From positions 1 to 49,577 of the IMG/VR virus record IMGVR_UViG_3300025141_000153: DNA of 49,577 nucleotides. One strand, 5' to 3'. The notes under the pieces are model-generated. The model had not been told where the DNA came from and searched no databases. It saw only the letters and a list, made by a program, of their open reading frames with translations. Shown in pieces: positions 1 through 49,577 of the stretch. The translations under genes and the position numbers were made by a program. Source of the stretch: a virus. Within the stretch, counting starts at the first letter, position 1, and each line of letters opens with the position of its first letter.

Positions 1-25
1 TAAAATTACAATTCGAAAAAAATAG

Positions 26-115
26 TTAATCTTCATATGTTGGTAATATTATAAATATTAGTACAATTATAAATCCCAACAACAATGGTCCTATAACTAC
101 TAGCATTGGACTCAT
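26..115 (-). CDS. 29-residue single-pass membrane peptide
   Basis: I do not recognise a family. The peptide is almost entirely hydrophobic (it begins MSPMLVVIGPLLLGF and continues with Ile/Leu/Val to residue 24) and ends in a short polar tail, TYED, so it should be one transmembrane helix. GGGAG lies 8 bases upstream of the ATG. The start overlaps the stop of the upstream 46-residue gene in an ATGA, which suggests translational coupling. Such peptides in phages may be lysis or superinfection factors, but nothing here decides that. It is too short for ordinary gene finders. Confidence rests on the SD and the coupled overlap. Confidence 0.5.
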   Translation of the reverse strand: MSPMLVVIGPLLLGFIIVLIFIILPTYED

Positions 116-252
116 ATCTTATTCTCCCTACTTACCCTTTGGCTTATAGAGTGAAATGAATCATGCCTTTCACAACTATGTTTAGCACCATCTTCAAAAG
201 AGATTGATGATAACCATATTATTACAAACATTACTATTAAAACATAAACCAT
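112..252 (-). CDS. 46-residue small membrane protein
   Basis: Unrecognised. Residues 1-16 (MVYVLIVMFVIIWLSS) form a hydrophobic N-terminal anchor or uncleaved signal. Residues 17-46 are polar and contain one Cys and several His and Arg, so the protein looks like a single-pass membrane protein with a short soluble tail. A full AGGAGG lies 4 bases before the ATG, which is close but strong. It overlaps the following 29-residue membrane peptide by ATGA. Two stacked tiny membrane genes recall lysis-accessory or host-takeover cassettes, but no motif confirms this. Confidence 0.55.
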   Translation of the reverse strand: MVYVLIVMFVIIWLSSISFEDGAKHSCERHDSFHSISQRVSRENKI

Positions 253-262
253 AAATCCTCCT

Positions 263-381
263 AAGTTTAGTACAAGTTGGTATATATAGTATGTACATGT
301 GTATACGATTTGAGAGACCGCATTGCCATGTCAATCCATATTCCGTATGTATCTATTAAATTAAATATTAATATAAATTAA
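263..381. other. short intergenic leader before the two membrane peptides
   Basis: No coding potential is seen. On the minus strand a TTGACA is present near 330-335, but no well-placed -10 box follows at the usual spacing; the nearest TATACA is about 23 bases downstream. The stretch 355-381 is nearly all A/T. It probably holds the promoter or leader for the two membrane peptides, but the sequence does not define one. Confidence 0.25.
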
Positions 382-416
382 ATTGAGGGGATGAAACTGG
401 ATTTCAACCCCCCAAT
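382..416 (-). terminator. strong hairpin after the 117-residue gene
   Basis: The two arms pair over 15 positions with two mismatches (ATTG/CAAT, GGGG/CCCC, TGAAA/TTTCA) around the 5-base loop CTGGA. It starts 6 bases after the stop codon of the minus-strand gene ending at 423, and on that strand it is followed by a T-rich but interrupted tract. That fits an intrinsic terminator. It could also act on plus-strand read-through. The imperfect T tract lowers confidence. Confidence 0.5.
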
Positions 417-422
417 AGATTC

Positions 423-776
423 TTACTGCATGATCTTTACTATTTCAGTATCTTCAAGAGTAAAACCTCCTGTATCCATCAGAGTATTAAACACATCATC
501 TGATTCAACCTTCATAGTCTTCTTACTAGTAGTAGACTTTAAGGTATATACTGTCTTAGTTCCAACCTCAACAGGTACATGCTTTGTTTTACTAACAAAT
601 ATACCTGCTGTTTTTTGCATGGATTCAGCATTATCAAAGTTACCATCCAACACGTCTCTTATCCATCTGCCTTTAAATGCAGCTTGAATAGGATCACTAA
701 CATCTAGCTCTATAGTATCTCCCTCTAGCCTTTGTGTAGGTTCGTAACTATTACGCTTTATTATTTTCCTAGCCAT
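423..776 (-). CDS. 117-residue hypothetical protein
   Basis: I do not recognise it. The start is the ATG of MARKIIKRNSYEP, chosen because AGGAG lies about 9 bases upstream; a longer reading frame reaching 839 has no SD. The protein is soluble, mixed charged, with a basic N-terminus and a middle segment PIQAAFKGRWIRDVLDG that could be helical; the C-terminal half is rich in Thr, Val and Asp. It is the last gene before a terminator-like hairpin and is divergent from the packaging operon. Its place beside the main divergent region suggests an early regulator or host-takeover protein, but that is only position. Confidence 0.6.
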   Translation of the reverse strand: MARKIIKRNSYEPTQRLEGDTIELDVSDPIQAAFKGRWIRDVLDGNFDNAESMQKTAGIFVSKTKHVPVEVGTKTVYTLKSTTSKKTMKVESDDVFNTLMDTGGFTLEDTEIVKIMQ

Positions 777-1199
777 AATATACTTCTCCTTATGTATGAG
801 TTCATAAACTTCTAAAAATAACATTAAAACATAAATCAAAAATAACTAAATTACGATAGTGATAATCCACCGATAAGGGGGTACACTTTTATAAAAGACC
901 ACACATTAAAATTGCATAATTTTTAAAACCTCTTGTTTTTGTGATTTATATCATATTATATTTATCAATCGGTATCATGTTCCTTTTTGATATCATCCTA
1001 AAAGTACACGTGAGAATCGTTCTGCTTTAAGGATCAGAAGTTGGGTTGCTCTCCATATAGGATAAAGAGTTTGTCCCCGATAACCGATAAAAATTGCTGT
1101 AATATAAGTTTAAGTATGGGAGTTTATTACTGGCTTAAAGCGAAGTTTACAGTTAAAATTTCTAAAAAATTTAGCATTCGCTATACAGGGGATATCTGT
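777..1199. promoter_or_regulatory. 423-base divergent intergenic region and late-operon leader
   Basis: No convincing gene lies here; a frame open from 1041 lacks an SD. The region separates the minus-strand gene at 423-776 from the whole plus-strand operon, so it should hold promoters for both. Positions 930-970 are AT-rich, with TTGTTT followed 15 bases later by TATTAT, a weak sigma70-like candidate for rightward transcription. TATCAT occurs three times between about 948 and 1002. CCGATAA occurs three times (near 872, 1078 and 1085). The last 60 bases form a 6-bp helix AGCGAA (1139-1144) with TTCGCT (1177-1182), directly followed by the start-codon hairpin at 1183-1201. None of these promoter calls is firm. 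Confidence 0.35.
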
Positions 1200-1201
1200 A
1201 T
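1183..1201 (+). promoter_or_regulatory. hairpin enclosing the SD and start of the 65-residue gene
   Basis: ATACAG (1183-1188) pairs perfectly with CTGTAT (1196-1201). The SD AGGGGA (1187-1192) lies at the stem-loop junction and the first two bases of the ATG (1200-1202) are in the 3' arm. If it folds, ribosome access would be reduced. An adjacent 6-bp helix ends at 1182, so the two could stack. This is a sequence-based prediction only. Confidence 0.45.
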
Positions 1202-1397
1202 GAACATCAAAAAATATACTTTAAGAATTATTTACGATACTGAAAATCATAAGGTGTTAGATATACAGGAAATATTTGAAGAAGATGATCTATATACTGA
1301 GGTTGAAGTTAATGGCCATGTGATACCAATAACAAGAGAGTTTGCAGAGAGTGTTAGGGAGTTAGCGAATTCAAATGATATTTTAGGGGTTGCATAA
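1200..1397 (+). CDS. 65-residue hypothetical protein, first gene of the late operon
   Basis: I do not recognise it. The ATG at 1200 is chosen because AGGGGA lies 7 bases upstream; an in-frame TTG at 1041 and ATG at 1116 would extend it but have no SD. The product begins MNIKKYTLRIIYDTENHKVL and alternates beta-like and acidic segments (EIFEEDDLYTEVEV). It has no membrane segment or cysteine. It precedes the terminase small subunit by 35 bases and is probably co-transcribed with it. The start codon is held in a local hairpin. Confidence 0.6.
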   Translation: MNIKKYTLRIIYDTENHKVLDIQEIFEEDDLYTEVEVNGHVIPITREFAESVRELANSNDILGVA

Positions 1398-1401
1398 CGC
1401 T

Positions 1402-1424
1402 CCAAACATCCTGACGGAGTTTGG
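1402..1424 (+). promoter_or_regulatory. hairpin over the terminase small-subunit SD
   Basis: CCAAAC (1402-1407) pairs perfectly with GTTTGG (1419-1424), with an 11-base loop containing most of the only good SD (GGAG, 1416-1419) before the terminase small-subunit gene. An alternative pairing of CTCC (1400-1403) with GGAG would also mask the SD. It could weaken initiation of the packaging genes. Confidence 0.35.
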
Positions 1425-1432
1425 GTATAAGA

Positions 1433-2167
1433 ATGAGACATTATAAAGTAAACAAAATTAATCATATAGTTTTTGACACAATAGAAGAGGTGCCTAAGAA
1501 AATAAAGTACCTTGAGGATTGGAGGGATGGTCATATAAGTGATTGGGTGAAAGCTGACGATGGTTGCGTGATACAAATTTTAAGAGAAGGCAACATGATT
1601 AAGCCCAAAGGAAGGGTTCGTCAGGTGAAATATATCGGTACTTGTACGGGTACTTTTATTGTGTCAAATAATTCAAAAATGGATACCTCTAAAAGGGTCA
1701 ATATATACTCTTTTGGAGGTAACATAGACAGAGATCAAAGATTAGAAGAGAGAGAGAATCTTTCTAGTCGTGAGGAGATTTTTGTCCAGTATATCGCATC
1801 TGGAATGGATGCTCGCATGGCGTATCTAAAGGCATTCCCGACTAATGACCCGCACTATGCAGGATTGCGTGCTGGGCAACTTATAAAAACAACAAGGGTG
1901 AGGACTGCAATGAAAGAAGAGTTAAAGCCTGTATTAGAGGAATTGGGTATTGATGAGACTACTATAATAGGTGGTATTAATTCAATAGCAAGATCTTCTG
2001 AAAAGGATGAAACAAAGTTAAAGGCATTATTTAAGTTAGCTGATATTATGGATCTTGAGGATAAAAATAAAACTTCTGTTACACAAATATCAGGAGCTGT
2101 TTTTCAGGGTTTTGATGAGAAGGTTATAGCAAAGGCTAAGAGACCTGAGGAAATAGAGGCTAAGTAA
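1433..2167 (+). CDS. terS: terminase small subunit
   Basis: Probable DNA-recognition subunit of the packaging terminase. The middle of the 244-residue protein has the usual small-terminase layout: an LSSREEIFVQYIASGMDARM helix-turn-helix-like segment (from about residue 112), an alanine-rich repeat with a predicted helix in ELKPVLEELGIDE, then a KLKALFKLADIM helix proposed for oligomerisation in related proteins. The N-terminal 105 residues are an extra, beta-rich domain I cannot assign. An ATG at 1433 is preferred over the in-frame TTG at 1421, which would sit on the SD itself. It overlaps the next gene by one base and lies four genes before the large subunit, as expected for a packaging operon. 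Confidence 0.75.
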   Translation: MRHYKVNKINHIVFDTIEEVPKKIKYLEDWRDGHISDWVKADDGCVIQILREGNMIKPKGRVRQVKYIGTCTGTFIVSNNSKMDTSKRVNIYSFGGNIDRDQRLEERENLSSREEIFVQYIASGMDARMAYLKAFPTNDPHYAGLRAGQLIKTTRVRTAMKEELKPVLEELGIDETTIIGGINSIARSSEKDETKLKALFKLADIMDLEDKNKTSVTQISGAVFQGFDEKVIAKAKRPEEIEAK

Positions 2168-3000
2168 TGTCAGGCAATGTAAGTAAATGGGGTATGGGCT
2201 GGAATTATCTATTAGGTGTAATGGATCCAAGTAGTACAGGGGGTGAAAGTGTTTCTGATTATCTAAAGGAAGAGATGGATACAGATGAAGAAGTAGAGCT
2301 TGTAAGGAAGGCTGCATATCTTGCTGGATCGGATGCACGTTCATCGAATTGGGGGTTTTGGCCTGCTGGATTTGATAATATATTTACAGGAGAAGTTGGA
2401 GGGTATCATGGGCAAAGGCCTTTAACTATGAATGAACTCTCTACCGATAGAACCGCTTCAATAAGTCGATATGGAGTTAGCCCTGCCCCAAATTTATTAA
2501 AAACATTTTTTGGTTATGAATCACCTGAGGAAATGGGATTAACTGATTCGCCTGTTGTTCCCTCAAGAAGACCTTATTCATTTGGAGAAAATGAAAGAAT
2601 ATACGATGTAACTCCTTTTGTTGAATTTAAATGGTTTCAAGGAAGTCGGGAGAATTTAGATATACTTAATAAAAGGATTGAAAACTTAAATGAAGGTGAA
2701 GTACTAAGATTAAGTGATGTAGAGGGTGTAGATGTCAGTCATTTTACTGATTTAGATTTAGGTAGAATTAATTGGAGTATTGGAGTAGAGGGTGGTAAGC
2801 CATTTTTATCCTTAGCAGATAGTTGGGATTTTGCAGGAAGTACAGGAGCTTTAGGTGATATAATGGATATGATTGGAGCTGAAGATATTAATTTTTATGG
2901 AAGATTTGGTATAACAGATGATAGTTTTGTAGAGTACGAGGATTCAGATGATGTATATAATGTATATCAAAAAGATTTCGAAAAATATGGAGGATTTTAA
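2167..3000 (+). CDS. 277-residue hypothetical protein in the packaging cluster
   Basis: Unrecognised. It is acidic and soluble, with aromatic-rich patches near the N-terminus (KWGMGWNYLLGVMDPSSTGG) and no cysteines or membrane helices. Start and stop both overlap neighbours by a single base (TAATG), so it should be translated by coupling. Lying between the terminase subunits suggests a packaging or virion role, but no motif shows one. Confidence 0.65.
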   Translation: MSGNVSKWGMGWNYLLGVMDPSSTGGESVSDYLKEEMDTDEEVELVRKAAYLAGSDARSSNWGFWPAGFDNIFTGEVGGYHGQRPLTMNELSTDRTASISRYGVSPAPNLLKTFFGYESPEEMGLTDSPVVPSRRPYSFGENERIYDVTPFVEFKWFQGSRENLDILNKRIENLNEGEVLRLSDVEGVDVSHFTDLDLGRINWSIGVEGGKPFLSLADSWDFAGSTGALGDIMDMIGAEDINFYGRFGITDDSFVEYEDSDDVYNVYQKDFEKYGGF

Positions 3001-3317
3001 TGGAAAATAGACCAACATTTGAACAATGGTTTTCCCAAGTATCGAGTTTGCTTGGTATACATCATGATATAAACCATCCATCAAATAGAGATTATGATTA
3101 TGTCGCTGCATTTTATTCAGGAGTACCAGTTCCTAAACCTGGAGATACTCTTCCTTCAAAATATAAGGGCGATTTAAATTCAAATAGGTATGTAAATATG
3201 GACGGAGAGGGAGAGTTTTATGACTCTAAAACAGAGCAAATAAAAGGACCCCAGGAATTTATGGTACAGGAAGTAAGAAGGCAGGAAAGAGATGAAAACT
3301 TTTTAAACGAAGAATGA
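3000..3317 (+). CDS. 105-residue conserved-looking phage protein
   Basis: A small soluble, acidic protein. The middle segment, NRDYDYVAAFYSGVPVPKPG followed by DTLPSKYKG, has the spacing of a short domain often seen near portal or terminase genes in phages, in which a YD-x-x-aromatic motif is followed by a pro-rich 'PDTYK' block and a polar 'F-x-x-ES/Y' tail. That resemblance is from memory and is weak. It overlaps the preceding gene by one base and the following gene by four (ATGA). Function is not known. Confidence 0.6.
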   Translation: MENRPTFEQWFSQVSSLLGIHHDINHPSNRDYDYVAAFYSGVPVPKPGDTLPSKYKGDLNSNRYVNMDGEGEFYDSKTEQIKGPQEFMVQEVRRQERDENFLNEE

Positions 3318-3595
3318 AGTTTGAATGCTCTAAATGTACGGCCTGTTGTTACTTAAATGCTAGCATGGGGTTGGTACCTAAAGGGAAGGATGGAGCTTGT
3401 GTACATTTAACAGATGAAGGTGAATGCGGAATATATGATGAAAGACCTTTAGAGTGCAATGTAAAAAGGATGGCAAAAGCAACTAATACTCCTGAAAAAA
3501 AATATTATAAAATTGCTTCTACTGTATGCAATAATTTAATGGATATATGTGAAGTTGACAAAGAGTACAGACTAGATCCAGAAATATATGAGTAA
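3314..3595 (+). CDS. CxxCxxCC (YkgJ/UPF0153-type) cysteine-cluster protein
   Basis: The 93-residue protein has nine cysteines. The N-terminal CSKCTACC (Cys 5, 8, 11, 12), then Cys29, Cys38 followed by GIYDERPLEC with Cys48, then Cys72 and Cys79. This is the pattern of the CxxCxxCC family, annotated as a putative zinc- or iron-chelating domain, with the family's hallmark C-x-I-Y-x-x-R-P-x-x-C. The family's biochemical role is poorly defined; a metal cluster in the ligand set is the usual inference. It sits between terminase genes, overlapping the previous gene by ATGA and terL by eight bases. The length matches a minimal single domain. Its presence in a packaging operon is unusual. Confidence 0.85.
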   Translation: MKFECSKCTACCYLNASMGLVPKGKDGACVHLTDEGECGIYDERPLECNVKRMAKATNTPEKKYYKIASTVCNNLMDICEVDKEYRLDPEIYE

Positions 3596-5141
3596 TATAA
3601 ATCTACATAATGTTTCAAAAGAAGAAGAAACCTTCATGCTTGCTAAGAATGATTTAATTGCTTTTGGTAAATTATTTTTGCCTGATGATTTCATGAGATC
3701 TGAATCTCCTTTTTTTCATTATGAAGTAGCTGATGCTTTAAATGATTTAAGCCACAGACAGTTGGCAGTAATATTGCCAAGAGGTCATGGAAAAACTGTT
3801 TTAACAAAATGTAGTATTTTACATGATTTTCTGTTTTCTAATGAACCTTTATTTTATGGCTGGGTTGCCGCCTCGTCTAAAATATCAGTTCCTAATTTAG
3901 ATTATATAAAATATCACTTGGAATATAATGAAAAAGTTTCTTATTATTTCGGTAGTTTAAAGGGCAAAAAATGGACAGAAGATGATATTGAGCTTTCAAA
4001 CGGTTGCAAACTTATTAGTAAGTCTAATTTATCTGGTATTCGTGGTGGTGCTAAGTTGCATAAACGTTACGATCTTATCGTTCTTGATGATTTTGAAGAT
4101 GAAAACAATACAGTTACATCGGAATCGAGATCAAAAATATCAAACCTTGTTACCGCAGTCGTCTTTCCTGCCTTGGAACCGAAGACTGGAAGACTTAGAA
4201 TAAATGGAACACCTGTTCATTTTGATTCATTTATACAAAAGATTTTAATGGGTTACGAACAAGCTAAAAAACGAGAAGAAGACTATAGCTGGAAAGTGAT
4301 TACATATAAAGCATTACAGGAAGATGGCACTCCTTTATGGCCTTCATGGTTTGGTCATAAGGAGATGCAAAGAAAAAAGAAGTTTTATCAAGACTCTGGA
4401 ACTCCTCAAAAATTCTATCAAGAATATATGATGGAGGTTCAAAGCGAAGAAGACTCTATATTTAATAGGGAACATATAAAATATTGGGATGGTAAATTTA
4501 CATTAGATGCAGACTCTGGAATACCATATATTATTCCTGATGGTGAGGATGCCAAGCCATGTAATATTTTTGTTGGAGTGGATCCAGCGACTGATTCTGC
4601 AAGGCGTAATTCGGATTTCTCTGTTATCATTGCTGTTGCAGTCTCCGCAGATAATAGTGTATATGTTCTTGATTATATCAGGGATAGGACTTTGCCAGTA
4701 TTGGGTGTCCCAGGAACAGATAAAAAAGGTATTGTAGATTATATTTTTCAATATGCTAAGTTCTATAAACCTACATTATTTACTATTGAGGATACAAGTA
4801 TGAGTAAACCAGTATTTCAAGCTATTAGAGCTGAGATGAGAAGAAGGAATGAATTTATAATTTCCTTTAAGGAAGAAAAACCTGGGAATAGGATGAGCAA
4901 AAGAGATAGAATACAAGAAATATTAGCACAAAGATTTTCAGTAGGTCAAGTGCATATTAAAAAAACACAATACGATCTACATAGAGAAATTATGACTTTT
5001 GGGCCTCGTATGGCTCATGATGATACTATAGATGCTTTAGCTTATGCATGTAAATACGCACATCCTCCACAGGGGATGCGTGAATCAAAAGATGGATGGT
5101 ATAAAAAGAAACCTAAAGCAAAGAGTTGGGTAACAGCATAA
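3588..5141 (+). CDS. terL: terminase large subunit
   Basis: Packaging motor ATPase and headful/endonuclease. Residues 63-70 (LPRGHGKT) are the Walker A loop with K69. Residues 163-170 (LIVLDDFE) form Walker B. The C-terminal RNase H-like nuclease has VGVDPATD (D332), a middle acidic residue in TIEDTS (E401) and the terminal MAHDDTIDALAYA (D478/D479). At 517 residues it is the usual length. It begins eight bases inside the CxxCxxCC gene and ends in a one-base overlap with the next gene. It acts on the portal vertex of the prohead with the small subunit. All catalytic elements are intact. Confidence 0.95.
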   Translation: MSNINLHNVSKEEETFMLAKNDLIAFGKLFLPDDFMRSESPFFHYEVADALNDLSHRQLAVILPRGHGKTVLTKCSILHDFLFSNEPLFYGWVAASSKISVPNLDYIKYHLEYNEKVSYYFGSLKGKKWTEDDIELSNGCKLISKSNLSGIRGGAKLHKRYDLIVLDDFEDENNTVTSESRSKISNLVTAVVFPALEPKTGRLRINGTPVHFDSFIQKILMGYEQAKKREEDYSWKVITYKALQEDGTPLWPSWFGHKEMQRKKKFYQDSGTPQKFYQEYMMEVQSEEDSIFNREHIKYWDGKFTLDADSGIPYIIPDGEDAKPCNIFVGVDPATDSARRNSDFSVIIAVAVSADNSVYVLDYIRDRTLPVLGVPGTDKKGIVDYIFQYAKFYKPTLFTIEDTSMSKPVFQAIRAEMRRRNEFIISFKEEKPGNRMSKRDRIQEILAQRFSVGQVHIKKTQYDLHREIMTFGPRMAHDDTIDALAYACKYAHPPQGMRESKDGWYKKKPKAKSWVTA

Positions 5142-5947
5142 TGTCTTTGTGGACAAAAATAAAAGGTGTGCATAATGCTGCTACGGAGGCTCTTTCGGAT
5201 TATATAGAAGAAAATAACACATGGGATGAGATGAGGGCATCTGGTTCGCTTCCAATAGGAACAAATAAAGAGTCTGCAGATTATATAGCAAACTTTTTAA
5301 CAGACCCGCTTAATGTAATCTTTACAGCATTAGGTGTGGGTTCGTCTTGGAGATTAATAGCGAATCCTAAAAAATTACTATCATTTGTCGATAAAGTCTC
5401 TGATGCAAATAAATCAAAGACAGCCGTTGCCCTTGTTAAGCAGGAAAAAATTGTAAATAATTATGTTAATAAATGGGAAGATGACTTTATAAAAAATAAT
5501 GTGATACCTCAAATTCATACCCCTACTGTAAAAAATCTTGACAAAGTGATAGAAGGTTTTCAGGATTTAAGTAAGGCAGAATTAGAAAAATTACCTAAAT
5601 CAGAATTTTTCAAATCTCCTAATTTAAAAAAGTTCATTGAGGGTTTTAAACTTGAAATGCTAGAAAAGCGTCCCTGGAGATATAGCAATGATTCTTGGAG
5701 AGATTTAGAAAAAAGTTATATGAATAATGCTGAAATAAAAGAAGTTGTTAAGGGTTATGAAAAAAATCTAATGAGACAGGGTGAAGTTGTTAAGGAGTAT
5801 GGAACATTGGATGAATACGCTCAATTTAAACCTGATATAAAATTACAACAAACAAAAAATATTGAAGAGTTAAAAACCGATAAAAGAGAATTAGAAGAAA
5901 AATGGGAGTCAATTAAAAATATGGATGTCTTTGACTTTCTAAAATAA
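5141..5947 (+). CDS. 268-residue hypothetical helical protein
   Basis: Unrecognised. The ATG at 5141 overlaps the terL stop by one base; an in-frame TTG at 5126 inside terL is less likely. A moderately hydrophobic stretch at residues 50-70 (NFLTDPLNVIFTALGVGSSW) is followed by a long, lysine- and glutamate-rich helical region with 'W-x-D' segments and repeated KNLDKVIEGF/KKFIEGFK-like elements. It looks like a soluble structural or internal virion protein and lies between terL and the endolysin. No catalytic motif is visible. Confidence 0.65.
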   Translation: MSLWTKIKGVHNAATEALSDYIEENNTWDEMRASGSLPIGTNKESADYIANFLTDPLNVIFTALGVGSSWRLIANPKKLLSFVDKVSDANKSKTAVALVKQEKIVNNYVNKWEDDFIKNNVIPQIHTPTVKNLDKVIEGFQDLSKAELEKLPKSEFFKSPNLKKFIEGFKLEMLEKRPWRYSNDSWRDLEKSYMNNAEIKEVVKGYEKNLMRQGEVVKEYGTLDEYAQFKPDIKLQQTKNIEELKTDKRELEEKWESIKNMDVFDFLK

Positions 5948-5948
5948 T

Positions 5949-6362
5949 ATGGCAAAATTCGGAAAAAGATCCAAGGAAAGATTAGCAACATGTGATGAAA
6001 AGTTACAGAAAGTATTTAACGAAGTAATTAAATATGTCGATTGCTCGATTATAGAAGGGCATCGAAGTGGAGAAAGACAGGATAAATTATATGAAGAGGG
6101 AAAGACTAAAGTACGTTACCCAAATGGGAGGCATAATGCTAGCCCTAGTAACGCTGTTGATGTCTGTCCTTACCCTATTGACTGGAATGATAGAGAACGT
6201 TTCCATCTTTTTGCTGGGTTCGTCCTTGGGGTGGCTCGTGGGATGGGTATTACTCTTCGCTGGGGAGGAGACTGGAATATGAATTTTGAAGTAGACGATA
6301 ACAAATTTGATGATTTTCCACATTTTGAATTAATAAATAAAAGGAGAAGTAATGGCAAGTAG
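5949..6362 (+). CDS. M15 endolysin (D-Ala/L-Ala-D-Glu-type peptidase)
   Basis: Zinc peptidase that cuts the peptide stems of peptidoglycan at lysis. The 137-residue protein is a bare M15 catalytic domain: IIEGHRSGERQDKLYEEGK (34-52), RHNASPSNAVDVCPYP with Zn ligands H62 and D71, RWGGDW (104-109) and DFPHFEL with H125. These are the hallmark blocks of phage VanY/Ply-type endolysins. No signal peptide or wall-binding domain is present, so it should need a holin to reach the wall; three candidate holins lie at 17812-19969. It is separated from them by about 12 kb, inside the packaging/capsid operon, which is unusual though not rare. It overlaps the next gene by 11 bases. Confidence 0.93.
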   Translation: MAKFGKRSKERLATCDEKLQKVFNEVIKYVDCSIIEGHRSGERQDKLYEEGKTKVRYPNGRHNASPSNAVDVCPYPIDWNDRERFHLFAGFVLGVARGMGITLRWGGDWNMNFEVDDNKFDDFPHFELINKRRSNGK

Positions 6363-6900
6363 TATTGCAAACCAGTTTACTGGGTTACCAATAGAAAACC
6401 TTATAGCAGCGCCTTTATTGGCAGCAGCTGAAGGTCAAAAATCCTTAGCATCTACAACTGCTCAGTTTATAACTGAGGTTGGAATGGATGATAAGGGTAA
6501 TACTAAATCAGTTACATTTAATTATGCAGATGGATCTGAAGAAGTAAAATTAGATGTTCCATTATTATCGATTATCAATATACCTAGCTTATGTGTAGAT
6601 AGTATTGATATTGAATTTAATATGGAAGTATCAACACAAAGTTCTTCAAAATCATCTACAGATTCAAGCGCAACTGTTAATGCTTCATGTGGATTTGCTT
6701 GCTGGAAAGCAAGTTTTGAAGGCAAGGTGTCTCATCATTCTGAAAGTAATAGAAGTTCTGATACATCAGCTAAGTATACTATTTCAGTTAAAGGCAAACA
6801 GGAAAAACCTGAAGGCTTAATGAAAGTAATGGATATGCTAAATAGCTCTATAGGTAAAACTAAAGATAAGGCTCCCAGTGGCGATCAACCAGGAGGTTAA
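6352..6900 (+). CDS. DUF2589 family protein, first of a tandem pair
   Basis: The 182-residue protein follows the DUF2589 layout: an N-terminal IAAPLLAAAEGQKSLASTTA helix followed by FITEVGMDD, a beta segment ending KLDVPLLSIINIPSLCVDSI, an FNMEVSTQ strand, a Ser-rich loop (residues 95-110), and a C-terminal YTISVKGKQEKPEGLMKVMD. The family is mostly bacterial and has no assigned function; members are often found in pairs. Here the second member follows directly. AGGAG lies upstream of the ATG. Position between endolysin and portal suggests a virion or assembly role. It could be a decoration or chaperone-like protein, but no evidence distinguishes these. Confidence 0.8.
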   Translation: MASSIANQFTGLPIENLIAAPLLAAAEGQKSLASTTAQFITEVGMDDKGNTKSVTFNYADGSEEVKLDVPLLSIINIPSLCVDSIDIEFNMEVSTQSSSKSSTDSSATVNASCGFACWKASFEGKVSHHSESNRSSDTSAKYTISVKGKQEKPEGLMKVMDMLNSSIGKTKDKAPSGDQPGG

Positions 6901-7339
6901 AAAAGGGAATTTCTTAGACCATTTAACTAAAGGTCTTTATGACGCAGTTGTTCAGGCTCAGGCATTAGCTGAAAATCAGCACATAGAGGCCTTAAGTAAG
7001 TATGTAAATGAGGATGGTACACCAAAATGCATGAAAATGGTTGTAAATGGAGAGGAAATAAATGTACCATTGGCAACATTAGCACCACAGAGTTCTATAA
7101 AAATAAAGGAACTAACGATGGATTTAAAAGTTAAGTTAAATAACTTTGGTAAAAGAAAGTCCAAATCAGGTGGTGGTATTTTTTGCAAGGAAGATGCAGG
7201 AGCTATAAGCGCAGATTTAGGCTCTTCTATTTTACCAATGAGAAATAATTATGCTAATTTGAAAATAACATTTGAAGGAACAGATCCACCAGAAGGAGTT
7301 GTTCGTTTAAATAATAATTTAATTAAACAAATACCTTAA
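6878..7339 (+). CDS. DUF2589-like protein, second of a tandem pair
   Basis: The 153-residue product repeats the scheme of its upstream neighbour: an N-terminal helix (GLYDAVVQAQALAENQHIEAL), INVPLATLAPQSSIKIKELT, a DLKVKLNN strand, a Ser/Gly/Lys-rich loop and a C-terminal LKITFEGTDPPEGVVRLNNN. I therefore call it a divergent DUF2589 paralogue. The start is a GTG at 6878, which overlaps the first copy by 23 bases and has AAGG 6 bases upstream. A much stronger AGGAGG at 6891-6896 is followed by no in-frame ATG, GTG or TTG, so either the GTG is used or the true start has been lost. The next gene, the portal, follows 10 bases downstream. Confidence 0.7.
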   Translation: MAINQEVKKGNFLDHLTKGLYDAVVQAQALAENQHIEALSKYVNEDGTPKCMKMVVNGEEINVPLATLAPQSSIKIKELTMDLKVKLNNFGKRKSKSGGGIFCKEDAGAISADLGSSILPMRNNYANLKITFEGTDPPEGVVRLNNNLIKQIP

Positions 7340-7349
7340 GGAATAAGTA

Positions 7350-9653
7350 ATGGCAAAAAAGAAACCTGATATAATAAGACGGCTGTATAATCTAGCAAAT
7401 AATTGGACTAGGCAACAATGGGAACATATAAACCAAAAGGGTTATGAGTTTTCTCATGATGAGCAGTTATCTGAAGAAGAAAGGACTTTATTAGAGGATC
7501 AAGGGATGCCTACTTTTACTATAAATAGAATCTTACCTGTTGTGGAAATGTTAAATTTTTATGCTACTGCAAATAAACCTAGATGGCAGGCTATTGGAAC
7601 GGAGGGTAGTGATTCTGATGTTGCAGCCGTTGTCTCTGATTTATCTGATTATATTTGGTATAATTCGAAAGGTTCTACTTTGTATGCAAATGCTGTTAAT
7701 GATAGTATAACTAAAAGTATAGGATATTTGTTGGTTACAGTAGATAGAGATGCAGATAATGGGATGGGAGAGGTGGTTATACAGCAACCTGAACCTTTTG
7801 ATATATATGTAGATCCAAAATCGAGAGATATGCTATTTAAGGATGCATCCTTTATTATGATTAGAAAGGTTTTACCAAAAGAGCATTTAATGACATTATT
7901 CCCTGATCATAAGAGGAAAATATCTCAAGCGAGTAGTGACGAAAATTATCAAAGATCCTTTTCTGCTAGAAGAATGGGAGATAGGGATCAAAAATTATTT
8001 ACTTTTAATGATTCTGCTGATGGTTCATCTACTCAGGGAATTACTCCAGATGGAGAGATGGATGATCTTGTAGAATTTTTCGAAATATATGAAAAGGTAA
8101 AAATAAAATATATGAATGTATTTTATAGAATACCTCCAGATAAGGCGCAATTAAAACAAATGGAAGAGCAGTGTGCTGTAATGGTAAAAGAAATGTCCGC
8201 TGAATTAGAAGTTAAGTTGTTAGAAAGAGAGAAGGAATTAGCAGAAGGTGTTCAAAAAGGGGAAATTCTTCCAGAAAGAATGCAACTTGAGTTAGAAAAA
8301 GCTAAGGAGAATGCAGCTGAACAGATACAGGCATTTGCTCAGCAATGCATGAGCCAATTACAGGCAGAAGCATCTAAAATAGAGAATACTATAATAACAG
8401 AAAAGGAATATAAAATATTAATATCCGATGAGGAATTTGCTAAAAATATAGTAGAAGCTGTTTCGTTTTTTGACACAAGAGTAAAACAAATTTGTGTAGC
8501 TGGTGATAAGGTTTTATATGAACAAGTGTTACCTGAAAATATTAAAGAGTATCCTTTAGTTCCATTTCATTTTAAATGGACAGGAACTCCATATCCAATA
8601 AGTGCTGTTGCTCCATTGATAGGCAAACAAAAAGAAATAAATAAAGCTCATCAAATAATGGTTCATAATGCATCTTTAGGAAGTTCATTAAGATGGATGT
8701 ATGAAGAGGGAAGTATAGATCCTGATGTATGGGAAAAATATGCATCTAGTCCAGGAGCTTTATTGCCTATTAGACCTGGTGTAGAAAGACCTACTCCTGT
8801 TATGCCTGCCCCCTTATCAAATGCTTTCTTTTCTATAGTCCAACAAGGAAAAAGTGATATGGAATATCTTGCAGGTATTTATAGTTCTATGATGGGAGAT
8901 TCTGCGGGAGCTTCTGAAACATATAGAGGAATGTTAGCTTTAGATGAGTATGGAACTAGAAGAATAAGACAATGGATGAGCAATTCAATAGAACCAGCTT
9001 TAACTCATTTAGGCCAAATTATTGTTCAATATGCTCAGGCAACTTATACTGCTAATAAAAGATTTAGAATAATTCAACCTAATGCTATACAAGAAGGAAG
9101 GGACCAAGAAATTAATATACCTATATATAATGATATGGGGGAAGCTGTAGGAAAATCAATGGACGTTACAGCACATAAATTTGACATTAGAATAGTGGCT
9201 GGCTCTACTTTACCTGTAAATAGATGGGCATACTTAGAGGAATTAAAACAATTATTGCAATTGGGAGTTGTTGATGATATTGCAGTATTAGCTGAAACAG
9301 ATTTAAGAAATAAAGAAAAAATTGTCCAAAGAAAATCTTTATATGCTCAACTTCAGAGTCAAATAGGATCACTTGATGAAGCATTAAAAGATAGTCAAGG
9401 TACAATTGAAACATTAGAAAGACAATTAGTTCAAGCTGGTATTAAAAATAAGGTAATGCAAGCTGATGTCGAAATAAATAAAAAGAAAGAGCAAGTTAAA
9501 AGTAACATGGATAAAGAGCTCACTCAAACTCAAGGAGAACAGAAATTATTAAGAGGTTCAATGAATAATGATGCCCAATTAATAAGAGCAAGATCTCAAG
9601 ATATGTTAAATAATCAAAAAAAAGACTTGGAAAGTAGTTCAGAAAATGAATAA
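7350..9653 (+). CDS. portal protein (P22-like)
   Basis: Dodecameric channel at the unique capsid vertex, through which terminase packages and the tail delivers DNA. At 767 residues it has the P22-type size and N-terminus: an LLEDQGMPTFTINRILPVVE block, then MLNFYATANKPRWQAIG, and the strand IQQPEPFDIYVDPKSRD. A long coiled coil at about 265-350 (rich in Glu, Lys, Gln) is inserted between wing strands. The crown-like C-terminus (610-767) is a further coiled coil ending in charged and Gln-rich sequence, as in the barrel of P22 portal. It precedes scaffold and capsid genes, the canonical order. Confidence 0.87.
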   Translation: MAKKKPDIIRRLYNLANNWTRQQWEHINQKGYEFSHDEQLSEEERTLLEDQGMPTFTINRILPVVEMLNFYATANKPRWQAIGTEGSDSDVAAVVSDLSDYIWYNSKGSTLYANAVNDSITKSIGYLLVTVDRDADNGMGEVVIQQPEPFDIYVDPKSRDMLFKDASFIMIRKVLPKEHLMTLFPDHKRKISQASSDENYQRSFSARRMGDRDQKLFTFNDSADGSSTQGITPDGEMDDLVEFFEIYEKVKIKYMNVFYRIPPDKAQLKQMEEQCAVMVKEMSAELEVKLLEREKELAEGVQKGEILPERMQLELEKAKENAAEQIQAFAQQCMSQLQAEASKIENTIITEKEYKILISDEEFAKNIVEAVSFFDTRVKQICVAGDKVLYEQVLPENIKEYPLVPFHFKWTGTPYPISAVAPLIGKQKEINKAHQIMVHNASLGSSLRWMYEEGSIDPDVWEKYASSPGALLPIRPGVERPTPVMPAPLSNAFFSIVQQGKSDMEYLAGIYSSMMGDSAGASETYRGMLALDEYGTRRIRQWMSNSIEPALTHLGQIIVQYAQATYTANKRFRIIQPNAIQEGRDQEINIPIYNDMGEAVGKSMDVTAHKFDIRIVAGSTLPVNRWAYLEELKQLLQLGVVDDIAVLAETDLRNKEKIVQRKSLYAQLQSQIGSLDEALKDSQGTIETLERQLVQAGIKNKVMQADVEINKKKEQVKSNMDKELTQTQGEQKLLRGSMNNDAQLIRARSQDMLNNQKKDLESSSENE

Positions 9654-9691
9654 AATACAAGCAAAGATTTATTCACAAAAAGGAGACTATA

Positions 9692-10645
9692 ATGTCTGAA
9701 GAAACAAATCAAAGTAACCCTGGTATTGGAATGCAGGAGGGCTCGCTAGAGGAAGCATCTGAATCTTATGGAAGAGGAGAGCATCCTAACTCGCAAGCTA
9801 ACCTAAAACCAAATAAATCAGGCTCTGACGATTTTTTCAATAACCTCGATAATGAGGTAAATGGAGGAATAATGGATAGCCCTGAGGTAACCCTTAATCA
9901 ATCCAGTGGCCCCGAACAGGTAACCCACGCTAACAATGATCAAGGCTCCAACATGCTAGAGAAGCAGTCTGCAAACAGCACAGATTGGGAAAAGCGCTAC
10001 AAAGATAGTAGCCGTGAAGCTGTTAAGTGGAGGGAGGAATTTAAAAAGGTACAACCTTTTATTCCTGTTCTCGAAGCAATGAAAAATGATAGCGGATTAG
10101 TTCAGCACGTTAGAGAATATCTAACCAGTGGTGGTGCACCTGCTCAATCAATACAAGAACAAATGGGATTAGATGAAGATTTTGTATTTGATCAAAACGA
10201 AGCAATGCAAGACCCTGATTCAGATAGTGCTAAAGTCATGAATGCTCATGTAGATGGTTTGGTCCAAAGAAGAATGGGACAAATGATCGAACAGCAAAAA
10301 GAACAAAGCATGAAAGTTGACTTAGCTCAGAAACGTAAAGCTGACGAGGATGCATTTAGAAAAAAACATAATATGTCAGAAGATGATTGGAAGTCTTTTA
10401 AACAAAAAGCTAAACGTCATAGAATGACATTAGATGATATTAATTCTGTCGTAAATAGAGAGCAGGTTGCAAACAATGTAGCCAGTTCTACTAAAAAGGA
10501 TATGATGAATCAAATGAAAAATGTTAGAAATATGCCCACATCCGCATCTGGAGCTAATAGTCAAAGAGTAGAAACTAGTCAAGACAGAGATGTGTTTGAT
10601 AGTATTCTAGGATTTGATAATAGCGTTGATAATCTGTTTGGATAG
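9692..10645 (+). CDS. probable capsid scaffold protein
   Basis: Assembly scaffold by position and composition. It lies between portal and major capsid genes. The 317-residue protein has a disordered N-terminus (Ser, Asn, Gly, Glu; residues 1-90), a helical core starting WEKRYKDSSREAVKWREEFK, a long Gln/Met/Lys-rich coiled coil around residues 190-240 (MGQMIEQQKEQSMKVDLAQK), and a short C-terminal tail with DSILGFDNSVDNLFG that could be the capsid-binding helix, as is known for several scaffolds. AGGAG precedes the ATG. No protease gene is recognisable nearby. Confidence 0.72.
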   Translation: MSEETNQSNPGIGMQEGSLEEASESYGRGEHPNSQANLKPNKSGSDDFFNNLDNEVNGGIMDSPEVTLNQSSGPEQVTHANNDQGSNMLEKQSANSTDWEKRYKDSSREAVKWREEFKKVQPFIPVLEAMKNDSGLVQHVREYLTSGGAPAQSIQEQMGLDEDFVFDQNEAMQDPDSDSAKVMNAHVDGLVQRRMGQMIEQQKEQSMKVDLAQKRKADEDAFRKKHNMSEDDWKSFKQKAKRHRMTLDDINSVVNREQVANNVASSTKKDMMNQMKNVRNMPTSASGANSQRVETSQDRDVFDSILGFDNSVDNLFG

Positions 10646-10648
10646 GTT

Positions 10649-10668
10649 CATAATTATTTGAAATTATG
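10649..10668 (+). promoter_or_regulatory. small hairpin in the major-capsid leader
   Basis: CATAATT (10649-10655) pairs with AATTATG (10662-10668) over a 6-base loop. A second weak element, CTTA/TAAG, follows before the SD AAGGAGA of the major capsid gene. The stem is A/T rich and not followed by a T tract. It may stabilise or process the abundant capsid mRNA. Confidence 0.3.
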
Positions 10669-10704
10669 TCTGTCCAAGCTTAATAATAAGTTAAGGAGAG
10701 ACAA

Positions 10705-12252
10705 ATGTCTGAAATCTTAAATGTAACTGGGAGTAATTATACTTCTGGTTCAATTGAAAGAGGCGAGTCTTCAACTCAGCTAGATACAGGAGCGTTGCGT
10801 AGAAAGTACAATTTCGGCGACTACGTATCTGAACTAGCTCTAGCTCAAGATCCCTTCTTTCGATTCGTAAGTATGGTTTCTAAAAAACCGACTGATGATC
10901 CTTCTTTCAAATTTACTGAAAAGAGATCCTCGTATACCAAAAGATATGCGTTGATGTCCGATTTTAGTACTAGTGCAATAAGTGTACCTGCAACAGCACC
11001 TGCAACAACAGGGACTCCTGCAGAAGGAAATGTTTATTCATTTTCTTACTTTTGTGATTATGACTCTGATGGGAATAAACAAAATGTCTTTGGTAAAGTA
11101 GTTGACTATTACGAAGGTGTTGAGGGTACACAACCTCAATTTTTCGTACCTGGTCAAATTATAAAAGTACCACATGCATCAAGTGAAGCTAATGCTGATG
11201 CTGGAACTGTGTCTGGATATACATTGTGGAGAATTAACTCTGTAGATCTTACGACTCTTCCTGCAAGTAGTAGTGCGGCTGCAACTGGTGTTAATAAAGC
11301 AGTTGTAAATGCAACATGTATTAAAGGTTCTGGAAGTGCAGTATTCTTTATGGATGCAGTATCTGGTGGTGATGATACAACTGATGCAGCAGCTGGTTTA
11401 GCATATGATGGCACTGTAACAACTACAACTAAAAGCTCCGAGTTTATGGAAGCTTTTAAAACATATGTTGTTGGTACAGCTTTTGATGCTGGAAGTGGTT
11501 ATCCTGAAACATGGCAAGATCAACCTTACTCAACAGGTTATGGTCAAACTCAAATCTGGAAAACATCATGCGTGATGAATAATACTGATAGAGCTACTGT
11601 TCTTAAGTATGAAGGTAATGAGTGGGCTAGAATCTGGAAAGAAAAGTTAATCGAGCATAAATGGGATATTGAACAATCATTATTATTTGGAAATCAACAA
11701 TCAGCTACAAGTAAAACTACTGAAGGTGCTGTTAATTTTATTTCCACATATGGTAATGCTTTTTCATTAAACATATCAACTAAAACACAAGATTCTTTCT
11801 TAGATGACTTGTCAGCTATGTTAGATCCACGTTATAATAATGCAGGTTCAACTGTATTCTTCTGTTCTACAGCAGTTTACAATTGGCTACATAAATTATC
11901 TGGATATTATGCTAACAATCTAGAAATTTCACCTAATTTTAGAGGAGATTTTTCAATGACTGGTAAAAAGAAAGTGTTTGGTGTTGATATTACTACTATC
12001 TCTACTGTATACGGCGATATGAATATTGCTAGAAATGTACATTTAGATGGTACTAATATTAAAATGCTTGGTATTAATATGAAATATGCTGCATATAGAC
12101 CATTAGTTGGTAACGGTCTTAATAGAGATACAGCCGTCTACGTTGGTGTGCAAACGCTTGAAAACTCTGGGGTCGACAGAAGAGTAGATCAAATATTAAC
12201 AGAAGCTGGCATGGAATGGTGTTGTCCTGAAACACATGCTATCTGGACATAA
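10705..12252 (+). CDS. major capsid protein (HK97-fold type)
   Basis: Shell-forming coat protein by position after scaffold, by size (515 residues) and by composition. The N-terminal arm contains TGALRRKYNFGDYVSELALA. Residues 60-75 hold SFKFTEKRSSYTKRYA, typical of an early beta strand in such coats. Residues 95-260 form a Ser/Thr/Ala/Gly-rich insertion with no charged helices, probably a surface domain. The core KYEGNEWARIWKEKLIEHKW matches the spine-helix region, and the C-terminus has DINIARNVHL-like and AVYVGVQTLE strands. It resembles the SU10-type coat family in general order, but that is only an impression. It overlaps nothing and is preceded by AAGGAGA. Confidence 0.85.
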   Translation: MSEILNVTGSNYTSGSIERGESSTQLDTGALRRKYNFGDYVSELALAQDPFFRFVSMVSKKPTDDPSFKFTEKRSSYTKRYALMSDFSTSAISVPATAPATTGTPAEGNVYSFSYFCDYDSDGNKQNVFGKVVDYYEGVEGTQPQFFVPGQIIKVPHASSEANADAGTVSGYTLWRINSVDLTTLPASSSAAATGVNKAVVNATCIKGSGSAVFFMDAVSGGDDTTDAAAGLAYDGTVTTTTKSSEFMEAFKTYVVGTAFDAGSGYPETWQDQPYSTGYGQTQIWKTSCVMNNTDRATVLKYEGNEWARIWKEKLIEHKWDIEQSLLFGNQQSATSKTTEGAVNFISTYGNAFSLNISTKTQDSFLDDLSAMLDPRYNNAGSTVFFCSTAVYNWLHKLSGYYANNLEISPNFRGDFSMTGKKKVFGVDITTISTVYGDMNIARNVHLDGTNIKMLGINMKYAAYRPLVGNGLNRDTAVYVGVQTLENSGVDRRVDQILTEAGMEWCCPETHAIWT

Positions 12253-12263
12253 GGAGATTAATT

Positions 12264-12803
12264 ATGGCAATTCCACAATATGGTATGAACAAGCATGGCG
12301 ATGCTTTGTCAGTTCATAAAAATGTAGGCTATAAGCTAATTGTATCTGGAACATATAGTATACCTGAATCGGAATCAGGTATCGTATATGGATTAGATGG
12401 AACTGCTGCGGATACTACAATAACTCTAAACCTGCCTGATACTACAGGACTATCTGAAGGTGTATATTATACATTTTTAGTTGTCGGTGTAAGTACAGGC
12501 GAGTATACGATTAAATGTCAAGATCTTACTGATACTACAGGCGATACTTTCATTGGTGGTGTAATGTTAGGAGCATCAGGAGCTACAGATAATGAAGCTG
12601 CTGCATTTGCTCAAGCTGCTGCAGATGATTCGCAAATAGTATTAGACAATAACTTGGCTAATAGTGCTGGTGGACTAGGTTCTTCAATTTCAGTGAAATA
12701 TCTGGGTATTGTAGGAGGCCGAGGTCATTGGTTAGTAAGTGGTAATGCTGGAACAGCTGATGTTGATTCAACTGGTGCAGCTTTATTCACTAACGGATCG
12801 TAG
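12264..12803 (+). CDS. probable capsid decoration protein
   Basis: Unassigned, but it directly follows the coat gene and is a 179-residue, Thr/Gly/Ala/Ser-rich protein of alternating beta strands (ITLNLPDTTGLSEGVYYTFL, YTIKCQDLTD) with a terminal RGHWLVSGNAGTADVDSTGA. This composition and position fit head decoration or stabilisation proteins. The next gene has a similar strand order (a 'G-x-x-x-x-x-L..TIK..' block, then G-x-W-x-G), so the two could share a fold. SD GGAG precedes the ATG. Confidence 0.55.
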   Translation: MAIPQYGMNKHGDALSVHKNVGYKLIVSGTYSIPESESGIVYGLDGTAADTTITLNLPDTTGLSEGVYYTFLVVGVSTGEYTIKCQDLTDTTGDTFIGGVMLGASGATDNEAAAFAQAAADDSQIVLDNNLANSAGGLGSSISVKYLGIVGGRGHWLVSGNAGTADVDSTGAALFTNGS

Positions 12804-12814
12804 GGAGGCTGATT

Positions 12815-13156
12815 ATGGCAAAAGTACAAAAACCTGCTAAACACGTAGATGATCAAGAAGTATCTTCGGTAACTGCTGTAGCTTCTACAGGTGCTGCTGT
12901 TACTGCAAAAGGGCTTGTAAAAGTCACTACAGCTTCTAGTGGTTTATTACTACTATCTAATGGTGAATGGAATGGGCAAGAATGCCTATTAGTTCTTGAT
13001 TCAGGTAGTGATGATTTAACTATCAAGAATGCTGCAAACGATGCTGTGATTAAAGGTTATTCATCTTGGGACGTTAGTGCTGAAACTGTTGTTTTATGTA
13101 AATGGTATCATGACGGAACAAATGGATATTGGTACGGATTAGCTGGTGCAGCTTAA
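12815..13156 (+). CDS. small beta-rich protein, possible second decoration protein
   Basis: The 113-residue product is beta-rich and short: ECLLVLDSGSDDLTIKNAAN, then a segment ending HDGTNGYWYGLAGAA. Its strand pattern resembles the C-terminal half of the preceding 179-residue protein. It is likely a capsid surface protein on the basis of position and composition only. It ends 63 bases before the next gene, and that gap contains a strong stem-loop. Confidence 0.5.
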   Translation: MAKVQKPAKHVDDQEVSSVTAVASTGAAVTAKGLVKVTTASSGLLLLSNGEWNGQECLLVLDSGSDDLTIKNAANDAVIKGYSSWDVSAETVVLCKWYHDGTNGYWYGLAGAA

Positions 13157-13171
13157 TAGCTAAATAAACTA

Positions 13172-13213
13172 AATCCTGCTTCCTATTAGTTTTCTCTTTT
13201 AGGAGGCAGGATT
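13172..13213 (+). promoter_or_regulatory. 13-bp hairpin that buries an AGGAGG Shine-Dalgarno
   Basis: AATCCTGCTTCCT (13172-13184) pairs with AGGAGGCAGGATT (13201-13213) over all 13 positions, with one G-U pair and a 16-base loop. The 3' arm starts with AGGAGG, the only SD for the 50-residue gene starting at 13220. No T run follows the stem, so it does not look like an intrinsic terminator. It sits exactly between the capsid genes and the connector genes. It may lower translation of the connector block, or be an RNA processing site. Confidence 0.7.
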
Positions 13214-13219
13214 AAAGTT

Positions 13220-13372
13220 ATGGCAGATATTTTAACAGCAAATTATGGAAAGGATACAGGTTCAGGTAAAAAACTGAAGACGGGTTCTTTGCGTAGAAAT
13301 TACAGCTCAAAAAAAAGAGCTAAAAATAAAAGTTTTAGAATAAGTAATAATAAATATAAAGAGGGTGTATAG
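13220..13372 (+). CDS. 50-residue basic protein with a coat-like motif
   Basis: Unrecognised, and missed by length-limited gene calling. It has 15 Lys/Arg residues and no acidic cluster. Residues 21-28 (TGSLRRNY) copy the TGALRRKY segment near the N-terminus of the major capsid protein. AGGAGG lies 13 bases upstream of the ATG, within the 3' arm of a 13-bp hairpin. Its TAG overlaps the next gene's GTG start by one base. A capsid-associated or DNA-associated minor component is my inference. Confidence 0.65.
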   Translation: MADILTANYGKDTGSGKKLKTGSLRRNYSSKKRAKNKSFRISNNKYKEGV

Positions 13373-14097
13373 TGGCAACATTTGAAGTACAGATAGAAGC
13401 AATGACAAGTTTAGATATAGGAGCTAGCACTATTCCTAGTCAAGCTCAAATCACTGAATTTTTAAAAGAAGGGGTATTGGATGTTACTAATAGGACAACA
13501 ACTGTTGCACCACATATGATTCAAAAATTTCAAAGAGAGTCTTCTACTTCAGATTCTCAAGGAGTTGATGTAAATGGTGCTAAAATTATTGGAGTTATAA
13601 GAGAAATTAATGCAGATGGTAGTTCAGATGGAAGTGTAAATTGGGCTGAATGTAGGTTTTCATTGCCTCATTTACAGTCTAGACTTGTTGATAAAGAAAG
13701 TTTACATTATGCTTCAATATATAATCCTGCATATCTTGTAGATGGTGCTGGCGTGGTAAATGTTTACCCCGTACCTTCAGCTAATAATGGATTTAAGGTA
13801 TTTTATGTTAATAATGAACCTAAGGGGGATGGAACATCAGATTCACTTGCATATGGACATTCAACAATAGGATATTTTCCAGATGAATTAGAATATTTAG
13901 TGGTAATATATGCATCTATAAAAGTTTTAGAGCATGCAATGGCTAACTGGTCACAAGAAGAAGAAGATATAGAAATGACACAAGCTACTAGTTTACATAT
14001 AGGTAGTTTGAAGAAAGAATATTTGGATGCTTTTACATATATAGCAGCTGGATCTGGAGCTATGATGAGACAAGGAGAAGAAACTGATGAAAATTAG
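13372..14097 (+). CDS. head-tail connector/adaptor-like protein
   Basis: Probable adaptor bound below the portal, inferred from position and from the mixed fold: an N-terminal helical segment (QITEFLKEGVLDVTNRTTTV), a beta-rich middle ending YLVDGAGVVNVYPVPSANNG, then helix FPDELEYLVVIYASIKVLEH and an acidic linker (QEEEDIEM). This helix, beta domain, helix order is common to phage connector subunits. The start is GTG, overlapping the preceding TAG by one base. It overlaps the next gene by 11 bases. 241 residues. Confidence 0.55.
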   Translation: MATFEVQIEAMTSLDIGASTIPSQAQITEFLKEGVLDVTNRTTTVAPHMIQKFQRESSTSDSQGVDVNGAKIIGVIREINADGSSDGSVNWAECRFSLPHLQSRLVDKESLHYASIYNPAYLVDGAGVVNVYPVPSANNGFKVFYVNNEPKGDGTSDSLAYGHSTIGYFPDELEYLVVIYASIKVLEHAMANWSQEEEDIEMTQATSLHIGSLKKEYLDAFTYIAAGSGAMMRQGEETDEN

Positions 14098-14368
14098 ACA
14101 ATTAATGGAAAGAGTTGGAACAAATGAGACTGGAAGGGCTATAGCTTATTTAAAAGATGCTTTAGAGGAAATAAATTTTATTTCAGAAACTCATGTAAAA
14201 ACAGCTAGAATAGATATTGTAGACAATCAAAGATTTTATAAAATCCCTAATGAAGCAGTAAAGATTTTAGATATTAGGGCTAAAAACCATAATAATTCTA
14301 GTGGTAATTATAGAACTATTCCTAGATCTGTTTACGAACCTGAAATAGAGGATACAGATGGGATTTAA
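14087..14368 (+). CDS. N-terminal part of a connector/adaptor, possibly split
   Basis: The 93 residues look like the first half of a connector: helix AIAYLKDALEEINFISETHV, then RFYKIPNEAVKILDIRAK and YRTIPRSVYEPEIEDTDG. The stop lies in a T3A6 run (14364-14372). Dropping one base there continues the protein seamlessly into the next gene (KKYAYYIKGNNIALVEKE), giving one 329-residue protein with the usual order helix, beta domain, ALVYYLK helix. It could be a natural split with coupled translation, a frameshift mutation or a sequence error. Confidence 0.6.
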   Translation: MKIRQLMERVGTNETGRAIAYLKDALEEINFISETHVKTARIDIVDNQRFYKIPNEAVKILDIRAKNHNNSSGNYRTIPRSVYEPEIEDTDGI

Positions 14369-15077
14369 AAAATACGCATATTATATAAAAGGTAATAATA
14401 TTGCCTTGGTAGAAAAAGAAAATGCTACTGCTAGCGGTAAAATGGCAGTAGCTCATTGTACTTTAGGAGGATATACTACTAAAGATACATGTGAAGCAGC
14501 AGGAGGCCAATGGATACCTGGTAGCAGCGGGAGTACTGATACCGTTAATAGATATAGAAGTCCTGCAAGTAGTGTTACTGATGGAATAGAGATAGAATAT
14601 ACATATGCTCCTCATTATACAATTACAGATGCTTCTGATACAAGGTCAATAACTAGCTACACTGAAAATGGCGGTTTATTGAAAATTACAATGACAGCTA
14701 CGGCAAGCTTTACTGAAGGAGATACAATCCTTATTACCGATTCTAATAAATGGAACGGATTGCATGAAGTAAACGCTACTACATCAAATAGCGCTGATCT
14801 AGTCTTTAAAACTAAGTATAATGGAGGCACTGTTACAGGACTTTCTTCTACATTAACATATAATATAGATTTAATGGAAGATGAGTCTTTTGAAATAGAT
14901 ATACCTGCATATTTACAAAAAGCATTGGTTTATTATTTAAAATCTAAATTATCTGAAGATCATATGGAATTAGAAGCAGCTGAATATTTTATGAGAAAAT
15001 TTAGAAGGATTGTTGAAAAAGAAAGTAATAGTAAAGCAGGGCAAAGAATTATGCAAGGCAATAGGAATATGGTATAA
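14358..15077 (+). CDS. C-terminal part of a connector/adaptor with a cysteine-loop insertion
   Basis: The 239-residue product begins YAYYIKGNNIALVEKE and ends with the helices PAYLQKALVYYLKSKLSED and AEYFMRKFRRIVEKE, typical of phage connector/adaptor subunits. Between them lies a beta-rich insert (TITDASDTRSITSYTENGG, WNGLHEVNATTSNSADLV) that resembles an Ig- or fibronectin-like add-on, and near the N-terminus a loop CTLGGYTTKDTCEAAGGQW with two cysteines that could close a disulfide. GAGG lies 6 bases before the ATG, so independent initiation is possible. It starts 11 bases inside the previous gene and may be the second half of a split gene. Confidence 0.6.
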   Translation: MGFKKYAYYIKGNNIALVEKENATASGKMAVAHCTLGGYTTKDTCEAAGGQWIPGSSGSTDTVNRYRSPASSVTDGIEIEYTYAPHYTITDASDTRSITSYTENGGLLKITMTATASFTEGDTILITDSNKWNGLHEVNATTSNSADLVFKTKYNGGTVTGLSSTLTYNIDLMEDESFEIDIPAYLQKALVYYLKSKLSEDHMELEAAEYFMRKFRRIVEKESNSKAGQRIMQGNRNMV

Positions 15078-15328
15078 TGGTACAAAAAATAGTAATTAAG
15101 TTAATATTTAAAGCTATAATGAAAAAGATTAATGAAAAACATAATCTAATAAAAATAGATAAATATGTAAATGAAGATAATGAACTTGACATAAAAGTTA
15201 AAGCTATATATAGAAGATTATTAGATTTAGAGAAAGATTCACATCCAAGAGCAGATTGGATATGTATGGATTGCGGATGTAAGGCTAAAAAGAAAGAGAA
15301 AGTAATTAAAAGAAAGAGGAGAAAATAA
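15077..15328 (+). CDS. 83-residue basic protein with a Cys pair
   Basis: Unrecognised. It is strongly basic, with an amphipathic N-terminal helix and a C-terminal HPRADWICMDCGCKAKKKEK block in which Cys residues at positions 63, 66 and 68 plus His56 could bind zinc. The last ten residues are almost all Lys/Arg. It overlaps both neighbours by one base. A minor, perhaps nucleic-acid-contacting component of the neck is possible, but this is a guess from composition. Confidence 0.55.
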   Translation: MVQKIVIKLIFKAIMKKINEKHNLIKIDKYVNEDNELDIKVKAIYRRLLDLEKDSHPRADWICMDCGCKAKKKEKVIKRKRRK

Positions 15329-15666
15329 TGGGGTATAGTATATATAAATACAGTAGCCAAGAAGCAGATAATATAAATTTAGGACAAGGTGGCGTAGCAT
15401 TCTTAAGTGATACAAGTGCTTTAACCCCTCCCTCTGGGCAAGTTATTATAGCTATACAAGTAGTTGGCTCTGGTACTAAAATAGCTGCTTTAGTAGCTGA
15501 AGACCCTACTAGATGGTTTAATACTGTAAGTGCTGCTTATTCAGGTCAAAATGGAGATACATGGGATACAGCTCAAGCACTTTATACAGGATTTACATTA
15601 CATGGTAGATGGACTAGTCTAACATTAGCGTCAAATAGTGCAGTAATAGTTTATTTCGGAGATTAA
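15328..15666 (+). CDS. 112-residue beta-rich virion protein, paralogue of 17263-17616
   Basis: Not assigned to a family. The order of segments GQGGVAFLSDTS, then QVIIAIQVVGSG, then a W-rich loop, FTLHGRWTSLTLASNSAVIV and a final YFGD matches that of the 117-residue protein at 17263, whose end reads NGDIIYGAFDKVEVASGDYV then AYVGK. The shared C-terminal strand, G-x-(W/F)-x-x-(L/V)-x-(L/V)-ASx-x, suggests gene duplication. Likely a tail or decoration subunit. One-base overlap with the previous gene. Confidence 0.55.
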   Translation: MGYSIYKYSSQEADNINLGQGGVAFLSDTSALTPPSGQVIIAIQVVGSGTKIAALVAEDPTRWFNTVSAAYSGQNGDTWDTAQALYTGFTLHGRWTSLTLASNSAVIVYFGD

Positions 15667-15667
15667 T

Positions 15668-16561
15668 ATGCTAGGAATTGGAATGCAGTCACCAGGAGTA
15701 ATGATTAAACCTAATGTTCCTATGTGGATGTGTAAACAGGATGTTAAGGTTTTAAAATGCGATGGAGTAGGCGATTATGCATGGACTCCTAGTTTTAGCG
15801 ATTTATGGTCATTAGATGCTATAACTATTAGCTGTTGGATAAATTTTACTGCTGCCCCAGGAGCTGGTGAAGCAATAATGCATAAGGGAGGAATAGGTGG
15901 TGTATCTAATCATATTGCCTTCCTAACTGAAAGTAGTAGTGGTCAAACTGTCGTTCCTACACTTTGGAACGTAGAATCAGACGGCTCATCTGATAAAGCT
16001 AGTGTTAATACATTCAGCCCAGGAGGAGTAAGTGGTGAACCAAATCTTAATAAATGGCATCATCTATTAGTTAGATGGGACAAAGATACTGATGGTGGTC
16101 ATGCGAATTCTATAACCAGTGGATTAGGTGGAAGTAATGATTTAACCGATATAGATATAGTAGGAGGAGGAGCTACATATACGGAAAGAGATGATGCTGG
16201 GAATTCTGCTCATTGGCATTCTAGCGGTACAGTTGATCCAGAAAATGCAAGACTTATTTTTGGAGGATTTGTAGGTAATGCTGGATTTGGTTATATGCAA
16301 TTTACTGGTGTAACTATAGAAGTTGCAGATTTTGCTATATATCCACGCTATTTATCAGATGACGAAGTATATTCATTGAAAGCAGGTATAAACCCTACTG
16401 ATGTAGCAGGTGGACTCCCTAAACATTTATGGACATTTAATAATACGGGTTCAGATACAGGGAAAAATTCAGGAGCAAAAACTTTTACATTAGTAAATGC
16501 TGTATTTGGAGCTCCTAGTGACACAGATATGGCAAATATAGAACGATTAGCTAATTTATAA
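15668..16561 (+). CDS. LamG/concanavalin-A-like virion lectin
   Basis: Likely carbohydrate-binding tail or capsid surface protein. The 297 residues contain the signature strands of a LamG/ConA-like jelly roll: LDAITISCWINF (49-60), NKWHHLLVRWDKD (128-140), then FGYMQFTGVTIEVADFAIYP (207-226) with RYLSDDEVYSL. The DAxTIS-x-W-I..HH-x-x-V..ADFAIY order is typical of the Laminin_G_3-type fold. It ends one base into the next gene (TAATG-type). Such domains on phage particles bind host or environmental glycans; which glycan is not visible. Confidence 0.75.
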   Translation: MLGIGMQSPGVMIKPNVPMWMCKQDVKVLKCDGVGDYAWTPSFSDLWSLDAITISCWINFTAAPGAGEAIMHKGGIGGVSNHIAFLTESSSGQTVVPTLWNVESDGSSDKASVNTFSPGGVSGEPNLNKWHHLLVRWDKDTDGGHANSITSGLGGSNDLTDIDIVGGGATYTERDDAGNSAHWHSSGTVDPENARLIFGGFVGNAGFGYMQFTGVTIEVADFAIYPRYLSDDEVYSLKAGINPTDVAGGLPKHLWTFNNTGSDTGKNSGAKTFTLVNAVFGAPSDTDMANIERLANL

Positions 16562-16779
16562 TGAGCGAAAGAAGATATATAATAAAAATAAAAGAAGGGT
16601 TATCTCAAGATTTAGTTGATAAGTCTATTCACAGAGAGCCTGTATATAGGACTAGTAAGGATAGGACTAAGATAGTATTAGCTTTCGAGGATTTCTCTGC
16701 TATTGAAAATGAGGATGTTTTTACTCATAGTGAAATTTTAGAAGAATTAAAAAAGGATGAGTGGGGTATTCCAGAATGA
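16561..16779 (+). CDS. 72-residue hypothetical protein
   Basis: Unrecognised. Begins MSERRYIIKIKEGLSQDLVD and has beta-alpha-beta-like alternation followed by acidic HSEILEELKKDEWGIPE. No cysteines or membrane segments. It overlaps its neighbours by one base upstream and ATGA downstream, so it is translationally coupled within the virion-protein block. Function not inferable. Confidence 0.5.
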   Translation: MSERRYIIKIKEGLSQDLVDKSIHREPVYRTSKDRTKIVLAFEDFSAIENEDVFTHSEILEELKKDEWGIPE

Positions 16780-17273
16780 GTTTAAGGAATATGACACCAT
16801 TAGCACATGCGGTTATGGATGCAGGGCAATCAGGTTCTATTATGGTTAAAAGCCAAAAATCAGGGTGGATATTAACAGGACATGCGGATGGTAGTTCTGG
16901 AACAGGAACTCAAGATTATACAGAACTTTTAGCGGGTAAGGAGTGTCAGGGAAATACATCTGTAGATAATACAACAGGTACTTTATTTTTTCCAGAAATT
17001 GATTCCTTTCATTCTATTATGAATATTAGTCGAGATACATTAGGTGCTTTAGTGGATGTTTTTATACAAGCGAAATGTGATGTACATGATCATTTATCTA
17101 GAAATGGGTTAAATTATGATCCTGGAACAGTTACTCCAAGTAATTACGCCTTACTTACTAATGGAGATACTATTTTTGGGAGATTTACGAGGATAGCATT
17201 GTCTAAACCGCATCTCTCTACCGCTGATAGATATAGAATTATTATAACAAAAGGAGTAGATAATGGCTCATAA
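16776..17273 (+). CDS. 165-residue beta-rich virion protein
   Basis: Start chosen at ATG 16776, which forms ATGA with the previous stop; an upstream in-frame GTG (16761) falls inside that gene. Beta-rich, Gly/Ser/Thr-rich with VMDAGQSGSIMVKSQKSGWI, and a C-terminal NGDTIFGRFTRIALSKPHLS followed by RIIITKG, which resembles the end of the 117-residue protein just downstream (NGDIIYGAFDKVEVASG). Probably a member of a small family of tail/decoration subunits. It overlaps the next gene by 11 bases. Confidence 0.5.
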   Translation: MSLRNMTPLAHAVMDAGQSGSIMVKSQKSGWILTGHADGSSGTGTQDYTELLAGKECQGNTSVDNTTGTLFFPEIDSFHSIMNISRDTLGALVDVFIQAKCDVHDHLSRNGLNYDPGTVTPSNYALLTNGDTIFGRFTRIALSKPHLSTADRYRIIITKGVDNGS

Positions 17274-17616
17274 AGGAGTAAGAGAATTTACATCAGAAGA
17301 GTTATCTGGTATAGCTTTAGGACAATGTGGTTTTAAAGTATTAACTAATGCCACGTATGAATGTGGGGTAGAGACAGGTGGTGGTATTACAGGTCTACCA
17401 AATATTCAATACTTTGTAGCTTTAAAGGTAATAGAAACTGATGCTGATGTAGAAGCACGAAGCGTTACGGCAGGAGATGATTTAACTTTAGCTTCTGGGG
17501 GTACAGCAGATTTTAGTAGTCCAGTAGCATTAGTTAATGGCGATATAATATATGGAGCTTTTGATAAAGTTGAAGTTGCAAGTGGTGATTATGTAATAGC
17601 ATATGTAGGTAAATAA
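17263..17616 (+). CDS. 117-residue beta-rich virion protein, paralogue of 15328-15666
   Basis: The product runs QYFVALKVIETDADVEARSV, ends ...NGDIIYGAFDKVEVASGDYV then AYVGK, and shares its terminal strand with the 112-residue protein at 15328 and, less well, with the 165-residue protein just upstream. This is the pattern of small, repeated head/tail surface proteins in marine-type phages, in which the last strands read IYGxFxxIxVxSG. The family assignment is by memory. SD AAAGGAG precedes the following gene. Confidence 0.5.
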   Translation: MAHKGVREFTSEELSGIALGQCGFKVLTNATYECGVETGGGITGLPNIQYFVALKVIETDADVEARSVTAGDDLTLASGGTADFSSPVALVNGDIIYGAFDKVEVASGDYVIAYVGK

Positions 17617-17635
17617 AAACAAAAAGGAGTTAGAA

Positions 17636-17809
17636 ATGGCAAGAAAGAAAAAGGGCAGTGGAAAAAAGGGTGGCAAACCAGCTGTATTATCTTTAAGCAG
17701 GGCTAAAAGAGGGTCTATTAAAGGTAGAAAAACTGTTAGTTCTAGAGGTGGAAGAACAGCTAGAAAAGTTACAAAAACTGCTAAATCTGGTAAAAGATCG
17801 TATAGATAG
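17636..17809 (+). CDS. 57-residue lysine/arginine-rich DNA-binding-like protein
   Basis: A very basic peptide (MARKKKGSGKKGGKPAVLSL then SRAKRGSIKGRKTVSSRGGR) with no acidic residues and 24 Lys/Arg. It resembles histone-H1-like or protamine-like tails and could coat packaged DNA or bind RNA; no folded domain is visible. A good SD, AAAAGGAG, lies 7 bases before the ATG. It was below the size of ordinary predictions. Inference is from composition only. Confidence 0.6.
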   Translation: MARKKKGSGKKGGKPAVLSLSRAKRGSIKGRKTVSSRGGRTARKVTKTAKSGKRSYR

Positions 17810-17811
17810 AA

Positions 17812-17958
17812 ATGCAGGATACATTGAAAACAACAGGAGTAGGATTAGGTGGTTCTTGGGTTGGTTTTATGGGATGGTTTCCTGAGGTTATTAGTGTATG
17901 TGTAGCATTAGTGACTTTATTATACATGTGTATTAAAGTTTATAATGAACTAAAATAG
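17812..17958 (+). CDS. 48-residue membrane protein, holin candidate
   Basis: A short hydrophobic protein with an extended segment from GLGGSWVGFMGWFPEVISVC through VALVTLLYMC, sufficient for one or two membrane spans, and a charged end (IKVYNELK). Glycine and tryptophan near the start and a charged C-terminus occur in small phage holins. It begins two bases after the basic peptide's stop. It has no strong SD of its own (coupled translation likely). The endolysin at 5949 lacks a signal peptide and needs such a partner. Confidence 0.5.
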   Translation: MQDTLKTTGVGLGGSWVGFMGWFPEVISVCVALVTLLYMCIKVYNELK

Positions 17959-17966
17959 GAGGCTGT

Positions 17967-18746
17967 ATGCCTAAAGGGGAAAAAGGTGTAGTTAAACGAG
18001 TAATAGTTACACCAGATAAACATTTTCCTCTACATGATCAAAAAGCTATTAATTGTTTAAAGCAAACAATAGAGATAGTAAGGCCAGATGCTTATATAGA
18101 TCTGGGAGATGTAGGGGAATGGAACGCTTTTTCAGCTTGGAAGTTTAAAAGAAAAAAAGCACCGCCTTTAGAATATCTTATAAAGGATTTCGAAAAGGAT
18201 GTAAAAGATGTAAACAAAGGGATGGATATGATAGATGAATCCCTTGATAAGGCTAATTGCAAGGAGAGGTATATAACTGAAGGAAATCATGATAACTGGT
18301 TGAATTATGCAGTTGATAAATATCCTTATATACCACAATATAGATTTGCGAATGCTGTAGATTTAAAAGGAAGAGGTTATAAATACTATCCTTTTGGAAA
18401 GCATTTAAAAATAGGTAAATTATACTTTTATCATGGTCATCAATTTGGTGGTCAATATCATGCAGCAAACCACTTGAGAAAAATGGGATGCAATATAATG
18501 TATGGACATTGGCATGATTTACAGCAACATTCTATGACACATATGGATGGGCCTAAATCGGCTTGGAGTATAGGATGTTTAAAAGATATGAGTCCAAAAG
18601 CAAATGATTGGTTGGATCATAGAAATATAAATTGGGCACATGCTTTTGCAATAGTTGATTTTTATAAGGGCGGTTTATTTACCGTGCATATAATACAAAT
18701 GATAAATGGTAGAACTAGTTTATGGGGTGAGCTAATTGAGGGTTAA
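17967..18746 (+). CDS. calcineurin-like metallophosphatase
   Basis: Metal-dependent phosphoesterase. The 259-residue protein has all the expected blocks: D17-K-H19, DLGDVGEW with D48, TEGNHDNW with N107 and H108, HGH (156-158) and GHWH (180-183). The family cleaves phosphomono- or diester bonds using two metal ions; substrates range from proteins to nucleic acids and lipids, and nothing here defines the target. It is encoded between small membrane genes in the late operon, where it may act on the envelope or be packaged; both are guesses. SD GGAGG precedes the ATG. Confidence 0.9.
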   Translation: MPKGEKGVVKRVIVTPDKHFPLHDQKAINCLKQTIEIVRPDAYIDLGDVGEWNAFSAWKFKRKKAPPLEYLIKDFEKDVKDVNKGMDMIDESLDKANCKERYITEGNHDNWLNYAVDKYPYIPQYRFANAVDLKGRGYKYYPFGKHLKIGKLYFYHGHQFGGQYHAANHLRKMGCNIMYGHWHDLQQHSMTHMDGPKSAWSIGCLKDMSPKANDWLDHRNINWAHAFAIVDFYKGGLFTVHIIQMINGRTSLWGELIEG

Positions 18747-18748
18747 GT

Positions 18749-19057
18749 ATGGATTGGTTACAGATATTAGAGCAATATGGGATACCTATATGCGTTGCAA
18801 TAGCATTTGGGTTTTTTATATGGAAGCAAAACAAGTATATTCAAGATGATTTGTCTGATGATATAAACCAGAAGTTTAATAGACTCGAAGGTATACTTGT
18901 TAAATTAATAGACCAACAAAAGAAAATGCAATTAGAGCAAAAAGGCTTAGAAAATAGTTATAAGACATTAGTTGAAATTATAGCAAGTTTGAGTGGGAAT
19001 GGTTTAAAGGATAAATTTATGAGAATGCAAGAAAAAAACGAGAACAAAAAATATTAG
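18749..19057 (+). CDS. 102-residue membrane protein with coiled coil, holin-like
   Basis: N-terminal membrane span at residues 9-27 (YGIPICVAIAFGFFIWKQNK) followed by a helical, coiled-coil cytoplasmic region (residues 35-90, KFNRLEGILVKLIDQQKKMQ) and a charged C-terminus. This is the architecture of BhlA/UviB-type holins. It lies two bases after the phosphatase. If a holin, it would release the endolysin. It could also be a spanin-like or membrane anchor factor. Confidence 0.5.
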   Translation: MDWLQILEQYGIPICVAIAFGFFIWKQNKYIQDDLSDDINQKFNRLEGILVKLIDQQKKMQLEQKGLENSYKTLVEIIASLSGNGLKDKFMRMQEKNENKKY

Positions 19058-19066
19058 GGAAATATT

Positions 19067-19660
19067 ATGATGATAAAGAATTTAATAGAGGGATTTTTAG
19101 GAATGGACAGAGACTTGTTTGGTCCTAACCCTGATGAAAAAGCTAGAGAAATAAGGCCTTACGGAAGAGATGTAGATGGTAATACCGTTGAAGTAGATTA
19201 TGGAAACTTAGAAGATTTTGAAGGTTCTACTCATTTAATGGCTCACGATCAAGTTGATGGAAAATTTTATGCATGGCCAACATTATTTCCAGATTATGAA
19301 AATCCAGAATTAGAGCAAACAGAAGCTTGGGCAGAATTAGATGGTATAGAAAGTTTTAATGAAGCTAAAAAGCGTGGTGAATTGTTTGAATTTAATACAC
19401 TGGAAGAAGCAGCAAGTTTTGCAAAAGGTGACTGGAAAAATTATGAAACATTGGGTTCAAGAAAACGAGAAAATGTAACAAGGGTTCCTGGTCCTATTAC
19501 AGGCGATTTAAAAAGGCTAGCTGATGAAGCAAACCTAAGTGATGAAGCCGATTCATTACTGTTAAATAGCGATACAAAGGAAATTGCTAATTGGTTAAAG
19601 GCTCAGGAAAAGGGTTTATGGGACGATGAAGATACAACTAAAACAGTTCCAAAAAAATAA
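19067..19660 (+). CDS. 197-residue phage protein with a PTLFP / FA-G-WK domain
   Basis: The segment AHDQVDGKFYAWPTLFPDYE, then NEAKKRGELFEFNTLEEAAS followed by FAKGDWK, is a signature I associate with small structural proteins of several podoviruses, occurring either alone or fused to internal virion proteins: DG-x-x-x-x-x-PTLFP, then a GE-x-F-x-F-x-T motif, then FA-x-GxWK. It is soluble, acidic, with a disordered C-terminus. No enzyme residues are visible. Its neighbours are membrane proteins and the tail block. Its role in the particle is a memory-based inference. Confidence 0.6.
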   Translation: MMIKNLIEGFLGMDRDLFGPNPDEKAREIRPYGRDVDGNTVEVDYGNLEDFEGSTHLMAHDQVDGKFYAWPTLFPDYENPELEQTEAWAELDGIESFNEAKKRGELFEFNTLEEAASFAKGDWKNYETLGSRKRENVTRVPGPITGDLKRLADEANLSDEADSLLLNSDTKEIANWLKAQEKGLWDDEDTTKTVPKK

Positions 19661-19690
19661 TAAAGTTTATTAATAAAAAGGAGATACTAC

Positions 19691-19969
19691 ATGGAGTTTA
19701 TTACAAATCATCTAACAGGTATTATAGTGAGCGGATTAACCGCATTAGCACTATGGGCTTTAAAAAAGATACCTAATGACATGATATACTCAAAAGTTGA
19801 ATCAGGATGTTATGCTGTAGGTACAGCTATGACATTAGGACTAAGTAAATGGAGATTAACTAAAGATTTATGGAATAAGACTATAGAACCTTATTTTGTT
19901 GATTTAGTTGATAATACAGTAGGAGCTGCTGTTCAAGGTTTTATTAAAGGCTTAAAAAGTGACGATTAA
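19691..19969 (+). CDS. 92-residue membrane protein, holin candidate
   Basis: One N-terminal membrane span (LTGIIVSGLTALALWALKKI), a second, weakly hydrophobic segment (CYAVGTAMTLGLSKWRLTKD) and an amphipathic, basic end (FIKGLKSDD). The order and a WNKTIEPYF motif recall a conserved small membrane protein found near tail genes in marine-type phages. It might be a holin. AAAAGGAG precedes the ATG. Confidence 0.55.
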   Translation: MEFITNHLTGIIVSGLTALALWALKKIPNDMIYSKVESGCYAVGTAMTLGLSKWRLTKDLWNKTIEPYFVDLVDNTVGAAVQGFIKGLKSDD

Positions 19970-19998
19970 TATTATAGGATATATTAATATACCTGAAA

Positions 19999-20090
19999 AT
20001 TATTGGGAGAGGACTTACAGCACCCCCCTTATATCCGATAATTCGGATTGTGCATATACAGTTACTCGCAAGAACACCTCTCCCAATAAT
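19999..20090 (+). ncRNA. structured leader with a perfect 14-bp closing helix
   Basis: ATTATTGGGAGAGG (19999-20012) pairs perfectly with CCTCTCCCAATAAT (20077-20090). Inside, GCAC (20020-20023) pairs with GTGC (20050-20053), enclosing ATCCGA (20033-20038)/TCGGAT (20043-20048) with a 4-base TAAT loop. The closing helix ends 5 bases before AAGGAGA, the SD for the 1226-residue tail gene at 20104. The 3' arm, CCTCTCCC, is also complementary to that SD, so an alternative fold would mask it. No T run follows, so it is not an intrinsic terminator. It matches no riboswitch class I know. Confidence 0.65.
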
Positions 20091-20103
20091 AAAAAGGAGA
20101 ATA

Positions 20104-23100
20104 ATGGCTAAACAAGTATTAACATTAAATGGATTTGGTGGTGGTATTAATAAAGATGCTGATGGTACTGACTTATCTTCTACAGGAAATCCTCTTGAGG
20201 ATGAAGTACGTTCAGCTGAAAATATTTATCTAGATCAACATGGAAAAATTATAAATTCTACTCCACTTGTTCAAGCAGACACAGGTTTGTATGGATTTGA
20301 TTTAGGTTCTGCACAAGGAGGTGCTTGGACTGCAGATGTTGTTTATACTACCCCTGTTGAAGCAACTGTTTATAGTGGAAGTGGGGATGAAGTTCTCTTT
20401 GTTTATACTACAAATAATTCAGGTGTGCCTACTTTTACAATTGTGCAGACAGGATATGGATTAGCTGTAGATGATACAATGCGATTTGCAGAACCTGGAG
20501 ATGCGAGTAAATACTATGTAGCAACAGTAAAATCTATACATGGTAGTGCTGCAACTGATGGTACTTATACAACTAGAAGTTTAATGAATATTACAGAAGG
20601 TGATATTTATGATACTACTGCTAATAAAGTGCTTTTATATGATGATAAACTAAATAGAGCTGAAGGTATTTATAAGCATGGAGAAGTTATATTGTATAAT
20701 AAATATACGGATTATATGTCATTTTTACCTAGCACAGGAGAATTGGGTTCTCATAATGATGGAGCAGCTCCAAGTACTTGTGCTGATGGCGTTAATCTAT
20801 TATTTAGATCAGATAGAAGGCCTGTTACAGATAAAACTCCAATTTCAGGTGTAACTTGGATAGGGAAGGGTTCTGAAGGCTGTATAAATATATTTCTGGG
20901 GGCAGATGCTCGTGGATGGAGTTCTCAAGGATCTGGAAAAAATAGTGGTTCGATGTTTGATGTTGGTACTCTAGTTGGAGGAGGAAGATATGTAAAGCAA
21001 ATGACTACAAAGAACGAAGATGCCCAAAGATTAACAAACCTTGAAGATGGTGGTTCAACACAGTCTATGTATCATATAACAGATAATGTTGGAGATATTC
21101 AAGATAGTTATCCTCCTGCATTAGGACATGATCATGAATACGATATATGCGGACAAGTAATAGCCTCTAGAACCGATGATGATAAAATGAATTTTACTAA
21201 TTTAGCAGAAGGCAGTCACCCAAGTTCTGCCGATCCAAAATTAGCGGATTTAGTTGGTGGGGATTTTTCTGGTGCGGGTGGTGTTAACGCTACAGACAAG
21301 CAAGATGCTAGCATTGATTGTCATTATCATGAAATACATGATTTTATGTGGCTATATTGGGACATAACAGCTCCAGCTGAAGGTTCTACCCTTGATTGGA
21401 TGGAAGAATTATCCAATGAAGAAGATGCACACGGGGCTGATAAACAGGCTGGAATGGCTTTAGTTTTTACTCCAGGAAAAAGAAGTGATGCTGGGGAAGC
21501 TTGGGAAGGCGCTTATGGAAGATATTGCCCTAGTATATATAATAAAACAATAAGACTTCAAATCAGAATTCAAAATGGTGCTTATATTAAATCTGAAGAG
21601 ATTTCAGGTGTATATATTTTAGCAGAGACTTCTATAAATTCAACACTCGCCGTAACAACAGTAGTATCTGTAGATGATACTTGTAAAACTTGGTTTATCT
21701 CAAGAGCAGAATTAGTTGCTGCTATGGATTCAAGGGGTTGGGTAGAAGTTGAGAAATTAGTGAGTAATTATCTTTTTGAAGGAGGTAGTTATGCTGGAGA
21801 TGATAAAATATTAGCATTTTATATATATGTAAAAAAACATAAAGCAATGGGATTACATGCAGCAAATAACGAAACCTATACTTCTGTATTTAGATTACGT
21901 GAATTTTCTTTTGTTGAAACACTTTCATCAGGTTGGGCTGCATATGATTATGTTAAAATTTTTGAAACAAGAATGAATAATGGGATAGAGTCTATACCTA
22001 AACAAAAGGTAAGTACTATGACATTTGAAGGAGGGGGCGATAATGCTGTAGCTTGTCCCAGTATATGTAAAATAAGAACTAATGCTCAAGAAGTATTTAT
22101 ACAAAGACCTGCAGCAGCTGATAGTACACTAACTCATGGTAAATTATATTACCAAGGATGCGATGAAAATGGTATAACATTTGGAGAAAAGTTTTTATTA
22201 GCTGAATATGATTATACAAAAGGCGTTAAGTGGGCAGGTCAAGAAGATGAAGGATATCAGGCATGGGAAACAACTTCTACATTCCCTTATGGTTATGGAG
22301 CAAATTCAAGTGTTACGTATTACGAAGAACCCCCAGTGTCTTCTACGTACTCATTAGAGACAGGTTATCCTGATGGAGTGGAAACTATAAACGCTTTATT
22401 TAAAACAGCAACTACAGTAGGTAGACAGGTATATATAGGAAATGTAGCTCATCAAAAGGTTACCGAAGAAGGAGCAGATGTTAAGAAAACTCAACCACTT
22501 GTTACCACTGCCGTTGCAGCAGACTACAGGCTTAATTTTCAAGCTACAGGTAATTATGTTTATTGGGGAACAACAGGTACAGATACAGAATGGGCTGATC
22601 ATGGTTATGCAGCAGGCGATAGTTTTATAGTTACTAGTGGTTTAAGTAATGCAAATAATCAAAATGTTATATATGAAATAACTGAAATTGGAACAAGTGG
22701 AAACTCAAATAGAGCTACAGTTACTCCAGCCCCTACAACAAGTGCTACTGAAGATGCAGTTAAAATTATTTATGGATTTAAAGCTTATGATCCATCTCTT
22801 ATTTCAAAAACTCCGCCAGGTTCAGCAGCAGGATTCCCGAATAATACATACATAGACTTAGAATTTGGTGGAGATAAGATTAATATTTTAGAATCTACAG
22901 CTGATAGATTATTAGTATTTTCAGATTATAAATTAACAATTGTTAATGTTTCTCAAGATATTGAATTTATTGAAGCTACATTAGATCATATGGGCGTTTC
23001 AGAACCAAGACAAGTATGTAAAGTAGGTGAGGGGGTTGCATGGGTTAATAGTAGTGGTGTTTTTTATTTTGACGGAGAAAACGTAAATCCTTTATCGGCT

Positions 23101-23784
23101 GATAAATTAATTACAGAAAATTTTTCTAATGCTTCAAATAATTCTGCTATTGCTTACGATTCAACAAGGGACTTGCTATGGATATGGATAGATGATGATA
23201 AGATTTATTATTATTGTTTTGTAACTAAATCTTTTATAGGTTATAGTAGCCGCTCAGTTGGAAATTACTATAAAATGCCAACTACAAATACTGTTGCAGG
23301 TAAATATGGCTTTTCGCATTATGCATATTCAAGTACAGCTTTGAAAAGACATTTCTTTATAGGGGACTCTATAACAACGACAGCAGCAGATGATAGGAGT
23401 ATTTTATGGCAATCAGGGAAAATTCATTGCGGGACTCTTGGTATTAGAAAGCGTTTTTATGATGTGTATATAAATGCTACTAATACTTATACAAAATCAA
23501 CTGGTACTGCTATGGGCGTAAAATTAGAATGGTCTATTGACAACGGTACAACTTGGCATAGAGCTAAAACAAATGGCTATAAGGGTCAAACTACTACTAC
23601 TAATGACCGTTTAGAGCAAAATGGACAAACTAGATGCGGTTTAGTGAATGCAGAGGGAGATGGTAAAACTAAAGCAAATGGTAAATACATTATGCTTAGA
23701 ATTGTTCATGTATCCCTGGGAACTACATCAGCTATGGAGATAGCTGATATATCTTTAATTTACAGAGACAAGAAGGTAAAATAA
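20104..23784 (+). CDS. large tail protein, nozzle/stabilisation type
   Basis: At 1226 residues, the N-terminus VLTLNGFGGGINKDADGTDL then AENIYLDQHGKIINSTPL has the 'GGIN..D..D......N-x-Y-L-x-x-x-G-x-I' start common to the T7-gp12/P22-gp10 type tail proteins of podoviruses. A later stretch, RLLVFSDYKLTIVNVSQDIE then VGEGVAWVNSSGVFYFDGEN, has repeating blades with a G-V-F-x-F-D-G turn as in the beta-propeller of nozzles. The rest is Ser/Thr/Gly/Asp-rich and beta. The ATG at 20104 is chosen for the SD AAGGAGA; the frame could start upstream at 20050 inside the RNA element. It ends in a one-base overlap with the next gene. Confidence 0.7.
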   Translation: MAKQVLTLNGFGGGINKDADGTDLSSTGNPLEDEVRSAENIYLDQHGKIINSTPLVQADTGLYGFDLGSAQGGAWTADVVYTTPVEATVYSGSGDEVLFVYTTNNSGVPTFTIVQTGYGLAVDDTMRFAEPGDASKYYVATVKSIHGSAATDGTYTTRSLMNITEGDIYDTTANKVLLYDDKLNRAEGIYKHGEVILYNKYTDYMSFLPSTGELGSHNDGAAPSTCADGVNLLFRSDRRPVTDKTPISGVTWIGKGSEGCINIFLGADARGWSSQGSGKNSGSMFDVGTLVGGGRYVKQMTTKNEDAQRLTNLEDGGSTQSMYHITDNVGDIQDSYPPALGHDHEYDICGQVIASRTDDDKMNFTNLAEGSHPSSADPKLADLVGGDFSGAGGVNATDKQDASIDCHYHEIHDFMWLYWDITAPAEGSTLDWMEELSNEEDAHGADKQAGMALVFTPGKRSDAGEAWEGAYGRYCPSIYNKTIRLQIRIQNGAYIKSEEISGVYILAETSINSTLAVTTVVSVDDTCKTWFISRAELVAAMDSRGWVEVEKLVSNYLFEGGSYAGDDKILAFYIYVKKHKAMGLHAANNETYTSVFRLREFSFVETLSSGWAAYDYVKIFETRMNNGIESIPKQKVSTMTFEGGGDNAVACPSICKIRTNAQEVFIQRPAAADSTLTHGKLYYQGCDENGITFGEKFLLAEYDYTKGVKWAGQEDEGYQAWETTSTFPYGYGANSSVTYYEEPPVSSTYSLETGYPDGVETINALFKTATTVGRQVYIGNVAHQKVTEEGADVKKTQPLVTTAVAADYRLNFQATGNYVYWGTTGTDTEWADHGYAAGDSFIVTSGLSNANNQNVIYEITEIGTSGNSNRATVTPAPTTSATEDAVKIIYGFKAYDPSLISKTPPGSAAGFPNNTYIDLEFGGDKINILESTADRLLVFSDYKLTIVNVSQDIEFIEATLDHMGVSEPRQVCKVGEGVAWVNSSGVFYFDGENVNPLSADKLITENFSNASNNSAIAYDSTRDLLWIWIDDDKIYYYCFVTKSFIGYSSRSVGNYYKMPTTNTVAGKYGFSHYAYSSTALKRHFFIGDSITTTAADDRSILWQSGKIHCGTLGIRKRFYDVYINATNTYTKSTGTAMGVKLEWSIDNGTTWHRAKTNGYKGQTTTTNDRLEQNGQTRCGLVNAEGDGKTKANGKYIMLRIVHVSLGTTSAMEIADISLIYRDKKVK

Positions 23785-23963
23785 TGAAAACTAAAGCAGA
23801 AAGAAGAATTAGACATGCTTCTCCTATTAGGTCGCCTAGAGCATTAAAAAGTGTGGATAATTCAGCAAATAGAGAAGGTATAGAATTAAGTGGTAATAAA
23901 GCCTATAAGGTGGTAAAGGCTGATGGTAAGAAGTATTATATAGATTTAAAGAGGACTAAATAA
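23784..23963 (+). CDS. 59-residue basic protein
   Basis: Unrecognised; begins MKTKAERRIRHASPIRSPRA, with 17 Lys/Arg residues, and ends in a beta-like AYKVVKADGKKYYIDLKRTK. Both ends overlap neighbours by one base (TAATG), so it is coupled between the tail protein and the first giant virion gene. A nucleic-acid-binding or assembly-chaperone role is possible from composition, no more. Confidence 0.6.
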   Translation: MKTKAERRIRHASPIRSPRALKSVDNSANREGIELSGNKAYKVVKADGKKYYIDLKRTK

Positions 23964-26167
23964 TGGCATCTTTTATAGACTTATTTAGACAGCAAATGAA
24001 TTTAGAAGGTGAAGCGGAATCTCAGAGACATGGTTATGAGACGGATAAAATGCAAACTCAAGTAGCACAGATAAGTGGTATTACATCAACCTTAAGTAAT
24101 ATAATTTCAATGGGTTCTAAAATTAGTGATAAAGTTAAAGCAGGGAAAGAATTAGAAGAAGTTGCAGGATCAGTTGGAGCTGAAAAAATAGAAGGCACTG
24201 ATCAATGGACGTATAAAACAAAATCTGATAATGTTGTTGTTTTAAATGCGGCAGACATAAAAGAATATGCTAAAAAGGTGAAATTTGCAGATGTTGATTT
24301 TAATGTTGATTCTTTTTTTGAAGATAAAAGTGGTAATTTAAGAAAAGTATGGCAACCTAATATAACTAGTAAGAAAGATTATGAATTACATAAAAAAGCT
24401 ATAAAAATGCATTACCCTACAGATCAATCAGGCAATGAATGGGTAGAGAATATGGATATAGATGCATGGTCTGCTAAATTTGATGTAGATTGGGATGATG
24501 AACAATGGGGTGAATTCTTTAGTGATGAAATTGAGTTTAGAGATTCTGAAGCTGAAAAAGCGTATAAGATAAGGATGAAGCAGGCGGCTAAGGATAAAAT
24601 TGCTAAAATAAAACAGGAAGGTGAATTAGTGTATACAGAAGATGTTGACTTATATGGCGGAGCAACACTATCCAGTCTTCCTGAACAAACTCCTTATACC
24701 TCTTCTACATATATTGATGATGATGGGGAAGAAATTGAAGAGATGACTCTAGATTTAGATTTATTAAAGGAATTAGAAAAAGAGCATCCTGACTACTTAG
24801 AAGGCAAGGCTTTTAAAAACAAAGCTGAAGCAAGGGCATTTCAAAAAGACTATAAAAAGAGGGTAAAAACAGCTGATAGAGAGAGAGCAATATTAGAAGA
24901 AGAAGATAGTCATTTCTTTGATGAGGAGATAGCAGAAGCAGAAGAGTATAAAAAGAAGGTAAAAAGAGCTGACAAGGAGAGAAAAAGATTAGAGTTGGAA
25001 GATGAGAGTTTCTTTGATGAGGAGATAGCAGAAGCAGAAGCAGAAGAGAAAAGGTTAGATAAGGCTTATGATAAATTGCTGTCAGAAACAGATCATTTAG
25101 TAAGTGAGGAAGATATGGGGGAATATTATAGTGATTTGGATCAATTCGTCAAGACGTATGGTGGATCTATACATATGGGGGATAGGAGACCTTTAGCAGA
25201 ATATATTAAAGGGAGTAAGGAAAGACCATTTTTACAATCAGAAATGGATGAAAAGTTTAAGCAAGCTAAAGCTAGAAAAACAGCTCGAGAACAAGCTATT
25301 ATTGACGATGAAATGTGGAAAGATATAGATAGGGATGCAAATCCAGAGCTAGCTGAATTTTATGATCAACCTTTATTCAATCAAAAACAAGAGATTAAAC
25401 GTAGAAAGGAAGAAGGCCAACAGCAGTTCCAAGAAACTCAAATCTGGGATTCTATTGAAGCAGGTGAAGAAGATGCAAGAAAAGAAGATTTAATAAAGAG
25501 GTATGGGACAGATGATCCTGATGAGATAAGGGCTATAATACAGGAAGATTACGATATTGAGGAAGACCTTGTTGCTTATCCTGAAGCATTGGAAGCATTC
25601 TATAAATTGCCTTTAAAGGAACAAAAAAAAGAGATTAAGAAAAGAAAAAAAGAGGCAATGAAAGAGTATCTTGAAGGCGATATTCCAAAAGGAAGTAAAT
25701 ATAATCCTTATACAGCCGAAGAATTTGAAAAACTTGGGATGGGTAGTCAAAAAGCACCAGCTGATTTAGAAAGAGAACAATGGGAAACCGATAAAATGTG
25801 GGATGAAATAGATAAGGATATAAACCCAGAATTGCATGCCTTTAATAAGCTCTCAGATAAAAAGCAAGCAGAACAAATTGAGAAAAATAAATTAAAGGCT
25901 TATAGTGAGTTTTATTTTGGCCAGGAATATGATTTAGAAGGGTTTGAAGAAGTTAAAACTCTTTCTAAAGAAGAGAGAGAATTTCGAGAAAATAGAAATA
26001 AACAAAAAGTTTTAAGAGATATAAAACAAACTGAAAATTTTAAACAACTGGAAAATGAAATGATTGAAAAATATGGAGATATAGGTATAGATAAAATACA
26101 AAAAATCATTATGGAAGAAATGTATTTAGAGTTTCCTGACTTTAAAAATCTAGAGGAAGGGTATTAA
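23963..26167 (+). CDS. 734-residue charged coiled-coil virion protein with repeats
   Basis: Probable internal/ejected virion protein. It is dominated by Glu/Lys/Asp-rich helices. Two tandem 32-residue units occur at about 300-365 (each carrying FFDEEIAEAE, encoded by DNA copies 96 bases apart at 24913 and 25009). A second, dispersed repeat occurs at least three times, with unit cores DIDRDANPELAEFYDQPLFN, then AYPEALEAFYKLPLKEQKKE, and EIDKDINPELHAFNKLSDKK, each followed by basic helices. No catalytic motif is seen. Its start overlaps the previous gene by one base. It is the first of the giant-protein block. Confidence 0.6.
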   Translation: MASFIDLFRQQMNLEGEAESQRHGYETDKMQTQVAQISGITSTLSNIISMGSKISDKVKAGKELEEVAGSVGAEKIEGTDQWTYKTKSDNVVVLNAADIKEYAKKVKFADVDFNVDSFFEDKSGNLRKVWQPNITSKKDYELHKKAIKMHYPTDQSGNEWVENMDIDAWSAKFDVDWDDEQWGEFFSDEIEFRDSEAEKAYKIRMKQAAKDKIAKIKQEGELVYTEDVDLYGGATLSSLPEQTPYTSSTYIDDDGEEIEEMTLDLDLLKELEKEHPDYLEGKAFKNKAEARAFQKDYKKRVKTADRERAILEEEDSHFFDEEIAEAEEYKKKVKRADKERKRLELEDESFFDEEIAEAEAEEKRLDKAYDKLLSETDHLVSEEDMGEYYSDLDQFVKTYGGSIHMGDRRPLAEYIKGSKERPFLQSEMDEKFKQAKARKTAREQAIIDDEMWKDIDRDANPELAEFYDQPLFNQKQEIKRRKEEGQQQFQETQIWDSIEAGEEDARKEDLIKRYGTDDPDEIRAIIQEDYDIEEDLVAYPEALEAFYKLPLKEQKKEIKKRKKEAMKEYLEGDIPKGSKYNPYTAEEFEKLGMGSQKAPADLEREQWETDKMWDEIDKDINPELHAFNKLSDKKQAEQIEKNKLKAYSEFYFGQEYDLEGFEEVKTLSKEEREFRENRNKQKVLRDIKQTENFKQLENEMIEKYGDIGIDKIQKIIMEEMYLEFPDFKNLEEGY

Positions 26168-26168
26168 T

Positions 26169-26948
26169 ATGAAAAATATAATAAAAAAGCTATTAAACAA
26201 AAAGAACCCTAATAGGTATTTAGAAAATCATAATAGGCTATATAAATTACTAGCCGAATATGGTACTAATACAGATAACCATATATGGATTAGTTCAAAT
26301 AAAAAGGTAATGCATGTAACTAAAACTGAGTATAATATTCTCAGAAATGCTACTGATATGGGTTTAAAAAAGAATGCTGAAAAAGTAATCAAATTAATCG
26401 GTAGTAATGCTGCAACTGAAATAGGGAATAGATACGAACCTATGACAGCTGTTGCAATAACTTTAGCAATAATTGAAGGTTTAGGTTACATAGGTAAAAT
26501 AGGGTCTAAAACAGGGCATTATAGGGCTGAAAAATGGCATACTAGGGGTTTAATAAAAGCCTTTCCTAAAAAATATCAAAGTATGACTAGGCATGCTGAT
26601 AAAGATGCTGGAATAATGCATGAGCAATTTGAACAACAATTGCAAGGAATAACTGGAACTATTGGGTCTGGATATGATCAATTAGCAAAAGATTTAGGTC
26701 TTTTAACAAAAAAAGCAGGGACATTAAAAACTTCTACTGCAGATCAAATAAAGTCAGAAACACAGGATCAAATGCAAGAACAATTCAATATAGCGGCTAG
26801 TCAAGCTGGAGCTGGGTATAGTAATGAATTAGCGAAATATTCTATGAGTTTAGCAAATACGCGACAATCTCTAGATAATCAATTACAAACCTTGCAACAA
26901 AGATATAGAAAAGCGGCACGACATGATAGATGGTATGAAAATTTATAA
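26169..26948 (+). CDS. 259-residue internal virion protein candidate
   Basis: The N-terminus is basic (KKLLNKKNPNRYLENHNRLY); a weakly hydrophobic segment PMTAVAITLAIIEGLGYIGK (about residues 89-108) may contact membrane, followed by long amphipathic, Gln-rich helices (QLAKDLGLLTKKAGTLKTST then RQSLDNQLQTLQQRYRKAAR). This size, membrane-plus-coiled-coil layout and position before the very large proteins recalls T7 gp14-like ejected proteins, a comparison by analogy only. GAAGG lies before the ATG. Confidence 0.55.
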   Translation: MKNIIKKLLNKKNPNRYLENHNRLYKLLAEYGTNTDNHIWISSNKKVMHVTKTEYNILRNATDMGLKKNAEKVIKLIGSNAATEIGNRYEPMTAVAITLAIIEGLGYIGKIGSKTGHYRAEKWHTRGLIKAFPKKYQSMTRHADKDAGIMHEQFEQQLQGITGTIGSGYDQLAKDLGLLTKKAGTLKTSTADQIKSETQDQMQEQFNIAASQAGAGYSNELAKYSMSLANTRQSLDNQLQTLQQRYRKAARHDRWYENL

Positions 26949-26961
26949 ATAGGATATTGAT

Positions 26962-28266
26962 ATGACGAGTATAACAGAATATTTAGATTATTTACTAGAA
27001 AAAGATAGGTTAGCTTATGTAGAGGCTAAAAATAAGTTTGATCTTATAGATGCGCAAATCAAAGATGAGAAGGAGAAGGCATATAGGGAATCTCTTCTTT
27101 TAAAGACTGAAACAAAACAGCTCTATGTAAATGAACTAAATGAACTAGAGCAACAGGAAGATAATTTTTCTAAATTATATGGTTTAAAACCAGAATATAA
27201 GTCTTCTGGTGGAAAGCATTTATCCAATCTTTTGTTAGAAAATAAAGACATTGAAGTTGATACTTTACTTAATGCATTAAAAACAATTCAATCAAGGAGT
27301 CAACAGCTTAAAGAAGAAAGAGATAGTTTTAGAGGACAGGAATCAGAATTAAGAGCAATAATACAAAGTGATCCCGATGTATTTGATCCAAATGAATTTA
27401 ATATGTTTTTAGATAATAAAAAAAGTTCTTTAAGAGTAGGTAAAGATTTGATTGAAGGGACTAAAGATGATTTAACTGAAAAGCAAATAGAAAGAATGAT
27501 TACTGGATATAGGGTTGGTTATGAGGATTATACAAAAAATGCTATAAATACATTAAAATTATTAGCTGGGCAAGAAGAATATGCAGCAGGAAAAGGTAAA
27601 CCTTCGCAAAGTAATGCTATGTTGGCTTTAAATAGAGTAGCTTTAAATAGTAATACATTTTCAGGGTTTCAGAAATATATGGGACAAATCCAAAATTTGG
27701 CTATAATGAGAAATAATAATCCTGAGGAGTATATGCATGACGTTAATTATCAATCCTTAGAAAAAGATAATGAGAATTTGCAAATCAAAATAGGCTTAGA
27801 ATATGCTTCTTTGTTTAATGATAGTAATAAAGTTGGTAAAATAATAAATAATGCAGATAAGATCACCTCAGATCCTGAAAGCGAGTTTTCTAAAACAGCT
27901 CTTCAATTGTCAAATAAATATTTTGAACAATTTTATAATATTCATGCAGCAGCTAGTGGTAAAGCTGAAGCTCATAAGGGCGTTACTGCTAATCCTGATT
28001 ATGATAGATTTTTCTTTGATGTAAGGGATTCATATAATTACTACTTAACTTTAAATGATAAAGATAAGGGTAAGCATGAAATTTTATCAGCTAAGTATTT
28101 CGGCTATGATGCTAGAAGAATGGATTTTCCAAAATTCTTTGAAGTTATAAGCAAACAATATTCTACATATATAATGGATCCATTGTTTGATGATGGTATA
28201 ATAATACCCGATGATGATGATGATGATCCTGATAAGAATAAAAAGAATAAATATAATAAATATTAA
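26962..28266 (+). CDS. 434-residue coiled-coil virion protein
   Basis: Highly charged and helical throughout (EYLDYLLEKDRLAYVEAKNK; LNALKTIQSRSQQLKEERDS) with no signal peptide or membrane span. Its extreme C-terminus is polyaspartate then Lys/Asn rich (six aspartates encoded by a run of GAT codons near 28211-28226). I recognise no family. It sits in the block of presumed ejected proteins. Confidence 0.55.
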   Translation: MTSITEYLDYLLEKDRLAYVEAKNKFDLIDAQIKDEKEKAYRESLLLKTETKQLYVNELNELEQQEDNFSKLYGLKPEYKSSGGKHLSNLLLENKDIEVDTLLNALKTIQSRSQQLKEERDSFRGQESELRAIIQSDPDVFDPNEFNMFLDNKKSSLRVGKDLIEGTKDDLTEKQIERMITGYRVGYEDYTKNAINTLKLLAGQEEYAAGKGKPSQSNAMLALNRVALNSNTFSGFQKYMGQIQNLAIMRNNNPEEYMHDVNYQSLEKDNENLQIKIGLEYASLFNDSNKVGKIINNADKITSDPESEFSKTALQLSNKYFEQFYNIHAAASGKAEAHKGVTANPDYDRFFFDVRDSYNYYLTLNDKDKGKHEILSAKYFGYDARRMDFPKFFEVISKQYSTYIMDPLFDDGIIIPDDDDDDPDKNKKNKYNKY

Positions 28267-28268
28267 TA

Positions 28269-29762
28269 ATGATAGATCGATTAATAAAGGATATTACTGG
28301 AGATTTAGATTCTTTTGAAACATTTGAAGAAAAGGATGAATTTTTAAGGACTACTGATTTTGGTAATGGGAGAACTATACAAGATTTTTTCGATAATCCT
28401 GATTATGAAGGGTTAAAAGGTTATGTTCAGGGTTATATGTTTAATGCAGCTAAGGAAGAATTTGGTTCAACTGTTGAGGGATATAGTTTAGGTCCTGTTA
28501 GCGATGAAGATATTTTAGAAAATATTGAAAAAATAAATTTAAATACTGAGTTTTTACAGAAATACGATACAGCTACTTTAGAAAATATAAAAAAGGAATA
28601 CGAAGAACATAATAGACAATACCAAGAGTATAATTCAGAGATTGATCTTTTACAAGGTATAATTAAGTCAAAAGAGGAAGAATTCGATAAAGATGCAATA
28701 TATGGTGGAGCACTTATGCCTAAATATCCTTTGCAGATAAGTGAAGATCTTACAGATGCTCCTGAGTCGAGAGAATCTCCTACCTCAGGTTATGAATATA
28801 AAAAAAGGTATGATTTTGCTGGTCTTAGATACGCTGAAACTGGTAATTTTCTTACAGGCACTGAGGGTTTAATGAAGTGGTTGGAAAACTCAGGCCATAT
28901 AGATGAATCTGGAAATATTCAAGTTGATTCGGAACGTCTATTTGATCTAGAAGCAACTATTCCATTCCCAGAGAATATGGATTCTTTTAATAGATGGGTT
29001 TACACAGGAGATTGGGATGCTACTGAAACTTCGCCTGGTAAGCTTGAAATAGGTTTCGGGTCTACACATAATGTCCATGCTTCTAGTGAGGTTTTTGATC
29101 CTAATTACAGGAGAGAGCCTAAGGAATGGGAACAAATGTATTTAGATCCTGCTAGTCCTGATTATGATGAGAAAAGAGCAAACTTTATAGAAATGACAGA
29201 AGGGTATACGGTAGAAAATGGAATAGTTTCAGGACGTTTTGTAAGAGGTGTTACAGGATTTATGGATGGAAGAGATGAAGCGCCAGAAGATTTTCTTGCA
29301 AGGCGTGCTCATCCTCTTGGGGTTTTATCAACAGTAGGGACAACTTTTTATAAAACATTTGATTATCTTAATCCGCTTAGTTGGTATAATTGGATGATGG
29401 GAAGAGATGCGAATGTAGACTCAGATGCATTAAATATATGGGCAAAAGAGAGAAAGGCTACAGAATATAATGATAAACTTGGAATGAGTTGGTTGGAATA
29501 TTTTGATTTAGAAATAAAACCTTCTGTTGATAAACTTAATAATGTTTATATTGATAGAACTAATTTATCAAATTCATATAAAGATACATTCCATGAATAT
29601 GAAGAATGGGAAGATTTAGTTCAAGGAAATAAAGATAGATGGGAAACACTTAATACAACAGCTTTAGATGAGATACTTACTTCAGAAGCTTTTAGTGTAA
29701 ATGATAGATGGACTCAGGAAGATTATGAAGCATTTGAAAAACTTTTAAAAGGGGAAAAATAA
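28269..29762 (+). CDS. 497-residue acidic virion protein
   Basis: Unrecognised. Acidic, mainly helical N-terminus, with a central segment WYNWMMGRDANVDSDALNIW preceded by the moderately hydrophobic PLGVLSTVGTTFYKTFDYLN that could bind membrane. No SD precedes the ATG, which follows the previous stop by two bases, so translation is probably coupled. It ends immediately before the giant polymerase-like gene (no spacer). This pairing suggests a virion partner of that protein. Confidence 0.5.
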   Translation: MIDRLIKDITGDLDSFETFEEKDEFLRTTDFGNGRTIQDFFDNPDYEGLKGYVQGYMFNAAKEEFGSTVEGYSLGPVSDEDILENIEKINLNTEFLQKYDTATLENIKKEYEEHNRQYQEYNSEIDLLQGIIKSKEEEFDKDAIYGGALMPKYPLQISEDLTDAPESRESPTSGYEYKKRYDFAGLRYAETGNFLTGTEGLMKWLENSGHIDESGNIQVDSERLFDLEATIPFPENMDSFNRWVYTGDWDATETSPGKLEIGFGSTHNVHASSEVFDPNYRREPKEWEQMYLDPASPDYDEKRANFIEMTEGYTVENGIVSGRFVRGVTGFMDGRDEAPEDFLARRAHPLGVLSTVGTTFYKTFDYLNPLSWYNWMMGRDANVDSDALNIWAKERKATEYNDKLGMSWLEYFDLEIKPSVDKLNNVYIDRTNLSNSYKDTFHEYEEWEDLVQGNKDRWETLNTTALDEILTSEAFSVNDRWTQEDYEAFEKLLKGEK

Positions 29763-32700
29763 ATGGATGATTTATTACTCAAATCACTAGATTTATTAGA
29801 GGACGAAGAGCGTAATAGGAAGGTAGAGCAAATCCCAACAGGAACTACTGGTAGTGCAGTAGCAGATTTTTTCGGTAAAGCATTATGGGGAGCTGCTGAT
29901 GAACTAAGTTTTTCTACTTTAGGCGCATACGATATGTATCAAGAAGCAAAGAGAGGAGATGCTTATACATCTTGGCAAGACACACTATCTCTTTTTGAAG
30001 ACCTTGAGGATACTAAATGGCAGGATTTAACTGGATGGGGTAGAGCAGGAGAAGCTGTAGGTAGAACTGTTGGTATGCTTCCATCGTTTGGGGTTGGCTC
30101 ATTAGTAGGTAAGGGATTTTGGAAAGGAATAGGTAAAGTTGGTAGACTAGGTGCTAAAGTAGCCGCAAATCAATCTAAAAAAGAATTAAAGGATAAAGCT
30201 GCAAATATAGTTCTCAAGAAAGGTACTGAGAAAATTGCAGGGACTGGTATTGCTTTATCCGATGATGCTGCTCAAAAAATAATTTCTAAAGGCTATGAAT
30301 GGTTAAAAGATTCAGGCGATATGTTAAAAATAGAAGAAGGATTTAGAGGTGGTATATTTAAACAGGTAATATCATCGGGTATTGTTGATGATATATCTAA
30401 AATAACAAAATTGTCTACTAATGAAGCAAAACTGCTAGCTGATGAAGTAGTAGAAATTATTACAAAGAATGATCCTAATAATGCAAATGCTTTATTGAGT
30501 ATGCTTTTTAGAAAGATTCCTGGAACTTATGGTCCTGGTGGAGTAGTTGGTTCTCAGATGGCTGGTGCAGCGGCTCTTGATGCAACAATAGGTTTTGCTT
30601 TAGGTTCAATGCATGCTATAGCTGATCAGGTCAAAAAAACACAATTTGGAGTTGAGAAAAATCCATTAACCCATGAGTATGAGTATACAGGAGATAATAG
30701 ATTTAATTGGTCAGAAGCTTCAGCTGATTGGTGGAAACAAGCTTCAACTACAGGTTTACATTTTTCTGTTATAGGTCCTGTTAAATATTTTAGAGGAGGT
30801 ACTAGCGTTAATCCCCTAAAGAGAGGTGCATCAATTGTAAAACATTTAGCTAAGGGTAATAGACCTTTAAATAATATGACAACTGAGCAATTAAAAGCTA
30901 ATATAACTGCAATTAATGAATTATCTGGAGGATATGTTCATAGAAGTGTAAATAAGTGGAACAAGGATTTTGGGCGTTCAAAATTCCCTACTCATGATAA
31001 ATGGTGGTTAACTAGTGATAACAAAGAGTTGTTAAAATCATATTTATCAACAATGAGAAAGGATTTTAGTTGGAATGCGGTCCCTTATTGGGTAAAGGAA
31101 TCTGTATTTGATGTTGGAGCTTCTTTACCTAGGATGTTAGCTGGTGTAGCTGCTATGAATGGTTTCCATGTATGGGATAATATGAGTAAATATGGTTTTA
31201 GTAAAGATGTAATTTTAAATTCATTAGGTGAAACTCCTCATGAAAAAGTTACAACTATTGCTACAGCTATGTGGTTTACAAGAAAACCTCATAGATTACA
31301 TTATGATACTAAGAATCCTATAGCACAAAAAATATTCCAAACAGATCAAGTCCCCCAATATATGCAATTTAAGGAAATGAAATTAAGAAAGATTATGGCT
31401 AGTATGGAAGCTTTTGGTGTAAAGGATAATAATAAGCTTCATAATCTTATAATGGCTTATGGAAATCAATCTAGGTATTCTGATAATCATCAATATAACT
31501 CTGAATCTCGTTCTGCAATTAAAGGGCACTTATATAATACTGGAGAATTTGCAGCTCTAAGAGAAATATTCGATCCTTATAAAAATGTTAAAAATGATTT
31601 TGGTGGAACTGAATTAAGAACTGCTTTTAATAAGTGGATAGCTGATGCATTGAAAGATAAGAAGATAACTAGAGAACAAGCTCATCAATTAAATGAGCAG
31701 CTTTATGTAGCGGAAAGAGTATTAGATAAATATCATAAAAACTCTGGCGAAGAATTGGCAAAAGATACATATACTCCTGACCAAGCATATGATATTATTC
31801 AAAAGGTTTCAACAATGCAGTTTAAAGGAGAATCTTTAAATGTCAGGAATGTGGAACCTGTTTTACAGGACTTTATAGAAAAGTCTATTAGAGATGCAAG
31901 CCTGCCTCATACACAAATTATGGCAGATTATTTATTTAATACATTTAAGGCTCTAGGTTTAGATGTTGTTGACAGGAGAGATACTGAAGGTAAAATTCTT
32001 ATTCCAAATGTAGCGGATTTATTAGGCGGTTTATCACTAGGAGCAAGACAAACTTTAGCAACTGTTGTAAAAAGAGGTGTTCAAAATGGATGGATTAGAT
32101 TAATGGACTCTCCTCCAATGGAGCAACTTAATAAAATAACTAATAATAGGTTTCAGGAAGCTGAGATAGTGTTAAAGGAATCTATTGATGCAATGCATCG
32201 ATCTGTTTGGGGAGAAAAATGGGAAGGTAATAGGCATAGAGATGATATGATATTAGAAAATGATGCTTGGCATTTTGCTCAAAATGATGTCATAAAATTT
32301 CAAAGACATGTAAATGCTTTCGAGATATTAAAAAATGGCAAGGATCATGGACTTGATATAAATGAAGTAGGATTATTGCAAGACAAAGTTAATACTTTTA
32401 TAAGGCATAAAGAAGCTCCACAAGTCGGTAATCTTGAGGGAACTAGAGAAGTAGATTCTATTTCTCATGGCAAGGTTGATAACTTTATAAAAACCTTACA
32501 CAGAGTTGTGAAAGCTATAAACCCTGATATTACATCTGATCAAAAAGTTAATATGACCTATCAGCAAGCAAAGGGATTAATGGAAGCTTTTGTTGGTGTA
32601 GAAGGACAAAGCAGGGGATTGTTTGGAGATTTATTTACAAACAAGGAATCTTTAAGGGAATTTACAAGATTTGTACATTTAAAATCTATTGACAACTTAG

Positions 32701-35700
32701 GTATGAGAGATTTCCAGACTGGTATCGATACTAAGGCTAGTTTAACTACTTTGATTAGAGATATTGATTTTAATAAAGCTGAAGGTGAAGGAAGTATTGC
32801 AAAATTAATTAGTTATGAGCGTATAAAAGCAACCTTGGATCTTGAATTACAGACTAATAAAATCTCTGAAGACACTTATAACGATCTTATTAAACATTAC
32901 GAATATTTGCTAGCTGAGGTTAAAAATTCAAGCTTTCCTATTGAATTTTCAGAGATAGCTGAATCTACAGAAGGTGCTTATAGAAAGGCGCTTATAAAAT
33001 CCATGGCTATTGGGAAATCATCTTTGGATTTAGTCGCTAGGGATAAATCTAGAATTATGGAACAAGTTTTATTAACAGAAATAAATAGATTAGATCAAAT
33101 AATACATACTTATGAAATAGGTGGATTTAATATAGATACACCTAAAAGTAAGGATGGAAAAACTTGGGAGGTAGAATTACAGGAATATGTTGATGCAAGA
33201 GATAATAGTGTAAGATTAAAGGATATTATAAAAACAGCTTTAGACCATAAAGATCCTTACACTTTAAGTGCTGTTATGAGTCATATTGGAAGTATAGAAG
33301 GTGCTTTAGATGCTTTAAAAAGACAAGACCAATCTAATTATAGAATTAAATATGCGTCTGATATGGTTAAATTGGCTGAAACAATACAAGCTACTGTTCA
33401 AAGAAGAGCTATTAATGAATCTAATATTATGGACATGATTAGAGAGGAATTCGCAGCTTTTGATAGAGAGATTCCTGGAAAGGATATTCAAGACAAGGTT
33501 TTAAGAATAACTACTTCTCAATTTGCCTTGAAATATGGTGTTGATATTGGGACTGTTGAGTCTATATTTTCAATAGATAAAACTGCTACACAAAGTAAAA
33601 AAGATACAGAATTGTTTATAAGGGATTTAATTAGAGACATATATAATGATCATCAGGCTTTATCTAAAATAGACCCCAATCTTGTTAATAAATTAGAACT
33701 TATAAAGCAAACGCTATTAAATTCCCCAGATGCTATCACTTTTGACCCCAAGACACCTGAAGGTCTTGAAAATTTCAGAATATTTGTAGCAGAACCCTTG
33801 AAATTAGCTATGAGAACAGGTTTAGAAAAACTTGATCCTATAGATAGGCCTACTGATGCTGAGGTAGCTACAGATCATTATGTTATTACTACTAATTATT
33901 TTTCTAAAAGAGTTGTAAAAACTTTGAAACTTGATGCTAGAAGTGGCTCAGAAAGATTAGTGCAAGGGCATAGATATATGGGTGAAACAAAGGATAGAGG
34001 CTTGGGCGCTCTTTTAGAGTCGCTAGATCCTGACCAAAGTTTTATTTATTTAGCTGAATCATCAGGTATTAATTCTGATGGTAGGGTTATCCGTAATATT
34101 GCAGGTGAAAGAAATATAGATGGGTTAAATGCTTTATTAAATAGTGGTAAATTTACTGTTCGTAATAATAAAATAGTAGAAGAAATATACAGGTTTGGAG
34201 AAAGTGAGCAATTGACTGATCCAAGTTTACAGAATCCCACTATAGCTGGTGAAAGATTTAGAATAGTTCCTTTAAATGAATCCACTACATTGATTGTAAG
34301 GGTTGATAAAACATTTAATAAAAGTATACATAAGGAAATTCAATCTCAATTTAGGCCTAGAGTAGGAGCAGATAAGGGTGGTGATTTATTTAAAATTCTA
34401 GAAGCAGTATATGATGGAGACATGTCATTAGATACGCCGCAACATAGGGCTATGAACAACTTATTAACTAGATTAAGAAATGCTGATGCTGATTTAGATG
34501 TAGTAGAAGCTATTAAATTAGCTAGAATGATACACAATATGCCTGCATTTATTCCAGATGTATTGGAAAATGGGGTAATTAATCTTCAGCATGATGTGAT
34601 AAAAGATTTAAACAAGCGAGATAAATTAGCGGAAACTAAAAATGGGTATATACCAACAATTGAAAATAGAGCTAGAAGTGCCGATTTATATAAGAATAGT
34701 GAATCTGATTTTCATCAAAAGGCTTATGGGCTTCGTGTATTCGATTTATTCAATCAAGAGGTTTCATCTGTAAGAGATTGGTTTGAGCCTTCTAAAAAAC
34801 ATGGAAAAACTGGTTTAGAAGAATACAGAAAATTGAAAGTTCTTTCATTTGATGATGAAGGCAGTATTAGAGATCGTAATAATAATATTTTATTAGATAA
34901 AAGTGGTGCTGAATATGCAAATGTCTTTGATGCTTTGCATAGACATAGAGCAAAATTAGAGCAACAAAGAGTGGACAAGGATATAACTCCAGAAGAATAT
35001 ACTAAAAATTTAAAAATGTTTGAAGATGCTTATAAAAGTATCGTTGATGGTGAATTTTTCTTAACATTTGATGCCTATTTAGCTAAATTAATGATGGTAG
35101 GATTACATCCTGATATGGTAGAAACTAATAGTGCTGGAGAAATTATAGGTTTTAGATCAGGGGCACTAAAACCTACTGTAGCACAAGGCGATGTTAATAT
35201 AAACAGAAATAGTCCTGCATATGGTAGGATAGAACAATTTTTTGCAAAAACAGCTTTTAAATACAACCCTGTTGTTGAGGTAATTATGCGAGAATTAGGT
35301 GTTGATGGATTAACATTTGGATCTGCTAATAAAATAAATTCATATAAGTCTCAAATTGGTGCTGATAGAATAGAGCGTTATAGTACTTTAAGAGGTATAC
35401 AACGAGATAATTTAAAAGACTTAAATAAGCCTTGGACTGAACATATAACAAAAAATAATATTATAGAAAAACATATCATAGAGGTTCCTTTAGAATCAAT
35501 GAGCTTAAGGACTATATCTAAAGAACATGATCCTTTAGTAGGTCAAAATGCGGGATTACATATGAATCATAATAATGGGATAGCTGAATGGATTGGCTTA
35601 GATGCTAAATTAAAAAAATATAATAATAGCATGGAGAATCAATATAACAATATAGCGTATAGGAGTATTTTAGCAAATAAGATTTTAGGTTCTCGTGCTG

Positions 35701-38700
35701 CAGATGGGGATCCATCAGTTGTTAATAGCTCTATTGGATCAATACTATCTAGAGAAGGGTTGGTTTTAGAACCTTGGGCTCAAAGAAAACTAGAAGATAA
35801 TATGATTGGTTATTTTTTAAATAATGGTTCTATAGGCGGCGGTGTAGTAGAAAATGGTTCTTTGGATGTAATGGGTGCTGATATGGGTTATTTAAAACCT
35901 TCTGTGCATACTGAAATTAATGGCAGGAAAACTGTTAGATATTATGGCGAATTTTTGCCTTCACATTATGCTGCTTCAAAAGAATTTATTCAAAGAGGTC
36001 AAGATCCCAGGGAAGTGCATAGTGTTATAATTCAAAAAGTTGAATATCTAAATGAAGCAGGTATTAAAAGAAAAGCTGATGCTTATATAGTACAGATTAA
36101 TAAAGCTGATTTTGTTATAGTCGAAGGTAGAATGATAGATAAAAATGGTAAAATGTTTGATATTGATTCTAAGGAAGAAATTAAAATTGCAGATACAAAA
36201 ATTAATAAGGATCTATACGAGAGAATGGTATTTGCAGAAAAAAGTGCTTATGAAAGTATGGATAAATTTAAAAGTCCTGGGAATTTAGGGAAGATTTCTA
36301 TTAGTGATGCTGCGAGAATTCTTAAAAATATGCATCCAGAATTATCTGTAGGCTCTATTAATAGTCGGCAACCAAGAAACATGATGGGTGACTTAGTTAT
36401 TAGTAGAATTGCATTTAATAAAGATGGGAATCCTTATAATAATAAAAGAAGTGGTAATGTTAGTTTAATGAATTTTATGGATGCTATTAAACCGCAAGAT
36501 GCTGATTTTGATTTTGATAAATCCTTTAATTATATTGGAGCTCCAGGTAAATTTTGGGCACAAACTGGGAAATTAGCAGGAGAAATAGTTACTAAATCTT
36601 TTGATGCAACTATTATGAAAACATTTGGAGAAACTGGTTCTTATTCTAAATTAATTGCAGAACAAATAAAAGGTGATGCTGATTATACTGCTCTTCAAAA
36701 TGAGGTTACTATGGCTAGAGGTAGGTTTATAAAAATGCATCAAGTGTTAACATATATGTCTAATATTTTCAGAGAGTATCCTGAAATTCTGAAATTTAAA
36801 ATAAATACAGGAGATAAAGCAGGGCAATATCTTACTTTGAAATTGGGCGATAAAGGCCGTTATATCTCTACTGTTAAAAATGTTTCAGTAATGGCTGAAA
36901 AGTTTATAGATATGTATAAGAATATGCCATCGAAGGATTCTGTAAGAGCTATACAAAAACTTCAAAATACTATATTATTTGGGCCAGATGGAATGTTTGA
37001 AATAGGTATTGAAAGTGGTAAAAGAATTGATGGTAAATTACAATTTCCTGAATTTACAAAAGAACCTAACATAGATTTAAATGCACCTATGTATAGAGAA
37101 GTTAGGGATGCTATAAATAGAAGAATGATACTACCTTTAAATGAGTATGTAAGGCTTAATAGGGGATATGGTCAAGATGCTGCAGGTCAAGATGTATCAG
37201 CAAGATTACAAGATTACCATAATGCTTTTGATGCGTTGATTAGAAATATTACAAACGATCCTTTTGATAAAGTTTCTTCAAATGTTGAAATAAATGTAGG
37301 GTTGACATCCTTTAGAGATTATTTTGATATGAATACTGGTTCTAAAAATCCCTATGATGTTGCTATGAGGCAAATGCATTCGATATATCTAAACACTGTA
37401 GCTATTAAAGAAAAAAATAATATTGCAAATACTTCAAAGCAGACTCAAGAAATACTTGATTATATAGAAGGTGGTTATAAAAATGTTCCTGGTATGGAGA
37501 GTATGAGTAGTGAAGCAAGGCATAATAAAATATTTAATGATGCTTTGAATGAGTATGTTAAAGATGGTTGGAGGATGCTACGATTACAGGATTTAGTTAA
37601 ACAAGAGAAATCTTTAACTATGCAGATACAGCAAAAGGAAATTTTTGCATCTAGATCTAAGGAAGAAACCATTGAAGTTAGAGATATGAAAGAAAAATTA
37701 AGAAGAATACAGGATTTGAGAGTTGGGATGGAAGAGGCTTTAGCATATATGTTTAGCAAGGACATGGATGCTCCTGCCTTTGAAATAAAGAAAGTTAGGG
37801 ATGTTTTTTCTCCTGGTAAGTATATGCATAATAGTCAATTTTATGATAAACCTGTTGTAATAGTTGATAAAACAGGTAAAATTAAAGAAGTTATTCAAAC
37901 AGGTCAAAGAAATATTCAAACTATTTTCAAGACCGATAAAATGATTTTAAACGGCAGGAGATTTGAGGTTTCTGATGGTCAGCAACAACAAGGTTTAGCT
38001 ATATTATATAAAGCTTTTGCAGGCATGCCTCGTATAAGAATAAATGGTGAAATGAAAGAGTTGACTCATTATGAAATAAGAGAATATATTACAAAAGATT
38101 ATAATGACATGGTATCAGATATTATTAATGTAAGACCTAATAAGAGAACTTTAACAGCTGAAGATAGGGCTATGATATCATTGAAAGTTGAGACTCTATT
38201 ACATGAGCATATTTTTGGTACAGAGTTTGCACCTGTAGATGAATTAACAAGTAAGGCACTGGTTTTAAGGGCTTTAACGCCTGCTGTATCTAATGAAAAA
38301 GTTTCTATAAGGTCAAACAATGAGATGGCAGGAAAAGCAGCTGTATTTGATTATATTTATAGGGAAAATATGGTATCTGAAAAAGTGATGCAATTATTGG
38401 CAAAAATAGCATCTGGTGAAAGAAACGGAGATAGGCAGTTAGCAATAGATATTTTAAATGATGTTAATACTTTAAAAAATGTTGCATGGATATCCGAAAT
38501 CAATCCCGATGTTAATATAAAAGCTATACATTCTAAAATGATTACAGAGCCTATGAGTTTAGAGGGAAGATATACTACAGAAAAACATTTAAATCAAGAT
38601 ATTTATGCATTAAGAGATTCTAAAAATGAAATAGAAAGAGATGCAGCAAGAATTATGATTGATTATGCTCAAGGCAAGGGATTAGTTGATCCTGTTAGTT

Positions 38701-38933
38701 TGTATAAAGCCTCTAGGGTTATGGTAGAGAAGGGTATATCTGTTATAGATCAATGGGGAAGAATAAAATATCTCAGTAATGCTGATGGCAGTTTAAAAAA
38801 ATGGGGTGCCGATCAAATATTTATACGGGATGTAGATAGATTAAAGTCTAAAAATTTAGGCGAAAAAGCTGGAGTAGAACAGAGTACAAAAGAAAGAATT
38901 ATGAATGATTACGATTGTAATGCATTAAGATAA
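29763..38933 (+). CDS. giant virion protein, probable two-barrel RNA polymerase
   Basis: At 3056 residues this is the largest gene. Residues 2246-2253 read DADFDFDK. The DFDFD (2248-2252) matches the metal-binding DFDID of the giant virion RNA polymerase of crAss-like phages (phi14:2 gp66) and is related to NADFDGD of cellular RNAP beta-prime; it follows SRQPRNMMGDLVISR in the expected order. Upstream, GFRSGALKPTVAQGD (K1803) then VDGLTFGSANKI (K1857) and LVGQNAGLHM (about 1925-1934) resemble the second-barrel region with its conserved lysines. The N-terminus has Gly-rich amphipathic segments (TVGMLPSFGVGSLVGKGFWK) that might cross membrane during ejection; the rest is helical. Inferred role: injected polymerase that transcribes early genes. 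Family assignment is from motifs recalled, not searched. Confidence 0.72.
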   Translation: MDDLLLKSLDLLEDEERNRKVEQIPTGTTGSAVADFFGKALWGAADELSFSTLGAYDMYQEAKRGDAYTSWQDTLSLFEDLEDTKWQDLTGWGRAGEAVGRTVGMLPSFGVGSLVGKGFWKGIGKVGRLGAKVAANQSKKELKDKAANIVLKKGTEKIAGTGIALSDDAAQKIISKGYEWLKDSGDMLKIEEGFRGGIFKQVISSGIVDDISKITKLSTNEAKLLADEVVEIITKNDPNNANALLSMLFRKIPGTYGPGGVVGSQMAGAAALDATIGFALGSMHAIADQVKKTQFGVEKNPLTHEYEYTGDNRFNWSEASADWWKQASTTGLHFSVIGPVKYFRGGTSVNPLKRGASIVKHLAKGNRPLNNMTTEQLKANITAINELSGGYVHRSVNKWNKDFGRSKFPTHDKWWLTSDNKELLKSYLSTMRKDFSWNAVPYWVKESVFDVGASLPRMLAGVAAMNGFHVWDNMSKYGFSKDVILNSLGETPHEKVTTIATAMWFTRKPHRLHYDTKNPIAQKIFQTDQVPQYMQFKEMKLRKIMASMEAFGVKDNNKLHNLIMAYGNQSRYSDNHQYNSESRSAIKGHLYNTGEFAALREIFDPYKNVKNDFGGTELRTAFNKWIADALKDKKITREQAHQLNEQLYVAERVLDKYHKNSGEELAKDTYTPDQAYDIIQKVSTMQFKGESLNVRNVEPVLQDFIEKSIRDASLPHTQIMADYLFNTFKALGLDVVDRRDTEGKILIPNVADLLGGLSLGARQTLATVVKRGVQNGWIRLMDSPPMEQLNKITNNRFQEAEIVLKESIDAMHRSVWGEKWEGNRHRDDMILENDAWHFAQNDVIKFQRHVNAFEILKNGKDHGLDINEVGLLQDKVNTFIRHKEAPQVGNLEGTREVDSISHGKVDNFIKTLHRVVKAINPDITSDQKVNMTYQQAKGLMEAFVGVEGQSRGLFGDLFTNKESLREFTRFVHLKSIDNLGMRDFQTGIDTKASLTTLIRDIDFNKAEGEGSIAKLISYERIKATLDLELQTNKISEDTYNDLIKHYEYLLAEVKNSSFPIEFSEIAESTEGAYRKALIKSMAIGKSSLDLVARDKSRIMEQVLLTEINRLDQIIHTYEIGGFNIDTPKSKDGKTWEVELQEYVDARDNSVRLKDIIKTALDHKDPYTLSAVMSHIGSIEGALDALKRQDQSNYRIKYASDMVKLAETIQATVQRRAINESNIMDMIREEFAAFDREIPGKDIQDKVLRITTSQFALKYGVDIGTVESIFSIDKTATQSKKDTELFIRDLIRDIYNDHQALSKIDPNLVNKLELIKQTLLNSPDAITFDPKTPEGLENFRIFVAEPLKLAMRTGLEKLDPIDRPTDAEVATDHYVITTNYFSKRVVKTLKLDARSGSERLVQGHRYMGETKDRGLGALLESLDPDQSFIYLAESSGINSDGRVIRNIAGERNIDGLNALLNSGKFTVRNNKIVEEIYRFGESEQLTDPSLQNPTIAGERFRIVPLNESTTLIVRVDKTFNKSIHKEIQSQFRPRVGADKGGDLFKILEAVYDGDMSLDTPQHRAMNNLLTRLRNADADLDVVEAIKLARMIHNMPAFIPDVLENGVINLQHDVIKDLNKRDKLAETKNGYIPTIENRARSADLYKNSESDFHQKAYGLRVFDLFNQEVSSVRDWFEPSKKHGKTGLEEYRKLKVLSFDDEGSIRDRNNNILLDKSGAEYANVFDALHRHRAKLEQQRVDKDITPEEYTKNLKMFEDAYKSIVDGEFFLTFDAYLAKLMMVGLHPDMVETNSAGEIIGFRSGALKPTVAQGDVNINRNSPAYGRIEQFFAKTAFKYNPVVEVIMRELGVDGLTFGSANKINSYKSQIGADRIERYSTLRGIQRDNLKDLNKPWTEHITKNNIIEKHIIEVPLESMSLRTISKEHDPLVGQNAGLHMNHNNGIAEWIGLDAKLKKYNNSMENQYNNIAYRSILANKILGSRAADGDPSVVNSSIGSILSREGLVLEPWAQRKLEDNMIGYFLNNGSIGGGVVENGSLDVMGADMGYLKPSVHTEINGRKTVRYYGEFLPSHYAASKEFIQRGQDPREVHSVIIQKVEYLNEAGIKRKADAYIVQINKADFVIVEGRMIDKNGKMFDIDSKEEIKIADTKINKDLYERMVFAEKSAYESMDKFKSPGNLGKISISDAARILKNMHPELSVGSINSRQPRNMMGDLVISRIAFNKDGNPYNNKRSGNVSLMNFMDAIKPQDADFDFDKSFNYIGAPGKFWAQTGKLAGEIVTKSFDATIMKTFGETGSYSKLIAEQIKGDADYTALQNEVTMARGRFIKMHQVLTYMSNIFREYPEILKFKINTGDKAGQYLTLKLGDKGRYISTVKNVSVMAEKFIDMYKNMPSKDSVRAIQKLQNTILFGPDGMFEIGIESGKRIDGKLQFPEFTKEPNIDLNAPMYREVRDAINRRMILPLNEYVRLNRGYGQDAAGQDVSARLQDYHNAFDALIRNITNDPFDKVSSNVEINVGLTSFRDYFDMNTGSKNPYDVAMRQMHSIYLNTVAIKEKNNIANTSKQTQEILDYIEGGYKNVPGMESMSSEARHNKIFNDALNEYVKDGWRMLRLQDLVKQEKSLTMQIQQKEIFASRSKEETIEVRDMKEKLRRIQDLRVGMEEALAYMFSKDMDAPAFEIKKVRDVFSPGKYMHNSQFYDKPVVIVDKTGKIKEVIQTGQRNIQTIFKTDKMILNGRRFEVSDGQQQQGLAILYKAFAGMPRIRINGEMKELTHYEIREYITKDYNDMVSDIINVRPNKRTLTAEDRAMISLKVETLLHEHIFGTEFAPVDELTSKALVLRALTPAVSNEKVSIRSNNEMAGKAAVFDYIYRENMVSEKVMQLLAKIASGERNGDRQLAIDILNDVNTLKNVAWISEINPDVNIKAIHSKMITEPMSLEGRYTTEKHLNQDIYALRDSKNEIERDAARIMIDYAQGKGLVDPVSLYKASRVMVEKGISVIDQWGRIKYLSNADGSLKKWGADQIFIRDVDRLKSKNLGEKAGVEQSTKERIMNDYDCNALR

Positions 38934-38942
38934 GGAGTATTT

Positions 38943-41900
38943 ATGATAAGTAAATGGTTATGTAGTGTAGGGGCTATGAATAGGAAGAAAAGAGATGTTT
39001 CATTTAAACATAGACCTGAGATTGGTAAAAGAATGATTGAAATTGCCCAAGATTGGGAAAATGGTATTGGTATTAAAAATATAGCTGATTTAAAATACAA
39101 TAATTTTGAAACATTTAAATTTATATATGAAAGATACACAAGAAAACCATATGATAATCTTGAATTTCCTACAAATTTCGCTGACATAAGAAAATTTAAA
39201 ATGGGTATCAAGTATTTTAATAAATCTTTAGAAAAACCAAGAGGGTTTTTTGCTAGAAATTTTCATATACCTCAAACTACCTTACAGAAATTTCCAGAAA
39301 TGGCTAAATTTGAATGGGCTGTAAATCGAGAAAATTCATATTATAGAAGTTTCACTATTGAATCTACTAAAAGAACTAATGATATGCTGAGTACATTTAA
39401 GGAATTAGCAGGTTCATTTGGTAAAAAGATAAAAACATATACAGGTATAGGTAAGGATGGACTTACTGAATTCCAAAGACTGGAAAGAGAGTATGATACT
39501 ATAGTATCTCAAATAAAGAAAATAAAGGATGTCAATGATCCTAGATTAGATGTATTGGGCGATAAACTGAATGCTAATAGAGATCAGATAGTAAGATTTT
39601 ATGAAACAGGATCAGGGGAAGCTATTAAAATGATTAATAGTGTACTTTCAGGAGCAGATCCAGAATCTGTTACGACTTCAGATGGTAGACCTATTGCTAA
39701 TTCTCAGAAGATTTTATTAAATAGAATAAGAAAGGATTGGGTTGATGTTAGACGAATGTCTGTAAAAAGTTTAATAAGAGCCTTAGAAAAAATTGCTCAA
39801 AATGCTAAGAATAAAAATTTAACTTGGGCTGATGGTACTATTACACATATTAAAGGCCTGATAAAAGCAATAGAATTCCAAGAAACAAGGGATACTAGTG
39901 GAAGACTTATAGCATATAAGGACTTACAGCCTGTTAGAGATTTTATAGAATTAGGATTTGAGGGCAATCAAACAAGTAATAATAAAGTTGCTTTTTCTCC
40001 TCATTATATGGCTCATTATACATTGGGTCTTGTTAAAACTATAAAAAATTTAGAATATAGAATAGAAAATAGCGAATTAGATGTAGGTCAAAAATTACAA
40101 AGAGAATTAGGTGAATGGGATAATATTGTTAATATTGCAAAAGGTAGAAGTGAAATTATTAATCCAATGTATCATGCTGATCCATACTTCTTTTTAAAAA
40201 GGTATACTTCTGATGTTGCTCAATTTAATTATTCAACACATGTTAAAAGCACTTTAAATGATGCCGTTAATACAATAATTACTAGACATATTAATCCTGC
40301 AAAGCAAAAAGGTAGGGAGGATTTAGCCGAAGTTGGTTGGGATATGCTAAATGTAATGAAAGATGTTTATCGTGATATAAGAACTAATAAAGAAATTAAT
40401 ATAAAGGAAAACCATATAGATGATTTGTCTAGAATAATGACTTCATTTACGTATTTTCATTTAATGGGAGGAAATGCTAGATCTGCTGCAAGAAATTCTA
40501 CTCAAAGATTTTTAGAATGGGTTAATTTTGGATTCAAAGCTACTGTGTGGGATGCTAAGAGATTTTATTCAGAATCAGGTAAATCATCTTTAAATATCTC
40601 TGCATATGAAAGGCAAAGTAAACAATATGGATTACAATTGTATTCTGGGAAAACAATTAAACGTAGTTTATGGGAGTCTGTTATTGGAGAAAATACAAAA
40701 TTATCTGAAAGTAGTAGAGGAGCACTTGAAGATGCCTATATAGGTAATAAGGATTTATATATTAATGAAAAAGGTGAATTAACTACTAATGCAAACTGGA
40801 GATTTACTGCTGCTATTGCAGATAAGACTAGTAGAGCTGCACAAATAGCTGGGGGTCTTCATAGATTAGTAGAAGATTATAATAGAGCTAGAACTTATAA
40901 GGTTGCATTCGCATTAGCTTCGCAGAATTTAACTAATACTACAGATTCGTTTAAAATACGTCAGATATTAACTCAAGGTCAAAAAGAAAATATTCTATCA
41001 ATCAAAGGAAAAGATCATCAATTCAATAGAGAAGATTTAGTAGATATTCATGGCGAAAAGACTGATAAAGTAATTGATAATTGGGTAGAAAAAAAAGCAG
41101 GTCAAATAGCTTATAATGGAACCCTAGATGTTCATTTTGAATACGCTAAATGGAATAAAGCTAATGCTATTAAAGCAACAGATGATGACGGAAGAGCTGT
41201 AGCTTTTGTTAAAGTAGGATTAGGCCAATTTTCACATTATAGATTTAATATGATAAGATTAATGCATAGATGGATAGGAGAGGGTTTGATTTCTGCAAGA
41301 GCTTTAGACTTTACTAGTCCAGAAGTTGGAAGACCTTTGAAATATGGAATGTTACAAGCAGCTATATGGACAGCTACTATGAGTTTTAATACAAATTTCA
41401 GGAAATTAATGCCTAATGAATTAGGTGATTATGGTGAAGCTATGTGGACTTGGATGTCATCAAATAGAGAAAGATTAGTAAATGCAGAAAATGGAGAATG
41501 GTTAGGAGATTTAAGTCCTGAAACTCAAAAATTACTTAATAAAAAAACTTATGGACAAGGAGGATGGTATTTTCTTGGTCCTAATATAGGTATAGGTTTA
41601 GATGCATATGAACTATTTGCACATTATACTGGGTTTAAAAATCTAACTAATGGCTCTAAAGATCCTACGGCTTCCATGGTATTTGAAAAAAGTTTAAATG
41701 AATCTAATATTAAAGATGAAAGGGTAGAGACATATAATAAATTAGCTTGGTTGAATCATCAAGTAGCAAGAAGTGTTGCTTATACTTGGCCTTTAATGAC
41801 AAATTCAAATGCAGATCTTACTACTATTGCTAAATTTGAACTTGGTTTGTTTATGGATCCTCAAAGCAAAGAAACTGCAAAATGGTGGAGAGGTGAAGTT

Positions 41901-42005
41901 TTAGGATGGGGAAAAAAGAAGAGACATGGTAAGAAAAAATTAATAAAAAAGACTACCCCTGAATACGATAAAGATGCTATATTACGTTCATTAACAAGGT
42001 TTTAA
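38943..42005 (+). CDS. 1020-residue large virion protein, probable ejected partner
   Basis: No enzyme motif is recognised. Largely helical and charged, beginning MISKWLCSVGAMNRKKRDVS. Near residue 509 is GGNARSAARNSTQRFLEWVN, a pattern of 'SA-x-RN-x-TQ' that I associate with very large phage virion proteins of this kind. The C-terminus is rich in basic and aromatic residues (KWWRGEVLGWGKKKRHGKKK). AAGGAG precedes the ATG. Position directly after the polymerase-like giant suggests it is packaged with it, as in crAss-like phages where several such giants lie together. Confidence 0.55.
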   Translation: MISKWLCSVGAMNRKKRDVSFKHRPEIGKRMIEIAQDWENGIGIKNIADLKYNNFETFKFIYERYTRKPYDNLEFPTNFADIRKFKMGIKYFNKSLEKPRGFFARNFHIPQTTLQKFPEMAKFEWAVNRENSYYRSFTIESTKRTNDMLSTFKELAGSFGKKIKTYTGIGKDGLTEFQRLEREYDTIVSQIKKIKDVNDPRLDVLGDKLNANRDQIVRFYETGSGEAIKMINSVLSGADPESVTTSDGRPIANSQKILLNRIRKDWVDVRRMSVKSLIRALEKIAQNAKNKNLTWADGTITHIKGLIKAIEFQETRDTSGRLIAYKDLQPVRDFIELGFEGNQTSNNKVAFSPHYMAHYTLGLVKTIKNLEYRIENSELDVGQKLQRELGEWDNIVNIAKGRSEIINPMYHADPYFFLKRYTSDVAQFNYSTHVKSTLNDAVNTIITRHINPAKQKGREDLAEVGWDMLNVMKDVYRDIRTNKEINIKENHIDDLSRIMTSFTYFHLMGGNARSAARNSTQRFLEWVNFGFKATVWDAKRFYSESGKSSLNISAYERQSKQYGLQLYSGKTIKRSLWESVIGENTKLSESSRGALEDAYIGNKDLYINEKGELTTNANWRFTAAIADKTSRAAQIAGGLHRLVEDYNRARTYKVAFALASQNLTNTTDSFKIRQILTQGQKENILSIKGKDHQFNREDLVDIHGEKTDKVIDNWVEKKAGQIAYNGTLDVHFEYAKWNKANAIKATDDDGRAVAFVKVGLGQFSHYRFNMIRLMHRWIGEGLISARALDFTSPEVGRPLKYGMLQAAIWTATMSFNTNFRKLMPNELGDYGEAMWTWMSSNRERLVNAENGEWLGDLSPETQKLLNKKTYGQGGWYFLGPNIGIGLDAYELFAHYTGFKNLTNGSKDPTASMVFEKSLNESNIKDERVETYNKLAWLNHQVARSVAYTWPLMTNSNADLTTIAKFELGLFMDPQSKETAKWWRGEVLGWGKKKRHGKKKLIKKTTPEYDKDAILRSLTRF

Positions 42006-42008
42006 TTT

Positions 42009-42683
42009 ATGATAAAGGAGTTTCCTAGTTTCCTAACTTCAAAAGAAGTTGATAAAGTAGTTAGAATGTTTGATCATTTAGATCCCAAGGATGGAAAAGA
42101 AACTGCTGGATTATTTATTAAAGATTTAAAAAAAAGCATTATATATAAAGTTCCTAAAGAACTCTTTCCTATTATATTTCCCAAGCATACTCCTAATACA
42201 TTAGTACCTTTTCTAGGTCCTTATTTTGGAATAAGGACATGTCGATTAAGTATTTATAATAATAAAGATAAATATGATTGGCATGTTGATTCTAGTGCTG
42301 CAGACAATAATCCAGGAAATGTTTCTTATACACTTTTTTTAAATAATCCAAGTTCTTATAGTGGGGGATATTTGGAAATAGAAACTGAACTTGGAAATAA
42401 GTCTTTTAAATGTAAAAAAGGGACATTATTAATATATCCCTCAAATTGTCTTCATAGGGTTACAGAGATTACAAAAGGAAAAAGAAAAGTATCCTTAGGA
42501 TGGATACATAGTAAAATAAAAAGAGCTGAAAATAGGTTTTTATACAATAAACTATATAATGTGACTGCTAATGTGACTGATTTATATGAATCTTTAGAAG
42601 ATTGCAAGGAAAAAACTAAGCTAAGAAAAGATATCGATGATTTGATTTTAATAAAACTTCGATTAATAGAATTATTCAAGTAA
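42009..42683 (+). CDS. PKHD-type 2-oxoglutarate/Fe(II) dioxygenase
   Basis: Non-haem iron oxygenase that should hydroxylate a protein, peptide or small molecule using 2-oxoglutarate. Key residues of the double-stranded beta helix are intact: Y89-D-W-H92-V-D94, a GGYLEIE strand (119-125), GTLLIYPSNCLHRV with H149, and GKRKVSLGWIH with R159. This set, including W-H-x-D and the SLGWI end, matches PiuC/PKHD proteins. The C-terminal 60 residues are helical as in that family. At 224 residues it is full length. It is the last gene of the late operon, with only a weak SD. Substrate unknown. Confidence 0.9.
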   Translation: MIKEFPSFLTSKEVDKVVRMFDHLDPKDGKETAGLFIKDLKKSIIYKVPKELFPIIFPKHTPNTLVPFLGPYFGIRTCRLSIYNNKDKYDWHVDSSAADNNPGNVSYTLFLNNPSSYSGGYLEIETELGNKSFKCKKGTLLIYPSNCLHRVTEITKGKRKVSLGWIHSKIKRAENRFLYNKLYNVTANVTDLYESLEDCKEKTKLRKDIDDLILIKLRLIELFK

Positions 42684-42690
42684 CATATGA

Positions 42691-42704
42691 CCTGCTTACG
42701 CAGG
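42691..42704. terminator. short stem between convergent operons
   Basis: CCTGC (42691-42695) and GCAGG (42700-42704) form a G/C-rich stem with a TTAC loop, 8 bases after the dioxygenase stop. Downstream on the plus strand there is a TTTGTTT tract about 8 bases after the stem. Plus and minus gene sets meet here, so a terminator is expected. The stem is short and the tract is offset, so it is only a candidate. Confidence 0.4.
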
Positions 42705-42723
42705 CCACATGTTTGTTTATGAA

Positions 42724-42882
42724 CTATCTACCCAGTCTTAAAAGGTCATACAACATTCCAATTATTTTATCCATTTTTAATTCTATTTTATCTAGCCTTA
42801 AAGAATTTACTGTATGGTTTTGGGTATTATCGTAGTTATTTTTATAGGATTTTACTTTATATATTTTGCCCTTATATTTCAT
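42724..42882 (-). CDS. 52-residue small protein
   Basis: Unrecognised and too short for most callers. It is basic at the N-terminus (MKYKGKIYKVKSYKNNYDNT) with a helical C-terminus of hydrophobic heptads (LDKIELKMDKIIGMLYDLLR), suggesting a short coiled coil. GGGAG lies 4 bases upstream of the ATG. It overlaps the stop of the nuclease gene in an ATGA. It is the last gene of the minus-strand arm, adjacent to the late operon end. Confidence 0.6.
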   Translation of the reverse strand: MKYKGKIYKVKSYKNNYDNTQNHTVNSLRLDKIELKMDKIIGMLYDLLRLGR

Positions 42883-43190
42883 AATACTCCCATTTGCTTT
42901 AGTATCATTGTAAGGAAATCTTGATATCTTATAACAACTAAAGTGTCTTCCCTGTCTTCTTTAATTAATGCTATGTCACAACTTTCAGGAGGTTTCATAA
43001 ATGATGCAATTTTCTTTCTCATTTTACATTGGCCTTTAAATTCTCCAATTTTAACATCTACATCTTCTGCTTCTCCTAAAGACAAGCCATTACTAGCATA
43101 TGCTCTAATAGCACTAATTCCCACTTCCTTAGCTTGGTTTACTACCAATCTTTCCAATCTATTACCCCTTGCTTTGTTTTTGCTTGGCAT
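42879..43190 (-). CDS. PD-(D/E)XK-type nuclease, Holliday-junction-resolvase-like
   Basis: Likely recombination or repair nuclease. The 103 residues carry the small resolvase-like core: RGNRLERLVVNQAKEVGISA (conserved Glu in LER), RAYASNGLSLGEAEDVDVKI with the D of EDVD, and EFKGQCKMRKK where Q-x-K replaces the usual E-x-K motif. This order suits VRR-NUC/archaeal Hjc-like proteins. I start at the second Met (MPSKNKARG), because the SD AGGAG lies 9 bases before it and only one base before the first Met. Neighbouring ERF and primase-helicase genes fit a replication-recombination arm. Confidence 0.65.
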   Translation of the reverse strand: MPSKNKARGNRLERLVVNQAKEVGISAIRAYASNGLSLGEAEDVDVKIGEFKGQCKMRKKIASFMKPPESCDIALIKEDREDTLVVIRYQDFLTMILKQMGVL

Positions 43191-43422
43191 TTTTAGCATT
43201 CTCCTTTCGTAGCTTTTCAGAAAACCTATTCATAGCATTATTAGACTCTTCTAATATGTGATCTATATTAATAGGTGATTCTGATTTTATTTTTACAGGG
43301 TGTTTAAGCTGATAGATTTCATTTTCTAGTCTTTTTACTTGACTTTTTAGTTGATTATTTATCAGTTTTGTTAATTCCAGTTCCTCTAGAGCTATTTCCA
43401 GATTTCTTTGATTTTGCGTCAT
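43162..43422 (-). CDS. 86-residue coiled-coil protein
   Basis: Almost entirely a predicted coiled coil (NLEIALEELELTKLINNQLK, then SQVKRLENEIYQLKHP), ending in a Lys/Gln-rich tail. Start at MTQNQRN because AGGAG lies 7 bases upstream; a longer frame to 43443 has no SD. It overlaps its upstream gene by 68 bases and its downstream gene by 29. No function can be inferred beyond self-association. Confidence 0.55.
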   Translation of the reverse strand: MTQNQRNLEIALEELELTKLINNQLKSQVKRLENEIYQLKHPVKIKSESPINIDHILEESNNAMNRFSEKLRKENAKNAKQKQSKG

Positions 43423-43648
43423 TCTCTTTCTCCTTATCTTCATATTCTTTAAACTTAATAGCTAACCATTCTTGCCATTCTTTATGATTTCCATTAAATT
43501 CAATATATGAAGATAAAGCTCCATCTAAAGAATTAATAGCATTTTCCATTGCAGTTATATTTTTCATTAAATTACTAACCATGCCTTGGAACAATTCCAT
43601 AATGGGTTCATCATAGTTTTTGATTTTTACTTTTGGTTTTTTACTCAT
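43355..43648 (-). CDS. 97-residue small helical protein
   Basis: Unrecognised. Basic start (MSKKPKVKIKNYDEPIMELF), a helix (VSNLMKNITAMENAINSLDG), then WQEWLAIKFKEYEDKEKEN and a Ser/Lys-rich tail. The 68-base overlap with the following gene is large for this genome, though both starts have plausible SDs or coupling. It belongs to a run of five small overlapping genes. Confidence 0.5.
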   Translation of the reverse strand: MSKKPKVKIKNYDEPIMELFQGMVSNLMKNITAMENAINSLDGALSSYIEFNGNHKEWQEWLAIKFKEYEDKEKENDAKSKKSGNSSRGTGINKTDK

Positions 43649-43650
43649 TA

Positions 43651-43812
43651 TTATAACCCCAATCTAGTTTTTATTCTATCAGAATCTAACTCTAATTGTT
43701 TAATTCTGGTTAAAATATTATGCATTAACTCAGCGAATCTTTCTTCATTTTTTTCTCTTACTTCTTTCGCTTCTTCTTTCTTTTTTGCTTGTCTTTTAGG
43801 TGTTGGTTTCAT
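43651..43812 (-). CDS. 53-residue coiled-coil peptide
   Basis: Unrecognised; it was not called at standard lengths. It begins with a Lys/Arg/Glu-rich helix (MKPTPKRQAKKKEEAKEVRE) and ends in a Leu/Ile heptad segment (LMHNILTRIKQLELDSDRIK). SD AGGAG lies before the ATG, whose codon overlaps the stop of the 117-residue gene by four bases. Composition suggests an oligomerising, nucleic-acid-contacting peptide. Confidence 0.55.
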   Translation of the reverse strand: MKPTPKRQAKKKEEAKEVREKNEERFAELMHNILTRIKQLELDSDRIKTRLGL

Positions 43813-44162
43813 TTATTCTCCTTTAATCTATTATAGTAATATTTAGACTTACCTGGGTACTCAGATCCTTCAATCATACCCCAGAATAGGCATAAATATA
43901 CAATACTATCTGTTATTCTACCAGTAATATCTTCTCTTTGACTTTCATGTCCTTCAACATGTGCACATATGCCATCTATATGCTTTAAAAGGTATGTTAA
44001 TAGGACTTTCTCCCTAGATATAGATAGATTATTAGCTATTCGCTCAAAGTTTGCAAAAGCATTGTCTTTATCTCTTGCATATTCTTTCTGTCCATCTTCT
44101 CTAGTTTTCTGAATCTTCTTAAAGATATTATCTATTAGTGTTTTCATTTGCTTTCTTGTCAT
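43809..44162 (-). CDS. DUF1599-like (MazG-like all-alpha) protein
   Basis: The segment EYARDKDNAFANFERIANNL, then LLKHIDGICAHVEGH and GRITDSIVYLCLFWGMI, has the DN-x-x-x-NF...KHxDGI...E-x-I-x-x-R-x-x-D-x-x-x-Y order of a phage all-alpha family, related in layout to MazG-like nucleotide pyrophosphohydrolases. If an enzyme, it would cleave nucleoside triphosphates, but the family's activity is not established. AAAAGGAG lies upstream. The leader contains a structured element (44185-44258). Confidence 0.5.
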   Translation of the reverse strand: MTRKQMKTLIDNIFKKIQKTREDGQKEYARDKDNAFANFERIANNLSISREKVLLTYLLKHIDGICAHVEGHESQREDITGRITDSIVYLCLFWGMIEGSEYPGKSKYYYNRLKENK

Positions 44163-44335
44163 TTTTTCTCCTTTTATTAAATTAAAAGAGCCTCACATAT
44201 TCCTTTTAGAGGGGCCTTTCCATGCATTTCCTCAGGCAGGACCAGTTATTGGCTCTTTCAATTTTCCGACTTTCATCCGCTTTCGCTTCAAGTGTTTACA
44301 GGGCTCATGATTTATTACGGCAACGACCTGTAATT
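44163..44335 (-). ncRNA. 173-base structured leader of the DUF1599-like gene
   Basis: In minus orientation, two domains are visible. One has TTACAGG paired with CCTGTAA (44327-44333 with 44296-44302) across a 24-base loop. The second has AAAGAGCC (44251-44258) paired with GGCTCTTT (44185-44192), enclosing 58 bases that contain smaller GC-rich pairings. The second closes 14 bases before AAAAGGAG of the next gene. A stable GC-GAAA-GC turn lies between the two domains. No coding frame covers it. Structure is by eye only. Confidence 0.5.
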
Positions 44336-45151
44336 CTATGAACAAATTGCGTTTATTATACCATCTGTTATCATAGCATTATGATTATATGATGCAAGTG
44401 TTGGCTTCTTTTTATGCCACAATATATCTGTAGCAGAATTAAGTAATCCCCAACCATTGCTAGTACCATGATAATCGCCACGAGGATCAGTAAATTTATC
44501 CACAACTTCACCCCATACACTTGTTGGTATGTTTTGAAGATGATTGTGTCTAATATTGCTGATTTCTTCAACATCTATAGCATGATTATTTAATTGTTTA
44601 ATACCTTTAATCATAGTATTTACATCATTATTATCTCCATCTTGTGTCATATTTATCATATGAACCATAGATTCTAATTGTTTATCCCAATCCTCAGATC
44701 CAGGATTATGTCTAAATCTATAGTTTTGTAGATATTGCTTGCTCATCATTCCATTAGTGCATATTAATCTATAGAGCATTAATGAAAATCCAAACGATCT
44801 TGTACCATCATAACTATTCCAAAATTGTATACCTAAATTCAATTTATCTAATTCGTTATCATCTACAGTGTAATCTACACTTGCTATGCTATCTACAGCC
44901 TTATATGCTAACATAAAGCTTTTACCATTAAAGAACTCTTTGTCTAATTCAAAACTAGTATAAGAACTACTTAATAAATCATCTGCTATTTCTTTAACTT
45001 CTTGGTTAGGTAATAACATATAATTATGTCCTACTATACCTGATTCTTGCCAACCTTTTTCTTCATCTAATCTTTGTACAGCATAAGCTGATGATTGAAG
45101 ACCATCGAATGATTCTAAAGGCACTTTTCTTATTTCTTGATACGGATTCAT
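44336..45151 (-). CDS. DUF932 family protein
   Basis: Phage/plasmid-type protein of unknown biochemical role. The 271 residues have the family's central block LGIQFWNSYDGTRSFGFSLM then YRLICTNGMM, where NSYDG and C-TNGM are characteristic, and the N-terminal ESGIVGHNYMLLPNQEVKEI element. The family is common next to replication genes in phages. It is preceded by a structured leader with a pseudoknot candidate and AAAAGGAG. Confidence 0.85.
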   Translation of the reverse strand: MNPYQEIRKVPLESFDGLQSSAYAVQRLDEEKGWQESGIVGHNYMLLPNQEVKEIADDLLSSSYTSFELDKEFFNGKSFMLAYKAVDSIASVDYTVDDNELDKLNLGIQFWNSYDGTRSFGFSLMLYRLICTNGMMSKQYLQNYRFRHNPGSEDWDKQLESMVHMINMTQDGDNNDVNTMIKGIKQLNNHAIDVEEISNIRHNHLQNIPTSVWGEVVDKFTDPRGDYHGTSNGWGLLNSATDILWHKKKPTLASYNHNAMITDGIINAICS

Positions 45152-45266
45152 ATCTTCTCCTTTTAATTTTATTGAGGGAGTGAAACAGGCAAATTAATAG
45201 TCTGTGAACTGTTTGGGCGACTATTAATCTGTGTATATCCTTACGAATATACTCTCCCTCAATTGT
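45152..45266 (-). ncRNA. structured inter-gene RNA with a pseudoknot candidate
   Basis: The whole 115-base gap between the primase-helicase stop and the DUF932 start is paired. ATTGAGGGAG (45263-45254) pairs with CTCCCTCAAT (45180-45171). GTATAT/ATATAC (45252-45247 with 45238-45233) forms a side hairpin. ATTAATAGTC/GACTATTAAT (45228-45219 with 45202-45193) is a 10-bp stem whose 16-base loop contains AAACAG (45214-45209), complementary to CTGTTT just outside the stem (45188-45183): an H-type pseudoknot. Closing helix starts 4 bases after the stop and ends about 10 bases before AAAAGGAG. No riboswitch class comes to mind. Confidence 0.65.
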
Positions 45267-47012
45267 TTATCCAATTAAAGCATCTTTTACAGGTAATTGT
45301 AAATCGAGGCTTTCTCTTTCTCTGTTTGCTGTACATTCTAACCTTAATGATTTAATAAGTTTGTTTTCATCCTTAAAAGGAGTTAATGACAATACTTTAT
45401 TAGCATTATAGGCTATTCTAAATGAACCTTTAGATGAAGCTATATTCATACCTTCACTAAAAGCTGTTTTAGTTATTTCAGATACAGCAAATACAATAAT
45501 ATTATTATGTACTGCAAGTTCCATTAAAGATTGAGAAACTTCCTCTACTTTCATATTATTATCATGCTTTTGAGATTTAAATAATCCCATGTGATCTACA
45601 ACTACGATTTCAGGTTTCTTTGGTAACATTAATATCCTTTTATGTAATTCTTGAGGATAACAACTGCTATAATCAACAGTTAACCAATCAAAGTCTTCGC
45701 TTATTCCGTTAGCATATTTGCTATAATAGTCTTTTAATTCTTCTTCAGTCCATTTATTTTCTATCATAACAAATCGCATCCACATTTGTCTAGGGCTCAT
45801 TTCCATTTCCATGAAATATGTAGTACGTTTAAACCTATTAACTAGATTCTGTAATAACATTGTTTTCATAGACTTGGGAGGAGCTTGTAATATTACAACT
45901 TCACCTGGATATATTGGGAATTTCTGCCCATATGGTGCTCCTATATCTATAGGGTTGTGGTTTCTTGTAAAGAACTCCACTAATTCTTTTTCCATAGTTT
46001 TTGCATCCATTGTGTGTTGTGATACTTTAGACTTATATAATCTACAAGTTGACTGACAATGTTTATCCATATGAATATCACTACATCCATAATTATAACC
46101 ATTTCCATTGTGACCCTCATAACAATCAGTAACTATTTTATCCATCTCAGTTTTAGTAAATGGACTTGTACCTATATCTACCCTTTGTCTCCAATCTTCC
46201 ATTACTAGCCTTACTATATGTTCTGGATATCTCCATCTTAGAAACGCACCAATACGCAGTGCTATCTGATGTCTTGAGCCTTGAGCAGTTCCTTCCATCA
46301 TAGTTTGTATACAAGGATACCATACAGGATCTGGATTCTTACCTAGAGATACAGATTCAAATACTTTATCACTTGCTTTATTCTTTCTTTCTAATACATC
46401 GAACACAGGATCACAATCATTTTCTCTAACAGCTGTACTCCATTTAAATGTATGGCGTTGACTACCTGCTAATTTCTGTATTTCTTCTATAGTTCCATGT
46501 AATTCACTATGAGTTAATGGTATTTTCCATAACTTAGATTTACCATTTAATGTATTTACTATTCTGATGATTCTTGTTTTATCTGATACTGACGGATCTG
46601 CATATTCATAAATACCTCTAGCTTTTAATTCGTCCTTAACTTTTAAATGTAAGTCTGGACACGGCTTCCATCTGAAAGCATTGCCTGGTATTCCTAAATG
46701 AAACCCTGTTCCTGAGAAATATATCTGATAGGGTACACATAAATCATCCAACTCTATAGTTAATGCTATAGTTTTATCTTTGGCCTGCTTAGGATTTGCT
46801 CCATCTACATCCAATATGAATTCATCTGGCATATAAAGTATTCCATCATATCCAGATAAACTCCCTTTTTCCTTTACAAAATCAACTACATGAGCATCAT
46901 AATCCCATAAAGACATAAATGTATCTTGAGCCATACCTGCGTATTTCTCTACATCATTTGTATCTCCAAAGTGATGTCTATTAGCTAATCCAAATGCATA
47001 CTCTTTTATCAT
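45267..47012 (-). CDS. primase-helicase fusion
   Basis: Replication enzyme joining an archaeo-eukaryotic-type primase and a RecA-type helicase in 581 residues. N-terminal part: FILDVDG (D68, D70), YFSGTGFHLGIPG (98-110) and RIIRIVNTLNGKSKLWKIPL (147-166), the AEP/PrimPol active-site blocks. Middle: ARHQ-type SRHQIALRIGAFLRW (246-260) and a Cys/His cluster C310-x5-H-x2-H-x-C319-x3-C323 typical of a primase C-terminal domain. C-terminal part: P-loop QAPPKSMKTML (376-386), VVVDHMG (470-476), and DnaB/RecA-like later blocks. The P-loop has Met where GKT normally has Gly (KSMKT). SD is AAGGAGA. Confidence 0.87.
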   Translation of the reverse strand: MIKEYAFGLANRHHFGDTNDVEKYAGMAQDTFMSLWDYDAHVVDFVKEKGSLSGYDGILYMPDEFILDVDGANPKQAKDKTIALTIELDDLCVPYQIYFSGTGFHLGIPGNAFRWKPCPDLHLKVKDELKARGIYEYADPSVSDKTRIIRIVNTLNGKSKLWKIPLTHSELHGTIEEIQKLAGSQRHTFKWSTAVRENDCDPVFDVLERKNKASDKVFESVSLGKNPDPVWYPCIQTMMEGTAQGSRHQIALRIGAFLRWRYPEHIVRLVMEDWRQRVDIGTSPFTKTEMDKIVTDCYEGHNGNGYNYGCSDIHMDKHCQSTCRLYKSKVSQHTMDAKTMEKELVEFFTRNHNPIDIGAPYGQKFPIYPGEVVILQAPPKSMKTMLLQNLVNRFKRTTYFMEMEMSPRQMWMRFVMIENKWTEEELKDYYSKYANGISEDFDWLTVDYSSCYPQELHKRILMLPKKPEIVVVDHMGLFKSQKHDNNMKVEEVSQSLMELAVHNNIIVFAVSEITKTAFSEGMNIASSKGSFRIAYNANKVLSLTPFKDENKLIKSLRLECTANRERESLDLQLPVKDALIG

Positions 47013-47021
47013 ATTATCTCC

Positions 47022-47327
47022 TTAAAATGGTATATCTTTTTCAGTAAATTCCTTATACATTTTTCCTTTAAAACTATTTGTAGGTGTAATCTGACTTAAT
47101 CTCCAAACCTGTTGTCTTCCTTTTTTAGCAAGTTTTTCTACTACTAATACACCATCAGTTCTCATTCTTCTAAACTCTCTAGTATAAGTTCCAGGACTAC
47201 CTAAATAATTACCAAATTCCTGCTTACCTTCATAAGATAATTCCTGTATATCAGAAGTTTTAAAAGTTCTCATTGGTGAGTTTTCTAAGTTTTCTAATTC
47301 TCTTTTAATATGTTCTCTTACTGTCAT
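47022..47327 (-). CDS. 101-residue winged-helix-like protein
   Basis: Start chosen at MTVREHIK because AAAGGAG lies 6-7 bases before it; an open frame to 47384 has no SD. Basic and small with REHIKRELENLENSPMRTFK, SYEGKQEFGNYLGSPGTYTR, then EFRRMRTDGVLVVEKLAKKG, a helix-helix-beta order with TDG turn that suits a winged helix for nucleic acid binding. It is next to the primase-helicase and might regulate or load it; there is no direct evidence. The C-terminus is polar. Confidence 0.55.
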   Translation of the reverse strand: MTVREHIKRELENLENSPMRTFKTSDIQELSYEGKQEFGNYLGSPGTYTREFRRMRTDGVLVVEKLAKKGRQQVWRLSQITPTNSFKGKMYKEFTEKDIPF

Positions 47328-47460
47328 AATTTCTCCTTTAAGTTTATTTATTCCGACACGACACCCGTGTTGCTCTACCCGCATTTCTAGTCCACGGAAA
47401 TAGCCTAGATTCCCAACAGAATTATTAGGATATTAGTAAACGCGACTAATCCACGTCATC
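47328..47460 (-). ncRNA. 133-base structured leader of the winged-helix-like gene
   Basis: In minus orientation ATTAGT/ACTAAT (47450-47445 with 47437-47432) forms a hairpin with a 7-base loop, and downstream TATTTCCG (47402-47395) pairs with CGGAATA (47355-47349), one bulge, enclosing ACACG/CGTGT (47370-47366 with 47360-47356). It fills the whole gap before the SD at about 47339-47334. No coding potential. The pairing is weaker than in the other leaders. Confidence 0.4.
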
Positions 47461-48024
47461 CTAAAACTGGTTAGCAAATGGTTCTGCGGGAGTAGCACTA
47501 TTAGGTGATACACCTTTAGATCCTTCTAACATTATTGTCACTCTCTTTTCAGCCGAAGCTTTAATTGATTCTACATCTGTTGATGTAAATGACAAATGTT
47601 CACCTTGTTGCTCAGTAGGTGCTATACCATCAAATATACGAGAATAGTTTTCACCTGTCTTATTCTCTTTGTATATAAGAATGCTTACAACTTTACCTAC
47701 TAGCCCTTTTGGTTCATCATCAAATTGAATCAATGGATGTTTACCATTAGGATCTTTTAATACACCTACTATACCAGCATTAGCATACTTAAAGATATTT
47801 GCTACTTTGAATTCTTCTTTAGTTGTCTTATTAAATACTTCATAAGCACGAAGATTCATATTATCAGGATAACCTTCAAACCATATATCTAGGTATCTTT
47901 TATCAGGTGTATCTGGTACAGCTGATTCATAAACACCGTATACAGCTTTAGATATAGTTACTTGATGCCATCCTTCTTCAAACTTACTTCCACCGCTGGA
48001 AGCTGACATTGTTTTAATTGCCAT
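47461..48024 (-). CDS. SSB-like single-strand-binding protein
   Basis: Inferred role: coats ssDNA with the adjacent ERF. The 187 residues open GWHQVTISKAVYGVYESAVP and RYLDIWFEGYPDNMNLRAYE, with alternating beta strands of an OB-like fold (VNxxVFNKTTKEEFKVANIF then LVGKVVSILIYKENKTGENY), and end in a Ser/Pro/Ala linker and PFANQF, a hydrophobic tip like the SSB C-terminal interaction peptide. I recall the same pattern (G-x-x-x-V-x-I..YxVF..GKxVxIxVYxE) in ERF-linked DUF669/SSB-type proteins. SD AAGGAGAAA precedes MAIKTM. Confidence 0.65.
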   Translation of the reverse strand: MAIKTMSASSGGSKFEEGWHQVTISKAVYGVYESAVPDTPDKRYLDIWFEGYPDNMNLRAYEVFNKTTKEEFKVANIFKYANAGIVGVLKDPNGKHPLIQFDDEPKGLVGKVVSILIYKENKTGENYSRIFDGIAPTEQQGEHLSFTSTDVESIKASAEKRVTIMLEGSKGVSPNSATPAEPFANQF

Positions 48025-48033
48025 GTTTTCTCC

Positions 48034-48513
48034 TTATTTACGATTAGTTATCGATTCACCATCATCGTCTTTTTGTGCAATACCTACCATAGCAGATAAA
48101 GCAAATCTTCTTGCATATGTAGTAGTAGCACCAACTGCTTGCGCATCCTTTTTGCCTCCTACTGGCATTTGCAATTTCGATCTAATCCATTGTCCTGATG
48201 CATGTAATAGTGTAGTGGTTACATAAAATGTTCCCTTATCATCTTTTTCATGACCTTGAACAACAGATAATCCTTGTTTACTTAGATATGGAATAGAAGA
48301 TTCAATAACTGTATATAAATCAGCATAATTAGATTTAAAGAATGGATTTATACTACTAGCTTTAGCACCTTTCATATCACCTTGTGCTTTAGCTAATGCA
48401 GTTGCCAGTCTATCTATTTTATCGGATTTCCATACAGGTTGTCTTCTATCTTCTACCTCTTGTTCTTCATTATCAGAGATAGGTATATCTATGGTTTCAT
48501 TATCTTGTTCCAT
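48034..48513 (-). CDS. erf: ERF single-strand annealing recombinase
   Basis: Annealing recombinase of the phage recombination system. Core motifs are intact: LAKAQGDMKGAKASSINPFF, KSNYADLYTVIESSIPYLSK, QGLSVVQGHEK, TTTLLHASGQWIRSKLQMP and TTYARRFALSAMVGIAQKDDDG. Family length is normal for the core with an acidic N-terminal extension (residues 1-25). It lies beside the SSB-like protein and the primase-helicase, a common set in phages that replicate via recombination. The SD AGGAG is preceded by a long structured RNA. Confidence 0.93.
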   Translation of the reverse strand: MEQDNETIDIPISDNEEQEVEDRRQPVWKSDKIDRLATALAKAQGDMKGAKASSINPFFKSNYADLYTVIESSIPYLSKQGLSVVQGHEKDDKGTFYVTTTLLHASGQWIRSKLQMPVGGKKDAQAVGATTTYARRFALSAMVGIAQKDDDGESITNRK

Positions 48514-48848
48514 TAATTTCTCCTATTTGTGGGGGTTATAATTTACTAAAAGCGGACAAACTTTCCAAGTTATTAAGAGGGTGGTGTAACAGTTAATTTT
48601 ATGTTACTTTGTGGCTGCCAATTTAATGACTGATGCATCACCTAGACTCTCACCCTCTTAAAGTTATTAATGTAGTCAATGCAACTGTAACCCTAAATCG
48701 GCTGGGCTTATTAAGGAAGCAGGTCCAACACGTTGCTTTTAGTTAGATGTCAGGATATCCACGCTACACTACTCCCTTTAGCTTAGTTAATACAGCGCCA
48801 TACAGGTTCTCTTAGAGATCGGCTGCAGCGACTCCGTGACTGACATGA
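48514..48848 (-). ncRNA. 335-base noncoding region with two large structured domains
   Basis: No gene is visible. In minus orientation the first domain is closed by TTAATGTAGTCA (48857-48846), which overlaps the last codons of the upstream gene, paired over 12 bp with TGACTACATTAA (48678-48667). Inside it TGTCAG (48845-48840) pairs with CTGACA (48753-48748), directly stacked, and AAGCA/TGCTT (48738-48734 with 48721-48717) forms another stem. The second domain is closed by TTAAGAGGGTG/CACCCTCTTAA (48661-48651 with 48583-48573) with GTAACA/TGTTAC inside (48607-48602 with 48591-48586). Then 59 bases of leader follow to the ERF gene. Confidence 0.6.
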
Positions 48849-49196
48849 CTACATTAAATTCATTTTCTTTATATTCTTCTTGGTACTTTCCATCCAAGGT
48901 TTTGGTTTAATTTCTTTAAGCCAATCTTGAACTGTAGGAATAAAGCCTAGATCCTCTCTTACATGTTGTTCTGCAATACAACGTACTGGTATTTCTTTAC
49001 CATCAGAGTTCTTTATTGTTATTCCAAATTTATCTTCACACCATTTTACACCTAAGCAATGATGTCTTAAAGATCTATGTCTCATATCAGCCCAATTATT
49101 CTTAGTTTCATCAAACCAAGCATGAATTTTATGATAATCCGATTCCTGGCCACCAAAATACTTTACACTTGATTTACAATGATTAAAGGCTTTCAT
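48849..49196 (-). CDS. 115-residue conserved phage protein, DUF6915-like
   Basis: The product has a dense set of His/Asp/Trp motifs: SSVKYFGGQESDYHKIHAWF then RHRSLRHHCLGVKWCEDKFG, then NSDGKEIPVRCIAEQHVRED and FIPTVQDWLKEIKPKPWM. This ordered set (FGG..DY..IH..D..RHR..RHH..G..E..FG..VR..EQHV.ED.G.IP) is one I associate with DUF6915, common in phages and prophages, function unknown; several histidines could bind metal. It overlaps the previous gene by ATGA and ends inside the closing helix of the next RNA domain. Confidence 0.7.
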   Translation of the reverse strand: MKAFNHCKSSVKYFGGQESDYHKIHAWFDETKNNWADMRHRSLRHHCLGVKWCEDKFGITIKNSDGKEIPVRCIAEQHVREDLGFIPTVQDWLKEIKPKPWMESTKKNIKKMNLM

Positions 49197-49577
49197 CTTT
49201 CGTAAACCTCGTTACCATATTCGTATTTAGGTTCTCTACCATCCATAAAGTATGTTTCTTTAACTTCTACACAAGCATATCTATTCTGCTCTCCATTACA
49301 TAGAAATTCCTCTTTCTCTAGATTCCATACTAATTCACCTTGACCGCCTTCATTGTTATACCAATCATAATCTACAAGCTCAACAAGTTCCCAATGTAAT
49401 TCTTTGATAAAATTATTATCAGGATGATTATCTCTAAACAACTTATATTGTTCTTCAAGTTCTTTTTGATTCCTATTCATACCCTTCCATTCATCAAAGT
49501 TTTCTTGTTTGTTATGATTATAAGGTTTACATTGATATGTATCTGGATAATATCCTGTTGTCTCATCTCTACCTTCA
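49193..49577 (-). CDS. hypothetical protein, cut by the window edge
   Basis: The reading frame of a 95-residue call starting at 49480 stays open to the last base of the window, giving at least 127 residues. The extension reads EGRDETTGYYPDTYQCKPYN then HNKQENFDEWKG and looks coding. The ATG at 49480 has no properly spaced SD, so the true start probably lies outside. The C-terminal part, LVDYDWYNNEGGQGELVWNL then EEFLCNGEQNRYACVEV, is beta-rich with an acidic, Gly-rich turn reminiscent of calcium-binding-like phage DUFs. No family can be assigned. It overlaps the next gene by ATGA. Confidence 0.55.
   Translation of the reverse strand, partial: EGRDETTGYYPDTYQCKPYNHNKQENFDEWKGMNRNQKELEEQYKLFRDNHPDNNFIKELHWELVELVDYDWYNNEGGQGELVWNLEKEEFLCNGEQNRYACVEVKETYFMDGREPKYEYGNEVYER

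Follow-up and report, generated by a model that had tools for sequence, protein, structure and literature searches.

A giant predicted two-barrel RNA polymerase and its downstream neighbour in uncultured phages, each with a single terminal cysteine

RNA polymerases built on two barrels, virion enzymes among them, are already known from phages (PMC7886860, PMC10770324). The example that most resembles the protein discussed here is phi14:2 gp66, a single chain of giant size that is encoded among virion and cargo genes, carries terminal cysteines and possesses a first barrel with alignable lysines (K1012, K1027, K1065) and a second barrel with the sequence DFDID (1361). The gp66 of the literature is the protein with locus tag gp077 in KC821624, PDB entry 6VR4. 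Single-chain two-barrel cores are also seen in QDE-1 and plant RDR2, which are cellular RNA-silencing enzymes with a DbDGD signature and no virion context. Thermus phage P23-45 has two such polymerases, gp96 and gp64, of which gp96, a giant polypeptide of the virion, has no internal cysteines; unlike the protein described below, it is fused to the tail tape measure of a long-tailed phage and has DFDGD at residue 779. N4 gp50 (Schitoviridae) offers a different comparison, being an ejected, cysteine-depleted podovirus protein of ~3500 amino acids whose T7-type fold is unrelated.

The window analysed is the whole of IMG/VR record IMGVR_UViG_3300025141_000153 (49,577 bases), in which a single ORF at 29763-38933 on the plus strand encodes a protein of 3056 amino acids, here called the giant. 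It shares with gp66 the single chain, the great size, the setting among virion genes, the lysines and the aspartate motif, but there is no BLAST-level similarity between the two, gp66 is much shorter (2180 amino acids) and the giant has additional large regions (1-1500 and 2700-3050) that find no profile match to the crAss proteins tested. The phages differ also, gp66 coming from a genome of ~100 kb and the giant family from genomes of ~50-60 kb. The features referred to below are as follows, all on the plus strand.

23963-26167, plus strand: 734-amino acid ORF without cysteine, probable internal virion/ejection protein
26169-26948, plus strand: 259-amino acid ORF without cysteine, probable internal virion/ejection protein
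26962-28266, plus strand: 434-amino acid ORF without cysteine, probable internal virion/ejection protein
28269-29762, plus strand: 497-amino acid ORF without cysteine, probable internal virion/ejection protein
29763-38933, plus strand: the giant, a predicted single-chain two-barrel RNA polymerase whose only cysteine is C3052
34935-36797, plus strand: polymerase core, residues 1725-2345, with both predicted barrels (pLDDT 88.9, pTM 0.86)
35055-35357, plus strand: conserved block of the predicted first barrel (DPBB-B-like), residues 1765-1865, with K1803, K1829, D1848, S1854 and K1857
36348-36587, plus strand: conserved block of the predicted second barrel (DPBB-A-like), residues 2196-2275, with RQP..., P2204, D2210, N2237, D2240 and DFDFD
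36504-36518, plus strand: DFDFD at residues 2248-2252, the predicted metal-binding triad, kept in 47/47 relatives
36684-36770, plus strand: tentative candidate bridge helix, a long helix at residues 2308-2336, proposed from order and length only
38916-38918, plus strand: codon of C3052, the fifth residue from the giant's C-terminus
38943-42005, plus strand: the partner, 1020 amino acids, directly 3' of the giant in all relatives examined, only cysteine C7
38961-38963, plus strand: codon of C7 of the partner

The initial annotation of this DNA drew attention to the sequence DADFDFDK, which is indeed present at residues 2246-2253 (nt 36498-36521), and took it as the signature of a giant two-barrel polymerase. 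On its own, a bare DxDxD in the giant is weak evidence, being close to what chance would supply: the pattern occurs three times in the giant, and shuffling its sequence 2000 times gave a mean of 1.2. This does not hold for the longer form, with D[FY]D.D arising on average 0.07 times and D[FY]D.DK 0.006 times per shuffled giant. What decides the matter is the conservation of the motif across relatives.

Neither the giant nor a profile built from its relatives found anything relevant by sequence in Pfam, PHROGs or the PDB, and the giant and two distant relatives, used as queries in DNA and tblastn searches of the phage collection, matched nothing there. Relatives were reached instead through the large terminase (TerL), a search of IMG/VR with which identified more than 600 relatives, followed by two further scans with subgroup alignments. 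A giant of 2781-3213 amino acids with DxDxD in the same place was found first in 15 TerL-matched records and then in ~50 distinct loci. In the records reached through TerL the ORF measures 2781-3160 amino acids and the equivalent site reads DFDFD, DYDFD, DFDLD, DYDVD, DFDTD, DNDGD or DHDGD. In an alignment of 47 sequences, in which pairwise identity across the core has a median of only 18.6% and a minimum of 11%, D2248, D2250, D2252, D2240, P2204 and D2383 are kept in 47/47, K1803, K1829 and K1857 in 46/46 and N2237 in 46/47. What selection has preserved is the three aspartates and the lysines, not long tracts of the protein. In the same pairs of records the core (window positions 34830-36752) is 14-49% identical whilst the terminase (3588-5141) is 77-94% identical, so that divergence or exchange of the polymerase greatly outpaces that of the packaging gene. 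The giant is the rule in a large group of uncultured phages with genomes of ~50-60 kb, rather than one odd protein. The group is not filed as Crassvirales. The best TerL matches among those listed are to other phages at 24-27% identity, and neither the giant nor the major head protein has a match in the phage collection, crAss phages included. A relative on a MAG contig from a genome collection also has the motif, as DNDMD, and a record of twice the usual size (IMGVR_UViG_3300030451_002683, 104,488 bases) encodes a divergent family member with DYDVD and terminal cysteines as in the others.

An hhalign comparison links the giant family to a profile of crAss polymerase cores, made from phi14:2 gp66 and six crAss-like relatives. 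The first-barrel region matches the crAss polymerases with an E-value of 2.9e-6 and a probability of 88% (1141-amino acid run, a single pairwise comparison), and the second barrel is a separate, colinear match with an E-value of 2.8e-3 in a 731-amino acid run, or 7e-4 for the region alone, though at a weak probability of 11-26%. A reversed-profile control gave an E-value of 0.71. The DxDxD of the family falls in register with the crAss DFDID, K1803, K1829 and K1857 align with gp66 K1012, K1027 and K1065, and the order of the barrels, first before second in one chain, is the same. The N-terminal, middle and C-terminal parts of the giant gave nothing against the same crAss profile, and hhalign detected no similarity of the partner, or of the remaining parts of the giant, to the crAss neighbours gp076 and gp078. 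These alignments also revise one detail of the initial annotation, which had placed the segments GFRSGALKP (from residue 1796) and VDGLTFGSANK (from residue 1847) in the second barrel: they are indeed active-centre segments, but of the first, beta-like barrel (DPBB-B), where they match the lysine region of gp66.

The predicted structure tells a similar story. An AlphaFold2 model of residues 1560-2700, built with the family alignment, has a pLDDT of 83.5 (86-97 around the motif) and a pTM of 0.80. When compared by Foldseek with 350,542 PDB chains, its only significant match is 6VR4_A, the phi14:2 virion RNA polymerase (E-value 4.0e-8, prob 1.00). Below it come fifteen matches with insignificant E-values, nearly all of them to the largest RNA polymerase subunit of cells or poxviruses. 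The core alone (residues 1725-2345; modelled at pLDDT 88.9, pTM 0.86) matches 6VR4 first (3.1e-5), followed by QDE-1 (1.5e-3, probability 0.99) and maize RDR2, these RNA-silencing enzymes occupying the second to eleventh places, and then Pol I/II, ASFV, phiKZ and bacterial polymerase subunits; the 50 best rows listed are all two-barrel polymerases. P23-45 gp96 and gp64 are absent from the significant structure matches. A search of a viral structure library returned giant proteins at the top and crAss-like proteins after them. Some core matches in the PDB span 61-80 columns at 1.7-3.3 Å rmsd. TM-scores to 6VR4 are nevertheless low (0.26 and 0.36, query-normalised) and the rmsd is large, indicating that the arrangement of domains, or the insertions, differ from those of 6VR4; the significance of the structural match thus derives from the Foldseek E-values and from how consistently two-barrel polymerases are ranked. 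The long helix at residues 2308-2336 comes after the second barrel in the secondary structure of the AlphaFold model. Two other identities were considered and rejected: an N4-type polymerase, the matches listed in the core structure search being two-barrel enzymes only, and a protease or transglycosylase, which has neither structural nor family support.

Gene order around the giant is kept in the relatives, with late genes followed by the giant, a partner of ~900-1050 amino acids directly downstream and then convergent replication genes, which in the window encode a DnaB-like helicase-primase, an ERF protein and a DUF932 protein. Within the late virion block the giant is the penultimate gene, with a small oxygenase-like gene coming after the partner. 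The partner itself has a weak match to a PHROG annotated as internal head protein (E-value 0.005), whilst the four ORFs upstream of the giant, listed above, are assigned as probable internal virion or ejection proteins from their position and absence of cysteine. The giant's place at the close of the late structural operon, after four ORFs that lack cysteine, makes it most likely that the protein is packaged and ejected. Other assignments in the initial annotation fared variously: the P22-like portal was confirmed (Pfam P22_portal, 1.5e-56), as was DUF2589 (6352-6900, Pfam 1.8e-33), but the supposed M15 endolysin at 5949-6362 has no Pfam match at E<=0.001.

Conservation, profile comparison and structure search agree in pointing to a two-barrel RNA polymerase, as the initial annotation had proposed, with gp66 (6VR4) as the best match. 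By fold and homology, the giant is, with high confidence, a two-double-psi-barrel RNA polymerase. A large structural protein of ordinary kind that has DFDFD by chance might be argued for from the three overlapping DxDxD words (1.2 expected) and the blank Pfam, PHROG and PDB sequence searches, yet it is contradicted by the conservation, profile and fold results and is barely credible. The fold might be present in a catalytically dead protein that is ejected for a structural or DNA-binding role only, and there is some precedent for this in that several large crAss-like cargo proteins are polymerase-associated without being the catalytic chain (PMC10172136). It is hard, however, to explain without catalysis why three aspartates and three lysines should be invariant in 46-47 relatives whose median identity is ~19%, and we regard a dead enzyme as very improbable. 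Somewhat less remote, but still unlikely, is a polymerase synthesised once infection has begun and working in the cell without ever entering the virion, as P23-45 gp64 does; two-barrel phage polymerases of both kinds exist (PMC10770324). Against this stand the penultimate position of the gene in a late structural operon, beside cysteine-free ORFs, in the relatives as well, the similar placing of virion polymerase genes among cargo or ejection genes in phi14:2, crAss001 and N4, and the cysteine depletion that the giant shares with the injected proteins N4 gp50 and P23-45 gp96. Gene position and analogy thus favour a virion polymerase: the giant is probably packaged in the virion and would be injected into the host.

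In the most likely scheme, the capsid stores the giant, which is ejected together with the DNA or ahead of it and refolds in the cytosol. The first barrel would supply K1803, K1829 and K1857, and the second D2248, D2250 and D2252 for metal binding. Its catalytic activity would presumably be directed at the convergent early genes on the minus strand (42.8-49.5 kb). Repeats in the early region revealed no convincing promoter motif. PolA was not found in 27 records of the group; nor was a T7-type RNAP (PF00940), a result that is uninformative since the control set also lacks PF00940.

The second unusual property of the giant is its cysteine content. It has a single cysteine, C3052, where ~15 would be expected from a background of 5.0 per 1000 residues in other long ORFs of these loci. 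Exactly one cysteine, always within the last 11 residues, is seen in 50/50 distinct giants with a complete C-terminus (39 are full length, some of the others being cut at the N-terminus by the contig end), and 47/47 partners (a few are cut at the C-terminus) likewise have exactly one, which lies at residues 3-8 when numbered from the closest upstream methionine; these are related rather than independent sequences, yet deeply diverged. One giant and three partners seem to have additional cysteines, but these fall before the start methionine, in stop-to-stop frames. The termini are otherwise dissimilar.

A similar distribution is found in crAss-like phages, there over three chains. In phi14:2 the cysteines are C1797 alone (the last residue) in gp078, C3 and C2179 of 2180 alone in the polymerase gp077, and C3 alone in gp076. 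In crAss001, gp47 has only C2339 of 2341, gp50 has C5, C1334 and C2404 of 2412, and gp49 only C5, whilst the corresponding chains of cr85_1 have C2515 of 2518, C3...C2401 (the last residue) and C5; DAC15 and cr111_1 agree with the pattern where their cysteines are seen. In Fpv2 (4401 amino acids) and cr50_1 (4774 amino acids) the polymerase chain is much longer and lacks the N-terminal cysteine, but retains that at the C-terminus, as its neighbour retains C3, which is as expected if the upstream chain had been fused to the polymerase. The fit is not perfect: crAss002 conforms in part only (gp32 has C2019 of 2020, but gp33 is without cysteine before residue 35) and several crAss phages have internal polymerase cysteines. 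N4 gp50, gp51 and gp52 and P23-45 gp96 have no cysteine at all.

How might this be explained? We propose that the giant's C-terminal cysteine would form a disulfide with the partner's N-terminal cysteine, so that the linked chains would pass through the tail in order, as one thread, until the reducing host cytosol cut the bond, separated the chains and released active polymerase; removal of cysteines elsewhere would prevent wrong bridges. Phage assembly takes place in reducing cytoplasm, so the proposed bond could arise only at a late stage or extracellularly. Stated generally, phages with several giant chains may string them head to tail by terminal-cysteine disulfides, with other cysteines purged and the disulfides taking the place of gene fusion, a proposal to which we would give an even chance. 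On this disulfide reading the uncultured group would be the two-chain version and crAss-like phages the three-chain version; gp66 has an additional N-terminal cysteine. No mention of terminal cysteine links was found in the open-licence papers searched. The cargo of crAss001 is probably in part unfolded when it is extruded (PMC10172136).

It is quite possible, on the other hand, that the terminal cysteines serve another role, in homodimers, in anchoring to another virion protein or as the by-product of a nucleic-acid signal at the gene junction. Other virion disulfides are known in crAss001 (PMC10172136) and the bond between giant and partner is a proposal drawn from sequence. The arrangement in phi14:2, where the first chain has a cysteine at the C-terminus only, the middle chain at both ends and the last at the N-terminus only, is what a linear chain needs. 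In addition, crAss001 gp47 and cr85 gp056 keep their C-terminal cysteine despite lying on the opposite strand from the polymerase, making a gene-junction signal an unlikely cause.

The giants form a new and deeply divergent branch within a known class of polymerase, although some members may already stand in the survey of PMC10770324. The family has no Pfam or PHROG models and no cultured relatives, and the giants of this group are described by no protein-family library searched. With these findings, two-barrel RNA polymerases of the virion type would be known not just from P23-45 and the crAss-like phages but also from a large uncultured group, whose giants lie structurally close to the polymerases connecting phage enzymes with those of RNA interference. 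The terminal-cysteine pattern, in turn, suggests how very large multi-chain cargo might thread a narrow tail in order.

Three further observations concern the remainder of the window. At 48514-48860 on the minus strand, an intergenic stretch of ~335 bases lies between a 12-base complementary pair (TTTAATGTAGTCA and TGACTACATTAA) and is followed by a GC-rich hairpin; the interval has no Rfam match and folds no better than shuffled sequences. The gene encoding the DUF2589 protein is followed by a second ORF, the two together occupying 6352-7339. Finally, the gene directly after the partner (42009-42683), which is the last on the late strand, encodes a 2OG-Fe(II) oxygenase-like protein (Pfam 2.2e-13).

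Follow-up and report, generated by a model that had tools for sequence, protein, structure and literature searches.

In the early transcript of phage T7, the intercistronic gaps contain irregular hairpins that serve as RNase III sites and precede the next ribosome-binding site. We describe here elements from the early arm of an uncultured marine phage that resemble the T7 sites in position and fold, since they too lie in intercistronic early gaps ahead of the next ribosome-binding site. They differ from the T7 sites in having an invariant frame (in the family designated A), nested modules and several unrelated families that permute between junctions, features that to our knowledge are not known for the T7 sites. 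The promoters of the N4 virion polymerase are small DNA hairpins of a single type located upstream of early genes; the elements described here are likewise hairpin-forming sequences upstream of early genes, but the constraint upon them is on RNA. The REP/BIME palindromes of enterobacteria are mobile, intergenic and able to stabilise mRNA, and REP sequences are present in many copies per genome and have a partner transposase. The near-identical multicopy character of REP/MITE-type elements was not found here, as family A is present in only 1-2 copies per record, and a partner enzyme was not seen. Another comparison is provided by the promoter early stem-loops (PeSLs) of T4-type phages (Arbiol 2010, Comeau 2014, cited in PMC4503421), which are characterized in the citing paper as small intergenic stem-loop cassettes linked to gene shuffling between relatives. 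To judge from title and citation in that paper, a PeSL combines an early promoter and a stem-loop or terminator. Our elements are like PeSLs, as cited there, in being small, intergenic and built on a stem-loop, in phages whose gene order is shuffled between relatives, and unlike them in having complex internal structure and no enrichment of promoters (sigma-70) or terminators. GOLLD RNA (RF02032), found in relatives of this phage, is likewise a structured RNA of phages, one part of it conserved and another variable, and is large and occupies other positions. Descriptions of such elements as ours were not found in the literature searched, coverage of which was partial.

The stretch of DNA analysed, referred to below as the window, is a virus record of 49,577 bases. 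Its plus strand encodes a terminase, a portal protein (phrog_156) and a protein with a weak major-head match, and its minus-strand early arm encodes a RusA-like resolvase, a primase-helicase, a protein with a weak single-stranded DNA-binding protein (SSB) match and, by family match, an Erf-type annealing protein. A close relative of the primase was absent among 50,697 phage records, and the terminase matches in the phage collection, mostly to podovirus-named phages, showed about 25-27% identity; we therefore place the phage in a group without a near relative in that collection. Comparisons were made with about 190 related loci (labelled L###), which were picked via the primase and via the family A frame, so that locus frequencies are not unbiased. 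Terminases of the other records bearing family A range from 94% down to 30% identity with that of the window. Families other than A are represented by few sequences each, E2 by one relative. Relatives of a 1244-aa protein were recovered by whole-record search; a pattern scan gave none. The two convergent arms of the genome are separated by a 195-base gap (42684-42878) with a strong hairpin (CATATGACCTGC..GCAGGCCACATG) at the plus-strand start, possibly a two-way terminator. This gap and the segments 1-390 and 688-1040 likewise lack clear genes, contrary to the original prediction that the early-arm gaps and one plus-strand stretch are the only long noncoding stretches of the genome.

The gaps at 44163-44335, 45152-45266 and 48514-48848 are exactly intergenic, and the gap at 47328-47460 is so provided that the next gene begins at the ATG ending at 47327. 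These gaps are 35-41% GC, against 32% for the early genes. When fold stability was scored against 200 dinucleotide shuffles, z was -3.7 for 44177-44267, -8.5 for 45169-45263, -2.6 for 48574-48666 and -6.4 for the plus-strand stretch 19999-20090, and the single-fold stability of 47335-47460 (z -0.7) and 48660-48862 (z -1.0) was not unusual. Because some gaps fold far better than shuffles and others do not, single folds are insufficient to settle structure, and the case for putative structure in the two latter segments rests on comparison of homologues. Such comparison, which the original prediction had proposed as a check, supported structures by covariation for family A and for the elements designated PK, E3 and F. 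The gaps are thus structured, as had been claimed; the further idea that each is one set of nested helices with a long closing stem failed for 48514-48848, which comprises several elements.

The family A element of the window, at 44179..44264 on the minus strand, lies between genes for 271-aa and 117-aa proteins and consists of a 14-bp outer stem, a conserved internal loop and a helix, P2. Its frame, GAGAGCC-AATAACTGGTCC ... GGAATATGTGAGG-CTCTC, was found in about 110 distinct copies with a mean identity of 98% between copies, and the inserts at the tip were barely above shuffled similarity, that is, near unrelated. The window carries the insert CCTGAGGAAATGCATGGAAAGGCCCCTCTAAA, which recurs identically in L159. 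The outer arms are location-specific and covary strongly: both sides were changed in 11/14 pairs in an alignment of 52 copies. The structure score of 0.253, compared with 0.104 +/- 0.008 for shuffles, was reached in 0/500 shuffles, a count that is not a probability since the sequences are related, and it fell to 0.075 or less once the partner strand was slid. Helix 2 is nearly invariant and hence uninformative by covariation. In 90 distinct arm pairs, the inner eight pairs included 31 G-U and 0 A-C combinations; counted over 29 distinct inner stems the ratio was 15 to 0. This asymmetry points to a pairing constraint on the sense RNA, not on DNA or the opposite strand, and also argues that the arms do not match for purely mutational reasons. 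Conservation of the elements as RNA is well supported by these comparisons. The original contention that the gaps must do something, as RNA control or processing elements, is borne out to the extent that covariation and the G-U excess over A-C (31 vs 0) mark selection on transcribed RNA; the function itself we infer.

Family A also showed a fixed placement. Where both flanking genes share a strand, 68 copies were in sense and 1 in antisense orientation, a count based on crude gene calls, with 10 further copies having mixed flanks. Family A lies in the early arm, on the strand that does not carry the terminase, in 21/21 of the records with a model match to A. The stem begins a median of 12 nt past the preceding stop codon and ends a median of 8 nt before the Shine-Dalgarno (SD) sequence, which was inside the stem in 0/84 copies with a recognisable SD. 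The view that most elements close within 10-20 bases of an SD does not extend to 48514-48848, where about 50 nt lie between the last stem and the SD. Genes downstream of A fall into about 43 clusters. As an intercistronic irregular helix on the sense strand of the early arm, family A has the feature expected of T7-type RNase III sites. The families are not strictly limited to one copy in each genome, since two A copies are present in L002, L059 and a few other records.

No full A element was found in the phage collection. Of five matches to the frame in bacterial genomes, four fall within coding sequence, three of them in one fadJ-type gene, and are apparently due to chance; the fifth is real and lies in a Flavobacteriales contig assembled from a metagenome, which is probably phage since a related terminase is encoded there too. 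The near-invariance of the internal-loop nucleotides across phages with terminases of ~30% identity suggests that a factor is bound, that the RNA is catalytic or that the family spread recently, and the identity of the frame may reflect either constraint or recent horizontal spread, both of which are compatible with the data. Variant outer frames (GAGAGTC.ATAACTCGTCC..GGAACACGTATGGCTCTC; GAGAGCCAATGCTCAAGGAGG..CCTGACAGAGTGAGGCTCTC) in L102 (~6530-6620), L159 (~9350-9440), L019 (~620-710) and L026 (~3450-3550) carry the inner TAAGTCC..GGCA adaptor of family A. A piece resembling a tRNA, TGTAAGA...GGGTTCGAATCCC...TCTTACA, is part of the A insert at L108 (~1700-1765, plus strand); it seems to lack a D arm, and ARAGORN called no tRNA there.

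The remaining early gaps contain other families, all on the minus strand. In the same gap as A is element K (44296..44333; TTACAGG...CCTGTAA; z -1.9), with relatives in L099, L129, L130, L184, L197 and others, and between K and A is a short conserved piece, AGCGAAAGCGGATGAAAGTCGG (44266..44287), also present in L004, L009 and L061. Element E2 (45171..45263; z -8.5), between the primase-helicase gene and the 271-aa gene, has a 10-bp closing stem enclosing two hairpins, and its one relative is in L099; the AAACAG of its second loop is complementary to a downstream CUGUUU, so that a pseudoknot is possible. The gap at 47328-47460 holds PK (47428..47456), an H-type pseudoknot in which both sides of the first helix were changed in 3/5 pairs, and E3 (47349..47424), which has an outer stem with compensatory changes and a hypervariable insert and which occurs at two different junctions in relatives. 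Element F with a nested module, J, element E6 and, ahead of the SD, a conserved tail make up the region of 48514-48848. The closing stem of F (48667..48857), TTAATGTAGTCA/TGACTACATTAA, overlaps the end of a 115-aa gene; F has a conserved core and three variable arms, and its homologues show compensatory changes. J (48713..48779), of 67 nt, is nested in a variable loop of F; it stands alone beside F in L006 and L059, and the F loop is without J in L006 and L190. E6 (48573..48661; z -2.6), between F and the erf leader, is flanked by direct repeats of the 8-base sequence AATAACTT. The site is empty in L006 and L012, where AATAACTT is single, and other elements occupy it in L002, L003, L057 and L059; two copies of the repeat flank different elements in the window, L003 and L059. 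One filled/empty site of this kind is too little from which to infer an insertion mechanism. The erf leader (48520..48571) is conserved, runs up to the erf SD and has no closing stem. A 9-bp closing stem between J and the tail, suggested by single-sequence folding, was rejected because it is lost in L059, which keeps J but has a different tail.

Comparison of the junctions among relatives showed extensive exchange. At the junction of the primase gene and the 271-aa gene, E2 is found in the window and A, B, C or D, or no element, in relatives. After the SSB gene, the PK and E3 of the window are replaced by A in others, and at the junction of the 271-aa and 117-aa genes, the K and A of the window give way to PK and E3, or to B. 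Different families thus occupy the same junction, even where the primases of the relatives are 82-90% identical, and a single family can be found at several junctions. An element is missing between the primase and 271-aa genes in L014 and between the 271-aa and 117-aa genes in L062, junctions that are filled in relatives. With regard to nesting, about 40/111 A inserts matched sequence outside A elements, a few of these being degenerate A copies or short chance matches, and the ends of the inserts were mutually complementary beyond what was obtained with swapped ends (1000 swaps). Segments shared between gaps had at least 6 closing pairs at their ends in 17% of cases, nearly the same as in the control (14%); this test is near null because the gap set held many small genes. 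On this comparative evidence, the elements come from uncatalogued RNA families that swap junctions and nest in one another among related phages. We also consider it possible, although we hold the proposal with considerable reserve, that the phage group has a common pool of folded modules that insert into junctions and into each other's loops, such that each genome has a different nested assembly and RNA domains, not genes, are the unit that spreads and recombines. In L002, L006 and L059, the homologue of the 271-aa gene lies upstream of a 127-aa gene and not after the primase gene, so gene order around these junctions also varies.

The stem-closed stretch at 19999-20090 on the plus strand, to which the same plan had been ascribed, is of a different sort. 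In six relatives the homologous large gene comes after a similar stem, with an interior of 56-64 nt, so that the stem is indeed kept, but the stretch is not noncoding. It lies in the late arm within a small ORF (19959-20111) of ~50 codons; relatives retain both its frame and the motif GYI.IP..WER....SP. Through the stem, the window and at least five of the six relatives have an open frame for similar short peptides. Coding frame and stem both appear conserved. We have kept this stretch apart from the noncoding early elements. The codons for Trp-Glu-Arg and Ser-Pro make up the two arms of the long stem.

What the early elements do must be judged from these patterns. We favor, tentatively and at a little short of an even chance, the reading that they are exchangeable intercistronic RNAs that insulate, process or stabilise early cistrons. 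The underlying observations are clearest for family A, with its conservation as sense-strand RNA, fixed stop/SD geometry, many different downstream genes and exchangeable nested modules. Fixed geometry, a free SD, indifference to the gene and the exchange of unrelated folds together suggest a role generic to the junction rather than to the gene. The elements would act in cis on the early polycistronic mRNA, each as a self-closed domain between a stop codon and the free SD of the next unit. They may separate cistrons by setting processed or protected mRNA ends, either through cleavage by host RNase in or beside the fold or by blocking decay; with the SD left open, neighbouring early genes would have independent mRNA life and translation. 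If any compact fold suffices, families would be interchangeable and loops could accept other closed folds, and exchange could occur by short-homology recombination within shared frames and arms, in which the Erf-type annealing protein of the phage might take part. A generic insulator role alone leaves the near-invariant internal loop of A unexplained, so that factor binding, catalysis or recent spread may also be involved.

Recent spread is the core of a reading that we regard as unlikely, namely that the modules are mobile and largely selfish, spread between and within phages, and are tolerated because they close on themselves, the fold being kept mainly because misfolding harms the neighbouring SD. 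The occurrence of one family at different junctions, the modules common to unrelated frames, J both alone and nested, the filled and empty site with 8-base direct repeats, and a near-identical A frame in phages whose terminases are about 30% identical would all be expected of such modules. However, A has only 1-2 copies per record, a reverse transcriptase (PF00078) was found in 0/28 records by a search whose control matched in 3 genomes, the lone filled/empty site is insufficient for a mechanism, and the sense orientation and stop/SD spacing of A are tighter than mere tolerance requires. A bound factor is at the centre of another reading, which we consider unlikely: each family would bind a specific protein or metabolite to control translation or decay, or be released as a trans-acting RNA. 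The near-invariant loop nucleotides, the presence of about one A copy per genome with its position free, and the fact that the same phage group encodes GOLLD RNA are in keeping with it, but a trans-acting RNA would not need tight stop/SD spacing, the main stem does not sequester the SD (0/84), and 43 unrelated clusters of downstream genes do not suggest a single metabolic signal. As for catalysis, A has a near-invariant unpaired core set among variable stems, unrelated folds of several kinds share one junction, and the location is directly ahead of the SD; these features might suggest several new classes of self-cleaving ribozymes that cut the early transcript between cistrons. We think this decidedly unlikely, as no known ribozyme core was detected by Rfam even at permissive thresholds, and A is a rod with internal loops, which most known self-cleaving folds do not resemble.

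The original prediction had also raised DNA hairpin promoters for an N4-like virion RNA polymerase, a reading that we find scarcely credible. In its favor, the hairpins are located upstream of early genes and the record encodes very large unannotated proteins; against this stand G-U without A-C in family A and the different elements at one junction. Moreover, promoter-like matches, sought by sigma-70 consensus only, were not enriched (29 found vs 33.5 +/- 6.1 expected), and no polymerase was recognised by sequence. The latter searches are weak negatives: the largest proteins had no Pfam, PHROG or PDB sequence match, and a PF00940 search that gave no recognition was equally silent on control genomes. 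Intrinsic terminators (short stem plus T run) gave 1 match in 43000-49577 vs 1.7 expected. Rfam 15 covariance models gave no match in the window at the gathering score and chance-level matches only in permissive scans; in relatives they found only GOLLD and tRNA, at positions other than those of the elements.

The elements represent several structured RNA families that are new, one of them comprising about 110 members, and they constitute a natural experiment in which one frame has different inserts, one junction has different elements, and sites are filled or empty. It should thereby be possible to test by what route domains are added to structured RNAs, by what means phages keep early cistrons separate, and whether marine phages draw on a common pool of RNA parts.

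Two further observations may be noted. GOLLD is present in relatives that bear family A (L099:799-1219, L130:6608-6999 and L184:4150-4541), and L061 and L062 show partial similarity to GOLLD regions; the window is without GOLLD, and BLAST of the GOLLD regions found no clear module in common with the window's early elements. The closing stems of A, C, D, E2, E6, J and the stretch at 19999-20090 have a purine-rich, SD-like 5' arm (GAGAG, GGGAG) and a pyrimidine-rich 3' arm, an arrangement that could permit pairing with the downstream SD in an alternative fold.
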